The notes below the pieces were generated by a model. It searched no databases. It saw nothing but the letters and a program-made list of their open reading frames with translations, and was not told where the DNA came from. From the NCBI GenBank assembly GCA_023512135.1, contig JAIMAG010000004.1, forward strand, positions 124,001 through 188,000: DNA of 64,000 bases, in the 5' to 3' direction. This document shows, piece by piece, positions 1 through 64,000 of the stretch (its first letter is position 1; each line of letters begins with the position of its first letter). A program made the translations under genes and the position numbers. The DNA comes from Terriglobia bacterium. GTDB taxonomy: Bacteria; Acidobacteriota; Terriglobia; Acidiferrales; UBA7541.

Positions 1-777
1 GAGCACGCGGGCACCCGGCTCGACCGCTAGCAGCAGCGGCACCATCTGCGAGGCTTCGTCTTGCAGAGAAATCCGACCGGTGCGGAAGGGCAAAGTCTGC
101 GTCGGACTGCCCCCGCGGAGCAGCAGCGCGCGTTGCAGCCAGCGGCCGGGCGCCACCTCGAGCCCTTCCCGGCGCAGCTCCTCCGCTATGGTTTCCGGGT
201 TATTTGGTGGATGGACCGCGCAGGCCAGCGGGGCAGCCATGTTATTGGCCTGCAGCAGAGCTTCCGTGCGTGCCGGGCCGAACGCCGCCAACCAGCGCTG
301 CACGAGCCAGGTGGGATGGGAGTGCAGCACTGCCAACCGCTCGATGCCGGACAGGTTGGCCGGCAGCAGCGTTTCAGCCGGCCGGTCAGCTTCTTCGGCC
401 ATGCGGCGCAGCACGGCGTTGACGAGCGCGGCTGCCGAACGCACGCCGGCGCGTTTGGTCCACTCGACCGATTCGTTCACCGCCGCATGGGCAGGGATGC
501 GGTTCAGAAACCGCAACTGATAGGCACCCAGGCGCAGAGCCAGGCGCACGGGCACATCCAGTGCTTCCGGTGGGCGCGGCAGATGCCGGGCCAGCAGAAC
601 GTCGAGTAGACGCTGCCAGCGGAGCACCCCGTAGACGAGCTCCGTGGCCAGCGCGGCGTCTTCGCGTCGCACCGGGCTGCGGAGACGGGCGTGCAGCAGG
701 TCGGCGGCGAAGGCGGCTTCGCGCTCGACCCGCAGCAACACCTCCAGGGCCATCTCGCGTGCCGGACTGATTCCCAT
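1..777 (-). CDS. rsmB: RsmB/Sun 16S rRNA m5C967 methyltransferase, N-terminal part (cut by window edge)
   Basis: Reading the minus strand from the ATG at 777 gives 259 codons without a stop to the window edge. The first ~140 residues look like the NusB-like helical RNA-binding domain of RsmB (for example RIPAHAAVNESVEWTKRAG, then ALVNAVLRRM). After it comes the start of the Rossmann methyltransferase domain (RTGRISLQDEASQMV). The SAM-binding loop and catalytic cysteines lie outside the window, so activity cannot be judged. An in-frame stop lies a few codons upstream of the ATG, which fixes the start region. It follows def and fmt on the same strand, 78 bases after fmt; def-fmt-rsmB is a common translation-related grouping. 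Confidence 0.9.
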   Translation of the reverse strand, partial: MGISPAREMALEVLLRVEREAAFAADLLHARLRSPVRREDAALATELVYGVLRWQRLLDVLLARHLPRPPEALDVPVRLALRLGAYQLRFLNRIPAHAAVNESVEWTKRAGVRSAAALVNAVLRRMAEEADRPAETLLPANLSGIERLAVLHSHPTWLVQRWLAAFGPARTEALLQANNMAAPLACAVHPPNNPETIAEELRREGLEVAPGRWLQRALLLRGGSPTQTLPFRTGRISLQDEASQMVPLLLAVEPGARVL

Positions 778-855
778 CGTTGCCAGGCTAGCTTACGCGG
801 CTGCGCTGCCCGCGCAAACACAAGCGGAGAATGCGTCGTCGGCCTGCGCGCACGG

Positions 856-1794
856 TCAGCTTTCGAAGGCTTCGCCGGGACGCAGGCGAGCGCCGCGCAG
901 GAACTCTGCGGCCGAGACGCGCGCACGGCCTTCCAGGTGCAGAGTTTCCAGCTCGAGCGCCGTGGCTTCTCCGCAGGCGACCCACAGCCGTTCGCCCCGC
1001 GGTAGCAGGGTGCCGGGAGGCGCGACCACCGGGCGTTCGAGCTGGGCCGGCCGGCCCCACAGATGACACAACTTGCCCCGAAAGCGGCTGAATGCGCCCG
1101 GCCAGGGCTGTACCCCGCGCATGTGGTTGTAGACCTGCGGGGCCGGCTGCGACCAGTCGATCCGGCCGTGCTCTTTTTTCAGCATCGGAGCGAACGTGGC
1201 CTGTTCGTGATCCTGCTCCACGGGAACGATTTCGCCGGCGGCCAGTTTGCGCAGAGTTTCGAGCACCAGGGGTGCGCCTTCCCGGGCCATGCGCGCAGCG
1301 AGCTCCGCGGCCGTTTCGTCGGGGCCGATCATGATCTCTTTCTGGAGCAGAATCGGGCCGGTGTCGAGTCCGGCGTCGATTTTCATGGTGGTCAGGCCGG
1401 TGCGGGTCTCGCCGCGGATAATGGCCCATTGAATGGGTGCCGCGCCGCGGTACTTCGGCAGCAGAGAGGCGTGCAGGTTGATCCAGCCGAGCGGCGGAAT
1501 GGACAGCAGCGACGCCGGAATGATCTTTCCATACGCGATGATGACCACCGCATCGGGAGCTTGTCTGCGGAAAAAATCATGCGCGGATTCCGAGTTGATC
1601 TTCTCCGGCTGGTAGACGTGCACGCCCGCTTCGAGCGCCACCCGCTTGACCGGAGGCGCCGTCCATTGCTGGTCCCGGCCCGCCGGACGGTCCGGCTGCG
1701 TGACGACGGCGGCCACGGTGATGTCCGGTGCGGCCAGCAGGGCTTGCAGTGCGGGAACAGCAAACTCCGGCGTGCCGCAGAATACGATGCGCAT
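856..1794 (-). CDS. fmt: Methionyl-tRNA formyltransferase
   Basis: Formylates the amino group of Met-tRNA(fMet) using 10-formyl-tetrahydrofolate in the cytoplasm. The 312-residue length is typical. The N-terminus MRIVFCGTPEFAVPAL is the hallmark Rossmann start. The catalytic triad is in place: Asn106 and His108 in INLHASLLPKYRG, and Asp144 in KIDAGLDTGPI, matching the E. coli numbering. The C-terminal OB-type domain follows (residues ~205-312). It sits 77 bases downstream of def, whose product removes the formyl group after translation starts, so the two are functionally coupled and probably cotranscribed. Confidence 0.97.
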   Translation of the reverse strand: MRIVFCGTPEFAVPALQALLAAPDITVAAVVTQPDRPAGRDQQWTAPPVKRVALEAGVHVYQPEKINSESAHDFFRRQAPDAVVIIAYGKIIPASLLSIPPLGWINLHASLLPKYRGAAPIQWAIIRGETRTGLTTMKIDAGLDTGPILLQKEIMIGPDETAAELAARMAREGAPLVLETLRKLAAGEIVPVEQDHEQATFAPMLKKEHGRIDWSQPAPQVYNHMRGVQPWPGAFSRFRGKLCHLWGRPAQLERPVVAPPGTLLPRGERLWVACGEATALELETLHLEGRARVSAAEFLRGARLRPGEAFES

Positions 1795-1871
1795 GACGGC
1801 GGGATTCTATCAGAAGCTCTGAGGCTGGGCGCGCGGCACCCCGGAGCCGCGCAGCTCAGCCGGCGGCGTGG

Positions 1872-2381
1872 CTACCACTCGCCCCGTTTCTGCAGTTTGC
1901 GTACGCGGCGACGAATCAGGTCGCGCTTGAGCAGGCTGAGATGCTGGATGAAGAGCACGCCGTTCAGGTGGTCAATTTCGTGACAGAACGCGCGCGCCAG
2001 CAGCCCTTCGCCGCGCATCTCGAACCACTCCCCGCGGAGATTCTGCGCGCGCACGGTGACGAACTTCGGCCGCAGCACCGCAGCATGGAAACCCGGCAGC
2101 GACAGGCAACCTTCCTCTTCGCGCTGCTCGCCTTCCGAATGGATGATCTCCGGATTCGCCAGCACCAGCCGGGCTTCCGGGTTCATGCCAGAGGTGACGT
2201 CGATCACCGCCAGCCGCAGCGAACGCCCGATCTGCGGCGCGGCCAGCCCGACGCCGTGCGCTGCATACATGGACTCGAACATGTCTTCGGCCAGCTTGGC
2301 CAGCTCTTCGTCGAACTGAGTGACCGGCTGGGCGGGTGTTTCGAGCACTTTGTCGCCATACTTGACAATCGGATGGATCAT
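1872..2381 (-). CDS. def: Peptide deformylase
   Basis: Metalloenzyme that removes the N-formyl group from nascent proteins. All three family motifs are visible: GVGLAAPQIG (residues 43-52), EEGCLSLP with metal ligand Cys92, and HEIDHLNG with ligands His134 and His138 and catalytic Glu135. The 169-residue length is normal. The gene lies between aroC (66 bases upstream) and fmt on the same strand. No strong promoter is visible in either gap, so aroC-def-fmt-rsmB may form one transcript. Confidence 0.97.
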   Translation of the reverse strand: MIHPIVKYGDKVLETPAQPVTQFDEELAKLAEDMFESMYAAHGVGLAAPQIGRSLRLAVIDVTSGMNPEARLVLANPEIIHSEGEQREEEGCLSLPGFHAAVLRPKFVTVRAQNLRGEWFEMRGEGLLARAFCHEIDHLNGVLFIQHLSLLKRDLIRRRVRKLQKRGEW

Positions 2382-2447
2382 CGTGCCTGCCTGTCGTTCT
2401 GCACCACGGGTCTGACCGAGCGGCGTCCTTGCGACACTGCCCGGTAA

Positions 2448-3620
2448 TCAATACGCATCGAGCTGGCGTTGAAACGCTTCGAAATTCCGCCGCGTTTCGG
2501 CCAGATGGTCCCCGCCAAACTTTTCCAGAAACGCCTGCGCGAGCACGAAGGCCACCATCGCTTCGCCCACCACGCCTGCGGCCGGCACCACGCACACATC
2601 CGAGCGTTCGTAGGCGGCCTGGACGGGCTGCTTGGTGCGCAGGTCAGCGGTGCGCAGCGGTCGTCGCAGCGTGGAAATCGGCTTCAGGTAGCCGCGCACG
2701 ACGACGTCTTCGCCATTCGTGATGCCTCCCTCAAGTCCGCCGGCACGGTTCGAGCTGCGCGTGAAACGCCGGCGCACCGCGTCGTAGTGGATTTCGTCCT
2801 GTACCGCGGAGCCCGGCGCCATGGCGCTGGAGACTCCAGAGCCGATTTCGACCGCCTTGACGGCCTGAATGGACATGACCGCCTGCGCCAGCCGCCCGTC
2901 GAGTTTTTCGTCCCACTGGGCGTGGCTGCCCAGACCGGGCGGTACGCCGTGCGCGACAACTTCAAAGATGCCCCCGACGGAGTCTCCGGCGCGCAGCGCC
3001 GCATCCACTTCGGCCTGCATGCGGGCTTCGGTTTCTGTGTCCACGCAGCGCAGCGGGGACTGGAGATTTTCGCAGACGGCGACGATCTCCTCCCAGCTCA
3101 CTTCGCGCTCCAGCCGCACCCGGCCGACCGCGCGGGTGTGGCTGAGCACGACGATGCCGAATTCGCGGAGCAGCAGTTTGGCCAGGGCCCCGGCGGCCAC
3201 CCGCGCGGCAGTTTCCCGTGCCGAGGCCCGCTCGAGCACGTAGCGCGCGTCGTGAAGACAGAACTTCAGTGCGCCGGCCAGGTCGGCGTGCCCCGGGCGC
3301 GGAGCGGTCAGCGGCCGACGCGCCTGTTCGGCCCCGGCGACGTCTTCGACAGCCAGCGCCTGCTCCCAGTTTGGCCAGTCGCGGTTGGCCAGCAGCAGGG
3401 CGATGGGAGCGCCGATCGTCTGGCCGTGGCGGATGCCGCTGAGGACTTCGGCTCGATCGCGTTCGATTTTCTGGCGGCCGCTGCGGCCGTAGCCGAGCTG
3501 ACGCCGCTGCAGCTCACGATTCAGGAACTCAAAGTCCACCGGCAGGGCCGCCGGCAGTCCCGAGACCCAGGCCATCAGAGCCTGTCCGTGAGATTCGCCG
3601 GCCGTGAAGAATCGAAGCAT
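2448..3620 (-). CDS. aroC: Chorismate synthase
   Basis: Last step of the shikimate pathway: converts EPSP to chorismate with reduced FMN. The start MLRFFTAGESHG is the canonical N-terminus. Further motifs are GRSGRQKIERDRAEVLSGIR, RPGHADLAGALKF, GVSSAMAPGSA and RSNRAGGLEGGITNGE. The open frame continues 235 codons upstream, but that extension is antisense to mlaE and has no family similarity, so the ATG at 3620 is chosen. A GCGGAG ribosome-binding site precedes it. A TAGAAT hexamer on the minus strand at 3656-3661 could be its -10 element, but no good -35 was found. Length 390 residues, normal for the family. Confidence 0.96.
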   Translation of the reverse strand: MLRFFTAGESHGQALMAWVSGLPAALPVDFEFLNRELQRRQLGYGRSGRQKIERDRAEVLSGIRHGQTIGAPIALLLANRDWPNWEQALAVEDVAGAEQARRPLTAPRPGHADLAGALKFCLHDARYVLERASARETAARVAAGALAKLLLREFGIVVLSHTRAVGRVRLEREVSWEEIVAVCENLQSPLRCVDTETEARMQAEVDAALRAGDSVGGIFEVVAHGVPPGLGSHAQWDEKLDGRLAQAVMSIQAVKAVEIGSGVSSAMAPGSAVQDEIHYDAVRRRFTRSSNRAGGLEGGITNGEDVVVRGYLKPISTLRRPLRTADLRTKQPVQAAYERSDVCVVPAAGVVGEAMVAFVLAQAFLEKFGGDHLAETRRNFEAFQRQLDAY

Positions 3621-3788
3621 GGAACTCCGCCTCAACCTCACCGCGAAGCCGCTGCATTCTACACCGAAGGGTTCCTGCAGGGGAAAGGTGTGACGGGTAG
3701 CTTGACGGGATGCGCAGCGAACGCTAGGCTTGCGGCGAGCAGCAGGTTGTGCTCCCGTTGGCACTGCAGGTAGCACACGAAGCGGAAC

Positions 3789-4583
3789 ATGGGCAGCCGC
3801 ACGGTGAGTCTTTCCATCTCCGGAGTCAACGAAGCGCTGAAGCGCCGCGTTCTGGAGCTGCAGAACTACGCGCTGCTGTCGGCACGGGCGCTGACGAATT
3901 TGCTCACCGGCCCGCGCTATGTAGGCGACTTGCTGATCCAGATGGACATCGTGGGTGTGGGCTCGCTGCCGATCGTGGTGCTGACCGGTTTCTTCATCGG
4001 AGCCGTGCTCGTTCTGCAGACGGCCTCGCAGTTCGAGCGCTTCGGGCAGACGGCACTGACCGGTGACGTGGTGGCCATCGCCCTGGTGCGCGAGCTGGGC
4101 CCGACGATCACAGCGCTGCTGGTGGCCGGGCGCAATGCTTCCGGGATGGCCTCCGAGCTCGGCTCGATGGTGGTCACCGAGCAGGTGGATGCAATGCGGG
4201 CGATGGGCACCGACCCGACGCGCAAGCTGGTCACCCCGCGCGTGGTGGCCACGCTGATTGTGCTCCCGCTGCTCACCGTGATTGCCGATTTCGTCGGACT
4301 GATTGGCGGGTTTGTGGTCTCGCACTTCGAGCTGCAGCTGAATCCGGTGCAGTACTGGACGCGCGCGATCGACGCGCTCGAGCTGGGCGACATCGTGCAG
4401 GGGCTGACCAAGCCGGTAATCTTTGCCTACATCCTTTCGACGATCGGCTGCTATTTCGGCCTCACCGTGCGCGGCGGCACCCAGGGCGTGGGTCGCGCCA
4501 CCACCGAAGCGGTAGTCTTTTCCTCGGTGTTCATCCTCGTGGTGAACTTCTTCCTGACCCGCCTGCTGCTCTGGCTGTTCTGA
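3789..4583 (+). CDS. mlaE: MlaE-type ABC permease of an MCE lipid transporter
   Basis: Inner-membrane permease of the phospholipid transport system that maintains outer-membrane lipid asymmetry. The 264-residue protein has about five hydrophobic segments and the conserved MlaE stretches VRELGPTITALLVAGRNASG and GSMVVTEQVDAMRAMG. It ends at a hydrophobic C-terminus (FILVVNFFLTRLLLWLF). The partner genes mlaD and mlaF lie immediately downstream but on the opposite strand; only 18 bases separate the mlaE and mlaD stop codons. That is unusual, because mlaF-mlaE-mlaD usually form one operon. The direction of lipid flow cannot be inferred from sequence. Confidence 0.93.
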   Translation: MGSRTVSLSISGVNEALKRRVLELQNYALLSARALTNLLTGPRYVGDLLIQMDIVGVGSLPIVVLTGFFIGAVLVLQTASQFERFGQTALTGDVVAIALVRELGPTITALLVAGRNASGMASELGSMVVTEQVDAMRAMGTDPTRKLVTPRVVATLIVLPLLTVIADFVGLIGGFVVSHFELQLNPVQYWTRAIDALELGDIVQGLTKPVIFAYILSTIGCYFGLTVRGGTQGVGRATTEAVVFSSVFILVVNFFLTRLLLWLF

Positions 4584-4601
4584 GCCGGCCCGTTCGGCCC
4601 G

Positions 4602-5654
4602 TCAGAAGATAGAGAACTTCACCCGCAGGAATTTCTTCGGGTTCTGCCGGAATTCGCCGATCAGCAGACGCAGGTCGCCGGCCAGGCCGGTAACGTTGTC
4701 GTAGAACTGCGGGTCCGAAAAGAACTTGCCGAGCGAATTGTCGGCCTGGTTTAGTTTGCCGGTGGCGGATTCCACGTTCGCGGCGACGGCGTTCAGACGG
4801 TTGTAGAGCGCGTCGTCGACGACCAGCTTGCCGAGCGTGCCGCGGCCCTGCTGGATGTCTCCCAGCAGGCTGTTGCCGCGTTCCAGAAACAGCCGCGCGT
4901 TGTCGTAGAAAGCCGGGTCTTTGGCCAGTTTGCCGAGCGTGCCTTCGCCGCGCTCGACTCCGGCGAGCAGGCCGTCGACCCGATCCACGGCAGATTGCAT
5001 CCGGGTGTACAGCTCGTCCGAGGCCACCAGCTTGCCGAGCGAGCCACGGCCGCCCCGGACATCGGCCAGCAGGTGCTGGGCTTCGGTGGTGGTGTTGCGC
5101 AGCGCAAGAAAAAGCGAATCGTCGGTGAGCAGGCGCCCCAGGGTGCCCTTGCCTTCCTGCAGTCCGGCGAGCAGGGCGTTGACGCGGTCGGCCAACTCGA
5201 CGGTTTTGTCGAAAACGGTTTCGATCGGCGCGACCGTGATCGCCGTTACCTCTCCGTTTTCCGGCACGGGCACGCCGGTGAAGCCGCGAGAGATGCTCAC
5301 ATAGCGGTTGCCGAGCAGTCCTTCGGTGACGAGCCGGGCCACCGAATCGGTGCGGATCATCGGCTGAAAGTCCTTGTGCACGCGCAGGCGCAGCTCAATG
5401 TTGCGGCGGGGGTCCTTGGCGTCGGGCACGAAGCGGACGTCCTCGACGTTGCCGATGTCGATTCCGTCCAGACGCACGGGTGCTCCGCGCGAAATCCCGG
5501 CGATGTTTTCCATGTAGGTGCGCAGCGTGTACCGTTCGCCGAGCACGGTGGTTCCCGTGACGTAGATCACCCCGATGGCCAGAATGAACAGCCCGACCAG
5601 GACGAACAGGCCGACCCGCAGGTCTGCCCAGGTCACTTGCTTGCGTTGCGCCAT
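4602..5654 (-). CDS. mlaD: MlaD-like MCE-domain lipid-binding protein with five 34-residue C-terminal repeats
   Basis: Periplasmic substrate-binding component of the Mla/MCE transporter, anchored by one N-terminal helix (residues ~13-33, LRVGLFVLVGLFILAIGVI). The MCE domain spans about 40-145 (RGAPVRLDGIDIGNV, LLGNRYVSIS). The C-terminal half is a regular repeat: G[ST]LG[KR]-type motifs at residues 170, 204, 238, 272 and 306, exactly 34 residues apart, each followed by a helix-forming segment. It ends FLRVKFSIF. The start at 5654 is supported by an AGGAGGAG ribosome-binding site 7 bases upstream. It follows mlaF by 54 bases on the same strand. At 350 residues it is about twice the length of E. 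coli MlaD because of the repeats. Confidence 0.92.
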   Translation of the reverse strand: MAQRKQVTWADLRVGLFVLVGLFILAIGVIYVTGTTVLGERYTLRTYMENIAGISRGAPVRLDGIDIGNVEDVRFVPDAKDPRRNIELRLRVHKDFQPMIRTDSVARLVTEGLLGNRYVSISRGFTGVPVPENGEVTAITVAPIETVFDKTVELADRVNALLAGLQEGKGTLGRLLTDDSLFLALRNTTTEAQHLLADVRGGRGSLGKLVASDELYTRMQSAVDRVDGLLAGVERGEGTLGKLAKDPAFYDNARLFLERGNSLLGDIQQGRGTLGKLVVDDALYNRLNAVAANVESATGKLNQADNSLGKFFSDPQFYDNVTGLAGDLRLLIGEFRQNPKKFLRVKFSIF

Positions 5655-5708
5655 GATTGCTCCTCCTTCGGAATTCGCGAAAACTGAGCTGGCCTGCCCG
5701 AACACGCC

Positions 5709-6545
5709 TCAGACCAGGAAACTCCGGATGTAGCCATCTTCGCTCTTCAGGATATCGTGCTGTTCCCCTTCGAAATAGACCCGGCCGTCGCGCAGCACCA
5801 GGAAGGATGTGCGGGGCTGGCCGTCGAACGGCGGCGCGCCCGCCGCAGCTGCCGTTTCGCTGGTTTCCCAGATGGGCACCACGCGCCCGCGCACAGAGTC
5901 GAACCGGAAATTGGCCAGGCCGAAGGCGTCCTGCAGCCGGTGCGTGGCCAGCAGCGAAGTCACCCCGTAGAGGTCGCGCAGGCGCAAAATCAGCGTGATG
6001 ATCGTTTGGGCAGTTACCGGGTCGAGCCCGGCGGTCGGCGAATCGTACAGCACAATCGGCGGATTGCCCATCAGCGCCCGCGCAATCGAAACACGGCGGC
6101 GCATGCCGCCGGAAAGCTCGCCGGGCAGCTTCCAGATGGCGTCTTCCAGTTCCACAAAGCGCAACGCCTCGCGCACCCGCTCTTCGGTCTCCTCTTCGGG
6201 AACGCCTTCTTCCAGCAGCCGGTAGGCCACGTTCTGCGCCACGGTCAGGGAATCGAACAGCGCCCCTTCCTGAAAGACAAAACCGATCCGTCGCCGGAAG
6301 TCGAGCAGTTGTTTTTCACTCAACCGGCTCAGGTCCTGGCCGAGAACCACGACGCGCCCGGCATCCGGTTGGAGCAGGCCGGCGGCCAGCTTCAGCAGCA
6401 CCGTTTTGCCCGAGCCCGATTCGCCGACCAGCACCTTGCATTCCCGTTCGTACACGACGAAAGAGACGTCTTCCAGCACGGTGACATCGGCGAAGCTCAG
6501 CGCCACGTGCTCGAAAACAATGACCGGCTCGCCGGAATCGTTCAT
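5709..6545 (-). CDS. mlaF: MlaF-type ABC ATPase with Ser at the Walker B catalytic position
   Basis: ATPase that drives the MlaE permease. Walker A is GESGSGKT (residues 41-48), the signature is LSGGMRRR (~144-151), and the H-loop is ATH (His202). Walker B reads VLYDSPTAGLDP: Asp168 is present, but the usual catalytic glutamate is Ser169. The codon pair GAT TCG is unambiguous in the given sequence. The ATG at 6545 is preferred over a GTG two codons upstream because a GGCGGGG ribosome-binding site lies 7 bases before it. A minus-strand promoter with a perfect TATAAT lies upstream. mlaD follows on the same strand. Confidence 0.93.
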   Translation of the reverse strand: MNDSGEPVIVFEHVALSFADVTVLEDVSFVVYERECKVLVGESGSGKTVLLKLAAGLLQPDAGRVVVLGQDLSRLSEKQLLDFRRRIGFVFQEGALFDSLTVAQNVAYRLLEEGVPEEETEERVREALRFVELEDAIWKLPGELSGGMRRRVSIARALMGNPPIVLYDSPTAGLDPVTAQTIITLILRLRDLYGVTSLLATHRLQDAFGLANFRFDSVRGRVVPIWETSETAAAAGAPPFDGQPRTSFLVLRDGRVYFEGEQHDILKSEDGYIRSFLV

Positions 6546-6577
6546 CGCCACGCCCCGCCGGGTTCTTGCTGCGCGCG

Positions 6578-6605
6578 ATTATATGATGTTTTGGCTGAGT
6601 GTGCA
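6578..6605 (-). promoter_or_regulatory. Candidate sigma70 promoter of mlaF-mlaD
   Basis: On the minus strand, TGCACA (6600-6605) and a perfect TATAAT (6578-6583) are separated by 16 bases. The expected transcript start near 6571 gives a leader of about 26 bases before the mlaF ATG. The -10 match is strong and the -35 moderate (4 of 6). Confidence 0.6.
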
Positions 6606-6627
6606 GAAGCAGGCCCTGCGCGGCTGC

Positions 6628-6656
6628 TTGAGCCGCGTCCGCATGCGTGCTAGTCT
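6628..6656 (+). promoter_or_regulatory. Candidate promoter of tRNA-Leu
   Basis: TTGAGC (6628-6633), 17 bases, then TAGTCT (6651-6656). The expected transcript start lies a few bases before the mature tRNA 5' end at 6670. The hexamers are only 4/6 and 3/6, but spacing and position fit. Confidence 0.45.
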
Positions 6657-6669
6657 GAAGATCAGCCCG

Positions 6670-6758
6670 GCTGGAGTGGCGGAACTGGCAGACGCGCGAG
6701 ACTCAAAATCTCGTGGCCTGTAGAGGCCGTGAGGGTTCGACCCCCTCCTCCAGCACCA
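6670..6758 (+). tRNA. tRNA-Leu (anticodon CAA)
   Basis: The acceptor stem GCTGGAG (6670-6676) pairs with CTCCAGC (6748-6754), followed by discriminator A and an encoded CCA. The D-arm region reads GGCGGAACTGGCAGACGCGC, typical of class II leucine tRNAs. The anticodon stem is CGAGA/TCTCG around loop CTCAAAA, giving anticodon CAA for UUG codons. A long variable arm (GGCCTGTAGAGGCC) and the T-arm GGGTTCGACCCC follow. A small hairpin (GCCAGA/TCTGGC, 6762-6776) lies just downstream, without a clear T-run. Confidence 0.96.
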
Positions 6759-6978
6759 CCCGCCAGAATCTCTGGCTACTGGATAGCTTCTTCGTCTTTC
6801 GACCCATCCCCTGTGTCTTTCCCGCAAGCGAACGTTGCCCGCGACAGCAGCGATGTACAACGGAACACCGCAGCGGCGAATCTAAGCTTGTGTCTGGCAG
6901 ACGTTCAGGTATTCTGAGTCTGACGGGAAGCGCGGGCGCCGAGTGCGCTGCCCGGAGAATTTCCGCTGGGGGGATCCA

Positions 6979-7782
6979 ATGAAAATTTCTGCCTTCAAGG
7001 TTTTTCTTCCGTTTCTGGTCACACTTTTGCTGGTCCCGGTTGCTGTTGCCGATCGGATCGAATTGCGGGATGGCCGCGTGTTGCACGGCAAGTTCCTCGA
7101 CGGGACTCAGCAGAGCATTCGCTTCCGGGTGAACGGCGAAGTCCAGGAGTTCCCGCTGAGCGAGGTGGTGGCCATCACCTTCGGCGCGGACGGCGGCACG
7201 CAGACGCAGGCAGCCACCGCCCACTCGCCGTCGCAGCCAGCTCAGCCACGTCGACGCCTGTCCGGCCCGGTAACCGTTCCTGCCGGCACAACGATTCTGG
7301 TCCGCATGATTGACACCGTGGATTCCGAGAAGAATCAGATCGGGGACCGTTTCCGCGCCAGTCTGGAAACAGACCTGGTCGTCGACGGCGTCGTGGTCGT
7401 GCCGAAAGGCACTGACGTCTACGGCCGGTTGACCGAGGTCAAGGAGGCGGGCCGGGTTGCTGGCCGCTCGGAGCTGAAACTCGAACTGACCGACATTCTG
7501 ATCGGACAGCAGTTGCAACCGATCGTCACGAGCGACTACGAGCTCGCCGGTGAATCGCGCGGCAAGGATACCGCCAAGAAAGTAGGCGGCGCGGCGGCCA
7601 TCGGGGCCATCATCGGTGCGGTTGCCGGTGGCGGCAAGGGAGCCGCTATCGGCGCGGGGGTCGGCGCCGGTGCCGGCACTGCGATTCAAGTGTTGACCCG
7701 GGGCCAGCAGGTGCACGTACCGAGCGAAACGCTGCTGGAGTTTCGCCTCGAACAGCCGTTCACCGTGCGCCCGTCTCGCTAG
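6979..7782 (+). CDS. Secreted/envelope protein with C-terminal glycine zipper, function unknown
   Basis: The 267-residue product begins with a Sec signal peptide (MKISAFKVFLPFLVTLLLV, cleavage probably after AVAD). Residues ~27-60 (IELRDGRVLHGKFLDG) form a small beta-rich segment. A region rich in Ala, Gln and Pro is followed by a beta-rich core (VTVPAGTTILVRMIDTVDS, about residues 95-185) resembling the conserved conjugal-transfer/BON-like 'tunable resistance' beta proteins common in Acidobacteria. A glycine-zipper stretch at ~196-230 (GGAAAIGAIIGAVAGG) suggests membrane insertion or oligomerisation. The ATG at 6979 has a GGGGGGA ribosome-binding site. I cannot assign a function; an envelope-stress or outer-membrane role is only a guess. 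Confidence 0.75.
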   Translation: MKISAFKVFLPFLVTLLLVPVAVADRIELRDGRVLHGKFLDGTQQSIRFRVNGEVQEFPLSEVVAITFGADGGTQTQAATAHSPSQPAQPRRRLSGPVTVPAGTTILVRMIDTVDSEKNQIGDRFRASLETDLVVDGVVVVPKGTDVYGRLTEVKEAGRVAGRSELKLELTDILIGQQLQPIVTSDYELAGESRGKDTAKKVGGAAAIGAIIGAVAGGGKGAAIGAGVGAGAGTAIQVLTRGQQVHVPSETLLEFRLEQPFTVRPSR

Positions 7783-7890
7783 CCCGCGGCCAGCGGCGGG
7801 CGGCTGTGCTGCACCTGCGGGCGGAACGGTGCGCGGAGCCGCTGTTGTCCACCGGTGCCGGTGGCGGCCACCACTGGCGTATACAATTCG

Positions 7891-7918
7891 TTAACATCTC
7901 GTCTTGCAGATTTATATT
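7891..7918 (+). promoter_or_regulatory. Candidate sigma70 promoter of the XRE regulator
   Basis: TTAACA (7891-7896) and TATATT (7913-7918), each 5/6 to consensus, are separated by 16 bases. The site lies inside the longest possible reading frame of the downstream gene, which argues for the shorter GTG start at 7968. Confidence 0.65.
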
Positions 7919-7967
7919 GCGAGGTACTCCCCCCTTCGCTACCATGCCCCCGCAGGAGGGTCGGGCT

Positions 7968-8384
7968 GTGCCGAAAGAAAAACCCAAGGTCAACATCGGT
8001 GAGGTCATCCGGCGTTACCGGTGCGACCGTGGCCTCTCCCAGGGGGACATCGAGCGACGCACCGGACTGCTGCGCTGCTACCTCTCGCGCGTGGAAAACG
8101 GCCACACGGTGCCTTCGCTGGAGACCCTGGCGAAAATTGCCGAAGCCATGGAAATCAACCTCGCCGATTTCTTCCCGGGCGAGGAATCCCCGCGCGACCG
8201 CGAAAACAAGCGGTTGCTCGGTGAACTCTCCGAAGAGGAAATTCGTTTCCTCGCCGAAATCAAGAAGTACAGCAGTGGCCTGAGCGAAGGCGATAAGCGC
8301 CTGGTGCTGGCGATGATTCGCAAGATGGCCACGCTGGTTCCGCCGCAGCGGAGATCGTCTTCTGCGCGCCGCGCCCTGTTCTAG
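7968..8384 (+). CDS. XRE-family helix-turn-helix transcriptional regulator
   Basis: Small DNA-binding protein of 138 residues. The HTH domain occupies about residues 7-66 (IGEVIRRYRCDRGLSQGDIE, RTGLLRCYLSRVENGHTVPS, LETLAKIAEAMEI). A charged helical tail follows (ENKRLLGELSEEEIRFLAEI), with no sensor domain. The GTG at 7968 is chosen because an AGGAGG ribosome-binding site lies 8 bases upstream and the promoter lies inside any longer form. Neighbours do not reveal a target. An ATG eight codons upstream is an alternative start. Confidence 0.85.
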   Translation: MPKEKPKVNIGEVIRRYRCDRGLSQGDIERRTGLLRCYLSRVENGHTVPSLETLAKIAEAMEINLADFFPGEESPRDRENKRLLGELSEEEIRFLAEIKKYSSGLSEGDKRLVLAMIRKMATLVPPQRRSSSARRALF

Positions 8385-8538
8385 ATTTTGACGGCTGCCG
8401 CTCGGCGCGGGCACGGGGGGACGACCGTCGGCAGTTTTCCGCAGGAAAAGTTGGCCCGGGGGTATTCCTGTGCACGGCGGGTTTCTGCCCGGGGCGACAC
8501 TTTCGCCATCCCGCGTACCGCAGAGTCGTTCTCCGAAA

Positions 8539-8582
8539 CGAAAACAGAAAAACAAAAGACGGCACCTGAGCCTCGCTCGGGT
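8539..8582 (-). terminator. Candidate rho-independent terminator after the geranylgeranyl-reductase-like gene
   Basis: On the minus strand, an imperfect stem (ACC, mismatch, GAGC / GCTC, mismatch, GGT; 8564-8582) is followed by a T-rich tail containing TTTTGTTTTTC. It lies 16 bases after the stop codon of the flavoprotein gene. Confidence 0.45.
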
Positions 8583-8597
8583 TTCCGCCTTGCGGGG

Positions 8598-9794
8598 TTA
8601 TTCGGCGGGGGTTTCTGCCACGTCGGGTGGTGGCTGGCGGAACAAACTGGCAGCCATCTCCGCGAACGTTATGCCGAGCTGAGCCCACAGTCGCCGCTTC
8701 AGGCTGCGGTAGTTCTGTGCGCCGGCGAACAGGTCGCGCATCAGTTGGCGGAAAGCCGGGCTGCGCTGGATGAATTGAATCATGCGCACGGTCACCGCGC
8801 CGCCCAGGAATCGGCCGCGGTAGAAGCGACGGGCAATCCGCGTGGCGAACTCGAGATCGGCGCTGAATTCTGCACGGACGCGCTCCGGGTAGCTTTTCGG
8901 TGCGCCGGCCAGCAGGGCTTCCGCCAGCAACTCGCCCGAGCGCATGGCGTAATGCAGACCTTCTCCGGTCAGAGGGTCAACCCAGGCCGCGGCATCACCG
9001 ACCAGAGCCCAGTTGCGGCCGACCACGCGGCGGTGGCGTAGCGTCTGCGCTGCCGGGGACGGCAACACATGGCTGTAAAAGCGACCCTGGCAGGGTATGC
9101 CTTGTTCTTCCAGAAAGGCATGGAGATGGCGCTTCATCGCGGCCGTGGTGGTCTGGGTCAGCTTGCCGCAGATGCCGACAGAGAGATGGTCGGGGCGGGG
9201 AAAAGACCAGAGATAGCCCTCGAACTGCGGCAGAAATTTCACCACCAAAGTGTCGGAAACAACGGGAATGAAGTAGCCGAGAGTCTGTTCCAGGTCGGTG
9301 GGACGGAGCGGAGTGGTTTCCGGCAGCAGGGTGTTGCGTGCCCCGGTGGCCAGGACGACGAAATCAGCCGTCCGGTAGCCTGCGGAGCGGCCGTCGTGCA
9401 CCATCCGCAGCGCGACGCGCGCGCCGGAAGTGTCCACTTCGCAGACGCGTGCCTGCACCAGTTGCGCGCCGGCGCGCTCGGCGCGTTCGAGCAGGAGCTG
9501 GTTCAGCACGCGGCGGGAGTAAATCACAATCGGACGGTCCAGCACGAAGTGCGCACGATGTCCGCTGCTGGCGATCAGCACAACATCGCGGATGAGTTTT
9601 TTCGGCTCCGGGCCATCCAGCAGAAAGGGGTAGCGCTCGATCGCTTTGTAGGTCAGTCCACCGCCGCAGGGTTTCTCCCAGACGAGCCGTTCGTCCAGCA
9701 CCGTGACACGCCAGCCTGCGCGCGCCAGCCGCTCCGCACAAACGGCTCCACTGGGACCGCCACCGACAACGGCAATTTCAACCACGCTGGTCAA
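8598..9794 (-). CDS. FAD-dependent oxidoreductase, geranylgeranyl-reductase-like family
   Basis: The N-terminal dinucleotide-binding motif VVGGGPSGAVCAERLARAG is followed by CGGGLTYKA and, near residue 285, the second FAD motif GDAAAWVDPLTGEGLHYAMR. This is the order seen in the geranylgeranyl reductase/halogenase-like flavoproteins. Family members saturate isoprenoid chains of quinones, chlorophylls or archaeal lipids; the substrate here is unknown, and a menaquinone side chain is one plausible guess. Length is 398 residues. The start is weak: TTG at 9794, with a GTG at 9785 as alternative. It stands alone, downstream of the hydrolase-membrane fusion by 105 bases. Confidence 0.85.
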   Translation of the reverse strand: MTSVVEIAVVGGGPSGAVCAERLARAGWRVTVLDERLVWEKPCGGGLTYKAIERYPFLLDGPEPKKLIRDVVLIASSGHRAHFVLDRPIVIYSRRVLNQLLLERAERAGAQLVQARVCEVDTSGARVALRMVHDGRSAGYRTADFVVLATGARNTLLPETTPLRPTDLEQTLGYFIPVVSDTLVVKFLPQFEGYLWSFPRPDHLSVGICGKLTQTTTAAMKRHLHAFLEEQGIPCQGRFYSHVLPSPAAQTLRHRRVVGRNWALVGDAAAWVDPLTGEGLHYAMRSGELLAEALLAGAPKSYPERVRAEFSADLEFATRIARRFYRGRFLGGAVTVRMIQFIQRSPAFRQLMRDLFAGAQNYRSLKRRLWAQLGITFAEMAASLFRQPPPDVAETPAE

Positions 9795-9899
9795 GGTTGC
9801 GGCTCATCTCCCGAGATTTGATCAGGGACGGCAGATCGTCCTCCAGACATCTTCCCACCCGGGGACTGCATTTCGTTCCTCCATCCTTTCCGAAGCCGG

Positions 9900-11462
9900 C
9901 TAGGTGATCGGCAGTATGGCGGCCATCAACCAGGCCATCAGGATAACACTGAAGCAGCACGCCGCAGCAGCGGAATTGGCGTGCCGGCGGAGTTGGTCGG
10001 CAGCGAGCCGCTGCAACAGCGAAAGCAGCACAGCATAGGGCAGCAGCAGCAGGGCCAGCACCGGCCCGCGACCCAGCAGAAAAATGGGCACCAGCAGCGC
10101 GACCGCAAGCATGCTGCGCAGCAGCGCGAACTGTGCGTAGCGGCGAAGTTCACCCCGCCACTCGGCCGAGGGGGCGCCGAGCACGCGCTCCTCTGCGGCA
10201 AAATAGGGCAGCAGGAAGGGCAGCAGCGCAGCAAAGCGCCACCAGCGCGGAGCGTTCAGCCAGAGGTCGCATCCGGTCCAGTTCAGCCACGCGCCAAAAG
10301 CCAACATGGCCGTCACACCGGCCAGTGCCCCGCCGAGCGCCGGAAGGGCCTCGTGCCGCAACGCCGATGGCCGGGGCAGTGGAGCGGGGCGACCTTCGGT
10401 CGCGGCCCTGAGAATCCGTTTCCCTCGCGTCTGCAGAACGACCAGGATGGAACCCACCACGAACAGGTAGGAAGCCAGATAGTCGCCATCGTAGAGACGC
10501 AGCCAGCCGAGCGGCAGCCACACGTGCAGTGCGGCTACGGCGAGCAGCGCGGCCAAAGCCCAGCCCACCAGTGCAGGCACCACAGGCACGGAGACGGGCT
10601 GCGCCGGGCTGGTGCGGCGCAGCCATCGCGCGAACCGTGCGGCCAGCACAGTGTACAGGAACAGCAAGCCGAACAGTCCGCTCAGCAATCCCCACAACCG
10701 GCGCCGCGAGGGTAGATCGGACGCGGGACGGTAGTCGGGCAGGCTCCGGGCGAGCCAGGAACGCATCAGTGCCGCGGCCTCCGCGTCCAGCAGATAGCTG
10801 CTGTGCGTAGCACGGGGTATGCGGACAAGCTCCGCAGCGCGGCGTTGGACGAAGTCTTCCGGAGCGGTGCGCGTGCCGCCGGCTGCTTCCAGCAGTTTGC
10901 GCGCCTGTCGCTGTAGCTGCGGGATATCGAAATCGCCCGTCAGGATCAGCAGATTGACCGGCATTCGGCGCGGGGTTCCTCCCAGGCCGGGGGAGATGGC
11001 GATCGTGGCCGCGGTAGGCAACTGGTCAGCAAGCCGAACCACGATGCCGCCACCCATCGAATGACCCAACAGGGCAGTGTGATGGCCGGCGGGATCGTCT
11101 CGGGTGGCAAGTGCTTCCACCACTTCCGCGGCGCACTGTTCGGCGCGCTGGAAACTGAACGGAGCGGGATGATCACCGTGGCCCGGCAGGTCGAACAGAT
11201 AAACACTGGTGTTGTCGGCATGCAGCCAGGCACCCAAAGTGAGCATCAGGCGGCGATTGGCCGAAAGTCCATGAAAGACGAGAATGCGATTGGAAGGTTG
11301 ACGCGCCGGAAGCCACGTGGCGGGCACGTGGCAGCTTTCCGTGTGCATCCAGATTTGCTGTGGGGCCGGCTCGCCCGTGCTGAGGATCGCGCCAGCAGCC
11401 AGCAGAAGGACACCGCCAGTCGCCAGGATGCGATCGTTCCGATTCACGGCCGACTCCGGCAC
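9900..11462 (-). CDS. Alpha/beta hydrolase fused to a C-terminal polytopic membrane domain
   Basis: A 520-residue protein. One N-terminal hydrophobic helix (residues ~11-29) precedes a serine hydrolase domain (~57-240). Likely catalytic residues are Ser135 in GHSMGG, Asp177 in LTGDFDI and His220 in RATHSS, with an oxyanion region LVFHGLSANR. From residue ~256 to the end the protein is dominated by seven to eight hydrophobic segments separated by Arg-rich loops. I do not recognise that membrane part as a known family. The hydrolase is expected on the periplasmic face if the first helix is an uncleaved signal anchor. Substrate is unknown; a lipid or ester is plausible from the membrane tether. 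It is divergent from rfaE2 with about 40 bases between. Confidence 0.8.
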   Translation of the reverse strand: MPESAVNRNDRILATGGVLLLAAGAILSTGEPAPQQIWMHTESCHVPATWLPARQPSNRILVFHGLSANRRLMLTLGAWLHADNTSVYLFDLPGHGDHPAPFSFQRAEQCAAEVVEALATRDDPAGHHTALLGHSMGGGIVVRLADQLPTAATIAISPGLGGTPRRMPVNLLILTGDFDIPQLQRQARKLLEAAGGTRTAPEDFVQRRAAELVRIPRATHSSYLLDAEAAALMRSWLARSLPDYRPASDLPSRRRLWGLLSGLFGLLFLYTVLAARFARWLRRTSPAQPVSVPVVPALVGWALAALLAVAALHVWLPLGWLRLYDGDYLASYLFVVGSILVVLQTRGKRILRAATEGRPAPLPRPSALRHEALPALGGALAGVTAMLAFGAWLNWTGCDLWLNAPRWWRFAALLPFLLPYFAAEERVLGAPSAEWRGELRRYAQFALLRSMLAVALLVPIFLLGRGPVLALLLLPYAVLLSLLQRLAADQLRRHANSAAAACCFSVILMAWLMAAILPIT

Positions 11463-11503
11463 GCGTGGTAAAATGAGAATTGCGGTGGCGTTGCGCCGCT
11501 GCG

Positions 11504-11995
11504 GTGTCGTCTTTGGGAAAAGTTCTGCCGCAAGATGCGCTGATTGTCGCTGTTGCGGAAGCGAAACGCAATGGTCAGCGCGTGGTGTTCACGAACGGCT
11601 GTTTCGATCTGCTGCACCCGGGCCATGTGCGGACCCTGGAGCGCGCCCGCGCGCTTGGCGATTTGCTCGTCGTGGCCATCAACAGCGATCGCAGCGTCCG
11701 CGAATTGAAAGGCCCTGATCGGCCCCTCGTTCCCGAAGCCGAACGCGCCGAACTGCTGGCGGCGCTGGCGGCGGTGGACTACGTCACCATTTTTGACGAG
11801 CCCACCCCGCAACCATTGATCGCCCGGCTCCTGCCCGATGTGCTGGTCAAGGGCGATGACTGGGGCGAAGGGGAAATTGTCGGTCGCGAAGAAGTGGAAG
11901 CCGCAGGCGGCCGCGTGGTGCGGGTTCCGCTCGAGCCGGGCTATTCCACCACAGCGCTGCTTTCCCGCATCCGCACACTGCCTGACCCGTCATGA
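11504..11995 (+). CDS. rfaE2: D-glycero-beta-D-manno-heptose 1-phosphate adenylyltransferase (RfaE2/HldE C-terminal type)
   Basis: Transfers AMP to heptose 1-phosphate, making ADP-heptose for the lipopolysaccharide inner core. The nucleotidyltransferase motif [13 protein letters not shown] (with HPGH) is followed by [23 protein letters not shown] and the C-terminal [10 protein letters not shown]. The kinase half (RfaE1) found in fused HldE is absent, so it must be encoded elsewhere. The start is uncertain: GTG at 11504 is chosen, with an in-frame TTG at 11480 as alternative. A TAAAAT at 11469-11474 could be the -10 element. The stop overlaps the mfd ATG by 4 bases, so the two are translationally coupled. 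Confidence 0.92.
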
Positions 11996-14900
11996 TTCTT
12001 CCGGTGGTCGCTGAACTGCTCGGTCGGGTGGGCCGCCATCCGGCCGCCGAAGGTGCACTGGCTGCGCTGCGGCGCGGCGAGCCGGTGGTGCATCTGGCCG
12101 GGCTGACTGAACCGGCCAGAGCCCTGCTGGTGGCGCATGTCGCGCTGGCGCTGGAGCGGCCGGTGCTGTGGTTGGTCGGTTCGAATGCGGTGGCCGAGAT
12201 GTCCCTCGAGCCACTGCGTTTCTTCTACCGCGCGCTGAGCGGACGGGCGACGAACGAAGTCCAGATACTGCCCGCGCTCGATGTTCTGCCGTACGAGGGC
12301 CGCTCGCCCCACGCAGAAATCTGCGAAGCGCGGGCGGTGGCGTTGTGGCGGCTGGCCAGTGGAGCTGCCCGCATTGTCCTTGCGCCGGTGGCGGCGGCCC
12401 AGATGCGGTTGCGCGAGGCCGACTATTTCCGCAGCCGTGCGCTGGTGCTCGCGCGGGACATGGAAATTCCCCTGGAAATGCTGCTCGAACACCTGCACGG
12501 CACCGGATATGCGCGGCGGGAGCTGGTCGAGGCCCCCGGCCAGTTTGCCGTGCGCGGCGGCATCGTCGATGTGTTTTCGCCCGAAGCAGTGCGGCCGGTG
12601 CGCATCGAGCTGCTCGGCGACACAGTCGAATCGCTGCGGGAATTCGACCCCGCCACGCAGCGCTCGGTCGCACGACTGGAACGTGCGGTGCTGTTGCCGC
12701 TCAGCGAATTTCCTCACACGGCGCGCGTCGTGGAGCGCGTCTGGGCTGCGGCCGGCGGTGCGGCCACCCCGGGCGAAGCGGACCTGGCGGATGCACTGCC
12801 CGGATGGGAGTTCGTGGCCACGGAACTGGAGCCGCCGTCATACGACCTGTTCGCGCTCGCCGAAGGCGCCGTGGTGGTGCTCGATGAACCGGATGCGCTG
12901 GCCGAGGCCTCCCGCAATTTCCAGAACCGGCTGCGCGAATCGTTTGCCCGCGCCCGCGAACCGCAACGGGCAGCCGAACTGCCCGGTGTGCCGACCGCAC
13001 CCCCGGAAATTTTTTATCTACGCCCGGAAGAATGGGAGCAGGCACTCGCGCGCATGCAGCGGCTTGAGCTGGCTGAACTGGCCCTGGCGGAGGGCGGCGC
13101 GGAGCCATGGACTCTGCTCAGCCAGCCGACGCCACGCTACCACGGCAACGTGGCCGCGTTCATGACGGAGGTGCGCGGGCGCCTGAGCCGCGGCGAACAG
13201 GTCTGCATCAGCGCAGCCACATCCGGCGAGCTGGAACGGCTGGCGGATCTGTGCCGCGAGTACGAAGTGGCCTTCCGCCTCGGCGAAGTCGAAGGCGAAG
13301 CCACCCTGGCGCGACTGGCCGCAGAAGCCGCCGGCAGTGCTTCCGCCGTTGTGCTGATCAAGGCCCCGCTGGTGCGCGGAGTCAGCTTTCCCGAACTGCA
13401 GCTCACTGTGCACGGTTCTGCCGACCTGTTCGAGCCGGTCGCGCCCGCTGCCCGCCGGCGGGCACCAGCGGCGGCGTTCGAAGCCGATCTGGGCGAACTG
13501 CAGCCGGGCGACTTCGTCGTGCACGTGGATCACGGCATCGGGCAGTTCGAAGGTCTGCGGCAGATCGAAACGGACGGCGGCCGGGGGGAGTTCATGCTCC
13601 TGCGCTACGCCGAAGGTGCCCGGCTCTATGTCCCGCTGGCTCGGCTTGATCTGGTGCAGAAATACCGCACCGTGGGGGACGTTCAGCCGCAGTTGGATCG
13701 GCTGGGCGGCACGGCCTGGGCCGCGCGCAAACAGCGAGCTCAGAAAGCGGTCAACGAGATGGCGCAGAAGCTGCTGCGGCTGTACGCCGAGCGCAGCACC
13801 GTTCCCGGCCATGCTTTTTCTCCGGACACCGCCTGGCAGCGCGAATTCGACGAGGCGTTTGAGTTCGAAGAAACGCCGGATCAATGGCGCGCGATCGAAG
13901 AAACCAAACGCGACATGGAGCGCCCGGTGCCGATGGATCGGCTGATCTGCGGCGACGTCGGCTACGGCAAGACGGAAGTAGCCATGCGCGCGGCCTTCAA
14001 GGCAGTCTGCGACTCCAAACAGGTGGCCGTGCTGGCACCCACCACCGTGCTCGTCTTTCAGCACTACGAGACCTTCCGGCGCCGCTTCGCAGCTTTCCCG
14101 GTGCGGGTGGAGATGCTCAGCCGGTTTCGCAATGCGCGTGAAACGCGGCGCGTGCTCGACGACCTGGCCGCCGGCCGCGTGGACATTGTCATCGGCACGC
14201 ACCGGTTGCTCAGCCGGGATGTGCGCTTTGCCGACCTCGGCCTGCTGATCATCGACGAGGAGCAGCGCTTCGGCGTGGCCCACAAGGAACGGCTGAAGGA
14301 GCTGCGGCGAAATGTGGATGTGCTCACCCTGACCGCCACGCCCATCCCGCGCACGCTGCACATGGCCCTGGTCGGGCTGCGCGACATGAGCGTAATCGAA
14401 ACCCCGCCGAAGGACCGGCTGGCCATCCAGACCATCGTGGCTCCGTTCCGCGAGTCGCTGATCCAGTCCGCCATTGAGCTGGAACTGGCGCGCCAGGGAC
14501 AGGTCTATTTCCTGCACAACCGCGTGGAGACCATTCACGAGATCGCCGCGCTGCTCCGGCGGTTGGTACCCGCGGCACGCGTCGTGGTCGGCCACGGGCA
14601 GATGAGCGAGCGAGAGCTGGAGCGCGTGATGCTCACGTTCCTGCGCCAGCAGGCGGATGTGCTGGTCTCCACCACGATCATCGAAAACGGACTGGACATC
14701 CCGCGCGTGAATACGATCCTGATCAACCACGCCGAGCGCTTCGGGCTGGCCGAGCTGTACCAGTTGCGCGGACGGGTGGGTCGCTCGAACGTGCGCGCCT
14801 ACGCCTACCTGCTCGTGCCGCCCGGAGAGGCGCTTTCGCCGACGGCGCGAAAACGGCTGGCGGCGCTGCGCGAGTTCAGCGAACTGGGTTCCGGCTTCCG

Positions 14901-15489
14901 CGTCGCGGCCCTGGACCTCGAGCTGCGCGGCGCGGGCAACCTGCTCGGCCGGCAGCAGCATGGCCACATCCATGCAGTGGGGTTCGATCTCTACTGCCGG
15001 ATGATGGAGCGCGCCGTGGCCGAACTGAAAGGCCAGCCGGTGGCACCGGAGCTGCGCACCACGCTCAACCTGGGGCTGGAAATCCGTATCCCGCCCGAGT
15101 ACATCCCCGGCGAGGCGCTGCGCCTGCGCACGTACCGGCGGATTGCGGCGCTGACTTCGACGGCTGAACGCGACGAGCTGCAACGGGAACTGGAAGATCG
15201 CTTCGGGCCGCTGCCGCGACCGGTCGAAAACCTGCTGGACTACGCGGTGCTCAAGGCTGTGGCCGAACGTTTGGCGGTGGCCGCAGTGGAGCGGCGCGGC
15301 GATCGGATCGCGGTTCGTTTCCACCAGCAAACCCCAGTCGAGCCGCAGCGCATCGTGGAACTGGTGCGGCGAGGCAACGGGATGCGTCTGGACCCCGCCG
15401 GCGTGCTCTGGCTGGTGGCAGAGCGCGACGGCCGCAACCTGGCGCGGCAGGTGACAAACCTGTTGCTGCAGCTTCAGCCGGAGCGCTAG
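11992..15489 (+). CDS. mfd: Transcription-repair coupling factor
   Basis: An ATP-dependent translocase that displaces stalled RNA polymerase and recruits UvrA. The 1165-residue length is typical. In order: a UvrB-like N-terminal region (~1-330), a CarD-like RNA polymerase interaction domain starting near residue 495 ([17 protein letters not shown]), the RecG-like helicase core with Walker [12 protein letters not shown] (~657), DEEQRFG (~756), [14 protein letters not shown] and [16 protein letters not shown], and the C-terminal TRCF domain. It is the second gene of an operon starting with rfaE2 and running into the SurA-like gene 20 bases downstream. Confidence 0.98.
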
Positions 15490-15509
15490 AATCGCTGTCA
15501 GGGCGTGCG

Positions 15510-16661
15510 ATGAAGATGAATCGGAAGCCAGGCTGGATGTGGACGGGTTGTTTGGCCGGACTGCTCGCGATCAGCGCGGTGGCGCAGCAGCAGCCTTCCA
15601 CCGGCGCGCGGGTGGTGGAAGAAATCGTGGCGCGCGTCAACAACCGGATCATCACCCTGAGCGATCTGCAGCAGGCACGCGAAGCCCTGCGGCAGGAGAT
15701 CACCCGCTCCTGTCCGGGGTGCACCCCGCAACAGATCGAGGAGCGTTTCCAGCAAGAGGAGAAAAATCTGCTGCGCGACCTGATCGACAATGCACTGCTG
15801 ATTCAGCGTGGCGAAGACCTGGGAATCAACGTCGAGCCCCAGGTGATCAATCAACTGGACAGCATCCGGCAGCGAAACAACATCGCGACGATGGAAGAGT
15901 TCGAACGGGCCGTCACCCAGGCCACCGGCATGGCCTTCGAAGACTACAAGGAACAGATCCGCAACCAGATCCTCACGCAGATGGTCATCCGGCAGGAAGT
16001 GGTCCGCGAGGTGCAGGTAACCCGCGAGGACGTCGAAAAGTATTACCAGGAACACAAAAGCGACTTCATTCGCCCCGAACAGGTCCTCCTGAGCGAGATT
16101 TTTCTTTCCACGGAAGGGAAATCGGCCGAAGAAGTGGCCGAAGTGGAAAAAAAGGCCAACGAGCTGTTGGAGCAGGTGCGCCAGGGCGCTGACTTTGCCG
16201 AACTGGCCAAGCGCCACTCGAATGGCGCGACGGCACAGCGCGGCGGCGAGCTGGGCAGCTTCGAACGCAGCCAGCTCTCCAAGGAAATTGCCGACCGGGT
16301 CTTCAACCTCCGGCGCGGCCAGGTGACTGACGTGATTCGCACGCAGGGCGGATTTCTGATTCTCCGCGTGGACGATCGGTTCGAAGCCGGCCTGCAACCC
16401 GTCGACAAGGTGGAAGGCGAGATCACCAACATTCTCTACAACCAGCGCATCCCGGATGCGCTCCGGCGTTACGTGGAACGGCTGCGCTCGGAAAGCTACA
16501 TCTACGTGAAGCCGGGCTACAGCGACACCGCGGCCGTGGCCAACACGATCATCGAGGAAGTGCAGCCGAAAAAGGAAGACGAAGAGTCCGACAAAAAAGA
16601 TAAGAAGAAAAAGAACGAAGAGCGCCCCCGGGACGATTCGGCCAAGCGCAACCGGCCATGA
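15510..16661 (+). CDS. SurA-like periplasmic chaperone with PpiC-type peptidyl-prolyl isomerase domain
   Basis: A signal peptide (residues 1-~25, GCLAGLLAISAVAQ) directs export. The SurA-like N-terminal helical region (VVEEIVARVNNRIITLSDLQ) covers ~30-180. One PpiC rotamase domain follows at ~188-295 (LLSEIFLSTEGKS, FAELAKRHSNGATAQRGGEL, VIRTQGGFLILRV). The last ~30 residues are an extremely charged Lys/Glu/Asp tail. Known relatives fold outer-membrane proteins, consistent with the Gram-negative envelope implied by rfaE2. Its stop codon overlaps the start of the YhaM-like gene by 4 bases. A TAGAAT at 15487-15492 could support an internal promoter. Confidence 0.9.
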   Translation: MKMNRKPGWMWTGCLAGLLAISAVAQQQPSTGARVVEEIVARVNNRIITLSDLQQAREALRQEITRSCPGCTPQQIEERFQQEEKNLLRDLIDNALLIQRGEDLGINVEPQVINQLDSIRQRNNIATMEEFERAVTQATGMAFEDYKEQIRNQILTQMVIRQEVVREVQVTREDVEKYYQEHKSDFIRPEQVLLSEIFLSTEGKSAEEVAEVEKKANELLEQVRQGADFAELAKRHSNGATAQRGGELGSFERSQLSKEIADRVFNLRRGQVTDVIRTQGGFLILRVDDRFEAGLQPVDKVEGEITNILYNQRIPDALRRYVERLRSESYIYVKPGYSDTAAVANTIIEEVQPKKEDEESDKKDKKKKNEERPRDDSAKRNRP

Positions 16662-17707
16662 AACCGGTGTTCGTCAACGACCTCGCGGCAAATCAAACCA
16701 TCACCTCCTTCTTCCTGGTTTCCGAAAAAGAGACGCGGTGGACTCGCGAAGGCAAACCCTATCTCCGCCTCGAACTGGCCGATCGCACCGGCACCATCGA
16801 GGCGCGCATGTGGGAAGGCTTTGAAGCGGCTGCTGAGACCATCGGCCGGAACACGGTGGTCAAGGTGCAAGGTCGCGTGGAGACCTACCGCGGCCGGCGC
16901 CAGCTCATCCTCGAGCGGATCCGCGTGGCCGACCCCGGGGAATACGAGCCGGCTGACTTTCAGCCGCTCGCGCACCTGGATGTGGACGCGCTCTACGCAC
17001 GGCTCAACGAGCTGGTCGCCGGCATCGGCGACCCGCATCTGCGAGCCCTGCTCGAAGGGCTCCTCGCCGACCCCGCCGTTGCTTCGCGACTGAAACAGGC
17101 CCCCGCGGCCAAATCGCTGCATCACGCCTATCCCGGAGGCCTTCTGGAACACATCGTCAACCTGTGCGAGCTGTGCCGCTCGGTGGCGCTGCGCTACCCG
17201 GAGGTGAACGCCGATCTGTTGCTGGCCGGTGCGATTCTGCACGATATCGGCAAACTGGAAGAGCTGCGCTGTGAAGGTTCATTCGGCTATACGACCGAAG
17301 GGCTGCTGCTCGGACACATCGTGCAGGGATTGGCGCTGGTGCGCCGCCGGATCGAGGCGCTGGAAAATTTTCCGGAGCCGCTGCGAGTGGCCCTCGAACA
17401 CATGATCGTCAGCCATCACGGACAGTATGAGTTCGGTTCGCCGCGGCTGCCCATGTTTCCCGAAGCCCTGCTGCTGCATTACCTGGATGATCTCGATTCC
17501 AAGATGGCGGCGGCGCGTGCTTCGCTCGCAGCCGGCACGGACGAAGAAGGATGGACAGCGCGGAACGACGCGCTGGGCCGACGATTGCTCGACCTCTCTC
17601 GCTACCTGGGCGGCGCGGCGGAAGCAGCGGCTCAGGCCGGTGAAACAGAAGCGGCGCCTCAACAGGAACGAGTCGAGCCGCACGCAGCCCGCAGCGGGGA
17701 AGCCTGA
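16658..17707 (+). CDS. YhaM-like OB-fold/HD-domain 3'-5' exoribonuclease
   Basis: A 349-residue protein with an N-terminal OB-fold nucleic-acid-binding domain (residues ~12-90: TRWTREGKPYLRLELADRTG, VVKVQGRVETYRGRRQL) and a C-terminal HD phosphohydrolase domain. The HD metal ligands are visible in HHAYPGGLLEHIVNLCELC, AGAILHDIGKLEEL and MIVSHHGQYEFGSPRLP. YhaM/CBF1 family members degrade single-stranded RNA or DNA from the 3' end. The C-terminal ~30 residues are low-complexity. The gene overlaps both neighbours (4 bases upstream, 1 base downstream), so it is firmly within the operon. Confidence 0.9.
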   Translation: MKPVFVNDLAANQTITSFFLVSEKETRWTREGKPYLRLELADRTGTIEARMWEGFEAAAETIGRNTVVKVQGRVETYRGRRQLILERIRVADPGEYEPADFQPLAHLDVDALYARLNELVAGIGDPHLRALLEGLLADPAVASRLKQAPAAKSLHHAYPGGLLEHIVNLCELCRSVALRYPEVNADLLLAGAILHDIGKLEELRCEGSFGYTTEGLLLGHIVQGLALVRRRIEALENFPEPLRVALEHMIVSHHGQYEFGSPRLPMFPEALLLHYLDDLDSKMAAARASLAAGTDEEGWTARNDALGRRLLDLSRYLGGAAEAAAQAGETEAAPQQERVEPHAARSGEA

Positions 17708-18195
17708 TGGGTACGGCCGCCAAGCCCGAAAAATCGAACGGACGCCGCCGGGCCATTCTCGACCTGGCGCCCCTCGAGCTGGGGTGCCTGCAGGCTCTGT
17801 GGCCACTGGGAGAAGCCAGCGTGCGCCAGGTGCATGCGGCGCTGCAGCCGGTTCGTCCCCGAGCCTACACGACCATCCTGACCATTCTCGACCGGCTGGC
17901 CCGGAAGGGTTACGTCGAGCGCCGCAAGCGGGGTCGCGCGTGGGTCTACCGGCCGTTGCTTTCGGCCGAGCAGGCGCGCGCCGATGCCGTCGAACAGGTC
18001 GTCCTGCATTTTTTCGGCGGTTCGCGCGAAGCCTTGCTGCGGCACCTGCGCGGGGAAACCGTTCGTGCCGCCTCGAACGCTGCGCCTGAAGTGGTGCACG
18101 AAGCGCCACCGCGTCGTGAGCCGCAGCCGCCGGCTGCGCAAAAACGCAGATCGGTCGCGCCGCCCGAGCCTCCCATGGACACCACCCTGCTGTGA
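17707..18195 (+). CDS. BlaI/MecI-family winged-helix transcriptional regulator
   Basis: A 162-residue protein with a BlaI-type DNA-binding domain at ~20-90 (PLELGCLQALWPLGEASVRQ, YTTILTILDRLARKGYVERR, GRAWVYRPLLS), a short dimerisation helix, and a Pro/Arg-rich C-terminal tail of ~45 residues. Classical BlaI repressors are cleaved through a BlaR1/MecR1 sensor protease usually encoded next door; no such gene is present here. It is the last gene of the rfaE2-mfd operon, starting one base inside the preceding stop codon. Its targets are unknown. Confidence 0.9.
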   Translation: MGTAAKPEKSNGRRRAILDLAPLELGCLQALWPLGEASVRQVHAALQPVRPRAYTTILTILDRLARKGYVERRKRGRAWVYRPLLSAEQARADAVEQVVLHFFGGSREALLRHLRGETVRAASNAAPEVVHEAPPRREPQPPAAQKRRSVAPPEPPMDTTLL

Positions 18196-18313
18196 ACCAA
18201 CCCGCTTGTGGGGAAAAGTTTCCGCAACAAGCGTCGGAAGTCATTGATTTGAACATTCGGCCGGCGCAGCGATTTCCGGCGTAAGCCTTCCTCTGCGCAA
18301 CCGGGCAAGCGAT

Positions 18314-18361
18314 CTCCCGCTCAGCGGCGGGAGAGCACGGAAACGCAAGCTTCCGCTTTTT
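18314..18361 (+). terminator. Candidate terminator of the rfaE2-mfd-blaI operon
   Basis: Two adjacent hairpins: CTCCCGC/GCGGGAG (18314-18333) and CGGAA/TTCCG (18338-18355), the second followed by CTTTTT. They lie 120 bases after the BlaI-like gene and before dusB. Confidence 0.4.
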
Positions 18362-18395
18362 GCCTTGCGGTCGCTTCGGCTAAACTGTCCCTGCC

Positions 18396-19388
18396 ATGTT
18401 TCCTGCGCAGTTGCGAATTCGCAATGTCGTGATCAGCCCGGCCACCGTGCTGGCGCCGATGGCCGGCATCACCGACACCGTGTTCCGACGCATCATCCGC
18501 GGCCTGGGCGGGTGCGGGCTGATCATGACCGAGTTCACCAGCTCGGAGTGTGTCACGCGGCACGTGGCCCGTTCGATGCGCTATCTCTACTTCGAGCCGG
18601 ACGAACATCCCATCACCGCGCAACTGTTCGGCGCCAACCCGGAGGTCATGGCCCGTGCCGCGGCCACGGTCGAAGCGCTGGGTTTTGACCTGGTGGACAT
18701 CAACCTGGGCTGTCCGGCAAAGAAAGTAGTCAAGTGCGGCGGCTCGGGGTTGCTGCGGGACCTGCCGTTACTCGAACGGATTCTGCGAGCGGTGCGGCAG
18801 GCCGTTTCCATTCCGCTGACGATCAAGATTCGCGCCGGCTGGGACGAGCGCTCCATCGTGGCAGTCGAAGTGGCCCAGATGGCCGAAGCGGTGGGTGTAG
18901 AGGCTATCGCCGTCCATCCCCGCACGCGAATGCAGGGGCTGGCTGGACGTGCCGACTGGAACATCATCCGGCAGGTGAAACAGGCGGTGCGCATCCCGGT
19001 GATCGGCAACGGCGACATCCGCGCGCCGGAAGACGCCGCACGCATGGTGGCCCAGACCGGCTGCGATGCTGTCATGATCGGCCGCGCCGCTGCCACCAAT
19101 CCCTGGATCTTCTCCCAGATTCAGCAGTATGTCCGGAGCGGCCAGTATACGGTGCCTGCCGAAGCAGACCGGCATCGGCTGCTCGCGGAGTACTTCCGCC
19201 GGCTGGCCGATTCCCGCATGCCGGACGCGCTCGGCAAAATGAAGCAGTTTGCCTGCTGGTTCACGCACGGCATTCGCCACGGCAGCGCACTGCGCCATGC
19301 TGTGCACCAAGCGCGCAGTCCTGCGGAAGTGCTCGAGCAGGTGGACGCTTTCTTTGCCGGGCGGATGCTGACGCAGCCAGCCGGCTAG
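18396..19388 (+). CDS. dusB: tRNA-dihydrouridine synthase
   Basis: FMN enzyme that reduces uridines in the tRNA D-loop. The N-terminal motif VLAPMAGITDTVFRRIIR and the catalytic-cysteine motif DINLGCPAKKVVKCGGSG are characteristic. TIKIRAGWDERS, AIAVHPRTRMQG and VIGNGDIRAPEDA complete the TIM-barrel FMN site; DAVMIGRAAATNPWIF follows. The 330-residue length and C-terminal helical domain fit the DusB subgroup, but the paralogue assignment is only approximate. The gene stands alone between the BlaI-like gene and the convergent rsmI, with 17 bases between stop codons. Confidence 0.93.
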   Translation: MFPAQLRIRNVVISPATVLAPMAGITDTVFRRIIRGLGGCGLIMTEFTSSECVTRHVARSMRYLYFEPDEHPITAQLFGANPEVMARAAATVEALGFDLVDINLGCPAKKVVKCGGSGLLRDLPLLERILRAVRQAVSIPLTIKIRAGWDERSIVAVEVAQMAEAVGVEAIAVHPRTRMQGLAGRADWNIIRQVKQAVRIPVIGNGDIRAPEDAARMVAQTGCDAVMIGRAAATNPWIFSQIQQYVRSGQYTVPAEADRHRLLAEYFRRLADSRMPDALGKMKQFACWFTHGIRHGSALRHAVHQARSPAEVLEQVDAFFAGRMLTQPAG

Positions 19389-19405
19389 CCGGGGCGGCAG
19401 CGGGC

Positions 19406-20290
19406 TCAGCGCTGCGGGATGCGGTCGAGCAGCAACTGTTTGTAGGCTTCGCGCCTGGAAAGGCCGCGTTCGCGCGCCGCCTGTTTCAGCGCGGTCTTGC
19501 GGTCCAGCCCCTGTTCGCGCATCAATTGCTCGATGCGCTCGGCCAGCGTGCCGGCAGGAGCAGCCGGGCTCCGCGCCTCGGCAGGCGTGTCTGCCGCGGG
19601 ACCGATGAGCAGGGTGATTTCTCCTTTCGGCGGTTTGCTCTCGAGCCGGGTGCGGAGTTCACTCAACCGGCCGCGCAGAAATTCTTCGTGCAGCTTGGTT
19701 ACCTCCCGGGCGAGCACCGCCGGCCGGTCACCCAGCAGTTCCAGCGCATCGGCTACGGTTTCCCGGATGCGGTGCGGAGCCTCGAAGAGAACCAGGGTGC
19801 GGAGCTCGCCCGCGAGCTGTTGCAGCCGCCGCCGGCGCTCTCCGGCGCGCGCAGGCAGGAAACCGACGAAGACGAACTCGTCCACCGGCAGGCCAGAAGC
19901 CACCAGCGCCGCCACCACAGCCGAAGGGCCCGGCACGGGCACAACCGGGATGCCATGACGGACGCAGAGCGCGACCAGACGGTGGCCCGGATCGCTGAGC
20001 ACGGGCATGCCGGCATCGCTGACCAGGGCGACGCGCGCTCCCCGCTCGAGTTCCATCACCAGTTCCGGAGCACGGAGCATTTCGTTGTGCTCGTGGTAGC
20101 TGACCAGGCGCTTGCGCAGGCCGTAGTGGCGGAGCAGTTTCTGGGTCTGCCGGGTGTCTTCGCAGGCAATGAGATCGGCTTCCCGCAGCACGCGCAGTGC
20201 GCGCAGGGTGATGTCCTCCAGATTGCCGATGGGTGTGGCCACCAGGTAGAGGCAGCCGCAGCGGCCGGACGGCTGTGCTGAGCGGGGCAT
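19406..20290 (-). CDS. rsmI: 16S rRNA (cytidine1402-2'-O)-methyltransferase
   Basis: Methylates the ribose of C1402 in the ribosomal P site. The tetrapyrrole-methylase-like fold is recognisable from YLVATPIGNLEDITLRALR, ACEDTRQTQKLL, VALVSDAGMPVLSDPG, VVPVPGPSAVVAALVASGLP and GEITLLIGPA. The C-terminal ~50 residues (ERIEQLMREQGLDRKTALKQ and beyond) form the small helical extension of RsmI. The ATG at 20290 is used; a GTG eight codons upstream is possible. The gene diverges from the FmdB-like gene. Confidence 0.95.
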   Translation of the reverse strand: MPRSAQPSGRCGCLYLVATPIGNLEDITLRALRVLREADLIACEDTRQTQKLLRHYGLRKRLVSYHEHNEMLRAPELVMELERGARVALVSDAGMPVLSDPGHRLVALCVRHGIPVVPVPGPSAVVAALVASGLPVDEFVFVGFLPARAGERRRRLQQLAGELRTLVLFEAPHRIRETVADALELLGDRPAVLAREVTKLHEEFLRGRLSELRTRLESKPPKGEITLLIGPAADTPAEARSPAAPAGTLAERIEQLMREQGLDRKTALKQAARERGLSRREAYKQLLLDRIPQR

Positions 20291-20362
20291 GGCCGACCGG
20301 TGCCAGTCTAGCACACGGCGGCCGTGCTAAAATGGCGTGCGTTTCTTTTCGAGGAAGGAGCT

Positions 20363-20635
20363 ATGCCCCTGTACGAATACGTCTGCATCAAGTGCAAGCG
20401 CCCGTTCGAACGCATCGAGCCCGTGCATGCCAAGCCGGTGAAGAAATGTCCGCTGTGCGGTGGCCGCGCGGAACGGACCCTGGCGCCACCCGCCATCCAG
20501 TTCAAGGGCACCGGCTGGTACATCACCGACTACGCCCGCAAGGGCGCCGCCGAATCCAAAGCAGAGAAGGATTCCGGCGGCAAAGAAAAAGAAGCCACCG
20601 CGCCCGCCAGAGAATCGTCCAGAAAGTCGAAATAG
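20363..20635 (+). CDS. FmdB-family zinc-ribbon protein
   Basis: A 90-residue protein whose first 45 residues form the FmdB zinc ribbon: [18 protein letters not shown] with the first Cys pair and [14 protein letters not shown] with the second. The remainder is a short motif ([11 protein letters not shown]) followed by a lysine- and serine-rich tail, as in many bacterial FmdB homologues. Function is not established for the family beyond a proposed regulatory role. The start is fixed by a strong GAGGAAGGAG ribosome-binding site. The ZIP transporter follows 31 bases downstream. Confidence 0.92.
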
Positions 20636-20666
20636 TTTTTCTGCGCCGCACGATAAGGTTGGCTGC

Positions 20667-21497
20667 ATGCTGTCCGAAGTGGGGATGCGCGAGTGGTTTC
20701 TGGCCGCCGGCCCGGTCACGCAGGCATTTGTCGCGACGTTGTTCACCTGGGGGGTGACGGCGCTCGGTGCGGCAGTCGTGTTTTTTGCCCGCGACGTCAG
20801 CCAGAAGCTACTCGACACACTGCTCGGCTTTGCCAGTGGCGTCATGCTGGCCGCCAGCTACTGGTCGTTGCTGGCTCCTTCCATCGAACTGTCCGCTGCC
20901 CATGGCCTGCCCCCGTGGCTGCCTCCCGCGGTTGGGTTTGTGCTGGGAGCGGTGGCACTGCGTCTGGCCGACCGCGTGTTGCCGCACCTGCACGTGGGCT
21001 TTCCTCGCGCGGAAGCTGAAGGAGTGAAAACGGCGCTGCCGAGCCGTACGCTGCTCGTGCTGGCCATTACGCTGCACAACATTCCCGAAGGCCTGGCGGT
21101 GGGAGTGGCCTTCGGCGGTGTGGCGGGAGGAATGGAGGCGGCCAAGCTGAGCGGTGCGGTGGCGCTGGCCATCGGCATCGGCCTGCAAAATTTCCCGGAA
21201 GGACTGGCGGTGGCCGCGCCGCTGCGTCGCGATGGGATGTCGCGCCGCCGCAGCTTCTGGTACGGGCAGATGTCGGCGCTGGTGGAGCCCGCCGCAGCCG
21301 TTCTCGGAGCCGCAGCCGTGCTCTCGGCACAGCAGATCCTGCCCTATGCGCTGGCCTTCGCGGCAGGTGCCATGATCTTTGTCGTAGTCGAGGAAACCAT
21401 CCCGGAAGCGGTCCGCAGTGGCAATACCGATTGGGCTACCAGCGGAACCATCCTCGGCTTCGTTGTGATGATGATTCTCGACGTGGCGCTTGGATAG
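20667..21497 (+). CDS. ZIP-family divalent metal transporter
   Basis: An inner-membrane importer of Zn2+ or other divalent metals, 276 residues, with about eight transmembrane segments. The metal-site helices are visible as [19 protein letters not shown] and [19 protein letters not shown], plus VEETIPEA near the C-terminus. The cytoplasmic loop between helices 3 and 4 ([14 protein letters not shown]) is short and not His-rich. Substrate specificity cannot be told. It follows the FmdB-like gene on the same strand and converges with galU, with 15 bases between stop codons. Confidence 0.93.
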
Positions 21498-21512
21498 CTG
21501 CGGCTGCAGCCC

Positions 21513-22406
21513 TTACAGCTTCAGCGAGCGCAGATAGTCCCGGAAGGCTTCCCCGAACTCGGGATTTTTCAGACCGAACTCGACGGTGGCTTTCAGAAAG
21601 CCGAGCTTATCGCCGGCGTCGTAGGTGGTGCCTTCCACGACCAGTGCGTACAGACCCTTTTCCTGTGCCAGCAGCACCAGTGCGTCGGTAAGCTGAATTT
21701 CCCCGAGCGCGCCGCGGCCGGTGCGTTCGATGCAGTCGAAGATTTCCGGGGGCAGCACGTAGCGGCCGGTGACGCCGAGCGTCGAAGGCGCTTGTTCCGG
21801 TGCCGGTTTTTCCACCAGCGTGCGAATCCGCAACAGCCGTTCGCCCCAGCGGGAATTTTTCTCGGCCACGGCGTCTACGATGCCGTACAGGCGCGTCTGC
21901 TCGCGGGGCACCTCTTGCACCGCGATCACCCCCGCGCCCGTGGCCTCGAACACTTCCGCCAGTTGCCGCGTGGCGGGCACTGCACCGTCGATGATCACGT
22001 CGCCGAGCAGTACCGCGAACGGCTCGTCGCCGACCAGCTCGCGCGCGCAGAGCACGGCATGGCCCAGCCCGAGCGGCTCTTTCTGCCGCGTGTAGCTGAA
22101 CTGGATCATGTTGCTGATCCGGCGGACCTGTTCGGCCAGCTCCCGCTTGCCTTTTTCTTCCAGGAAGCGCTCCAGCTCCGGCGCGGCATCGAAGTGATCC
22201 TCGATCGCATTTTTGCCGCGGCCGGTGACGATGATGATGTTTTCGATGCCGCTGGCCAGGCATTCTTCGACGGCGTACTGAATCAACGGCTTGTCCACGA
22301 CGGGCAGCATCTCCTTGGGCTGCGCTTTCGTGGCGGGCAGAAAACGCGTGCCGAGTCCGGCAGCGGGCAGCACGGCTTTGCGAACGCGCGTGCGCAGGTC
22401 GGTCAT
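21513..22406 (-). CDS. galU: UTP-glucose-1-phosphate uridylyltransferase
   Basis: Makes UDP-glucose for cell-surface polysaccharides and storage sugars. The nucleotide-binding motif LPAAGLGTRFLPATKAQPKE (residues ~14-33) is diagnostic. MLPVVDKPLIQYAVEECLAS, PLGLGHAVLCARELVGDEPF and ALLVEKPAPEQA-like segments follow. At 297 residues the length is typical. The gene has a plausible promoter within the end of the upstream eIF-2B-like gene. Confidence 0.96.
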   Translation of the reverse strand: MTDLRTRVRKAVLPAAGLGTRFLPATKAQPKEMLPVVDKPLIQYAVEECLASGIENIIIVTGRGKNAIEDHFDAAPELERFLEEKGKRELAEQVRRISNMIQFSYTRQKEPLGLGHAVLCARELVGDEPFAVLLGDVIIDGAVPATRQLAEVFEATGAGVIAVQEVPREQTRLYGIVDAVAEKNSRWGERLLRIRTLVEKPAPEQAPSTLGVTGRYVLPPEIFDCIERTGRGALGEIQLTDALVLLAQEKGLYALVVEGTTYDAGDKLGFLKATVEFGLKNPEFGEAFRDYLRSLKL

Positions 22407-22451
22407 GGCTGCAGAGGCTCGCCTTTCATCGCAGAACGGCAGTGCGGCGAA

Positions 22452-22480
22452 ACCTTACGTGGCCCCGGCAGGATTGTCAA
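22452..22480 (-). promoter_or_regulatory. Candidate sigma70 promoter of galU
   Basis: On the minus strand a perfect TTGACA (22475-22480) is followed after 17 bases by TAAGGT (22452-22457). The -35 overlaps the stop codon of the upstream eIF-2B-like gene. The -10 is weak (3/6). Predicted leader about 40 bases. Confidence 0.5.
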
Positions 22481-23382
22481 TGCAGAAGCCGATGCAGGCC
22501 GGGCGCGATGCGCAGCCGGGCGAGCACGCGGTGGATTTGGCGCGCATCCAGCCAGCCGCGCTCGCAGAGTACGCGAAGATTCGCGCGGTAGGCGCACGGC
22601 GCAAAATATGGATTCCACAACCGGACCCCGCGCGGTGGACGGCGCCAGAGTTCGGCAGCCGGTACGGGTGGCGTGGGCGGCCGGCGTCGGGGATGGAAGG
22701 CGTCGTCAGGCCAGAATTTGGTCGTATCGGCGAGCACCCAGACCGGCTTGGCAGCGGCCGCCATGCGTTCGACCAGCGCGCCGGTGCCGATTTTGTTGTG
22801 GAAGCCGTTCCGTTCCACGGCGTCGGCGCCGAGAACGAGCAGGTCGGCGGCGGGGGCCACTTCGAGCAGTGCAGCGTCGCTCATCAGCACGACATTTCCG
22901 CCGCCTTCGGCCAGCTCGCGCGCGAGGCGCCGACCCTCCAGCCCCGGACGCGCTTCCGAGCACCACACCACACCGATGTGCCGGCGCGCCTTCGACAGCG
23001 CGCCCGCCACCGTGGAGCTGTAGGAGTACGTGGCCACAATCGGAGGATGCAGGGTGCGCAGCCGGGTGGCGAAGCGTCGCGCAATTCGGGTCGGTGCGGC
23101 ACGCAGCAACTGGCGGAAGCGGGCCACCACGATCGGCAGACGGTGCAGGGAACCGGTTTCGGCAACCAGAGCGACTTCGTTGGCCAGGCGCAACAGCGGC
23201 GCCATCGTGGGCTGTGCGGTGGCCAGCCGGCGAGCGACCGCCTGCAGCTCCTCTGCAGCGGGACGGCGCGGACGGCGCAGCCAGACCAGCAGGGCATCCG
23301 CTGCACGCCGGGCCAGCTCGGCGGCACCGGACTGCCGGTCGCGCGCCACCGCCGCCAGCGCGCGCTCGAGCTGTGCATCCAC
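22477..23382 (-). CDS. eIF-2B alpha/beta/delta-related protein (sugar-phosphate isomerase-like fold)
   Basis: A 301-residue protein of the family that includes eukaryotic eIF2B regulatory subunits, MtnA and archaeal ribose-1,5-bisphosphate isomerase. The N-terminal ~100 residues are helical. The Rossmann-like C-terminal half holds IVATYSYSSTVAGALSKA, VVWCSEARPGLEGRRLA and the signature LVLGADAVERNGFHNKIGTG (Asp plus Asn/Lys). A short insertion rich in Arg and Pro (PRRRPPTPPVPAAELW) lies near residue 232. Bacterial members are rarely characterised, so substrate is unknown. The start is GTG at 23382, only 31 bases from the divergent tsaD start, so promoters of both must lie in or near coding sequence. 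Confidence 0.8.
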   Translation of the reverse strand: MDAQLERALAAVARDRQSGAAELARRAADALLVWLRRPRRPAAEELQAVARRLATAQPTMAPLLRLANEVALVAETGSLHRLPIVVARFRQLLRAAPTRIARRFATRLRTLHPPIVATYSYSSTVAGALSKARRHIGVVWCSEARPGLEGRRLARELAEGGGNVVLMSDAALLEVAPAADLLVLGADAVERNGFHNKIGTGALVERMAAAAKPVWVLADTTKFWPDDAFHPRRRPPTPPVPAAELWRRPPRGVRLWNPYFAPCAYRANLRVLCERGWLDARQIHRVLARLRIAPGLHRLLH

Positions 23383-23413
23383 GCGCGTATGCTAACATAG
23401 ACGGGGGCGCGCA

Positions 23414-24544
23414 ATGGCCGTACGCATTCTGGGCATCGAAAGCTCGTGCGATGAAACCGCGGCCGCGGTGGTGGCCGACGGCCGCGAAATTCTCTCTTCG
23501 ATCGTGGCGTCGCAGTTTGACATCCACCGCAAATACGGCGGAGTGGTGCCCGAACTGGCTTCCCGCGAGCACCTGCGACGAATTGTGCCGGTGGTCCGGG
23601 AGGCACTGGAGCAGGCCGGGCTCGAGCTGCGCGATGTGGATGCCATCGGCGTCACGCGCGGCCCGGGCCTGATTGGCTCGCTGCTGGTGGGGGTCACGTA
23701 CGGCAAGGTGCTGGCGATGTCGCTCGGCAAGCCGCTGGTGGCCGTGAATCACCTGGAAGGGCACGTCTATGCCGTGTTGCTCGAAGCGCACCGGCAGAAT
23801 CGGCACCCGGAGTTTCCGGCGATGTGCCTGATTGTTTCCGGCGGGCACACGCTGCTCTACGAAGTTCGCGCCGAACCATTCCGCGCACTGAACGGCGCGG
23901 CAGAGACCGTGCGGCTCCACTATGCACGCATCGGTGCCACCCGCGACGACGCCGCCGGCGAAGCCTACGACAAAGTCGCCAAGCTGCTCGCGCTGGGCTA
24001 TCCCGGCGGGCCGGTCATGGACCAGCTTGCGGCGCACGGGGACCCGGAAGCTGTGCGCTTCACCCCGCCGGTGACGCGCGGCAATCCCTATGACTTCAGC
24101 TTCAGCGGAATCAAGACGGCCGTGCTGCGCTGGCTCGAACAGCACCCGGAACTGAAGCCAGAAATCGCCCGCCGCGAACAGGCGCTCCGGGACGGCTTGC
24201 GCAAAGCTGACGAACTCCGTCCGCTTTGCAGCCAGGCCGTGCTCGACCTGGTGGCCAGTTTTCAGCGCAGCGTCGTGGACGACTTGGTCAATCGCACGCT
24301 GGCTGCCGCCGAACAATATGCGGCGCGCTCGGTGCTGGTTTCAGGCGGAGTGGCCGCCAACAGCGAGCTCCGGCGCACGTTCGAACGCGAAGCAGCGATG
24401 CGCGGGCTGGAGGTTTTCTTCCCCAGCCGGCACCTTTCCACCGACAACGCCGCGATGATTGCCGCTGCGGCGTATCCGCGTCTGCTTTCGGGTGACCTGG
24501 CCACGGCCGAGCTGAACGGCGAAGCCGTCCTGCCCCTGGCCTGA
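23414..24544 (+). CDS. tsaD: tRNA N6-threonylcarbamoyladenosine transferase subunit TsaD
   Basis: Catalytic subunit of the t6A37 tRNA modification complex, working with TsaB and TsaE. The N-terminal motif ILGIESSCDETAAAVV and the metal-binding NHLEGHVYAVLLEA (HxxxH) are canonical. LIVSGGHTLLYEV, GEAYDKVAKLL, FSFSGIKTAVLRW and VLVSGGVAANSELRR complete the ASKHA fold. The 376-residue length is slightly above average because of a ~20-residue insertion around the phrase ALNGAAETVRLHYARIG, just before GATRDDAAGEA. The partner tsaB lies in this window about 4.6 kb downstream. Confidence 0.96.
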   Translation: MAVRILGIESSCDETAAAVVADGREILSSIVASQFDIHRKYGGVVPELASREHLRRIVPVVREALEQAGLELRDVDAIGVTRGPGLIGSLLVGVTYGKVLAMSLGKPLVAVNHLEGHVYAVLLEAHRQNRHPEFPAMCLIVSGGHTLLYEVRAEPFRALNGAAETVRLHYARIGATRDDAAGEAYDKVAKLLALGYPGGPVMDQLAAHGDPEAVRFTPPVTRGNPYDFSFSGIKTAVLRWLEQHPELKPEIARREQALRDGLRKADELRPLCSQAVLDLVASFQRSVVDDLVNRTLAAAEQYAARSVLVSGGVAANSELRRTFEREAAMRGLEVFFPSRHLSTDNAAMIAAAAYPRLLSGDLATAELNGEAVLPLA

Positions 24545-24620
24545 ACTCCCTGCAGACCTCGCGGGTGCAGATGGGTTGACCTGGTTTCTGTCTCACCGCT
24601 CGGCGATTCCTTGGACGGGC

Positions 24621-24649
24621 TAGGCACGGTGCACCCGATTCTGTAGAAT
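24621..24649 (+). promoter_or_regulatory. Candidate promoter of the hydantoinase/oxoprolinase pair
   Basis: TAGGCA (24621-24626), 17 bases, then TAGAAT (24644-24649). The -10 matches 5/6 and the -35 4/6. The predicted leader is about 70 bases. Confidence 0.5.
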
Positions 24650-24724
24650 CGCGCGGCACCGTGTCGCGGTCGTTCGTGTCGCGCCGCGGTGCATTGGCGA
24701 AAAAATCCTGCATCGCACCGACAC

Positions 24725-26710
24725 ATGCGCATCGCCATCGACACGGGCGGGACGTTCACCGATTGCGTCTTCGTGCGCGATGGGCGCCTGGAAATCCTGA
24801 AGGTGCCTTCGACGCCGCGCCGGCCGGCACAGGCCATCGCGGAGGTGTTGCGGCGGCTGGCTGCGGTGCTCGGGGAAGCCTCGTGCGAACTCACCCTGGG
24901 CACAACGGTCGGCACCAACGCACTGCTCGAGCGTCGGGGCGGACGCATCGCGCTGGTCACCACGGCCGGACTGGAAGATGTGCTCGAGATCGGTCGGCAG
25001 GCGCGGCCGCGACTGTACGATTTTCTTGTCGAACGCCCCGCGCCGCTGGTGCCCGCCGCGCGCCGCTTCGGCCTGGCCGAGCGTGTCGGGTGGGACGGTC
25101 GCGTGCTCGAGCGGCCGACAGCAGCGGCGATGGCCCGCGTCGTGCGGGCCGTCGCGCGTGCGCGAGCAGAAGCCGTCGCCGTTTGTTTTCTGTTTTCGTT
25201 CGCCCATCCGGCCCACGAGGCGGCTGTGGCGCGGGCGTTGCGCGCCGCGGGATTTGCCGTTTCGGCCTCGCACGAGATTCTGCCGGAATTCCGGGAGTAC
25301 GAGCGCACGGCTACCACGGTTGTCAATGCCTACTTGCTGCCGGTGATGGGCCGTTATCTGGCGGAAGTCGAGCGCGTCGCCGGCGGCGCGGTGCGCGTGA
25401 TGCAGTCGAACGGCGGCATCCTCAGCGCAAGGCGCGCCGCACGCGAGCCCGTGCGCACGATTCTTTCCGGCCCGGCGGGCGGGGTGCTCGGCGCACAGTA
25501 CGTGGCCGGGCTGGCTGGCTTCGGGGAAGTCATCAGCCTGGATATGGGCGGCACTTCGACCGACGTAGCGCTGGTCAGCCGCGCGCTGCAGACCACCTGC
25601 GAAGCGACCGTGGCGGGCCTGCCGGTGGCGGTACCCATGCTCGACATCCACACCGTGGGTGCCGGGGGCGGCTCGATCGCCCGGTTCGACCGCGGCGGCG
25701 CCCTGCGGGTAGGGCCGGAAAGCGCCGGCGCCGACCCGGGGCCCATCTGTTACGGTCGCGGCGAGCAGCCGACGGTCACCGATGCCCACCTGGTGCTCGG
25801 ACGCATCGCGCCGCAGGGATTTCTCGGTGGAGAGTTCCGTCTGGACGAGCGACGCACCCGGGAATATCTGGCGCGTTTTCTGCGGCGCGCACCGGCAGCG
25901 CTGCGCAACCCGGAGCGGTTTGCGCAGGGCGTGCTCGATGTCGCCAACGCCACGATGGAAAAAGCCATCCGCGTCATCAGCATCGAGCGCGGATACGACC
26001 CGCGCGACTACACCCTAGTGGCCTTCGGTGGCGCCGGTGGACTGCACGCCTGCGAGCTGGCTGAGGCGCTGTCGATGCCCCGCGTGCTCATCCCGAAGTT
26101 TCCGGGAGCGCTTTCGGCACTGGGCATCCTGCGGGCAGACGTCGTGCGGGATTTTTCGCAGACCATCCGCCTGCCGGTGACCTCCCTGCCGGAGACCCGC
26201 GCGGCGCTGCAGCGCGTTTTTGCCGGGCTGGAGCGGCGCGGCCGCGCCGACCTCCGCCGCGAGGGTTTCCCTGCAGCCGCACTGCGCATCGAGCGTCTGC
26301 TGGAGATGCGGTACATCGGTCAGGCTTACGAACTGGCCGTGCCTGCAGGCGGTGATTTCGTGACTGCGTTTCACCGCGCCCATCAGCGTCGCTACGGCTA
26401 CGCCGAACCGGGACGGCCGGTGGAAATCGTCACCGTGCGCCTGCGTGTAGCCGGACGCACGGCCAAACCGGAGCTGCCGCGTTCCCGTCCCGCGGGGCGC
26501 TCGCCGAAGGCCGCTCTGACTGGCGAGCAGCGGACGTACTGCCGGGGGCGTATGATTCCGGCTGCAATTTACGACCGTTCGAAACTCCGCGCCGGCCATC
26601 GCTTCGCCGGACCGGCCATCGTCACCGAGTACAGCGCGACAACCTTCGTGCCACCGGCCTGGCAGGCCCGCGTGGACGAATGGGGAAATCTTCTGCTCGT
26701 GCGCCGATGA
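24725..26710 (+). CDS. hyuA: Hydantoinase/oxoprolinase, ATPase-like subunit A
   Basis: A 661-residue HyuA-type subunit of ATP-dependent amidohydrolases (N-methylhydantoinase, 5-oxoprolinase, acetone carboxylase relatives). The N-terminal phosphate-binding motif RIAIDTGGTFTDCVFVRDG is diagnostic. TLGTTVGTNALLERRGG, LSGPAGGVLGAQYVAGL, ISLDMGGTSTDVALVS and TVGAGGGSIARFDRGGAL follow, and the C-terminal domain has VAFGGAGGLHACELAEAL. The ATG at 24725 is used because the protein motif starts there. hyuB follows after 13 bases. The substrate cannot be inferred from sequence alone. Confidence 0.93.
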   Translation: MRIAIDTGGTFTDCVFVRDGRLEILKVPSTPRRPAQAIAEVLRRLAAVLGEASCELTLGTTVGTNALLERRGGRIALVTTAGLEDVLEIGRQARPRLYDFLVERPAPLVPAARRFGLAERVGWDGRVLERPTAAAMARVVRAVARARAEAVAVCFLFSFAHPAHEAAVARALRAAGFAVSASHEILPEFREYERTATTVVNAYLLPVMGRYLAEVERVAGGAVRVMQSNGGILSARRAAREPVRTILSGPAGGVLGAQYVAGLAGFGEVISLDMGGTSTDVALVSRALQTTCEATVAGLPVAVPMLDIHTVGAGGGSIARFDRGGALRVGPESAGADPGPICYGRGEQPTVTDAHLVLGRIAPQGFLGGEFRLDERRTREYLARFLRRAPAALRNPERFAQGVLDVANATMEKAIRVISIERGYDPRDYTLVAFGGAGGLHACELAEALSMPRVLIPKFPGALSALGILRADVVRDFSQTIRLPVTSLPETRAALQRVFAGLERRGRADLRREGFPAAALRIERLLEMRYIGQAYELAVPAGGDFVTAFHRAHQRRYGYAEPGRPVEIVTVRLRVAGRTAKPELPRSRPAGRSPKAALTGEQRTYCRGRMIPAAIYDRSKLRAGHRFAGPAIVTEYSATTFVPPAWQARVDEWGNLLLVRR

Positions 26711-26723
26711 GCAGGGGGTAAGG

Positions 26724-28304
26724 GTGAGAACACCGGATCCAACACGGCTGGAAATTTTCAAGAACCTGTTCCACTCCGTCGCCGAGGAGATGGGCGCAGC
26801 GCTGCGTCGGGTGGCCTTTTCGCCGAACATCAAAGAGCGGCGCGACTACTCCTGCGCCGTGTTCGACTCCGCCGGCCAGGTGCTCGCCATGGGCGATCAC
26901 ATGCCGGTGCACCTGGGCTCGATGCCGGCTTCGGTGGCGGCGGCGATCCGGGCACTTTCCCTTGCGCCGGGCGATGTGGCGTTGCTGAACGATCCCTACG
27001 CCGGGGGAACGCACCTGCCGGATCTGACCATGGTGATGCCGGTCTATCTGCCGCGGGACCGCAGGCCCGCGTTCTACGTGGCCAATCGCGCGCATCACGC
27101 CGACGTGGGCGGCAGCCAGGCCGGTTCCATGGGACTGGCACGCGAGATCTATCAGGAGGGACTGCGCATCCCCCCGGTGAAAATCTACCAGCGCGGACGG
27201 CTGGTGCGCGACGTGCTGTCCATGATTCTGGGAAATGTGCGCACGCCCGAGGAACGTCGAGGTGACCTGGCGGCTCAGATTGCCGCCTGCCGGATCGGAG
27301 AGCGCCGGCTGCGGGAGATCGTGGCGAAGTACGGGCGGCGGGAGGTGTTCGCCTACGCGCGCCATCTGCTGGAGTATTCAGCGCGGATGATGGCCGGTGT
27401 GCTCCGCACGATTCCAGATGGTACCTACCGCGCCGAAGATTTTCTCGATGACGATGGCATCGAACCCCGTCCGCTGCGCATCGCCGTGACGATTCGCATC
27501 CGGGGCGGCCGCGCCGTGGTGGACTTCACCGGTTCGGCGCCGCAATGTGCCGGCAGTGTGAATGCCGTGCGCGCGATAACCGAGTCGGCGGTGTTTTACG
27601 TTTTCCGCTGCCTGCTCGACGAGCAGGTGCCGGCTACAGCCGGGTTGATGCGTCCGATTCGGGTGGTGGCGCCCGAAGGCAGTATCGTCGCGGCGCGGCC
27701 GCCGGCCGCCGTTGCAGGAGGCAACGTAGAAACTTCCCAGCGCACCGTGGATGTGCTGCTGCGTGCGCTGGCCCGGGCCGTCCCTGCGCGCATCCCGGCG
27801 GCCAGCCAGGGCACGATGAACAACCTGACCCTGGGCGGCAGCGACCCTCGCCGCGGCGGCGCGCCGTTCGCCTACTACGAAACGATTGCTGGGGGCATGG
27901 GCGCGCGGCCGGGCAAAGACGGCATCAGCGGCATCCACACCCACATGACCAATTCGCTCAACTCCCCCATCGAAGTCCTCGAGCACGCCTATCCGGTGCG
28001 TGTGCGACGCTATGTGCTGCGGCGGGGCTCGGGCGGGGCGGGAAGATGGCGCGGCGGCGATGGCCTCGTCCGCGAAATCGAACTGCTGGATGAAACGCAA
28101 GTCGGCCTGCTTTCTGACCGGCGCCGCTTTGGCCCTTATGGATTGGCTGGAGGTCGGCCGGGCAAGCCCGGACGAAACCTGCTCATCGTCGGGGGCCGGC
28201 GTCGGCTGCTGGCCGGCAAATGCGGCTTCTATGCGCCTGTAGGAGCCATCCTCCGCATCGAAACGCCCGGTGGCGGCGGCTGGGGCAAGCCTGTAAAAAA
28301 ATAG
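26724..28304 (+). CDS. hyuB: Hydantoinase/oxoprolinase, subunit B
   Basis: Partner of the preceding gene, 526 residues. Family hallmarks are [50 protein letters not shown] and [17 protein letters not shown] (likely metal ligands His/Asp). [48 protein letters not shown] and the C-terminal [10 protein letters not shown] are also present. HyuB provides the hydrolase half; HyuA activates the amide with ATP. The start is a GTG with a modest purine-rich site before it. The gene is followed by 174 bases of noncoding sequence containing the carD terminator on the other strand. Confidence 0.93.
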
Positions 28305-28361
28305 CATCGGTGGCCGCTAGTCCTGCTGGGTCGGGCTGAAAAGCGCTTTCCGGAAAATGGC

Positions 28362-28430
28362 AAAAACCGCCCCGCTGCTCTTTCAACCGTGCCCGGTGAA
28401 GAGCAGTCTCCGGCTTGTCCGAAGAGGCGG
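28362..28430 (-). terminator. Three-stem terminator-like RNA structure 3' of carD
   Basis: On the minus strand a 7-bp closing stem (CCGCCTC at 28424-28430 with GGGGCGG at 28367-28373, one G-T pair) encloses two hairpins: TTCGG/CCGGA (28409-28423) and CTGCTCTT/AAGAGCAG (28375-28406, with an inner ACCG/CGGT stem). TTTTT (28362-28366) follows directly. It lies 48 bases after the carD stop. The T-run suggests termination; the branched fold is more elaborate than usual. Confidence 0.55.
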
Positions 28431-28478
28431 CTGAAGCTCGTCTCTGCAGTGACGAAGAATATTGGGAGCTGGCGAGAC

Positions 28479-29000
28479 TTACTCAGGCGATTCGGTTCCG
28501 GTCGGCAATTGCAATCGGGCCTTGGCCAGCGCGCGCATCAGGCTGGATTCGATGGCCGTTTCTGTTGTGCCCTTGGCCACGGCCATCTCACTGACCAGCA
28601 GTTGCTTGGCCCGTTCCAGCATCTTCTTTTCTCGGAACGAAAGCGGTTTGGTCCGGCTCAGCGCCAGCAGGCTTTTCAGCACGGCGGCCACATCCATCAG
28701 CGAGCCTGTTCGCATCCGTTCGGAGTTTTCCTTGTAGCGATGTTTCCAGTCGTGATGGTTGGTGCAGCGGCCTTTTTCGAGGAAGGAGAGCACTTTCGAG
28801 GTCTCTGCCGGTCGGATCAGGGGTCGCAGGCCCACGGCTTCGACATTGGTCTGCGGTACCATGACGCGCGAGCCGGTGGATAAGATGCGCAGGGTGTAGT
28901 ACTTGACCGTTCTTCCGTTCAGCATTCCGTAACTGATTTGTTCGATGACGCCGACTCCCTGGTTCGGGTAGACCACTTTATCCCCATGCTTGAAATCCAT
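28479..29000 (-). CDS. carD: CarD-family RNA polymerase-binding transcription regulator
   Basis: A 173-residue protein. The N-terminal RNA polymerase interaction domain (FKHGDKVVYPNQGVGVIEQI, residues ~3-60) resembles that of Mfd. The C-terminal helical DNA-binding domain (~65-160) has KRCTNHHDWK-like and MDVAAVLKSLLALS, RTKPLSFREKKMLERAKQLL segments. CarD stabilises open promoter complexes, often at rRNA promoters, in actinobacteria, Thermus and Acidobacteria-like phyla. ATG at 29000 is used: a GGGGAG ribosome-binding site precedes it, and the longer frame would run through its own promoter. It diverges from tsaB. Confidence 0.94.
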   Translation of the reverse strand: MDFKHGDKVVYPNQGVGVIEQISYGMLNGRTVKYYTLRILSTGSRVMVPQTNVEAVGLRPLIRPAETSKVLSFLEKGRCTNHHDWKHRYKENSERMRTGSLMDVAAVLKSLLALSRTKPLSFREKKMLERAKQLLVSEMAVAKGTTETAIESSLMRALAKARLQLPTGTESPE

Positions 29001-29017
29001 AGGACTCTCCCCAAGCA

Positions 29018-29195
29018 GGCATGCCATTTGATTGTAGGCATGCGGCTTAGACAGCGTCAAGGATTCATTTGAAAAATCCCCCCGCCGCTTGCGGCTGGTT
29101 CGTGATACCCGCTGGCGCCGACGAGGGTACGGTTCACGTCCAGCAGAGGCGGCATGCAGCCGCAGAACGGCCCTTGCGATAGAATGCCGGCATGC
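29018..29195. repeat. Four copies of GGCATGC in the carD-tsaB intergenic region
   Basis: The heptamer GGCATGC, containing the palindrome GCATGC, occurs at 29018-29024, 29037-29043, 29151-29157 and 29189-29195. The first two are 19 bases apart and flank the -10 element of the carD promoter; the last overlaps the tsaB start codon. They could be operator sites for a regulator of both genes. The motif does occur singly elsewhere in the window. Confidence 0.45.
29031..29060 (-). promoter_or_regulatory. Strong sigma70 promoter of carD
   Basis: On the minus strand TTGACG (29055-29060), 18 bases, then TACAAT (29031-29036); both hexamers match 5/6. Expected transcript start near 29024, leader about 24 bases with a GGGGAG ribosome-binding site. 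Confidence 0.75.
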
Positions 29196-29923
29196 GGACG
29201 CTGGCGGTGGATACGAGCACGCAGTCGGGCAGCCTGGCGGTGGTGGAGTCGGTCGCCGGGCCGGAGGGCGCAGCCGGGACTGAACCGTGGGTGCGGGTGC
29301 TCGGGGTCGTCTCTACCTGTACCGACGAGACCTACTCCTCGCGGATGTTCCGTCAACTCGATTTTCTGCTGCGCGAGACGGGACTCGAACTCGGCAGTTT
29401 CGATCTTTTTTCCGTGGCCGCGGGGCCGGGTTCTTTCACCGGTTTGCGCGTGGGTCTGGCGGCGGTCAAAGGTTGGGCTGAGGTCTACCGGAAGCCGGTG
29501 GCGGCGATCAGCGGTCTGGAAGTCGTGGCCGCGCAGGCCCGCGCACCAGAGCCACTGCTGGTGCCGGTTGTGGATGCTCGCCGCGGACAGGTCTACGCCG
29601 GGGTGTATCGCCGCACCGACCACGGGCTCAGCCGCGTGGGCGATGAGGTGGTCATGACGCTGGCCGAATTTCTGGCCGAGCTGCCGCCGCGCGTCGAAGA
29701 TCGCGCCTTCGCCTTCGTGACCACTTCGCCGGAACTGCTGGCCGGGCCGCTGGCGGAATCGCCGTTCCGCCATCGCCCGCTGGAAGTTGTCTCCAATGTA
29801 CTCGCGCCCGTGCTGGGAGCGCTCGGCTTGGCGCGGGCCCAGCGGGGCGAACTGGTCGATGCGGTTGCGCTCGACGCTCACTACATCCGCCGCTCGGACG
29901 CCGAACTGCTGTGGAAAGGCTGA
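29192..29923 (+). CDS. tsaB: tRNA threonylcarbamoyladenosine biosynthesis protein TsaB
   Basis: Non-catalytic partner that dimerises with TsaD in t6A formation. The ASKHA-fold N-terminus MRTLAVDTSTQSGSLAVVE and the family motif VAAGPGSFTGLRVGLAAVKG (residues ~75-94) are clear. Length 243 residues. A TAGAAT hexamer at 29180-29185 ends only 6 bases before the ATG, which would place the transcript start at or next to the start codon; no -35 match was found and no ribosome-binding site is visible, so the mRNA may be leaderless. The 3' end overlaps rimI by 13 bases, a very common pairing. Confidence 0.94.
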   Translation: MRTLAVDTSTQSGSLAVVESVAGPEGAAGTEPWVRVLGVVSTCTDETYSSRMFRQLDFLLRETGLELGSFDLFSVAAGPGSFTGLRVGLAAVKGWAEVYRKPVAAISGLEVVAAQARAPEPLLVPVVDARRGQVYAGVYRRTDHGLSRVGDEVVMTLAEFLAELPPRVEDRAFAFVTTSPELLAGPLAESPFRHRPLEVVSNVLAPVLGALGLARAQRGELVDAVALDAHYIRRSDAELLWKG

Positions 29924-30378
29924 TTGCCATCCGCCCGCTGGCTGCGGACGACCTCGATGCGGTGTTGCAGATTCAGGCGCAGTGCCCCGAGATCGTTGCC
30001 TGGAGCCGCGCCAGCTATGCGCCGGTCGTGCGCGGCGAATATCCCGGCTGGGTGGCTGCGGCGGATTCCCGAGTGCTGGGCTTTGTCGTCAGCCGGAAAA
30101 CGGCGGAAGAAGCCGAAATTCTGAATCTGGCCGTATTGCCTGAGGCCCGGCGGCAGGGCATCGGCAGCCGACTGCTCGTGCAGGTTCTGGAAGAGGCCCG
30201 GCAGGCCGGCGCCCGCCGCGTGTGGCTGGAGGTGCGCGCCTCGAATGCGGCGGCCATCCGCTTCTACGAGCGCCACGGATTCCGGCTGCGAGGACTGCGG
30301 CGCGACTATTACTCGAACCCGCGCGAAGACGCTCTGCTCTACTGCTGCGAGCTCGTTCAATCGCCGCAGGGGAAGTGA
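29911..30378 (+). CDS. rimI: GNAT acetyltransferase, RimI-like (ribosomal protein S18 alanine N-acetyltransferase)
   Basis: A 155-residue GNAT protein. The acetyl-CoA binding motif RRQGIGSRLLVQVLEEARQA follows the beta-4 strand AEILNLAVLPEA. The C-terminal signature VRASNAAAIRFYERHGFRLR and RRDYYSNPREDALLY match RimI. RimI acetylates the N-terminus of S18 and probably other proteins. The start is GTG inside the end of tsaB (13-base overlap), indicating translational coupling. A 159-base gap with the nuoA promoter follows. Confidence 0.92.
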   Translation: MERLIAIRPLAADDLDAVLQIQAQCPEIVAWSRASYAPVVRGEYPGWVAAADSRVLGFVVSRKTAEEAEILNLAVLPEARRQGIGSRLLVQVLEEARQAGARRVWLEVRASNAAAIRFYERHGFRLRGLRRDYYSNPREDALLYCCELVQSPQGK

Positions 30379-30479
30379 AACGCCGGAGCGGTCCTGGGCT
30401 CGTTCTGCGCGGGTTTCCTGCGTGGAAAATCCGGCGAAAGGGGCATGAGTGCCGCGCCGCTGTGGACAAGTGCGGAGTA

Positions 30480-30508
30480 CTGACTCGAATGCATTGTTGT
30501 GGTAGCAT
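30480..30508 (+). promoter_or_regulatory. Candidate promoter of the first nuoA
   Basis: CTGACT (30480-30485), 17 bases, then TAGCAT (30503-30508); each 4/6 to consensus. Predicted leader about 23 bases to the ATG at 30538. Confidence 0.45.
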
Positions 30509-30537
30509 AGCGCGGCTGGTTTGGAGTTGCGGATACG

Positions 30538-30903
30538 ATGCCGGAGCACTACATTCCGATTTTCATTTTTGCTGCGCTGGCCGCGGCGTTTCCGGCCGTC
30601 ACGCTGATCATTTTCAAGTACATCCGGCCGGAGATGCGCGCCGTGGGCGCGAAGCTCGAGCCGTACGAGTGCGGCATCCCTCCCGAGGGCGATGCCCGCG
30701 GACGGTATTCGGTGCGCTTCTACATCGTGGCCATTCTGTTTGTCATTTTCGATGTGGAGGTCATCTTCCTGTTTCCCTGGGCGGTGCAGTACGGGGTGCT
30801 GGGATTGTATGGGCTGGTAACAATGTTCGTTTTTCTCGGCATTTTGCTGATCGGGTACGTGTGGCTGTACCGCAGCGGCGCCCTGGAGTGGATCTACGAA
30901 TGA
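30538..30903 (+). CDS. nuoA: NADH-quinone oxidoreductase subunit A (cluster 1)
   Basis: Small membrane subunit of complex I near the quinone site, 121 residues and three transmembrane helices. Conserved loop KLEPYECGIPPEGDARGRYS and the membrane acidic motif VIFDVEVIFLFPWAV identify it. It is a paralogue of the nuoA at 55194-55565. Unusually it is followed 17 bases later by a strong terminator, so it seems to be transcribed separately from nuoC onward. nuoB, normally next, is absent. Confidence 0.95.
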   Translation: MPEHYIPIFIFAALAAAFPAVTLIIFKYIRPEMRAVGAKLEPYECGIPPEGDARGRYSVRFYIVAILFVIFDVEVIFLFPWAVQYGVLGLYGLVTMFVFLGILLIGYVWLYRSGALEWIYE

Positions 30904-30920
30904 CCCGCAACGGATATCTT

Positions 30921-30948
30921 CCCGGTCGTCTTCGGCCGGGCTTTTTTT
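30921..30948 (+). terminator. Strong rho-independent terminator between nuoA and nuoC
   Basis: An 8-bp stem (CCCGGTCG at 30921-30928 with CGGCCGGG at 30933-30940, one G-T pair), a TCTT loop, then C and seven T residues (30942-30948). It lies in the position normally occupied by nuoB. Confidence 0.85.
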
Positions 30949-30987
30949 ATGCCGTGCTGCGGTGCGAAGAACGATGCAGTGCGGGCG

Positions 30988-31017
30988 TTGACGCCTTTTT
31001 TGTCGGTATGTTAGAAA
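30988..31017 (+). promoter_or_regulatory. Candidate promoter of nuoC-N/atp operon
   Basis: TTGACG (30988-30993, 5/6), 18 bases, then TAGAAA (31012-31017, 4/6). A short inverted repeat GTTAG-AAA-CTAAC (31010-31022) overlaps the -10. Predicted leader about 70-80 bases. Confidence 0.5.
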
Positions 31018-31095
31018 CTAACGCTTAATTTCAGCAGTTTTTGCGACGAGCGGGTGGAGGCCTCGCGCGCAGCCAAGTCTCGACCAGTCCTGATC

Positions 31096-31749
31096 ATGGC
31101 CGACGAACCAACCTCCAAGCAGCCCGAAAAGCGACCGGAGACCTCCGAGGGCCAGCCCCCGGCCCGGGAGACTTCTGCGCAGAAGCCTGCCGAAAAGCCG
31201 GCCGGGGAAAAGCCTGTTCCGCCGAAGAAAGAAGCTCCGCCGGCCTGGCCGAAGCCGCTGGACAACGAGATGGTGCGCCGCTTCCGCCAGCGCTTCGGAG
31301 ACGCCATCCTGGATGCGCTCGAAGACCGCAAACAGGCCATCCTGGTGGTCGCGGCGGAACGGCTCCGCGAAATTGCCGAGTACGCGCGCGACGAAGAGCA
31401 GTTCGATATGCTGACTGACCTGACCGCCGTGGACTGGCCCAAGCGCGAGAAGCGGTTCGACCTGGTGGTGAACCTGTACAGCTTTCCGCGCAACGAACGT
31501 TTGCGCCTGAAAGCCGCCGTCGGCGAACACGACCAGCCGCCCAGCCTGGCTCCGGTGTGGGCAGCGGCGAATTGGCTCGAGCGCGAATGCTTCGATATGT
31601 TCGGCATTCGTTTCGAGGGGCACCCGGACCTGCGCCGGATTCTCCTGCCGGACGAATGGGTGGGGCATCCCCTGCGCAAGGACTACGACATCCTGCAGCA
31701 GGATACGGCCTGGGTGCGCGAAAACCTGGGCATCGAAAGCGGACAGTAA
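31096..31749 (+). CDS. nuoC: NADH-quinone oxidoreductase subunit C (cluster 1) with charged N-terminal extension
   Basis: A peripheral-arm subunit. The NuoC core begins near residue 50. It contains [20 protein letters not shown] and the signature [20 protein letters not shown] with [17 protein letters not shown]. The first ~50 residues ([19 protein letters not shown] and on) are rich in Lys, Pro and Glu, probably disordered, and absent from the cluster 2 paralogue. ATG at 31096 is chosen although no clear ribosome-binding site is visible; an in-frame GTG at 31054 is an alternative. nuoD starts 3 bases after the stop. Confidence 0.93.
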
Positions 31750-31752
31750 CCG

Positions 31753-32901
31753 ATGGCCGAAACGCCTACTCGCCACGTGCACTTCCCGGGCATGGACACG
31801 ACCGTGCTCGGCGCCGACGAAATCATCATCAACATGGGCCCGCAGCACCCCTCCACGCACGGCGTGCTGCGCGTGAAGCTGCACCTGGACGGCGAAAAAG
31901 TCATCGGCTCGGAATGCATCATCGGCTATCTGCACCGCGGCGTCGAAAAAATCGCCGAGCACCGCAGCTACCAGCAGTTCGCCCCCTATGTGGACCGCAT
32001 GGACTACGTGGCCGCGGTTTCCAACGGGCTCGGCTACTGCGAGGCAGTCGAAAAGCTGCTGGAAGTCGAAGTGCCGCCGCGCGCGAAAGTCGTCCGCACG
32101 ATCCTGACCGAGCTGCAGCGCATTGCCAGCCACCTGCTCTGGCTCGGCACCCATGCCCTGGACATCGGCGCACTGACGCCCATCTTTTACTGTTTCCGGG
32201 AACGCGAAGAGATTCTGAAAATTTTTGAGAAATACTGCGGCGCGCGTCTCACCACGCACGCCTTCCGCATCGGCGGTCTCCAGTACGAGGTTTATGACGG
32301 CTTCGAGGAGGACGTCAAGCGCTTCCTGGCGGACTTCGACCGGAAAATTGACGAATACGAAGCCCTGCTCACCACGAACCGCATCTGGGTCGAGCGCACG
32401 AAGGGCATCGGAGTGCTTTCAGCGCAGGACGCCATTGCGCTGGGCGTCACCGGCCCCGTGCTGCGAGCCAGTGGCGTGAAGTGGGACATCCGCAAAGCCT
32501 TCCCGTACGCGGCCTATGACCGCTACGACTTCGAAATCCCCGTAGGCAGCAACGGCGATACCTACGACCGCTACCTGGTGCGCATGGAAGAGATGCGGCA
32601 GTCGCGTCGCATCTGCTTGCAGGCGATCGAAGACATCCCTTCAGGGCCCATCCTGGGCAAGGTGGGCAAGGTGATGAAGCCGGCACCGGGAGAAGTCTAT
32701 CATTCGATCGAAGCGCCCAAGGGCGAGCTGGGCTACTACATCGTCAGCGACGGCACCACGCAGCCCTATCGCGTGCGCATCCGTCCCCCGTCGTTCATCA
32801 ACCTGCAGGCGTTCGACACCATGGTGCGGGGGCATCTGGTGGCCGACGTGGTGGCGATTATCGGTACGATCGACATCGTACTCGGCGAGGTGGACCGCTA
32901 G
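31753..32901 (+). CDS. nuoD: NADH-quinone oxidoreductase subunit D (cluster 1)
   Basis: The 49-kDa-type subunit that forms the quinone-binding cavity with NuoB. Diagnostic motifs are [20 protein letters not shown] (quinone-site His), [36 protein letters not shown] (quinone-site Tyr), [20 protein letters not shown] and the C-terminus [17 protein letters not shown]. Length 382 residues. All quinone-site residues I can identify are kept, so the subunit looks functional, yet the NuoB partner is not encoded nearby. Confidence 0.96.
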
Positions 32902-32911
32902 GCGGGTCGCT

Positions 32912-34225
32912 ATGGACGCTGTCGTGGAATTTTTGAAGCCGCACCTGCTGCCGCTGCTCTGGGCGGTAGTGATTGTCGCGGTGCTGCCGCTGGTGGCGGG
33001 CTACATCGTGCTGCTCGAGCGCAAAGTGATGGCCGACATCCAGGCGCGGCTCGGCCCGATGCGCGTGGGGCCGCACGGACTGCTGCAGCCGATCGCCGAT
33101 GCGCTCAAACTGCTCCTGAAAGAGGACATCATCCCGGCCAACGCCGACAAATGGATTTTCTGGATCGCGCCGCTGATTTCGGTGACCGCAGCCATGCTGG
33201 CGCTTTCGGCCATGCCCTTCGGGCCCGTGTTTCAGATTGCCGACCTGAACGTGGGTCTGCTGTTCATCGTGGCGGTCAGCTCGCTGGGAATTTTCGGCAT
33301 CGTGCTGGGCGGCTGGTCGTCGAACAGCCACTACGCGCTGCTCGGCGCGTTGCGCAGCGCAGCCCAGGTGGTCAGCTACGAAGTCGCCGTGGGCATGGCC
33401 CTGGTCAGCGGCCTGCTGCTGGCGGGCACGCTCTCGATGCGGAAGATGGTCGAAGCGCAGGCCGAGCAGGGCGTCTGGTTCGCGTTTCTGGTTCCCGTCG
33501 GATTTTTCATCTACCTGGTCGCGGGCATCGCGGAGCTGAATCGTGCGCCGTTCGACCTGCCCGAAGCCGAATCCGAGCTCGTGGCCGGCTACATGACCGA
33601 GTACAGCGGCTTTCGCTGGGCGCTCTATTTCCTTGGAGAGTACACGGCCATGATCGTCGTCAGCGGAATCGGCACGACGCTGTTCCTGGGCGGATGGCTG
33701 CGGCCGTTTCCCAACGTGGCGGCATTCGATTTTCTCGATTACCTGCCTGCAGTCCTTTTTCTGGCGCTGACGGGCTACTGCTTCTACCGGGCCCCGAAGC
33801 AGCCGGTGCCGATCCAGAAGGCAGTGATGGGGCTGTTCGGAGTGCTGTGTTTGGGTATCACTGCCGCGCTCGGCTGGGCGGTGACGCTGCCGGCCGAAGC
33901 CGTGGCGCGGGCGGGCATTCTGGGAGCGTTCTGGTTTTTGGCCAAGGTGTTTTTGTTTCTCTACAGCTTCATGTGGTTCCGGTTCACGTTTCCCCGCTAC
34001 CGGTTCGATCAGTTGATGCGGTTGGGATGGCATTTCCTGATTCCTGTCTCGCTGGTGAACGTGATGGGGGTGGGCGCTGCGCTGGTGTTGCATCGGCAGG
34101 CGGGTTGGCCGCTCTGGCAGGGTCTGGTGCTGGGCACGGTCGTCACGCTGGCCGTCGCTGCCTGGCTGATCCTGGTTCGCCAGCGCCGGCCCGTGGCAGC
34201 GCCGTCTGCGGGCGGGGAAGTGTAG
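32912..34225 (+). CDS. nuoH: NADH-quinone oxidoreductase subunit H (cluster 1)
   Basis: Membrane subunit that anchors the peripheral arm and forms the quinone entry channel; 437 residues, about eight to nine transmembrane helices. Conserved loops are ERKVMADIQARLGPMRVGPH (residues ~30-49), ALRSAAQVVSYEVAVGM and AELNRAPFDLPEAESELVAG. The C-terminal ~60 residues add two hydrophobic segments beyond the usual end. In canonical operons nuoI follows; here nuoJ starts 6 bases downstream and nuoI is missing. Confidence 0.96.
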   Translation: MDAVVEFLKPHLLPLLWAVVIVAVLPLVAGYIVLLERKVMADIQARLGPMRVGPHGLLQPIADALKLLLKEDIIPANADKWIFWIAPLISVTAAMLALSAMPFGPVFQIADLNVGLLFIVAVSSLGIFGIVLGGWSSNSHYALLGALRSAAQVVSYEVAVGMALVSGLLLAGTLSMRKMVEAQAEQGVWFAFLVPVGFFIYLVAGIAELNRAPFDLPEAESELVAGYMTEYSGFRWALYFLGEYTAMIVVSGIGTTLFLGGWLRPFPNVAAFDFLDYLPAVLFLALTGYCFYRAPKQPVPIQKAVMGLFGVLCLGITAALGWAVTLPAEAVARAGILGAFWFLAKVFLFLYSFMWFRFTFPRYRFDQLMRLGWHFLIPVSLVNVMGVGAALVLHRQAGWPLWQGLVLGTVVTLAVAAWLILVRQRRPVAAPSAGGEV

Positions 34226-34231
34226 GGCGCG

Positions 34232-34753
34232 ATGGTTGAGCAGTTCACGTTTTATTTCTTTGCGGCTCTGGCGGTGATTTCCGCGGTGCTGGTGGTTACC
34301 GTGCGCAATGCCGTCTACAGCGCCGTGTTTCTGATCACCACGCTGCTGGCCACCGCGGGAATTTTCCTGCAACTGCGCGCCGAATTCCTGTTCGTCGTAC
34401 AGATCATCCTGTATGTCGGCGGGATCATGGTGCTGTTTGTCTTTGTCGTTATGCTGGTGGACCTGGATGTCGCGTTGCGGCAGGTGCAGTTCAACCGGCA
34501 GAAGTGGGTGGCGCTGCTCGTGGTTCTGGCCGTGGCCGGCCAGCTCGTCTTTGCCCTTGCGCTCGGCAGCGAAGCGCTCGGGCTGCCTGCGGCCGCGCCG
34601 GAATCGCTCGAGCCGAACACCGAGTCGGTGGGCCTGCGGCTGTTCGAGAGTTACATGCTGCCGTTTGAGATCGCCTCGATCCTGCTGCTGGTGGCGATGA
34701 TCGGAGCCGTCCTGCTGGGCAAGCGGCAGAAACCGCCGAGGAGCGAAGCATGA
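34232..34753 (+). CDS. nuoJ: NADH-quinone oxidoreductase subunit J (cluster 1)
   Basis: A five-helix membrane subunit of 173 residues. The conserved N-terminal segment [20 protein letters not shown] and helix 3 with a pi-bulge-type motif ([20 protein letters not shown]) identify NuoJ. The stop overlaps the nuoK start by 4 bases, so the pair is translationally coupled. Length is normal for the family. Confidence 0.95.
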
Positions 34754-35052
34754 TTCCCACGAGCCACTATCTCTATCTGGCGCTGGCGCTGTTTACGATC
34801 GGCGTGCTGGGTGTGCTCACGCGGCGCAACGTGATCATCATTCTGATGTCCATCGAGCTGATTCTCAACGCGGTGAACATCAACCTGGTGGCCTTCGCCC
34901 GGCACTTCGGCTCGGTGGATGGTCAGATTTTTGCGATTTTTGTGGTCACCGCCGCAGCGGCCGAAGCGGCTATCGGCCTGGGAATCATCATTGCGTTTTT
35001 CCGGAACCGGGAAACGGTACTGGCCGACGAAATGGACATGCTGAAGTGGTAG
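34750..35052 (+). CDS. nuoK: NADH-quinone oxidoreductase subunit K (cluster 1)
   Basis: A 100-residue, three-helix subunit. The two membrane glutamates needed for proton transfer are at Glu36 ([12 protein letters not shown]) and Glu72 ([12 protein letters not shown]), the same positions as in E. coli. It starts inside the nuoJ stop codon and precedes nuoL by 7 bases. Confidence 0.96.
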
Positions 35053-35059
35053 CGCAACC

Positions 35060-37141
<2,082 letters not shown>

Positions 37142-37192
37142 TGCCGCTGGCCGGCAAGCAGCCGTCGGCCAGGGGCAAGTGAGGGTGCTGGG

Positions 37193-38818
37193 ATGCAATT
37201 CTTTCAAGATCACATCCTGAGCGTGATCCTGTTCACGCCGACCGTCGGCGCGATCCTGATGCTGTTCATCCGCGGCGACCGGGAAAATGTGCACCGCTGG
37301 ATGGGCAACCTGTTCGGGATGCTGGGCTTTCTGGTGTCGCTGCCGCTGGTGATTCGCCTGGGCGAGAACTGGAACACGTTCAATCCGGCGCTGACCGATT
37401 TTCAGTTCGTCGAAGATGTGGAGTGGATTCCCTCGATCGGCGCTCGCTACGCCCTGGGCGTCGATGGCATCAGCCTGCTGCTGGTGCTGCTGACCACGCT
37501 GCTCGGCGCCATCGCCATTCTTTCCTCCTGGTCGGCAATCACCCAGCGCGTCAAGGAATACTACATCCTGATGCTGTTGCTGCAGACCGGCATGCTCGGA
37601 GTCTTCCTGGCGCTGGATTTCTTCCTGTTCTACGTCTTCTGGGAAGTGATGCTGGTGCCGATGTATTTCCTGATTGGCGTCTGGGGCAGCGATCGACGGC
37701 TGTACGCGGCCATCAAGTTTTTCCTCTACACGTTGGCGGGTTCGGTGCTGATGCTGCTGGCGATTCTGGGCATGTACTTCACCTACGCCCAGCAGACCGG
37801 CGTGTACACCTTCGACATTCGCACGCTGCTCGAAGCCGTGCCCGGCTTCAGCCCCGCGCTCCAGCAGTGGTTGTTCTGGGGGTTGTTCTTCGCCTTCGCC
37901 ATCAAAGTGCCCATGTTCCCGTTCCACACCTGGCTACCCGACGCCCACACCGAAGCGCCCACGGCCGGCTCGGTGATTCTGGCCGGCGTGCTGCTGAAGA
38001 TGGGCACCTACGGCTTTCTGCGCTTCAGCGTGCCGATGCTGCCGGATGCCGTGAAAGAGTATTCGCAGATCATGGTTTGGGTTTCCATTGTCGCCATCAT
38101 CTACGGCGCCCTGGTCTGCATGATGCAGAAGGACATGAAGAAGCTGATTGCCTACTCGTCGGTGAGCCATCTGGGCTTCTGCACGCTGGGCATTTTTGCG
38201 CTGACTCCGCACGGGCTTTCCGGCAGCCTGCTCCAGCAGATCAATCACGGGCTTTCGACCGGTGCGCTGTTTTTGATTGTCGGCGTGCTCTACGAGCGTC
38301 GCCACACCCGCATGATCGCTGACTTCGGCGGGCTGTCCACGCCGATGCCCGGCTTCGCGGCCATCTATCTGATCGTCAGCCTGGCTTCGCTCGGCATGCC
38401 GCTGCTGAACGGCTTCATCGGAGAATTCACGATCCTGCGTGGCGTCTTTGAAGTGAACAAGCACTGGGCCGCCTGGGGCGTGGTGGGCATCGTGCTCGGT
38501 GCGGCCTATCTGCTCTGGCTCTATCAGCGCGTGATGTTCGGCCACGTAACCCACGAGGAAAACAGACACCTGCCCGACCTGAACCTGCGCGAGTACGCCA
38601 CGCTGGTGCCGCTCGTGGTGCTCTGCTTCTGGATCGGCATCTATCCGAAGCCGTTTTTCGAAATCATCGATCCGCCGATGCATCGCATCGTGAACCGCGT
38701 CAATCCGGGGTACTACCTGGTAGACCCGGTGAAGCCCCTTCCGGCACCTTCGGCAGAAACCGGAACCACTTCGGCGACACCCGGCTCGGCCGCGGTGCCG
38801 CCCCAGGAGCAGCGCTGA
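37193..38818 (+). CDS. nuoM: NADH-quinone oxidoreductase subunit M (cluster 1)
   Basis: Antiporter-like proton-pumping subunit of 541 residues. FLFYVFWEVMLVPMYFLIGV contains the conserved pumping glutamate. HTWLPDAHTEAPTAGSVILA, GVLLKMGTYGFLRFSVPML and IAYSSVSHLGFCTLGIFAL are typical of NuoM. The C-terminal ~35 residues are a Pro/Ala/Thr-rich cytoplasmic tail. nuoN starts 2 bases after the stop. Confidence 0.96.
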   Translation: MQFFQDHILSVILFTPTVGAILMLFIRGDRENVHRWMGNLFGMLGFLVSLPLVIRLGENWNTFNPALTDFQFVEDVEWIPSIGARYALGVDGISLLLVLLTTLLGAIAILSSWSAITQRVKEYYILMLLLQTGMLGVFLALDFFLFYVFWEVMLVPMYFLIGVWGSDRRLYAAIKFFLYTLAGSVLMLLAILGMYFTYAQQTGVYTFDIRTLLEAVPGFSPALQQWLFWGLFFAFAIKVPMFPFHTWLPDAHTEAPTAGSVILAGVLLKMGTYGFLRFSVPMLPDAVKEYSQIMVWVSIVAIIYGALVCMMQKDMKKLIAYSSVSHLGFCTLGIFALTPHGLSGSLLQQINHGLSTGALFLIVGVLYERRHTRMIADFGGLSTPMPGFAAIYLIVSLASLGMPLLNGFIGEFTILRGVFEVNKHWAAWGVVGIVLGAAYLLWLYQRVMFGHVTHEENRHLPDLNLREYATLVPLVVLCFWIGIYPKPFFEIIDPPMHRIVNRVNPGYYLVDPVKPLPAPSAETGTTSATPGSAAVPPQEQR

Positions 38819-38820
38819 GC

Positions 38821-40284
38821 ATGCCGACTCTGTTCCCCAATCCCGAAGAACTGGCGCTGATTCTGCCCCAGATCTGGCTGGCTGCGTTCGGTCTGGCCAT
38901 CCTGCTGCTGGATTTTCTGCTGGGCCCGCGCCAGAAATGGGTGAATGCGTTTGGCGCGCTGCTCGGGGTGGCGGCCAGCGGAGTGGCGCTGTGGCGGCTG
39001 CGAGGCGTCCATGCCGTCGGTGTGCCCGGCTTCGGAGGCGCGATTGTCGTGGACCCGTTTTTCGTGTTTTTCGGGTTCCTGTTTCTTGCCTCCACCGCCC
39101 TGGTCATTCTGCTTTCGGTGCGCTACCTCGAAGTAGAAGAAGAGCACCGCGGCGAATACTACGCGCTGATGCTGTTCGCCACCGTCGGCATGATGTTCCT
39201 GGCTGCCGGCACCGACCTGGTGGTGATTTTCGTGGCGCTGGAGACGATGGCCGCCTCCTTCTATGTGCTCACCGGCTACCTGCGGCGGGACAAGCGCTCC
39301 AATGAAGCCGCTCTGAAATATCTACTGCTGGGCGCGTTCAGCTCGGGGCTGCTGGCGTATGGATTTTCGGTGCTGTACGGAATGGCCGGCTCGACGCGGC
39401 TGACGGAAATCGGCTATGCATTTCGCACCCCGAGCAATGAAATCTTCCCCGTGGTGGCGCTGGTGGCCGTCGCTGCCGGACTGTTTTTCAAGGTGGCCGC
39501 TGTACCCTTCCACCAGTGGGCTCCCGATGTGTACGAAGGCGCGCCCACACCGGTGACCGCCTATGTGAGTGTGGCCTCGAAAGCAGCCAGTTTCGCGGTG
39601 CTCATGCGTTTGTTCCTGGTGGTCTTTGAACCGATGCGCGCGAACTGGGAGCTGCTGCTCGGCGGTATCGCGCTGGCGACGATGACTTGGGGCAACCTGG
39701 CCGCTCTCACGCAGACCAACGTGAAACGCCTGCTGGCCTACAGCTCGATTGCGCACGTCGGTTACATCCTGCTGGGTCTGGTAGCCGGCAACGAAACTGG
39801 CCTGAAAGGCATGGCGTTTTACCTGTTTGCCTACGCGTTCATGAACACCGGCGCGTTTGCTATCGTCATTCTGCTGCGGCGCAAAGGCGTGATCGGCGAC
39901 GAGCTGGACGACATGAACGGCCTGATCTACCGCAACCCCACCGCCGCCGTGCTGATGGTGATTTTTCTGATTTCGCTGGCCGGCATCCCGCCGACCGCCG
40001 GTTTTCTGGGCAAATATTTCATCTTCCTGTCTCTGATCGAATCGCAACACTACCTGCTGGCGGTGTTTGCGGTGCTCTACATTGTTCCGGCGGTGTACTA
40101 TTATTTCCGCATTGTCGTGCACATGTGGCTGCGCGAGGCAACCGACGCAACTCGTCCGGCAATCTCCCCGGCGCAGGCCGTCGCGCTGGCCGCCTGCACT
40201 CTGGTGACGCTCGGCGCGCTGCTCTACGCGGAACCGTTCGTGCGCCTGGCCACCTACTCGCTGCTCGGCTCTGTTGTCCGCTAG
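38821..40284 (+). CDS. nuoN: NADH-quinone oxidoreductase subunit N (cluster 1)
   Basis: Third antiporter-like subunit, 487 residues. Signature segments are VALETMAASFYVLTGYLRRD, HQWAPDVYEGAPTPVTAYVS, VKRLLAYSSIAHVGYILLG and AGIPPTAGFLGKYFIF. It is the last nuo gene of cluster 1, and atpZ begins 11 bases after its stop with no terminator between, so nuo and F0 genes appear to share a transcript. Confidence 0.95.
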   Translation: MPTLFPNPEELALILPQIWLAAFGLAILLLDFLLGPRQKWVNAFGALLGVAASGVALWRLRGVHAVGVPGFGGAIVVDPFFVFFGFLFLASTALVILLSVRYLEVEEEHRGEYYALMLFATVGMMFLAAGTDLVVIFVALETMAASFYVLTGYLRRDKRSNEAALKYLLLGAFSSGLLAYGFSVLYGMAGSTRLTEIGYAFRTPSNEIFPVVALVAVAAGLFFKVAAVPFHQWAPDVYEGAPTPVTAYVSVASKAASFAVLMRLFLVVFEPMRANWELLLGGIALATMTWGNLAALTQTNVKRLLAYSSIAHVGYILLGLVAGNETGLKGMAFYLFAYAFMNTGAFAIVILLRRKGVIGDELDDMNGLIYRNPTAAVLMVIFLISLAGIPPTAGFLGKYFIFLSLIESQHYLLAVFAVLYIVPAVYYYFRIVVHMWLREATDATRPAISPAQAVALAACTLVTLGALLYAEPFVRLATYSLLGSVVR

Positions 40285-40295
40285 CCGAAGGTCCG

Positions 40296-40553
40296 ATGCC
40301 CGTCGAAGAGCCACCGCGGAAACGTCCAACCGCTTTTCTTCGCGCTCTGGCCTATGCCATGGAGCTGCCGTTCATCCTGGTGGGCGGAGTGGTCATCGGC
40401 GGAGGCATCGGCTGGTGGCTCGACCAGCAAGCGGGTACACTGCCGCTGTTGGCGATCATGCTGGGTCTGCTCGGGTTCATCGCGGGCTTGCGGGAGATTC
40501 TCCGACGCATCCCCAAAAATGACGAGAAAAGATCCGAACACGGGGACGGTTGA
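40296..40553 (+). CDS. atpZ: AtpZ-like F0F1 ATPase assembly protein
   Basis: A 85-residue protein with two hydrophobic hairpin helices (ELPFILVGGVVIGGGIGWWL and PLLAIMLGLLGFIAGLREIL) and a basic N-terminus (PRKRPTAFLRALA). This is the AtpZ (AtpI-like) arrangement found upstream of F0 genes; AtpZ/AtpI help c-ring assembly and Mg2+/Ca2+ handling. It overlaps atpI by 35 bases in another frame. Confidence 0.85.
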   Translation: MPVEEPPRKRPTAFLRALAYAMELPFILVGGVVIGGGIGWWLDQQAGTLPLLAIMLGLLGFIAGLREILRRIPKNDEKRSEHGDG

Positions 40554-40950
40554 AGCGTTCTATCGCGTGGCGGAGCGACAGATCGAACTCTGGACCCTGC
40601 GGGTGGGTGCCGTCGCAGCCGTCGTCGCAGGCCTGGGTTGGAGCTGGGCCGCGGCGGGCGGCGTGCTGTTGGGCGCGGCGCTGGCGTGGCTCAACTTCCG
40701 CTGGCTGAAGCAGGCCGTGGCGGCACTCGAACACGTCTCGGTGGCGCAGACCCACGGGGACATTGTCCGCATCCCGCGTCGCACATACGTGAAGTTCTTC
40801 GGGCGCTACGTGTTGCTGCTCGCAGTGCTTTATGTTATCTTTTCGCGTTCTTGGTTGCCGGTCGGTGCCGTTTTTGCCGGCCTGTTTGCGCTGGTGGCGG
40901 CTGTGCTGGGCGCTATGATCGTGGCGCTGATTTGCCGCCCGGACCGCTAG
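40519..40950 (+). CDS. atpI: ATP synthase subunit I (AtpI)
   Basis: A 143-residue membrane protein with about four hydrophobic segments (VGAVAAVVAGLGWSWAAAGG, LLGAALAWLNFRWL, YVLLLAVLYVIFSRSWLPVG and AVFAGLFALVAAVLGAMIVA). The YVKFFGRYVLLL and LNFRWLKQ segments fit the ATP synthase I family. AtpI acts as a chaperone for the c-ring. The ATG at 40519 lies inside atpZ. atpB follows after 64 bases containing a strong AGGAGG site about 35 bases before its ATG. Confidence 0.82.
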   Translation: MTRKDPNTGTVEAFYRVAERQIELWTLRVGAVAAVVAGLGWSWAAAGGVLLGAALAWLNFRWLKQAVAALEHVSVAQTHGDIVRIPRRTYVKFFGRYVLLLAVLYVIFSRSWLPVGAVFAGLFALVAAVLGAMIVALICRPDR

Positions 40951-41014
40951 CCCCGCCCAGTCCTGCGATTTCAGGAGGAAGCTCTCCGGGTCAAACACTG
41001 CGAACGTCTGCCCT

Positions 41015-41827
41015 ATGGAACACGAACCCTCTTTCCTGACCGTCTGGTTCAATCATTGGTTTGGCGGCCCGGTGCTGGCGTTGCTGCATGCGCTCGGGAT
41101 TCAACCGCACGACCCTGCCCACCCGATTCCGGAATACATCGTGATGGAAATCTTCGTTTTCCTGTTTGCCGTGGTCTTCGTGCTCTGGTTGAAACGGCGT
41201 CTGTCGGTGGAGCGGCCCGGGGCAGTGCAGCAGTGCGTGGAGATGTTGCTCACCAACCCGATGGGCGTGGGCGTGCGCGACCTGCTCGACGATATGGTCG
41301 GCCACGGCGCCCGCCGCTACATGCCGGTGCTGGGCAGCATCGGGATTTTCATCCTGCTCAGCAATCTGATCAGCCTGATTCCCATTTTCACTTCACCGAC
41401 CGCGCATCCTTCGGTGCCCTTTGCCTGCGCATTGCTGGTGTTCGGCTACTACCATTTTTGTGGACTGCGGAAACACGGGCCGCTCAAGTACGGCCAGCAC
41501 TTTCTGGGGCCGGTGCTGCTCATGTCGCCTCTGATGCTGCTGATTGAGTTGGTCAGCCATCTGGCGCGGCTGCTCTCGCTCACCGTTCGTCTCTGGGTGA
41601 ACATGGTGGTCAGTGAAATGCTGTACCTGATTTTTCTGGGTCTGACCCTGTCCCTGATGCTGTTTGCAGGTGAAGGGAACCCGGCCGGATATGTTCTTGC
41701 CGCGGTGCCTCTGATTTTTCCGATTGTCTTTATTCTGCTGCACCTGTTCGTCGGCGTGCTGCAAGCATTCGTCTTCACGCTGCTGCCTGTGATCTACGTT
41801 GGCGGGGCAGTCGCCGAAGAGCATTGA
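41015..41827 (+). CDS. atpB: ATP synthase F0 subunit a
   Basis: Stator membrane subunit that forms the ion half-channels, 270 residues. The essential arginine is in helix SHLARLLSLTVRLWVNMVVS (Arg of the TVRL motif). The C-terminal helix HLFVGVLQAFVFTLLPVIYV with Gln is also conserved. The N-terminal periplasmic part is short. The only in-frame start near the family N-terminus is ATG at 41015, although the best ribosome-binding site is about 35 bases upstream, leaving initiation efficiency uncertain. Confidence 0.95.
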   Translation: MEHEPSFLTVWFNHWFGGPVLALLHALGIQPHDPAHPIPEYIVMEIFVFLFAVVFVLWLKRRLSVERPGAVQQCVEMLLTNPMGVGVRDLLDDMVGHGARRYMPVLGSIGIFILLSNLISLIPIFTSPTAHPSVPFACALLVFGYYHFCGLRKHGPLKYGQHFLGPVLLMSPLMLLIELVSHLARLLSLTVRLWVNMVVSEMLYLIFLGLTLSLMLFAGEGNPAGYVLAAVPLIFPIVFILLHLFVGVLQAFVFTLLPVIYVGGAVAEEH

Positions 41828-41848
41828 TTCGTCTGGCATGATAACGGC

Positions 41849-41874
41849 CGTGCAGTGTGATCCCGGACTGCACG
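41849..41874 (+). other. Stable hairpin in the atpB-atpE gap
   Basis: CGTGCAGT (41849-41856) pairs perfectly with ACTGCACG (41867-41874) around a 10-base loop. No T-run follows, so it is not a terminator. It precedes an A-rich leader and AAAGGAG site for atpE. It could be an mRNA processing or stability element that raises subunit c output. Confidence 0.5.
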
Positions 41875-41926
41875 AGGATGACCGGGAGCCACCTCCTGCG
41901 GCCTTCTAATACAAAAGGAGACGTTG

Positions 41927-42235
41927 ATGAGAAAAATTTCCGTAGTGCTGATGGCAGTTCTGGCCGCTACCGTGCTCGCGCCGGCGGCGCTGGCGCAAGA
42001 GGGCGGCGGCGCGAGCAGCGTGAACTGGGTCGCACTGACAGCTGGCTTCTCAATGGCCATCGCTTCGGCAGCCTGCGGTTACGCCCAGGCCAAAGCCGTT
42101 TCCGCGGCCTGCGAGGGTTTCGCCCGCAACCCGGGCGCTGCGCCGGCGATTCGCTTCGCCATCATTCTGGCGCTGGTGCTGATCGAGTCGATGGCGCTGT
42201 ACACCTTTGCCATCATCTTCCTGAAAGTCAGCTAG
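41927..42235 (+). CDS. atpE: ATP synthase F0 subunit c with N-terminal signal-like sequence and Na+-type ligand residues
   Basis: Rotor ring subunit, 102 residues. The first 24 residues (MRKISVVLMAVLAATVLAPA, then ALAQ) look like a cleavable signal peptide, ahead of the two-helix hairpin. The polar loop is GFARNP. Aligned without gaps to the Ilyobacter tartaricus c subunit, Gln54, Glu87, Ser88 and Tyr92 occupy the positions of Gln32, Glu65, Ser66 and Tyr70; the Thr67 position is Met89. An AAAGGAG site lies 6 bases before the ATG. This is the last gene before a strong terminator; atpF, atpH, atpA, atpG, atpD and atpC are not in the window. Confidence 0.95.
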   Translation: MRKISVVLMAVLAATVLAPAALAQEGGGASSVNWVALTAGFSMAIASAACGYAQAKAVSAACEGFARNPGAAPAIRFAIILALVLIESMALYTFAIIFLKVS

Positions 42236-42252
42236 ACCGAACCAGAACTTTG

Positions 42253-42288
42253 CGGCCCGGGGCGATGTGCTCCGGGCCGTTTGTTTTT
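42253..42288 (+). terminator. Strong terminator of the nuo-atp operon
   Basis: CGGCCCGG (42253-42260) pairs with CCGGGCCG (42272-42279); TTTGTTTTT follows. It ends the plus-strand operon and sits between two convergent respiratory operons. The minus strand has no T-run, so it is unidirectional. Confidence 0.85.
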
Positions 42289-42346
42289 CTGTGGACGATG
42301 CGCGCGGGGATCCCGCAGACGATTTAGTGTGCTTCGTACTGCGTGG

Positions 42347-43786
42347 TCAGCGGAACGACGCGGCAGCCAGCTCGGCGATGCGCATCAGGTGTCCCGGGAA
42401 AATACCCAGCAGCAGTGTGCCGGCGGCCGTAGCTGCCAGTACGAGACCGGTGCCTGCAGGCACGGGTTCGCGCGCGGCGTGCTCATAGGTTGGGTCGGGC
42501 TCCCGGAAATACATGTAGAGAATCACCCGCAGGTAGTAGTACGCGCCGAGCAGAGTGTTGACGGCCGCCAGCACGACCAGACCGAGCAGTTCAGCGCGCA
42601 GGCCAGCCACAAAGACGTAGAATTTGCCCAGGAAGCCCGCCGTCAGGGGCAGTCCGAGCAACGAAAGCAAATAGAGCGAAAGCGTGGCGGCCACCACCGG
42701 CTCGCGCCGGGCCAAGCCGGCGTAGTCTTCCAGGGTGAGCCGTCGTTCGCCGCGTCCGGCCAGGTGCGCTACCAGTGTGAAAGCCCCCAACTTCATCAGC
42801 GCGTAGGCAGCCAGGTAATAGAGCGCGGCAGCGTAGGCGGCTTCCGTGCCCGCGGCTAGCGCCACCAGGATGTAGCCGGCATGGGCGATGGAGCTGTAGG
42901 CCAGCATGCGTTTCACGTTCGACTGCACCAGCGCCGCCAGGTTGCCCACGAACATCGTCAGCGCTGCGGAACCCCACAGCACCCAGAACCAGAGCAGCGT
43001 CGCCGGCAGCACCGTCCCCGCGATGCGCAGCAGTACGGCAAACGCGGCGGCTTTCGGCGCCGTGCTCAGCAGCGCCGTGACGGGTGCCGGAGCGCCTTCG
43101 TAGACGTCGGGCGTCCACACGTGAAAGGGTGCGCTGGCGACTTTGAAGGCCAGTCCGATGAACACCAGCGCCAGCCCCAGCTTCAGCAGCAGCACGCTGG
43201 CCACGCCTTCGGCCACCTGCTCCAGCCGGGCCGTTCCGGTGGCGCCGTACACGAGGGCCACGCCGAACAGGAAAAACGCCGTGGCGAACGAGCCGAGCAG
43301 GAAGTATTTCAGCGCCGATTCGTTCGCGCGGAGCGCCTCGCGCCGGTAGCTGGCCAGGATGTAGGTGGACAGCGAGCTGATTTCGAGCCCGATGAACACC
43401 GTGACCAGCTCGGCTGCGGCCGCCATCACGCCCATGCCCACACTGCCCAGCAGCACGAGGGCGTAGAATTCTCCGTGCGGCAGGTTTTCCCGGTCCAGGT
43501 ACGCGCGCGCCGCCAGCATCACGAGCAGCGCCGTCGCGTAGATCAGCAGGCGCAGGAAAAACGTGAACGGATCGGCCTGGATCAGGTGGAAGAAAGCGGG
43601 GCCCGCATCGCTGCGCACCAGCACGGCGGCGCCCAGTGCCGCGGCAGCTCCCAGCATCCCGAGCCAGGAAAGCGCAGCTTTGTGTTCGCGGCGCAGGAAC
43701 GGCTCGAGCAGCATCACGATCGTGCCGAACACCGCCGCGAGGATTTCCGGCAGCAGCCGGTAATAGTCGGTCGCAGCAGGGAGCAT
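42347..43786 (-). CDS. nuoN: NADH-quinone oxidoreductase subunit N (cluster 2)
   Basis: Antiporter-like subunit, 479 residues, last gene of the minus-strand cluster. Motifs: VFIGLEISSLSTYILASYRR, HVWTPDVYEGAPAPVTALLS, VKRMLAYSSIAHAGYILVAL and LGLPLTAGFLGKFYVF. It differs widely from the cluster 1 NuoN (for instance HQWAPDVYEG there), so the two clusters are old paralogues or were acquired separately rather than recently duplicated. It starts 9 bases after nuoM. Confidence 0.95.
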   Translation of the reverse strand: MLPAATDYYRLLPEILAAVFGTIVMLLEPFLRREHKAALSWLGMLGAAAALGAAVLVRSDAGPAFFHLIQADPFTFFLRLLIYATALLVMLAARAYLDRENLPHGEFYALVLLGSVGMGVMAAAAELVTVFIGLEISSLSTYILASYRREALRANESALKYFLLGSFATAFFLFGVALVYGATGTARLEQVAEGVASVLLLKLGLALVFIGLAFKVASAPFHVWTPDVYEGAPAPVTALLSTAPKAAAFAVLLRIAGTVLPATLLWFWVLWGSAALTMFVGNLAALVQSNVKRMLAYSSIAHAGYILVALAAGTEAAYAAALYYLAAYALMKLGAFTLVAHLAGRGERRLTLEDYAGLARREPVVAATLSLYLLSLLGLPLTAGFLGKFYVFVAGLRAELLGLVVLAAVNTLLGAYYYLRVILYMYFREPDPTYEHAAREPVPAGTGLVLAATAAGTLLLGIFPGHLMRIAELAAASFR

Positions 43787-43795
43787 CGTTTCCTG

Positions 43796-45382
43796 TCACT
43801 CCACCGGGTGCATGTCTTGTCGCAGACGTTCGAGTTCTCTGAGCATTTGTGCCGGGTCAGGTCGCTCCGGCGCCACTGGGCCAACGTTGTGCACCGCGGG
43901 CCGTTCCATCTCACGCAGCACCCGCGCAGTGGCCGCTTCCATCCGGGTGATGAACATCGGCGAACCGATGCCCATCCAGAGGATGAGCCCGGCCAGCGTG
44001 GCCAGCAGGATGCGTTCGCGGCGGTCGGCGTCGGGCAGGTGCCGGTTCGGCTCCGCTGTGACCGCGCCGAAAAATACCCGCTGGTAAGACCACAGCAAAT
44101 AGACCGCCGACAGGATGATCCCGCAGGCGGCCAGCGCAGCCCACCATTTCTCGACGCGGAAGACGCCCAGCAGAATCAGGAACTCGCCCACGAAACCGTT
44201 CAGCATCGGCAGTCCCAGCGACGACAGGCAGAGCAGCAGATAGAATGCCGCCAGCACCGGCATCGGCGTGGCCAGTCCGCCGAACGCGTCGATCTGGTGC
44301 GTGTGCCGTCGGTCGTAGAGCATTCCTGCCACCAGAAAGAGCCCGCCGGTCGAGATGCCGTGGTTCAGCATCTGGTAGATAGCGCCTTCGATCCCGATGG
44401 CATTGAAGGCAAAAATGCCGAGCACCACGAATCCCAGGTGGCTCACCGAGGAATACGCGATCAGCTTCTTCAGGTCTGGCTGCACCATGGCCACCAGCGC
44501 CCCGTAGAGAATGCCTGCGATCGCCAGCACAGCAATGCCGGGGGCCAGCAGGCGCGAGGCTTCCGGGAACAGCGGCAGGCAGAAGCGCAACAGACCGTAG
44601 GTGCCCATCTTCAGCAGCACGCCGGCCAGAATCACCGACCCCGCTGTGGGGGCTTCGACGTGCGCGTCGGGCAGCCAGGTGTGCAGCGGGAAGAGCGGCA
44701 CCTTGATGGCAAAGGCGAGGAAGAACGCGCTGAACAGCAGCAGCTCGGTCACTGGCGACAGCACCAGGACGCCGTTCACCAGCAGCGCTTGAATTCGCGG
44801 CAGGTCGAAGGTGCCGGTGACCGCGTACAGCCACAGAATGGCCACCAGCATCAGCACCGAGCCGGCCATCGTGAACAGCACAAACTTGATCGCCGCGTAG
44901 ATGCGCCGCTCATGTCCCCAGATGCCGATCAGGAAATACATCGGCACCAGCATCACTTCCCAGAAGACAAAGAACAGGAACAGGTCGAGCGCAACGAACA
45001 CGCCCACCATCCCCGTCTCCAGCACCAGCAGCAGGATGTGGAACATGCGCACGCGTTCCGTAATTCCGCGCCAGGAGGCCAGCACGGCCACCGGTACCAG
45101 AAACGTCGTCAGCAGCACCAGGAACAGGCTGATGCCGTCCACACCGAGGTGGTAGTGGATGGGCGGAGATTCAATCCACGGCCGCATCTCCTCGAACTGA
45201 TAGCCAGGCCAGGTGCGATCAAAGCCAGCGAGCAGCAGCAGCGAAAGTGCGAAATTGGCCAGCGCCACGGTCAGCGCCGCACGCCGAATCCACAGGTGGT
45301 CTTCGGCCCGCAACAGCAGCAAGCCCAGCGCACCGGCAGCGGGCAGGAAAACGACGATGGTCAGCAACAGATTCTCCGGCAC
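43796..45382 (-). CDS. nuoM: NADH-quinone oxidoreductase subunit M (cluster 2)
   Basis: Antiporter-like subunit of 528 residues. FLFFVFWEVMLVPMYFLIGI, HTWLPDAHVEAPTAGSVILA and IAYSSVSHLGFVVLGIFAF are typical NuoM motifs. The C-terminal ~50 residues form a charged cytoplasmic tail (AATARVLREMERPAVHNVG onward). The start is GTG, one base after the nuoL stop codon. Confidence 0.95.
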   Translation of the reverse strand: MPENLLLTIVVFLPAAGALGLLLLRAEDHLWIRRAALTVALANFALSLLLLAGFDRTWPGYQFEEMRPWIESPPIHYHLGVDGISLFLVLLTTFLVPVAVLASWRGITERVRMFHILLLVLETGMVGVFVALDLFLFFVFWEVMLVPMYFLIGIWGHERRIYAAIKFVLFTMAGSVLMLVAILWLYAVTGTFDLPRIQALLVNGVLVLSPVTELLLFSAFFLAFAIKVPLFPLHTWLPDAHVEAPTAGSVILAGVLLKMGTYGLLRFCLPLFPEASRLLAPGIAVLAIAGILYGALVAMVQPDLKKLIAYSSVSHLGFVVLGIFAFNAIGIEGAIYQMLNHGISTGGLFLVAGMLYDRRHTHQIDAFGGLATPMPVLAAFYLLLCLSSLGLPMLNGFVGEFLILLGVFRVEKWWAALAACGIILSAVYLLWSYQRVFFGAVTAEPNRHLPDADRRERILLATLAGLILWMGIGSPMFITRMEAATARVLREMERPAVHNVGPVAPERPDPAQMLRELERLRQDMHPVE

Positions 45383-45383
45383 G

Positions 45384-47318
<1,935 letters not shown>

Positions 47319-47621
47319 CTAGAGCTTCAACAAGTTGATGCGTTCGACGTTCAGCGTCTGCCGGTTTCGCGCCAGCAGAAGGATGATGGCCAGCCCCACG
47401 GCCGCCTCGGCGGCAGCCACAATAATCACAAAGAACACGTACACCTGGCCGGACAGCTCGCCCCACTGGCGGCTGAACGTGACGAACGCCAGATTCACCG
47501 CGTTCAACATCAGCTCGATGGACATGAACAGTGTGATGATGTTTCGCTTGAAGAGAAAGCCGATCACGCCCAGTCCGAACAGGATTGCGCTCAGGGTCAG
47601 ATAGTAGCTGGGCGACACCAC
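47319..47621 (-). CDS. nuoK: NADH-quinone oxidoreductase subunit K (cluster 2)
   Basis: 100 residues, three helices. Both functional glutamates are kept: Glu36 in [13 protein letters not shown] and Glu72 in [13 protein letters not shown]. The GTG start lies directly after the nuoJ stop. Same length as the cluster 1 copy but only moderately similar. Confidence 0.95.
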
Positions 47622-47622
47622 G

Positions 47623-48123
47623 TCAGGATTCCCTCCGGCCGAGCACCACGGTGCCCAGGATGGCCACCAGAATCAGAATCGCCGTCAGTTCGAACGGCAG
47701 AACAAACTCGCGGAACAACAGCTGAGCGAGCCGGCGGGTGGGCTCGCTTTCGGCCGGGGCAGCCGGCAGCGCCAGCGCCGAGGCCCCGTCGGCCACCCAC
47801 CAGGCGAACTGCACAGTCAGGTAGATGGCCAGCGGCAGGCCGGCATAGCGCGCCATGCGGCTCCACGAGGTGCGCTCTTCTTCGCCGGCGTTCAGCAGCA
47901 TGATCACAAACACGAACAGCACCATGATCGCGCCCGCATAGACGATCACCTGCACTGCGGCAATGAAGTCCGCCCCCTGCAGCAGGTACAGGCCGGCCAG
48001 CGCCACCATGACCACGATCAGCGACAGCGCGCTCCGAATCGGATGCCGCGCCAGGATCAGACTGAGCGCGCCGGCAATCGCCACCGCAGCCAGCACGATA
48101 AACAGAACGAGCTCGAGCGTCAC
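47623..48123 (-). CDS. nuoJ: NADH-quinone oxidoreductase subunit J (cluster 2)
   Basis: 166-residue membrane subunit. [20 protein letters not shown] and [20 protein letters not shown] are the typical N-terminal and helix 3 segments. The GTG start overlaps the nuoH stop by 4 bases. nuoI, normally between H and J, is therefore absent here as in cluster 1. Confidence 0.95.
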
Positions 48124-49355
48124 CGCAGCACCCCCGCCAGACCCCCGGACTCGCGCAGCAGTACGACCAGTGCGGTCACCAGTGCGTTCAGTGTGGCCAC
48201 CGGCAGCAGAACCTTCCAGCCGAAAGCCATCAGCTTGTCATAGCGGAACCGCGGCAGAGTCCCGCGCACCCACACGTAGACAAACAGCAGCAGAAACACC
48301 TTCGTCAGAAACCAGAACGGCCCCTGCACCAGCGGAAGGATCATCGGCTGTGCGACCGCCCAGGCCGCACCGCCCAGCAGCGCACCGAGCAGCGCCAGCA
48401 CCCCGCGTGCAAACCCGCGGTGATGCCGCAGCGCATCCACCAGCAGCAACGCACCACCACCGCCCAGCACCACCGTTGGCAGGTACACCGTCCAGGCAAA
48501 CGCGCCGGTCGTCGGCAGCGGCGACTCCCAACCGCCGAGAAACAGCAGCGTGGCCAGGCAGGAAGCGATCACCATGGCCGTGTACTCGGCCATGAAGAAC
48601 ATGGCGAACTGAAAACTGGAGTATTCGGTGTGGAAGCCGGCCACCAGCTCCGTTTCCGCTTCGGGCAGATCAAACGGCGCACGGTTGGTTTCCGCGATTG
48701 CCGAGGTGAAATAGCAGAGGAAGCCGACCAGCTGCGGAAGCAGAAACCAGCGCGGTACGGCGCCGAACCAGTAGCCCTGTTGTGCAGCCACGATCTCGCG
48801 GAGGTTGAACGAGCCCGCCAGCAGCACCACGCCGATGACCGAAAGCGTCAAGGAAATCTCGTAGCTGATCATCTGCGCCGAGCTGCGCAGTCCGCCCATC
48901 AGCGCATACTTGCTGTTCGAAGCCCAGCCCGCCAGCGCCACGCCGTAGACGCCCAGCGCCGTAATCGCAAACAGAAACAGCAGCCCCAGCTCGACTTCGG
49001 CGACCGCCAGCGTCGTGCGCACGCCGAAGATTTCTATTTCCGCCGGCCCGAAAGGAATGACCGCCAACCCGCTCAGCGCCAGCGAAAGCGCCAGGAACGG
49101 AGCCAGGTAGTACACCAGCCGGTCGGCCCCCTGCGGCTCGACGCCTTCTTTGAACAGGAATTTCAGCCCGTCGGCCAGCGGCTGCAGCAGCCCGTGCGGC
49201 CCCACGCGGTACGGCCCCAGGCGCGACTGAATGTGTCCGACCACCTTGCGCTCGAACCAGGAAAGATAAGCCACCGCCGTCAACGCCAGGAACAGCAGGA
49301 TGCCCGTCTTCACCAGGGCCACCAGCAGCAGGGGATAGGCTTCGAACAGCGTCAC
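48120..49355 (-). CDS. nuoH: NADH-quinone oxidoreductase subunit H (cluster 2)
   Basis: 411-residue membrane subunit. SWFERKVVGHIQSRLGPYRV, GLRSSAQMISYEISLTLSVI and IAETNRAPFDLPEAETELVA are diagnostic loops of the quinone-channel subunit. The start is GTG, overlapping the nuoG stop by 4 bases. The end overlaps nuoJ by 4 bases. Confidence 0.95.
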   Translation of the reverse strand: MTLFEAYPLLLVALVKTGILLFLALTAVAYLSWFERKVVGHIQSRLGPYRVGPHGLLQPLADGLKFLFKEGVEPQGADRLVYYLAPFLALSLALSGLAVIPFGPAEIEIFGVRTTLAVAEVELGLLFLFAITALGVYGVALAGWASNSKYALMGGLRSSAQMISYEISLTLSVIGVVLLAGSFNLREIVAAQQGYWFGAVPRWFLLPQLVGFLCYFTSAIAETNRAPFDLPEAETELVAGFHTEYSSFQFAMFFMAEYTAMVIASCLATLLFLGGWESPLPTTGAFAWTVYLPTVVLGGGGALLLVDALRHHRGFARGVLALLGALLGGAAWAVAQPMILPLVQGPFWFLTKVFLLLFVYVWVRGTLPRFRYDKLMAFGWKVLLPVATLNALVTALVVLLRESGGLAGVLR

Positions 49356-51598
49356 TTTGCGTTCCTCAGCTCTTCGTACGAGAGTCGGGCTTCGTTCACG
49401 GAACGAACCATCTTCAGATAGCGCGTCAGGCTGCCGCTGCTGAACAGGGTGTCGCGCGAAGAGAAAATCGCGCCTACCGGCACGTCGTACGCTTTCGGGT
49501 CCGCTTCCAGCACCGGATGGACAGGTTCGGCGCCGCCGGCCAGCAGGTTGGCCAGCGAAACGGCATAGCCGCGCACGTGCTGGCGGATTTCCTCCAGCAC
49601 CTCTTCCGGAGTCCGTGCCGCAAAGGGCTGTCCAAGCCCCAACCGCGCCAACTGATGCGCAAGAATGCGCAGAATGTCGAAGTCGCTGCGCACCCCGGGC
49701 AGGTCCACTGCTTTGCGCAGCATCTGGAGATCGCCGGCGGTATTGGTGAAGGTCCCTTCTTTTTCGTAGGCGCTCGCCGCCGGCAGCACGACGTCGGCCA
49801 CCGCGGTGGTCTCGGTCGGGAAAATTTCCTGCACGACGAGCAGCTCCAGCCGGGCCAGCTTTTCCGCCGGCACCTCAAAGGTTTTCACCGGATTGGAGCC
49901 AACGACGTACAGGGCTTTGATTTTTTCACCCGCTTCGTTCAGCATGGCACGCGCATCCAGCCCGGCCACGACAGAAAGCTCGGTGCCCCAGAGCCGGCCG
50001 AAGCGCTCGCGAGCTGCCGCGTCGCTGACGCGTTCGTAGCCGGGCAGGAACTCAGGCAGCAGTCCCATGTCGGAGGCGCCCCGGGAATTGGCGTAGTCGC
50101 CGAGGGCCATGTAGCGCGTCTGGCCGTTGAGCTGGCGGCCGAAATCCACCAGGTCCCCGATGGCCTTGGCGTAGAGCTCGGCTCCGAAAACGATGGCGAC
50201 GTCGGACTCTTTCCGAATTTCCGTTTCCAGTTCTTGCAGGGCGTGGCGTGTCTCGGCGCTGAGCTGGCCGCCCCCGCTGGCCAGATGCCGCAGAGCCTCA
50301 GCTTCGTCAGCTTGCACGAAGCAGGTGGCACGCCGCCGCAGCTTGATGGGCTGTGCGTTGATGATGTAGAGCCGTGCGCCGCCGTTGCGCACCGCCCAGC
50401 GAATCTGCCAGGCGACCAGCGGGTTCTGGTAGCTGGGCTCGTTGCCGATTACGAGAATCGCCTTGGCCTCGCGCAGCTCTTCCATGCGGAGCATGGCCCG
50501 CGGCGCTTCCTCGCCGAGCGCGGCCGCCAGGCCGGCGTAGTCTGCGGTGCGGTGGTGATCCACGTTGTTCGTGCCCAGGGTGGCGCGCGCGAACCGGTTC
50601 AGCAGATAATTTTCTTCGTTGGTGGTACGGTTTGAGCCGAGCACGCCGATGGCCTCCGGGCCGTAGCGATCCCGGATCGCCTTCAGGCGCTCGGCCACGA
50701 TGCGGACGGCCTGCTCCCAACTGGCCGGCTTCTGCGCGCCGTTCTCGCGGACCAGAGGAAATTTCAACCGGGCTTCATGGCTGACGAAGTCGAATCCGAA
50801 ACGGCCCTTGGCGCACAGGAATTCGCGGTTGAAGCCGGACAGATCGCGGTTGTTGGCGCGGAGAATCTGGTTGTTGCGCACGCTCAGAGTGGTCTTGCAG
50901 CCGTTCGAGCAGTGTGCGCAGGGCGTGGCCACATATTTCATCTCCCAGGGCCGGGTTTTGTAGCGGTAGGTTCCGCTGGTCAGCGCGCCCACCGGACAGA
51001 TGTCGATGCACATGCCGCATTCTTCGCATTCCAGGTGATCGCCGCGGTTCGGGATGATGGCCGAGTACACTCCGCGGCTGCCCACACCGAGCGCCTTCAC
51101 ATCCATGCCTTCGTCGCAGATGCGCACACAGCGGAAGCAGAGGATGCACCGGGGCATGTCGAAATAGACCAGCTCCGACCACTTTTCCTCCGGCTGGTGC
51201 ACCTTGAGTTCCACGAAGCGGCTGCTGTCCGCCCCGTAGCGGAACGTCATGTCCTGGAGTTCGCATTCGCCGCCCTTGTCGCAAACGGGGCAGTCGAGCG
51301 GATGGTTGGTGAGCAGGAACTCCAGCATATCCCGGCGCGCCTTGCGCACCGGTTCGGTGTTTGTGTGCACGACCATCCCGTCGACGGCCACCAGCGTGCA
51401 GGCGGTCTGCAGCTTTGGCGCTTTTTCCACCTCGACCAGGCACATCCGGCAGGCCGCCTGCAGCGACAGGCCCGGATAGTAGCAGAACGAAGGCACCTCA
51501 ATGCCCAGCCGCTTGGCCACCTCGATGACCAGGGTGCCGGCGGGTACGGTCACCTCGCGGTCGTCGATTTTCAGCCGAATTTGTTTTTGCTCTGCCAT
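49352..51598 (-). CDS. nuoG: NADH-quinone oxidoreductase subunit G
   Basis: Iron-sulfur subunit of the NADH module, 748 residues. Visible clusters in order: N1b ligands in FCYYPGLSLQAACRMCLVEV and TAC; N5-type His/Cys set in HPLDCPVCDKGGEC; two four-Cys sets, CILCFRCVRIC and CEECGMCIDICPVGA; and an N7-type set CAHCSNGC with a distant Cys. The rest (~260-748) is the degenerate molybdopterin-like domain (LGSNRTTNEENYLLNRFARA, VLPAASAYEKEGTFTNTAGD). ATG at 51598 is preferred. This is the only nuoG in the window, 31 bases after nuoEF. Confidence 0.96.
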   Translation of the reverse strand: MAEQKQIRLKIDDREVTVPAGTLVIEVAKRLGIEVPSFCYYPGLSLQAACRMCLVEVEKAPKLQTACTLVAVDGMVVHTNTEPVRKARRDMLEFLLTNHPLDCPVCDKGGECELQDMTFRYGADSSRFVELKVHQPEEKWSELVYFDMPRCILCFRCVRICDEGMDVKALGVGSRGVYSAIIPNRGDHLECEECGMCIDICPVGALTSGTYRYKTRPWEMKYVATPCAHCSNGCKTTLSVRNNQILRANNRDLSGFNREFLCAKGRFGFDFVSHEARLKFPLVRENGAQKPASWEQAVRIVAERLKAIRDRYGPEAIGVLGSNRTTNEENYLLNRFARATLGTNNVDHHRTADYAGLAAALGEEAPRAMLRMEELREAKAILVIGNEPSYQNPLVAWQIRWAVRNGGARLYIINAQPIKLRRRATCFVQADEAEALRHLASGGGQLSAETRHALQELETEIRKESDVAIVFGAELYAKAIGDLVDFGRQLNGQTRYMALGDYANSRGASDMGLLPEFLPGYERVSDAAARERFGRLWGTELSVVAGLDARAMLNEAGEKIKALYVVGSNPVKTFEVPAEKLARLELLVVQEIFPTETTAVADVVLPAASAYEKEGTFTNTAGDLQMLRKAVDLPGVRSDFDILRILAHQLARLGLGQPFAARTPEEVLEEIRQHVRGYAVSLANLLAGGAEPVHPVLEADPKAYDVPVGAIFSSRDTLFSSGSLTRYLKMVRSVNEARLSYEELRNAK

Positions 51599-51629
51599 GT
51601 TGGTGTGGCCCTCTCGGCCAGAACGCACA

Positions 51630-53441
51630 CTAGTCTGCGCCGGCCAGTACCTCCGCCGGCTTGTACGGGCAGCGGCCTTTCAGATGTTCTTCGAACTCGT
51701 GCCGCCACTTCCGCACGATGCTGATCGTGGGCATGGCGGCGGCGTCGCCGAGCGGACAGAACGTCCTGCCCAGCATGTTCTGGGAAAGCTCGCCGATCAG
51801 CGGGATATCTTCGCTGCGGCCGCCCCCGGCGTGGAAGCGGTCGAGCATCTGCCGTAACCAGGCCGTGCCTTCGCGGCAGGGGATGCACCAGCCGCAGGAT
51901 TCGTGCGCATAGAAGCGCATGATGCGCCGCGCCACGTCGACCATGCAGGTTTCTTCGTCCAGCACAATCACCGCGCCGGAACCGAGCATGGAGCCGGCCC
52001 GCGCCAGCGAATCGAAATCCATGGCTAGGTCGCACTCTTCGGCTTTCAGCAAGGGTGTCGAGCTGCCTCCCGGGATCACAGCCTTCAGTTTTTTGCCGTT
52101 TGCGACCCCGCCGGCGACATCGATCATCTTCAACAGGTTGTAGCCCATCGGCAGTTCGTAGATTCCGGGCCGATTCACATGTCCGGAGATGGCGAACAGC
52201 CGCGTGCCGCCGTTTTTCGGCGTTCCCAGGCTGGCGTACCATTCGCCGCCGTGGAGAATCACGGCCGGCACACTCGAGAGCGTTTCGACGTTGTTGATGA
52301 CGGTCGGGCAACCGTACAACCCCACCAGCGCAGGGAAGGGCGGTCGGATGCGCGGGTAGCCGCGCTTGCCTTCGAGCGATTCCATCAGGGCCGATTCTTC
52401 GCCGCACTCGTACGCGCCGGCACCGGTGTGGGTGCACAGGTCGAAATCGAACCCGCTGCCCAGGATGTTCTTGCCCAGCAGTCCGGCGGCGTAGGCTTCG
52501 GCGATGGCCTCGTCGAGGATGTTCATCACGTAGCGATATTCGCCGCGGATGTAGATGTAGCCCTGATGAGCGCCCACTGCGAAGCCGGCAATCAGCATCC
52601 CCTCGATGAGCTGGTGCGGATCGAATTCCATCAGCGGACGGTCTTTGCAGGTGCCCGGCTCGCTTTCGTCGGCATTCGCGATGACGTACTTCGGCTTGTC
52701 CGTATCCTTCGGGACAAAGCTCCATTTCACCCCGGCCGGAAAGCCGGCGCCGCCGCGCCCGCGCAGATTGGATTTCTTGACTTCTTCGATGATTTCTTCC
52801 GGCTTCATGCCGAGCGCTTTTTCCAGTGCCCGGTAGCCGTCGTGCTCCCGGTAGACGCGCAGGGTGCGGGAATCCGGGATGCCGAATCGTCGGCTGATTA
52901 CGGGCACTTCGTCCGGATGGCGCGGGTGCACGGCGCCCGAGGTGTGGGGCACCGGCGGCGGTGGTGGTGCGCCCTGCGCCAGCGTTTCGAGCAGGATGTC
53001 CAGCCGCTCCGGTGTCATGTTTTCATAGTAGTCGTAGTTGACCTGCAGCGCCGGCGCACCGGTGCAGGCGCCGATGCATTCGACTTCCTCGAGCGAAAAT
53101 CGCCCGTCCGGAGTTTTCTGCTTGTGGCCGATACCGAGCCGCCGCTGGCAGTGCTCCAGGATGCGGTAGCCGCCGCGGAGCATGCAGGAGACGTTCGTGC
53201 AGATTTGCAGGTGATATTTGCCGGCGGGTTCGCGTCGCAGCATGGAGTAGTAGGCCAGCGTCTCGGTCACCTGCAGGACGTTCAAATCGAGCCGCCGCGC
53301 GATTTCTTCGATCAGCGCATCGCTGAGGTAGCCAAATTGATCCTGGGCAAACAGCAGCATCGGCACCAGCGCCGAGCGCTTGCGCGGGTAGCGTCGCAGC
53401 AGTTCGGCGAATCGGGCTTCCAGTTGTGCCGGCAATTCCAT
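51630..53441 (-). CDS. nuoEF: Fused NuoE-NuoF NADH dehydrogenase subunit
   Basis: One uninterrupted 603-residue frame. Residues 1-~155 are NuoE: helical start (PRKRSALVPMLLFAQDQFGY) and the [2Fe-2S] ligands Cys81, Cys86, Cys122 and Cys126 (CTNVSC, ECIGAC). A Pro-rich linker (~158-180, APPPPPVPHTSGAV) joins NuoF: FMN/NADH loop GRGGAGFPAG (228-237), ANADESEPGTCKDRPL, and N3 ligands Cys516, Cys519, Cys522 and Cys562 (ESCGWCIPCREGT, FCPLG). Normally two genes. It starts 3 bases after nuoD. It oxidises NADH and passes electrons to NuoG. Confidence 0.95.
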   Translation of the reverse strand: MELPAQLEARFAELLRRYPRKRSALVPMLLFAQDQFGYLSDALIEEIARRLDLNVLQVTETLAYYSMLRREPAGKYHLQICTNVSCMLRGGYRILEHCQRRLGIGHKQKTPDGRFSLEEVECIGACTGAPALQVNYDYYENMTPERLDILLETLAQGAPPPPPVPHTSGAVHPRHPDEVPVISRRFGIPDSRTLRVYREHDGYRALEKALGMKPEEIIEEVKKSNLRGRGGAGFPAGVKWSFVPKDTDKPKYVIANADESEPGTCKDRPLMEFDPHQLIEGMLIAGFAVGAHQGYIYIRGEYRYVMNILDEAIAEAYAAGLLGKNILGSGFDFDLCTHTGAGAYECGEESALMESLEGKRGYPRIRPPFPALVGLYGCPTVINNVETLSSVPAVILHGGEWYASLGTPKNGGTRLFAISGHVNRPGIYELPMGYNLLKMIDVAGGVANGKKLKAVIPGGSSTPLLKAEECDLAMDFDSLARAGSMLGSGAVIVLDEETCMVDVARRIMRFYAHESCGWCIPCREGTAWLRQMLDRFHAGGGRSEDIPLIGELSQNMLGRTFCPLGDAAAMPTISIVRKWRHEFEEHLKGRCPYKPAEVLAGAD

Positions 53442-53444
53442 GGG

Positions 53445-54644
53445 TTAGCGGTCCACCTCGCCCAGCACGATGTCGATGGTGCCGATGCAGGCCACCACGT
53501 CGGCCAGCAGGCGTCCTTCCACGAGCCGGGGCAGCGCCTGCAGATTGACAAATGACGGTGCACGGAAATGCACCCGGAAGGGCCGCGGCGAGCCGTCGCT
53601 GGCAACGTAGACGCCCAGCTCTCCGCGCGGTGATTCGATCGTTTGATAGACCTCGCCCGGGGGCGGCGAGAAGCCTTCGGTGAAAATTTTGAAGTGATAG
53701 ATGAGCGCTTCCATCTCCGTCTTCATCTTTTCGCGCGAAGGCGGAATGACGCCCGGGGCTTCGGCGCGGAACGGACCTTCGTGCAGGTTCCGCTCCAGGA
53801 CCTGGCGAATGATGTTCAGGCTTTCGCGCATCTCGTCGAGCCGCACCAGGTAGCGCGCGTAGCAGTCGCCTTCGGGACGCGTGCAGACGCGGAAATCGAA
53901 CTCCTCGTAGCTGGAGTAGGGAAACGCCTTGCGCACGTCATAGGCTACCCCTGAGCCGCGCAGGGTCGGCCCGGTCACTCCCAGCGCAATCGCATCGTCC
54001 GCCCGCAGATGTCCCACACCTTTCGTGCGCATCTGCCAGATGCGGTTCTCGGTCAGCAGGTCTTCGTATTCCTGCATCCTGGCCGGGAAGATGCGCACGA
54101 ATCGGTCGACCATTTCGAGCCAGCCGGGCGGCGGCTCCAGCGCCAGCCCGCCGATGCGGAAATAGCTGGTCATCATGCGCTGCCCGCTGACGTATTCGAA
54201 GATCTTCATGATTTCTTCCCGTTCGCGGAAACAGTACAGGAACACGCTCATCGCCCCGAGCTCATGCGCATGGGTTCCCAGCCAGACCAGGTGCGAGGCG
54301 ATGCGGGTTAGCTCCGTCAGCAGCACGCGGATGTATTGCGCCCGTTTCGGCACCTCGAGCCCGAGCAGTTTTTCGACTGCCAGGCAGTAGCCCAGATTGT
54401 TCGACAGCGGCGCCAGATAATCGATCCGGTCGGTCAGGGTGATGGCTTGCGAATAGGTGAGCGCTTCGCAGTTTTTTTCGATGCCGGTGTGCAGATAGCC
54501 GATTTCCGGTCGCGCCCGCACCACCGTTTCGCCGTCGAGCTCGAGCACCAGCCGGAGCACCCCGTGCGTCGAAGGGTGCTGCGGGCCCATGTTCAGCACC
54601 AGCGTTTCTGTCGTCCCCACCGGAGTGTTGATTGTGCTGCCCAT
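53445..54644 (-). CDS. nuoD: NADH-quinone oxidoreductase subunit D (cluster 2)
   Basis: 399-residue quinone-cavity subunit. [60 protein letters not shown] and the C-terminus [17 protein letters not shown] are typical; His and Tyr quinone-site residues are present. Cluster 1 NuoD differs at many family-variable sites (GYLHRGVEK versus GYLHTGIEK). An insertion-like segment rich in Pro/Arg (EAPGVIPPSREK) lies in the C-terminal third. ATG at 54644 is used; the open frame upstream overlaps nuoC in another frame. Confidence 0.95.
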   Translation of the reverse strand: MGSTINTPVGTTETLVLNMGPQHPSTHGVLRLVLELDGETVVRARPEIGYLHTGIEKNCEALTYSQAITLTDRIDYLAPLSNNLGYCLAVEKLLGLEVPKRAQYIRVLLTELTRIASHLVWLGTHAHELGAMSVFLYCFREREEIMKIFEYVSGQRMMTSYFRIGGLALEPPPGWLEMVDRFVRIFPARMQEYEDLLTENRIWQMRTKGVGHLRADDAIALGVTGPTLRGSGVAYDVRKAFPYSSYEEFDFRVCTRPEGDCYARYLVRLDEMRESLNIIRQVLERNLHEGPFRAEAPGVIPPSREKMKTEMEALIYHFKIFTEGFSPPPGEVYQTIESPRGELGVYVASDGSPRPFRVHFRAPSFVNLQALPRLVEGRLLADVVACIGTIDIVLGEVDR

Positions 54645-54691
54645 GCTTCTGCTTGGCCTTTCTGCTCGTCCGCTCGGCGTGGCGGACCGGA

Positions 54692-55171
54692 CTACCGGTA
54701 ACCGGTCACCGGATAGTCCTTCCGCAGCGGATGGCCTTCCCAGTCTTCCGGCATCAGGATGCGCCGGAGGTCGGGATGGCCTTCGAAGCGGATGCCCATC
54801 AGGTCGAAGACCTCGCGCTCGTGCCAGTTGGCGGTGGGCCAGACTGTCGACACGGTCTCGAGCGTGGCGGCATTGCCGTCCACACGAACCTTCAGCCGGA
54901 GCCGGTCGCGTCGGGCGATGGAGACCAGGTGATAGTTCACCTCGAAGCGCGGTTCCAAGGGAAAGCGGTCCACCGCGGAGAGGTCCGACAGCAGGTTGAA
55001 CTGCAGCTCCGGGTCGTTGCACAGGAATTCGCACGCGTGCCGGAGCCATTGCCGGGGCACGACCACTGTCAGCTCGCCGCGGTCCTGCCAGGCTTCGGCC
55101 ACCGCGGCCGCGTTCCACTCCCGCAGCTTCCGTACAGTTGGGTGGGCTTCCAGCTCCTGTGGTATGGTCAT
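54692..55171 (-). CDS. nuoC: NADH-quinone oxidoreductase subunit C (cluster 2)
   Basis: 159-residue peripheral-arm subunit. LLSDLSAVDRFPLEPRFEVN and the signature [20 protein letters not shown] with [20 protein letters not shown] identify it. It lacks the long charged N-terminal extension of the cluster 1 copy. It begins 22 bases after nuoA, leaving no room for nuoB. Confidence 0.95.
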   Translation of the reverse strand: MTIPQELEAHPTVRKLREWNAAAVAEAWQDRGELTVVVPRQWLRHACEFLCNDPELQFNLLSDLSAVDRFPLEPRFEVNYHLVSIARRDRLRLKVRVDGNAATLETVSTVWPTANWHEREVFDLMGIRFEGHPDLRRILMPEDWEGHPLRKDYPVTGYR

Positions 55172-55193
55172 GATTCGGGCATCCGCGGGCGCG

Positions 55194-55565
55194 TCACCGG
55201 TTCCAGTCGAACACACCCTTTTTCCAGAGGTAGATATCTCCCGCCGCCAGGAACAGGATAAAGATTCCTATGGCGCCGAACCCGAACCAGCCCAGGTCCC
55301 GGAAGGCGTACGCCCAGGGGAACAGGAACATCGTTTCGGCGTCGAACAGGATAAAGGCGATGGCGACCAGATAGAACTTCACAGCAAACGGCTCGCGTGC
55401 ATCGCCCAGCGGCGGAATGCCGCACTCATAGGCCTGCAGTTTGGCGCGGCTGGGCCGCCGGGGACCCACCCATCGGGAGGCCAGCAGCAACGCGCCGGCC
55501 AATCCCATCGCCACCAGCATGTGGATGAGCAGCGGCACGTAGGTTTGTAGGTGGCCCTCGGTCAT
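55194..55565 (-). CDS. nuoA: NADH-quinone oxidoreductase subunit A (cluster 2)
   Basis: 123-residue, three-helix membrane subunit, first gene of the minus-strand cluster. AKLQAYECGIPPLGDAREPF and ILFDAETMFLFPWAYAFRDL are diagnostic. The ATG at 55565 lies only about 9 bases after the predicted transcript start, and no ribosome-binding site is visible. The much longer open frame upstream is antisense to the divergent gene and is not used. Confidence 0.94.
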   Translation of the reverse strand: MTEGHLQTYVPLLIHMLVAMGLAGALLLASRWVGPRRPSRAKLQAYECGIPPLGDAREPFAVKFYLVAIAFILFDAETMFLFPWAYAFRDLGWFGFGAIGIFILFLAAGDIYLWKKGVFDWNR

Positions 55566-55580
55566 CGGCACAAGGCTGCT

Positions 55581-55609
55581 ATCATAACGGCCCGGTTCCT
55601 GCCGGTCAA
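55581..55609 (-). promoter_or_regulatory. Near-consensus sigma70 promoter of nuo cluster 2
   Basis: On the minus strand TTGACC (55604-55609), 17 bases, then TATGAT (55581-55586), each 5/6 to consensus. Predicted transcript start near 55574, so the leader is very short. Confidence 0.75.
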
Positions 55610-55670
55610 TTGCACGGCCGGGCACGCGGCTTGCATCTTGCGGTAGCTTTCTCTTCCGATTCCGGCCAGA

Positions 55671-56306
55671 ATGCGGCCCAGCGTGATTCTCGGCCACAAC
55701 ACGAATCTCCGCGTGGGCCAGTCCCTTTTCCACGTGCAGACGGAAGACCGCGGCCTGCCGAGCGCGGTCATCGAGACCGTAGTGTTCGCCGTCGGGCGGG
55801 TGGTCTATCGCTGCCGTTCGAGCTATCAGGGATTGGTCGGGCAGGAGGGCTGGCAGGAACAACTGCGGGGCAGGTTGGAGGCACAGCACCAGGCCGTGCT
55901 GCAGGGCCTCCGAGACGGCACGCTGGCCCTGCGTGCCTCTTCCAGCATAGCCGTGGAACTGTTGAATCCTGCCTCCTGGCTTGCTGCGGGAATGGTCACG
56001 CTGGAGCTGCGGGTGACGGCAGTCCCGGATGGCTCGCCTGTGGCGGAAGCTGAGGTACGTGCCGTGATGGAGCATGCTGGCAATCGTTCGGAATGCATCG
56101 CCCGCACCGACGCGCACGGCCACGCCAGCCTGCGGTTTTCGTTGCCCGATCTTGGGCCGGGGGACGCCGAGCTGGTCATCCGCGCCAGCGCTCCGGCCGG
56201 CACCGACGAAATCCGCTACACTGTACGTCCGAAGGCCAGGGCCTCTGCAGCCAGGGAGCCGGCTTCGACGGCTGACGACGGCCCTGCGCCTGCGACGGGT
56301 CCATGA
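55671..56306 (+). CDS. Conserved protein with HVQTED N-terminal domain and Ig-like C-terminal region, function unknown
   Basis: 211 residues. The N-terminal ~50 residues (LGHNTNLRVGQSLFHVQTED, then VVYRCRSSYQGL) resemble an uncharacterised domain that I recall from hypothetical proteins of deltaproteobacteria and Acidobacteria; I cannot name a database family. Residues ~95-190 (GMVTLELRVTAVPDGSPVAE, ARTDAHGHASLRFSLPDLGP) look like a beta-sandwich carboxypeptidase-regulatory or Ig-like domain. There is no clear signal peptide. The stop overlaps the thiS start by 4 bases, suggesting one transcript. It diverges from nuo cluster 2. Confidence 0.7.
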   Translation: MRPSVILGHNTNLRVGQSLFHVQTEDRGLPSAVIETVVFAVGRVVYRCRSSYQGLVGQEGWQEQLRGRLEAQHQAVLQGLRDGTLALRASSSIAVELLNPASWLAAGMVTLELRVTAVPDGSPVAEAEVRAVMEHAGNRSECIARTDAHGHASLRFSLPDLGPGDAELVIRASAPAGTDEIRYTVRPKARASAAREPASTADDGPAPATGP

Positions 56307-56503
56307 AAGTCACCATCAATGGGGAAAACCGGGAACTGCCGGAAGGGCTCACCGTAGCCGCTCTGCTCGAACACCTGGGACTGCAGCCCGAGCGCGTCGC
56401 CATCGAGCGCAACCGCGAAATTCTTCCGCGCAGCCGCTGGGCCGAAACCCGCGTGGCCGATGGCGACCGCTACGAAATCGTTCACTTTGTCGGCGGCGGG
56501 TAA
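56303..56503 (+). CDS. thiS: ThiS-type sulfur carrier protein
   Basis: A 66-residue ubiquitin-like protein: MKVTINGENRELPEGLTVAA, VAIERNREILPRSRWAE, and C-terminal VHFVGGG whose terminal Gly is the site of adenylation and thiocarboxylation. It supplies sulfur for the thiazole of thiamine. thiG and thiF are not adjacent, which is unusual, so a related sulfur-carrier role cannot be excluded. It starts inside the stop codon of the preceding gene. Confidence 0.92.
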   Translation: MKVTINGENRELPEGLTVAALLEHLGLQPERVAIERNREILPRSRWAETRVADGDRYEIVHFVGGG

Positions 56504-56536
56504 GCCCGCTTGCGGCCGGCTGTCGGCAGAGCGTTG

Positions 56537-57160
56537 CTAGGGCGAACGCAGCAGGTGGCCCAGCTTGCGCATTTTCGCCTGCAGGTAGCGACGCGAACGC
56601 TGTCCCGTGTGCCGGGGCTGGCAGGGCAACCGCTCGACCACTTTCAAACCGGCGGCTTCGAGCTGGCGAACCTTGTCCGGATTGTTGGACAGCAGCCGCA
56701 GCCGACGGATGCCCAGGCGCCGCAGCACGTGTGCGGCAAAGGTGTAGTCGCGGGCGTCGCCGGCGAAACCGAGCCGTTCGTTCGCCTCGACTGTGTCGTA
56801 GCCCCGGTCCTGCAGTTCGTAGGCGCGCAGTTTGTTCATCAGACCGATGCCACGGCCCTCCTGCGGCAAATAGAGCAGCACCCCTGCTTTCGACCGGGCA
56901 ATCTTGCGCAGGGAAAGCTCGAGCTGCGCGCGACAATCGCAACGCTTGGAGCTGAACACGTCGCCCGTCAGACATTGCGAATGGATGCGCACGAGTGGCA
57001 CCGTGCGCCTGTCCAGCTTCCCGCACACCAGGGCGACCGCGTTTTCCGTTTCAGGGCGGCCCTCGAATCCCAGAAGGGCGAAGGTGCCATACGGTGTCGG
57101 AAGTTCGCTGCGCGCGACCAGCCGGGCGGGCGGTGAGACGGATTTTTTCCTCGGCGGCAT
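56537..57160 (-). CDS. ribA: GTP cyclohydrolase II
   Basis: First step of riboflavin synthesis: opens GTP to a diaminopyrimidine. 207 residues, monofunctional (no DHBP synthase domain). The Zn ligands are the three Cys in HSQCLTGDVFSSKRCDCRAQ. YLPQEGRGIGLMNKLRAYEL and LLSNNPDKVRQLEAAG are also typical. A basic N-terminal extension (MPPRKKSVSPPARLVA) is present. The start is preceded at once by an extended -10 promoter. It diverges from the LytS-like kinase gene. Confidence 0.95.
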   Translation of the reverse strand: MPPRKKSVSPPARLVARSELPTPYGTFALLGFEGRPETENAVALVCGKLDRRTVPLVRIHSQCLTGDVFSSKRCDCRAQLELSLRKIARSKAGVLLYLPQEGRGIGLMNKLRAYELQDRGYDTVEANERLGFAGDARDYTFAAHVLRRLGIRRLRLLSNNPDKVRQLEAAGLKVVERLPCQPRHTGQRSRRYLQAKMRKLGHLLRSP

Positions 57161-57171
57161 CCGAACCCCGC

Positions 57172-57180
57172 ATTATAACA
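57172..57180 (-). promoter_or_regulatory. Extended -10 promoter of ribA
   Basis: On the minus strand TGTTATAAT: a perfect TATAAT (57172-57177) preceded by TGT, the extended -10 motif. No -35 is seen. The predicted start lies about 5 bases before the ribA ATG, suggesting a nearly leaderless transcript. Confidence 0.6.
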
Positions 57181-57236
57181 GGCCGCCCGGCGGCCCGCGG
57201 TGCGCTATACTCGCTCGTGGCGCGGCAGGCCGCGCC

Positions 57237-58562
57237 ATGGGCCCGCAGATGGTTTCCCTCGGATTTGGCCAGGAACTGGTCTTCCTGCTTGTGCTGAAGG
57301 TCGGCGTCGCCGCCTCGCTGGCGGCCCTGCTGGTGCGCTCGGCCACGTTTCGCCGTGTGCTCTACACGGAGGGACGAACCGGCGAACTGAAAGTTCGTCT
57401 GTTGTTGTTTCTGACTCTGCCGCTGGCCATCTCGGTCATGTTGCGGCTGGTCGGCTATCCGTTCGCGGACCTGATGCTGGAGGGCAGTTTTCTGCTCGGG
57501 CTGCTGGGCGGGCGTGTGGTCGGCGTGCTGGGCGGCGCGATCATCAGCTTGCCGGCGTTGTTCAACCACGAATGGCTGGCCACGCCGGCTGCTGCCGCCG
57601 CGGGCCTCTTTGCCGGTCTGATTCGCCAGGCGATTCCGGTGAAAGAGGACGTCTGGAAGTTCGGCCCTTTTCTGTTCCTCAGCATTCCCAGGCGCATCTG
57701 GGAGTTGGTGCGCCGGGCCGAGCCGCAGTGGGAGCTGTTGCCGCTGACGGCCTGCGCGGTGCTGGAGCTGGGTCGGATCACGCTGGGGTATGTGGGGCAG
57801 GGCCACTGGTTGTTTTTCCTCGACCCGCGCGACCCCTGGGCACTGCTGCTGGTGGTGCTCGCGACGGTGATGACCGTGGCGGTGCCGATCAAAATCTGGA
57901 ACAACACCCGCATCGAAATGAATCTGGCCGAACACCAGCAACTGCTGCTCAAGGCCCGCATGGATGCGCTAACCAGCCAGATCAACCCGCACTTCCTGTT
58001 CAACACGCTGAACACGGTCTCCTCGCTGATCCGCCACGACCCGGACATGGCGCGCGTGGTGCTGGTCAAGCTGTCCAACATCCTCCGGCGGCTGCTGCGC
58101 AAGCACGAAACGTTCGTGCCCCTGCGGGAAGAGCTGTCTTTCATTGACGACTACCTGGACATCGAAGTCGCTCGCTACGGCCGCGAAAACCTGCACATCG
58201 TCAAGGAAATTGAAGAACAGACCCTCGATCACTTTGTGCCCAGCATGCTGCTCCAGCCGATTGTGGAAAATTCCATCAAGCACGGACTCGCGCCGCGGCT
58301 CGAAGGCGGCGAAATCCACATTCGCACACGACAGCAGGCGAACCGCCTGATCATCGAAGTCGAAGACAACGGCGTGGGCATCCCGGCCGATCGGCTCGAT
58401 CGGCTCGCAGCCCAGGGCATCGGCATCAGCAACGTGCACGAGCGACTGAAACTGCTCTATGGCGATGAATTCCGCATGCAGATCGAATCGCATCCCGGCC
58501 GCGGTACTCGCATTCGCATCGAAGTTCCCGAACTGGTCTCGTCACTCCCCACTGCCGAATAG
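57237..58562 (+). CDS. LytS/YehU-type sensor histidine kinase
   Basis: A 441-residue membrane kinase. The first ~220 residues hold about six to seven hydrophobic segments of the 5TM-LYT type (VLKVGVAASLAALLVRSATF, MLRLVGYPFADLMLEGSFLL). The His_kinase domain has the phosphoacceptor His252 in QINPHFLFNTLNTVSSLIR. The HATPase domain shows LLQPIVENSIKHGLAPR, VEDNGVGIP and QGIGISNVHERLKLLYG. LytS kinases usually act with a LytTR response regulator next door; none is present. ATG at 57237 is used. A TATACT at 57206-57211 may be a -10 element. Confidence 0.9.
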   Translation: MGPQMVSLGFGQELVFLLVLKVGVAASLAALLVRSATFRRVLYTEGRTGELKVRLLLFLTLPLAISVMLRLVGYPFADLMLEGSFLLGLLGGRVVGVLGGAIISLPALFNHEWLATPAAAAAGLFAGLIRQAIPVKEDVWKFGPFLFLSIPRRIWELVRRAEPQWELLPLTACAVLELGRITLGYVGQGHWLFFLDPRDPWALLLVVLATVMTVAVPIKIWNNTRIEMNLAEHQQLLLKARMDALTSQINPHFLFNTLNTVSSLIRHDPDMARVVLVKLSNILRRLLRKHETFVPLREELSFIDDYLDIEVARYGRENLHIVKEIEEQTLDHFVPSMLLQPIVENSIKHGLAPRLEGGEIHIRTRQQANRLIIEVEDNGVGIPADRLDRLAAQGIGISNVHERLKLLYGDEFRMQIESHPGRGTRIRIEVPELVSSLPTAE

Positions 58563-58748
58563 CCGGCCCGTGTGCAGAAATCTTGTGCCGGGCTGGTGAC
58601 AGGCACGGCAGTCTGCCCGTCGGCCAGGACTCGGTTCGCACGGCGACTGCAGCCGCAAGACGCAGCTTAGCGCCGCCCTTTTCCCAGTACGATCTTGTTC
58701 GCCGATAGCGTGCGCGGGCCTTTCTGAGGCGATGGGACGGGAGGTGTT

Positions 58749-59915
58749 CTATCGGCGGTAGGTGATGCGATAGATGGCGCCGGCGTGGTCGTCGCTGACG
58801 AGCAGCGAGCCATCCGGCAGCACCTCGACATCCACCGGACGACCCCATACAGATTCGCCTTCCAACCACCCTTCGGCGAACACCTCGTAGCTTGTGGCGC
58901 GGTGGCCCTCGAGCCGCACCAGCATCACCCGGTAACCGATTTTCCGGCTGCGGTTCCACGAGCCATGCTCGGCGATGAAAATCTGGTTGCGATATTCGGC
59001 AGGGAACATCTTGCCGGTGTAGAAACGCATCCCCAGCGCCGCCACGTGGGGCCCCAGATTTTGCACCGGCTCGACGTAATCGGCGGCGCGGCGTCCGCGG
59101 CTGAATTCCGGGTCGGGGATGCCGCGGCCATGGAAGAAGGGAAAGCCGAAGTGCAGCCCCTGGCGCGGCGCGCGGTTCAATTCGTCGGGCGGCAGATCGT
59201 CGCCCATCCAGTCGCGGCCGTTGTCGGTGAACCACAGCTCGCCGGTTTCCGGGTGCCAGTCGAAACCAACCGTGTTGCGCACCCCGTGGGCAAAGACTTC
59301 CAGCCCGGAGCCGTCGGGACGCATCCGGGTGATGGAGGCATAGCGTTCATCGTCGCTGCGCAGGCAGACGTTGCACGGTGCGCCCACCGGAACATAGAGC
59401 ATCCCGTCCGGGCCGAACCGGATGAACTTCCAGCCGTGGTGCCGGTCGGTAGGGAATCTGTCATAGACGACGACCGGGGCAGGGGGATTGTCCAGCCGAT
59501 CTTCGATCTGGTCAAAGCGGAGCACGCGGCTGACTTCCGCCACGTACAGCGCGCCGTCGCGGAAAGCCACGCCATTCGGCATCCGGCCGCCGCGGAAAAG
59601 AATCCACTGGCGCTCGGCGCGCCCATCGCCGTCTTCATCACGGACCGCATAGACGTTCTGCCCCGAACGATTGCCCACGAACACGGTGCCCTTCGCACCC
59701 AGCGCCAGCGAACGCGCATTCGGCACCCGGGCGTACTCGGCGATCGTGAAGCCTGCCGGCAGCTTGATTTTTTCCAGCGGCAGCCGCTGGGGTGCGCCGG
59801 CTTCCGTGGCACGTTCCGCCCTCGAACACCCCCCTGCTGCCAGGATGGTTGCACACAGCAGAAGAAGCCACCTGCGCGCGGCGCGGTTTGCAGTTTCTTT
59901 TTCGTAGAACGACAT
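58749..59915 (-). CDS. Lipoprotein, PQQ-dependent sugar dehydrogenase (GDH/sorbosone dehydrogenase)-like beta propeller
   Basis: 388 residues. The signal ends in a lipobox-like ATILAAGGC with Cys30 as the likely lipidated residue. The propeller body has typical repeats: KGTVFVGNRSGQNVYAVRDE, RMPNGVAFRDGALYVAEVSR, HHGWKFIRFGPDGMLYVPVG, GVRNTVGFDWHPETGELWFT, and C-terminal RPVDVEVLPDGSLLVSDDHA. A CNVC pair may form a disulfide. Relatives oxidise sugars with PQQ in the periplasm; no PQQ synthesis genes are nearby, so cofactor and substrate are unproven. Confidence 0.88.
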   Translation of the reverse strand: MSFYEKETANRAARRWLLLLCATILAAGGCSRAERATEAGAPQRLPLEKIKLPAGFTIAEYARVPNARSLALGAKGTVFVGNRSGQNVYAVRDEDGDGRAERQWILFRGGRMPNGVAFRDGALYVAEVSRVLRFDQIEDRLDNPPAPVVVYDRFPTDRHHGWKFIRFGPDGMLYVPVGAPCNVCLRSDDERYASITRMRPDGSGLEVFAHGVRNTVGFDWHPETGELWFTDNGRDWMGDDLPPDELNRAPRQGLHFGFPFFHGRGIPDPEFSRGRRAADYVEPVQNLGPHVAALGMRFYTGKMFPAEYRNQIFIAEHGSWNRSRKIGYRVMLVRLEGHRATSYEVFAEGWLEGESVWGRPVDVEVLPDGSLLVSDDHAGAIYRITYRR

Positions 59916-59953
59916 GGGTCTCCGGGATGGTCGTCAGATTTTGCTGCCGGCTC

Positions 59954-59983
59954 ATTCTATCTGAGCGGGACCCGAACTGTCAG
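59954..59983 (-). promoter_or_regulatory. Candidate sigma70 promoter of the sugar dehydrogenase-like lipoprotein
   Basis: On the minus strand CTGACA (59978-59983), 18 bases, then TAGAAT (59954-59959), each 5/6 to consensus. Leader about 32 bases with a CGGAG site before the ATG. Confidence 0.6.
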
Positions 59984-60060
59984 CGCTCGTTGTGAACCGA
60001 ACTCGCATGAGAGGTGCGGGTGCTCCTCGTTGCGGCTGTCGGTGAACTGGGCGACCGGTT

Positions 60061-61203
60061 TCAGGCGCGGGCAGAGGCGGCGAGCACGCGGTGGTAGAAG
60101 GCTTCATACTGGGGAATGATTTTGCTGGCGCAGTAGCGCTTCATCGCGTTTTTGCGCGCCTGCTGGCCCATGGCGCGGCCGCGGTCGGGTCGGTCGAGAA
60201 TCTGGAGCGCGCGGGCGGCAGCAGCTTCGACGTCGCCCGGCGCCACCAGGTAGCCGTCTTCGCCATCAGTGACGACCTCCGGCACGCCGCCCACGTTGGT
60301 GGCCACCACGGGCACTTCGCAGGCCATCGCCTCCAGCGCCGCCAGGCCGAACGATTCCAGCTCGCTGGGCAACAGAAACAGGTCGGCGACGCCCAGCTTG
60401 TCGTGCACCCGCTCCTGTTTGCCGAGGAAGTAGACGTCCCCCGTGAGTTTCTTCTGTCGCACCAGGTATTCGGCCATGCCGCGATCCGGGCCGTCGCCGA
60501 TGAGCACGAGTTTGGCGGGCATCGCCCGGCGCACCCGCGCGAAAATTTCCACCACGTCCGGCACGCGCTTGACCGGTCGGAAGTTCGACAGATGCATCAG
60601 AATCGGTTCGCCGCCGGGCGCCCACTGGGCCCGTTGCTGCGCCAGCAGCTCGTCGCTGGCGCGGCAGTACAGCTCGCAGTTGACAAAATTCGGGATCACT
60701 TCGATCGGTTTGCGCACCTCGAATTCCTGCAGGGTCCGCTGCTTCAGATACTGGGAGATGGCGGTAACGCCGTCGCTCTGCTCGATGGAAAACCGTGTGA
60801 TGGGCAGGTAGCTGCGGTCGCGTCCGACGAGGGTGATGTCTGTGCCGTGCAGCGTGGTGATGAAGGGCAATCGCCGCGGTGCGCTCATCGCCCGCGCCAG
60901 ATAGGCTGAGATGGAGTGCGGAATCGCATAGTGCACATGGAGCAGGTCGAGTCCGGCCGATTCGGCCACCTCGAGCATCTTGGTGGCCAGCGCCAGGGCG
61001 TAGGGAGGATGATCGAACAGCGGATACGTGGTGACCTCGACTTCGTGAAAGACGATGCGGTCGGAATCCGGATTCAGGCGGATGGGCGGGGCGTAGCTGA
61101 TGAAGTGCACTTCGTGGCCGCGAGCCGCCAGCTCCATGCCCAGCTCCGTGGCCACCACGCCAGAGCCGCCGTAGGTTGGATAGCAGGTGATTCCGATGCG
61201 CAT
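60061..61203 (-). CDS. bshA: N-acetyl-alpha-D-glucosaminyl L-malate synthase (BshA-like)
   Basis: GT4 glycosyltransferase, 380 residues, first step of bacillithiol synthesis: GlcNAc from UDP-GlcNAc to L-malate. The N-terminus MRIGITCYPTYGGSGVVATE and the segment HVHYAIPHSISAYLAR are characteristic of BshA, as are LHGTDITLVGRD, VIPNFVNCELY and the nucleotide-binding PSELESFGLAALEAMACEVP. ATG at 61203 is preferred; a GTG two codons upstream is possible. bshB and bshC are not in the window. Confidence 0.9.
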   Translation of the reverse strand: MRIGITCYPTYGGSGVVATELGMELAARGHEVHFISYAPPIRLNPDSDRIVFHEVEVTTYPLFDHPPYALALATKMLEVAESAGLDLLHVHYAIPHSISAYLARAMSAPRRLPFITTLHGTDITLVGRDRSYLPITRFSIEQSDGVTAISQYLKQRTLQEFEVRKPIEVIPNFVNCELYCRASDELLAQQRAQWAPGGEPILMHLSNFRPVKRVPDVVEIFARVRRAMPAKLVLIGDGPDRGMAEYLVRQKKLTGDVYFLGKQERVHDKLGVADLFLLPSELESFGLAALEAMACEVPVVATNVGGVPEVVTDGEDGYLVAPGDVEAAAARALQILDRPDRGRAMGQQARKNAMKRYCASKIIPQYEAFYHRVLAASARA

Positions 61204-61337
61204 CTTCACGCTTCACTGTACCAGTCTGGATGGCCCGGGGCAAACGCACACTGGCTGGCTTGCGTGGCTGGCGTCCGGGTGCTAGATTCGCGCCTCTGCT
61301 TCGCGCTACATCCTTAGACGCGCTGCAGAGGCTTCTG

Positions 61338-62102
61338 GTGACACGACTTTCGGGCAAAGTGGCGTTCATCACCGGCGGAGGCAGCGGCATCGGCCGCGCC
61401 TGTGCAGAGCTGTTTGCGCAACACGGGGCACGGGTGGCGGTGGCCGGTCGCCGTCCTGAACCGTTGGAGCAGGTCGCTGCGGCCATCTATTGCCGCGGCG
61501 GGGAAGCCATCGCGCTGCGTTGCGACGTGACCGAGGCGACCCAGGTCAATCGTGCTGTCGAAAACGCTGTGCGACGCTTTGGCCGGCTTGATGTGGTGGT
61601 GAACTCGGCGGGAAAAATTCTGGTGGCCACCGCCGAGCAGACCACGGAAGCGCAATGGGCGGAGATTTTGGCCGTCAATCTGACCGGCACCTTCCTGGTC
61701 TCGCGGGCGGCGTTGCCCCATCTGCGTGCTGCCGGCGGCGGTTCGATTATCAACATGGGCTCGATTTTCAGCTTGGTGGGACGCAAGGCCCGCGCGGCGT
61801 ACGTGGCGGCCAAGGGCGGTGTGGCCCTGCTGACGAAGGCCATGGCTCTGGATCACGCTGCAGAGGGCATTCGCATCAACTGCATCTGCCCGGCTATTGT
61901 GGATACCGAAATGGTGCGCGCGCTGCTGGCTTCCTATCCGGACCCCGAGCAGGCCCGCCGGGAGCGGATCGCGGAAATCCCCATGGGACGCATGGGTACC
62001 CCGGAGGACATTGCCCAGATGGCGCTCTTTTTGGCTTCGGACGAATCCCGCTGGGTCACCGGTGCGTTGCTTCCTGTGGATGGCGGCTTCACCGCCGCCT
62101 AA
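61338..62102 (+). CDS. Short-chain dehydrogenase/reductase
   Basis: 254-residue classical SDR. The cofactor loop is TGGGSGIGRACAELFAQHG with AGRRPEPL after beta 2 (Arg-Arg suggests NADP preference). NSAG, the catalytic Ser in NMGSIFSLVG, and Tyr/Lys in YVAAKGGVALLT are all in place, and the C-terminus has VTGALLPVDGGFTAA. The substrate is unknown. GTG at 61338 is used, with an AGAGG site 5 bases upstream. The thioesterase gene follows after 11 bases, so both may act on the same acyl chain or ketone. Confidence 0.9.
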   Translation: MTRLSGKVAFITGGGSGIGRACAELFAQHGARVAVAGRRPEPLEQVAAAIYCRGGEAIALRCDVTEATQVNRAVENAVRRFGRLDVVVNSAGKILVATAEQTTEAQWAEILAVNLTGTFLVSRAALPHLRAAGGGSIINMGSIFSLVGRKARAAYVAAKGGVALLTKAMALDHAAEGIRINCICPAIVDTEMVRALLASYPDPEQARRERIAEIPMGRMGTPEDIAQMALFLASDESRWVTGALLPVDGGFTAA

Positions 62103-62113
62103 GGTGCCTTGCG

Positions 62114-62566
62114 ATGCGAACGGTGCGCACAACTCCGGCACGCAGAGCGGAGCAGGAGCTGGCTCGGCGGCTGCGCGCTTCCAACACCGCGCGGCTGTTC
62201 GGCTTGGAACTCGAAGCGGCCGCGCCGGGCCGTGCCCGGCTGCGCATGCCGGTGCGCCGGCGTCACAAGCAGGTGCACGGCGTGGTGCACGGGGGTGTGA
62301 TTGCCGCGCTGGCAGACACCGCGGGTGGTTTGGCGGTCTACATGAGCGTGCCGCGCGGCACGCGCGTGGCCACTGTGGAGATGAAAATCAACTATCTGGA
62401 AGCGGTCGAGCAGGGTACGCTCACTGCCGAGGCGCGCGTGATTCGTCTCGGAAAGAATTTTGCCGTCGTGGAAAGCGACATCCGAGATGCCGGTGCCCGA
62501 CTGGTCTCCAAGGCCTTGATGACGTTTTCCATCTTGCCGTCGGCGAGCGGTGCCCGTCGCAGCTGA
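62114..62566 (+). CDS. PaaI-type hotdog-fold thioesterase
   Basis: A 150-residue hotdog protein. HGVVHGGVIAALADTAGGLA contains the His-Gly-Gly and Asp typical of PaaI/YbgC-like enzymes. ATVEMKINYLEAVEQGTLTA and RLGKNFAVVESDIRDAGARL follow. It has a ~25-residue basic N-terminal extension. It probably hydrolyses acyl-CoA thioesters. It is paired with the SDR upstream, 11 bases apart. Confidence 0.87.
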   Translation: MRTVRTTPARRAEQELARRLRASNTARLFGLELEAAAPGRARLRMPVRRRHKQVHGVVHGGVIAALADTAGGLAVYMSVPRGTRVATVEMKINYLEAVEQGTLTAEARVIRLGKNFAVVESDIRDAGARLVSKALMTFSILPSASGARRS

Positions 62567-62655
62567 CCACCCACGACCCTAACCCGGAGCAAACGAGGGA
62601 ATCCTGCCGGCGCGAGTACGGCAGGGGCCCGGCCCCTGCCGTCGCGGAGTGTGGC

Positions 62656-62988
62656 TTACTGCCCGTTCGAGCCCCCTCGGGCGAATTCCTCACCTTCTTT
62701 GTAGAGATACTTTATCGAGTGCTTGAAGATGAGCAGGTTGGGCTGGCCCTGCCGGGTGAGCTTGATGCAGTCGCGGTCGTACCATTCCAGGGTTCCGCTG
62801 ACGATTTCGCCGTCGGTCAGCACCACGGCTATGGGCGTGCGCGCCTGCATTTGTTTGACATAGTAGAACTCTTCGGCGTGGGTCTGTTCGGGCGGCGCAG
62901 GCTTCTTGCGCGGTGCGCCAAAACCCGTCCCACGGCCATACTGCTCTTTGACGTCATTGAGCGAGGGACGAATCAACTTTCGATTCAC
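62656..62988 (-). CDS. hfq: Hfq-like RNA chaperone with N-terminal extension
   Basis: 110 residues. The Sm core is at ~41-97: Sm1 IAVVLTDGEIVSGTLEWYDR and Sm2 LIFKHSIKYLYK, where Lys89-His90 correspond to the Hfq KH pair of the U-binding proximal face. Residues E. coli Lys31 and Gln33 of the distal A-binding face are Ile and Ser here, and the arginine rim patch is thin. A ~40-residue N-terminal extension (MNRKLIRPSLNDVKEQYGRG) is added. GTG start with an AAAAGGAG site 6 bases upstream. It follows holB on the same strand. Confidence 0.82.
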   Translation of the reverse strand: MNRKLIRPSLNDVKEQYGRGTGFGAPRKKPAPPEQTHAEEFYYVKQMQARTPIAVVLTDGEIVSGTLEWYDRDCIKLTRQGQPNLLIFKHSIKYLYKEGEEFARGGSNGQ

Positions 62989-63111
62989 GGTCGACTCCTT
63001 TTCCTGCTGGCAAGTCGCGTCTGCACCCGGGAGTTACTCTGTTTAGATGCAGCCGGAGCTGCGCCGGTAACAAAAAATTCGCAAGTCAGCTCCGCGGGCT
63101 GTCCTGAGGAT

Positions 63112-64000
63112 TCAGCGGGCTGCACTGGCTGCTACCCAGGCATCCAACCCCAATTGCCGGTTGATATTGCGCCGCAGCCGGGCGTGAAACTTGTCCAGCT
63201 CCCCAGTGGCGCGCGCGACCCACTCCACGGTCACGCGCGGAGCCACCCGCTCCAGCTCCGCCCGCAGGTCCGGATTGCGTACCGAGGCACCGTTCGGGTC
63301 GCAGGACAGCTCGAGCAGGTCTCTCAGCAGACTATAGAACAATTCCAGCAGATTTTCCAATCCTTCCTTCTGGCGCCGACTGAGCTGCTCGGTGAGCGCA
63401 AAGGTGTCTGGCCCCGCTCTCCCCTCCAGTGCGGCTTCGATCAGTTGCAACAACTCCCGACGCACGCGCGCGGATTCCTCCAGGTCCAGCGTCATGGCCA
63501 CGCCCGGGCTGCCGGCAGCAAGCTGCGCGGCCAGCCTGCGTTCGGCTGGTTTCAGGCCGGTCTTCTGCTTCAGCAACTGCTCCACCTGTTCGACCGTCAG
63601 CGGTGCGAAGTGGAACTTCAGGCAGCGCGACTGGATCGTGGGCAGCAGGGTATCCGGTGTCGGTGCCAGCAGGATGAGTGTGGCGGTGTCCGGCGGTTCC
63701 TCGAGCACCTTCAGAAAAATGTTGGCATAGTCCCAGCGCATCGTTTCGGCGCCGTCGATGATGAACACGCGTCGGCGAGCCAGGGGACGGAAATAGGCCG
63801 CGCGCTGCACCGCGCGCAACTGTCCCATGCGAATCGCGGGCCAGGCCACCGGATTGTGCCGGCGCACCGGGTCGGGCACGAGGACCCAGACGTCCGGATG
63901 CGTTTGGAGAATCAGCGGCATGCGCTCCACCGTGGCGGCATCTGGTGCGTCGCCGCGCTCGGCCAGGGCGGCTTCCAGCAGCGGGCCGAGGTCGGCCAAC
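63112..64000 (-). CDS. holB: DNA polymerase III delta' subunit (HolB), C-terminal part; cut by window edge
   Basis: The open frame runs from the right edge to a stop at 63112, about 296 codons. Clamp-loader AAA+ motifs are visible: RRRVFIIDGAETMRWDYANI, FLKVLEEPPDTATLILLAPT (the LEEPP of delta'), and LLPTIQSRCLKFHFAPLTVE. The C-terminal collar domain follows. The N-terminal P-loop region and zinc-binding cysteines lie outside the window. hfq follows after 123 bases. Confidence 0.88.
   Translation of the reverse strand, partial: LADLGPLLEAALAERGDAPDAATVERMPLILQTHPDVWVLVPDPVRRHNPVAWPAIRMGQLRAVQRAAYFRPLARRRVFIIDGAETMRWDYANIFLKVLEEPPDTATLILLAPTPDTLLPTIQSRCLKFHFAPLTVEQVEQLLKQKTGLKPAERRLAAQLAAGSPGVAMTLDLEESARVRRELLQLIEAALEGRAGPDTFALTEQLSRRQKEGLENLLELFYSLLRDLLELSCDPNGASVRNPDLRAELERVAPRVTVEWVARATGELDKFHARLRRNINRQLGLDAWVAASAAR

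Follow-up and report, generated by a model that had tools for sequence, protein, structure and literature searches.

In bacteria with split nuo sets, the subunit genes of respiratory complex I are spread over several transcription units, and the order of the nuo genes is reportedly, going by the title of a 2022 study by Oppermann et al., non-essential for assembly in E. coli. The locus described here, which lies in a window of 64,000 nucleotides (the whole stretch of DNA that was analysed) from a draft genome of 2.8 Mb in 51 contigs, resembles such sets in that its genes are probably divided among several units. It differs from them in that the genome carries two paralogous clusters, each without nuoB and nuoI, and in that the former nuoB site of cluster 1 bears a predicted terminator and a predicted promoter. 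Cluster 1 also resembles the 11-subunit type of complex I, its order being A-B-C-D-H-I-J-K-L-M-N minus the displaced B and I, with no E, F or G; the difference is that the nuoB assigned to it, B2, occurs here in a conserved pair with a gene for a soluble Rieske-type ferredoxin. Passages in PMC12361115 state that complex I is complete in most Acidobacteriota species and that split and single-cluster forms are mixed within the majority of clades, and passages in PMC11238625 treat the direct electron donor of the 11-subunit type as an open question, a search for a shared donor protein having failed. In the open-access literature we found no report of the dispersal of nuoB and nuoI in Acidobacteriota or of a Rieske ferredoxin beside nuoB, and no description of paired clusters that both lack nuoB and nuoI and carry a terminator and promoter at the former nuoB site.

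The two regulatory elements are of familiar kinds, with the G-C stem, short loop and U-run of an intrinsic (Rho-independent) terminator and the TTGAC and extended -10 of a sigma-70 promoter, and differ from others of these kinds only in their position inside a respiratory gene cluster. A terminator and a promoter in a gap are ordinary by themselves; what would matter is the larger pattern of two complex I sets in one genome, both without exactly nuoB and nuoI. We favour, with a probability of about 0.8, an account in which the nuoA-nuoC gap of cluster 1 is a transcription boundary, nuoB was relocated, nuoI followed later, and the terminator belongs to some genera only. The ancestral order would have been A-B-C-D-H-I-J-K-L-M-N, from which nuoB, once between nuoA and nuoC, would have been relocated, and nuoI would have departed later from between nuoH and nuoJ. 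At present, nuoA would be transcribed from its own promoter as far as the hairpin at 30921-30948, and a nuoC-D-H-J-K-L-M-N transcript would start from a sigma-70-type promoter of its own at 30988-31017; the terminator may have been gained or retained in some genera only, insulating both units there. The sequences themselves show the two elements and how far they are conserved, the gene orders, and where the displaced genes lie and to what they are related; both the activity of the two elements and the order of events are what we infer from sequence comparison.

Organization of the two nuo clusters

Cluster 1, on the forward strand, reads nuoA, C, D, H, J, K, L, M, N, with nuoA at 30538-30903 (121 aa; stop codon TGA at 30901-30903), nuoC at 31096-31749 and nuoD, H, J, K, L, M and N at 31753-40284. 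It has no nuoE, nuoF or nuoG, i.e. no NADH module, and nuoI is missing between nuoH (end, 34225) and nuoJ (start, 34232). The gap between nuoA and nuoC measures 192 nt, which is insufficient for nuoB. Cluster 2, on the reverse strand (42347-55550), reads nuoA-C-D-EF(fused)-G-H-J-K-L-M-N, with nuoM and nuoN named by best tblastn match, and likewise lacks both nuoB and nuoI; the conserved portion of its nuoC starts 31 nt past the nuoA stop, a space into which a terminator and promoter would not fit. Both nuoB genes of the genome are carried by other contigs (B1 on C13 and B2 on C11), and the two nuoI genes that pass the family cut-off, I1 on C6 and I2 on C31, are in neither cluster. The nuoE and nuoF of cluster 2 form a single reading frame of 603 aa (51630-53441, reverse strand), and the two converging clusters are separated by the genes for ATP synthase I and A chain (40354-41827).

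Terminator downstream of nuoA

Because single matches mean little, the terminator and promoter were judged by comparison across relatives. Among 89 genomes of the family searched, 53 gave a cluster-1-type nuoC match at E 1e-40; one, G058, was split over two contigs and left out, giving 52 genomes examined, in 48 of which nuoA precedes nuoC, and the second G019 copy was excluded from the terminator, promoter and leader counts. Since the terminator cut-off and promoter pattern were set post hoc and the rows are related, which the shuffle controls do not take into account, the counts below describe conservation, not probabilities.

The preliminary description had placed a terminator 17 bases after nuoA, and our sequence analyses confirmed it. 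The hairpin, CCCGGTCG-TCTT-CGGCCGGG (30921-30940), begins 17 nt past the nuoA stop and has a stem of 8 bp, seven of them G-C, a 4-nt loop and a calculated energy of -14.7 kcal/mol; one C and seven T residues (30942-30948) follow, giving the whole element (30921-30948, forward strand) the G-C-rich stem of at least 5 bp, short loop and immediate T-run of an intrinsic terminator. A loose terminator scan of positions 27000-42000 listed 26 sites (15.8 expected, SD 4.4), among which this hairpin had the highest G-C pair count, and shuffles of its own stretch gave a hairpin of -9 kcal/mol or lower with a T-run in 3 of 100 cases. The fold of the entire region 30850-31100 was ordinary (z -0.92). A second, weak terminator-like hairpin with a T-run (30983-30996, forward strand), overlapping the -35 box of the nuoC promoter, was rejected as a genuine terminator and is probably incidental, since its T-run is absent in the congener G001.

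In the relatives, terminators occurred beyond the shuffled controls, being found in 18 of the 48 family genomes in which nuoA precedes nuoC, compared with 1.22 expected from dinucleotide shuffles, when the 90 nt past the nuoA stop were searched for a hairpin of -9 kcal/mol or lower with a T-run, a cut-off that was chosen after the sequences had been inspected and to which two of the 18 lie close (G005, -9.3; G010, -9.6). By genus, the element was present in all genomes of g1 (2/2), g2 (3/3), g5 (6/6), g8 (4/4), g10 (1/1) and g13 (2/2), and none was found in g4 (0/6), g6 (0/20), g7 (0/2), g9 (0/1) and g11 (0/1). Across the 18 terminator-bearing genomes of the six genera, the place of the element is constant and the stem sequence varies. 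As 30 of the 48 genomes have no terminator after nuoA, insulation is no family-wide rule.

The five genera without a terminator also bear on the possibility that cluster 1 is a single operon with an internal promoter, in which read-through would join nuoA to nuoC-N and the hairpin would set the stoichiometry of nuoA or protect a 3' end. The adjacency and common orientation of nuoA and nuoC in 48 of 52 family rows would fit such an operon, as would the genomes of family f3 (G026, G027 and G030), whose A-C gaps of 40-48 nt contain neither terminator nor promoter. In the window, however, the hairpin is followed by seven T residues and, about 40 nt on, by a promoter, and nuoA has a putative promoter of its own, so that we regard a single operon as unlikely. 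This putative nuoA promoter (30480-30508, forward strand; CTGACT-N17-TAGCAT) was flagged by script at this position in G000 and G001 only, and at a different position in G084 and G085; by eye, a TGTGnTAGGAT-like -10 could be seen at the same position upstream of nuoA in most other family rows. The combination of a putative upstream promoter for nuoA, a terminator and a promoter for nuoC suggests that nuoA and nuoC-N are in all likelihood transcribed as two separate units, and the earlier view that nuoA is cut off from the rest of its complex is borne out to the extent that the gene very probably forms a unit of its own.

Promoter and leader of nuoC

A TTGACG-type promoter before nuoC had also been proposed and was recovered at 30988-31017 (forward strand), again beyond shuffled controls in relatives. 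Its -35 box, TTGACG, is at 30988-30993 and its -10 box, TAGAAA, at 31012-31017, with a spacer of 18 nt (17 to TTAGAA) and an extended -10 TG at 31009-31010 (TG-T-TAGAAA); the arrangement TTGACG-18-TAGAAA with TGn has the TTGACA-like -35, 16-18 nt spacing and TATAAT-like -10 of the sigma-70 type. The final -10 base is A instead of T, an off-consensus residue owing to which the initial scan missed the promoter, and its reality thus rests on conservation. Both boxes occur in 44 of the 52 rows of the family (0.0 expected from mononucleotide shuffles), a count that is descriptive since the pattern was widened after the sequences had been inspected, the narrower first pattern having matched 17 of 52, and in which G056 was scored as a miss, though its stretch contains neither nuoA nor nuoC; the -10 alone was found in 48 of 52 rows (0.54 expected from mononucleotide shuffles). 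Beyond the family, the strict motif matched with both boxes in one of 11 rows and with the -10 in two of 11, and TTGA-type boxes were seen by eye in G032, G037, G039, L110, L117, L118 and L119. The promoter string has one exact match genome-wide, and a genome-wide regulon motif was rejected, as only 14 matches with up to two mismatches were obtained vs 46 for the reversed control.

The promoter also precedes nuoC where nuoA is not its neighbour. Thus placed, nuoA is 14 kb distant in G006, lies on a separate contig in G018 and in G035 (a genome of another family of the class), and is absent from the upstream stretch examined in G068. The predicted promoter is, judging from these comparisons, nuoC's own, and not part of a damaged nuoA-nuoC operon.

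The nuoC leader extends from 31018 to 31095 (forward strand), up to an ATG at 31096 that is conserved in the congener G001. Of 47 leaders, 16 carry a GGCTG...CAGCC hairpin pattern between the promoter and the nuoC ATG (0.4 expected from shuffles); they belong to genomes of g2, g5 and g13, some of g6 and one of g4. In the window's genus, a leader riboregulator was rejected (z 0.2; pattern absent in both genomes). The gap gave no Rfam match at the gathering threshold, tRNA elsewhere in the window being the only match, and it is not a dispersed repeat, since it is single-copy in the genome and matches itself only (next best E 0.26). Were the gap an attenuator or a regulatory leader by which nuoC expression is switched, the hairpin with its T-run and the frequency of the leader pattern in relatives would fit; but the nuoC promoter lies downstream of the terminator, making attenuation of the nuoC transcript impossible, and the missing leader hairpin in both genomes of the genus and the lack of an Rfam match in the gap also count against such a switch, which we consider extremely improbable.

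Probable relocation of nuoB and nuoI

The preliminary description had held that nuoB is missing from its usual place, had taken the terminator and promoter as looking like a scar of its removal or relocation, or else as deliberate separate control of NuoA, and had suggested comparing the gap with relatives that keep the gene. Six other Acidobacteriota loci (L127, L129, L132, L133, L137 and L140) do retain nuoB between nuoA and nuoC, in the order A-B-C-D-H-I-J-K-L and continuing to nuoM and nuoN where the locus extends that far, with a nuoA-nuoB match spacing of 11-41 nt; TTGAC was absent from the B-C stretches inspected in nuoB-keeping loci. In G040, of the same class, the order is A-B-X-C-D-H-I-J, X being a PF02636 methyltransferase gene (L249:4135-5106, reverse strand), of a family that we take to include the complex I assembly factor NDUFAF7/MidA. 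The nuoB product of G040 is 73% identical to B2 of the window's genome and 65% to B1, and its nuoI product is 72% identical to I2 and 37% to I1. The A-B pair is kept together, apart from C, in G032 and G037.

These comparisons uphold the relocation, with a matching B2 on another contig, and speak against the terminator and promoter as its scar. In favour of the two elements having been brought in or exposed by the excision of nuoB are the absence of nuoB exactly at the gap, its presence there in the six related loci, and the hairpin with a T-run seen by eye after nuoA in L114, which is also without nuoB. However, cluster 2, the f3 genomes and L107 (with its first nuoC ATG 7 nt past the nuoA stop) have no nuoB between A and C yet carry neither element, the promoter precedes nuoC even without nuoA upstream, and the terminator is found in only six of 11 genera, the other five being without nuoB here as well. 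A direct excision scar is thus quite improbable and, on these gene orders and motif distributions, already appears largely refuted.

For relocation, an order of departure can be proposed. Since L107 and L114 have lost nuoB and retain nuoI, and nuoI stays beside nuoH in G031, G032, G033, G037 and G040, nuoB probably left cluster 1 before nuoI in the line leading to the present order. The NuoI tree places I2 together with the nuoI products still in position in L107 and L114 (support 96/99). In the NuoB tree, B2 falls with the A-linked B of f5 and of L124 (94/71), but the deeper fork has weak support (53/47). The NuoI tree gives I1 no resolved place, and I1 is not assignable to cluster 2. Typing of nuoB and nuoI by best hit is imperfect, as, among the six 11-gene loci, L137 and L140 match B1 best and L132 matches I1 best.

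Ferredoxin gene beside the displaced nuoB

On contig C11 of the window's genome (L224:4197-5089), about 50 nt separate B2 from a downstream gene whose product matches the Pfam Rieske family (E 7e-21) and whose structurally characterized relatives are for the most part dioxygenase ferredoxins. We searched 41 genomes for this ferredoxin, and a B2-type nuoB was fetched and typed in 29 of them. Where B2 is not beside nuoA (26 genomes), the ferredoxin gene is next to it on the same strand in 24, including G029, a 59%-complete genome in which a search for nuoA gave no match; the two exceptions without an adjoining ferredoxin are G031 and G018, the latter with its B2 close to a contig end. Where B2 is beside nuoA (G032, G037 and G040), none of the three has an adjoining ferredoxin gene in the stretches examined. 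In none of the other 12 of the 41 genomes, whose nuoB genes are outside this count, do the coordinates put the best ferredoxin match beside a nuoB. A ferredoxin match at 1e-10 was absent in G009, G024 and G038.

In several families of the class, the nuoB of a complex without an NADH module is thus paired with a gene for a Rieske-type ferredoxin, and because cluster 1 has no such module, the ferredoxin is a candidate partner, open to test, and a concrete candidate for the electron donor of an 11-subunit complex I. Capture of the displaced B2 into a conserved two-gene unit with the ferredoxin, next to separately transcribed nuoA and nuoI2, could mean that the ferredoxin serves the 11-subunit complex of cluster 1 as its dedicated electron donor or regulator and that the scattering of nuoA, nuoB and nuoI couples the complex to a non-NADH electron source. 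This is a speculative and rather doubtful reading, and our estimate of it, low from the start, was lowered slightly further because similar ferredoxins (48-63% identical), apart from nuoB, occur in six family genomes among these 12 (G003, G004, G012, G015, G016 and G022), for which no strong match to a cluster-1 nuoC was obtained.

The displaced I2 also has a constant neighbour, as it adjoins a galT-like gene in the window's genome (L226:2764-4285) and in all seven relatives fetched (L258-L264).
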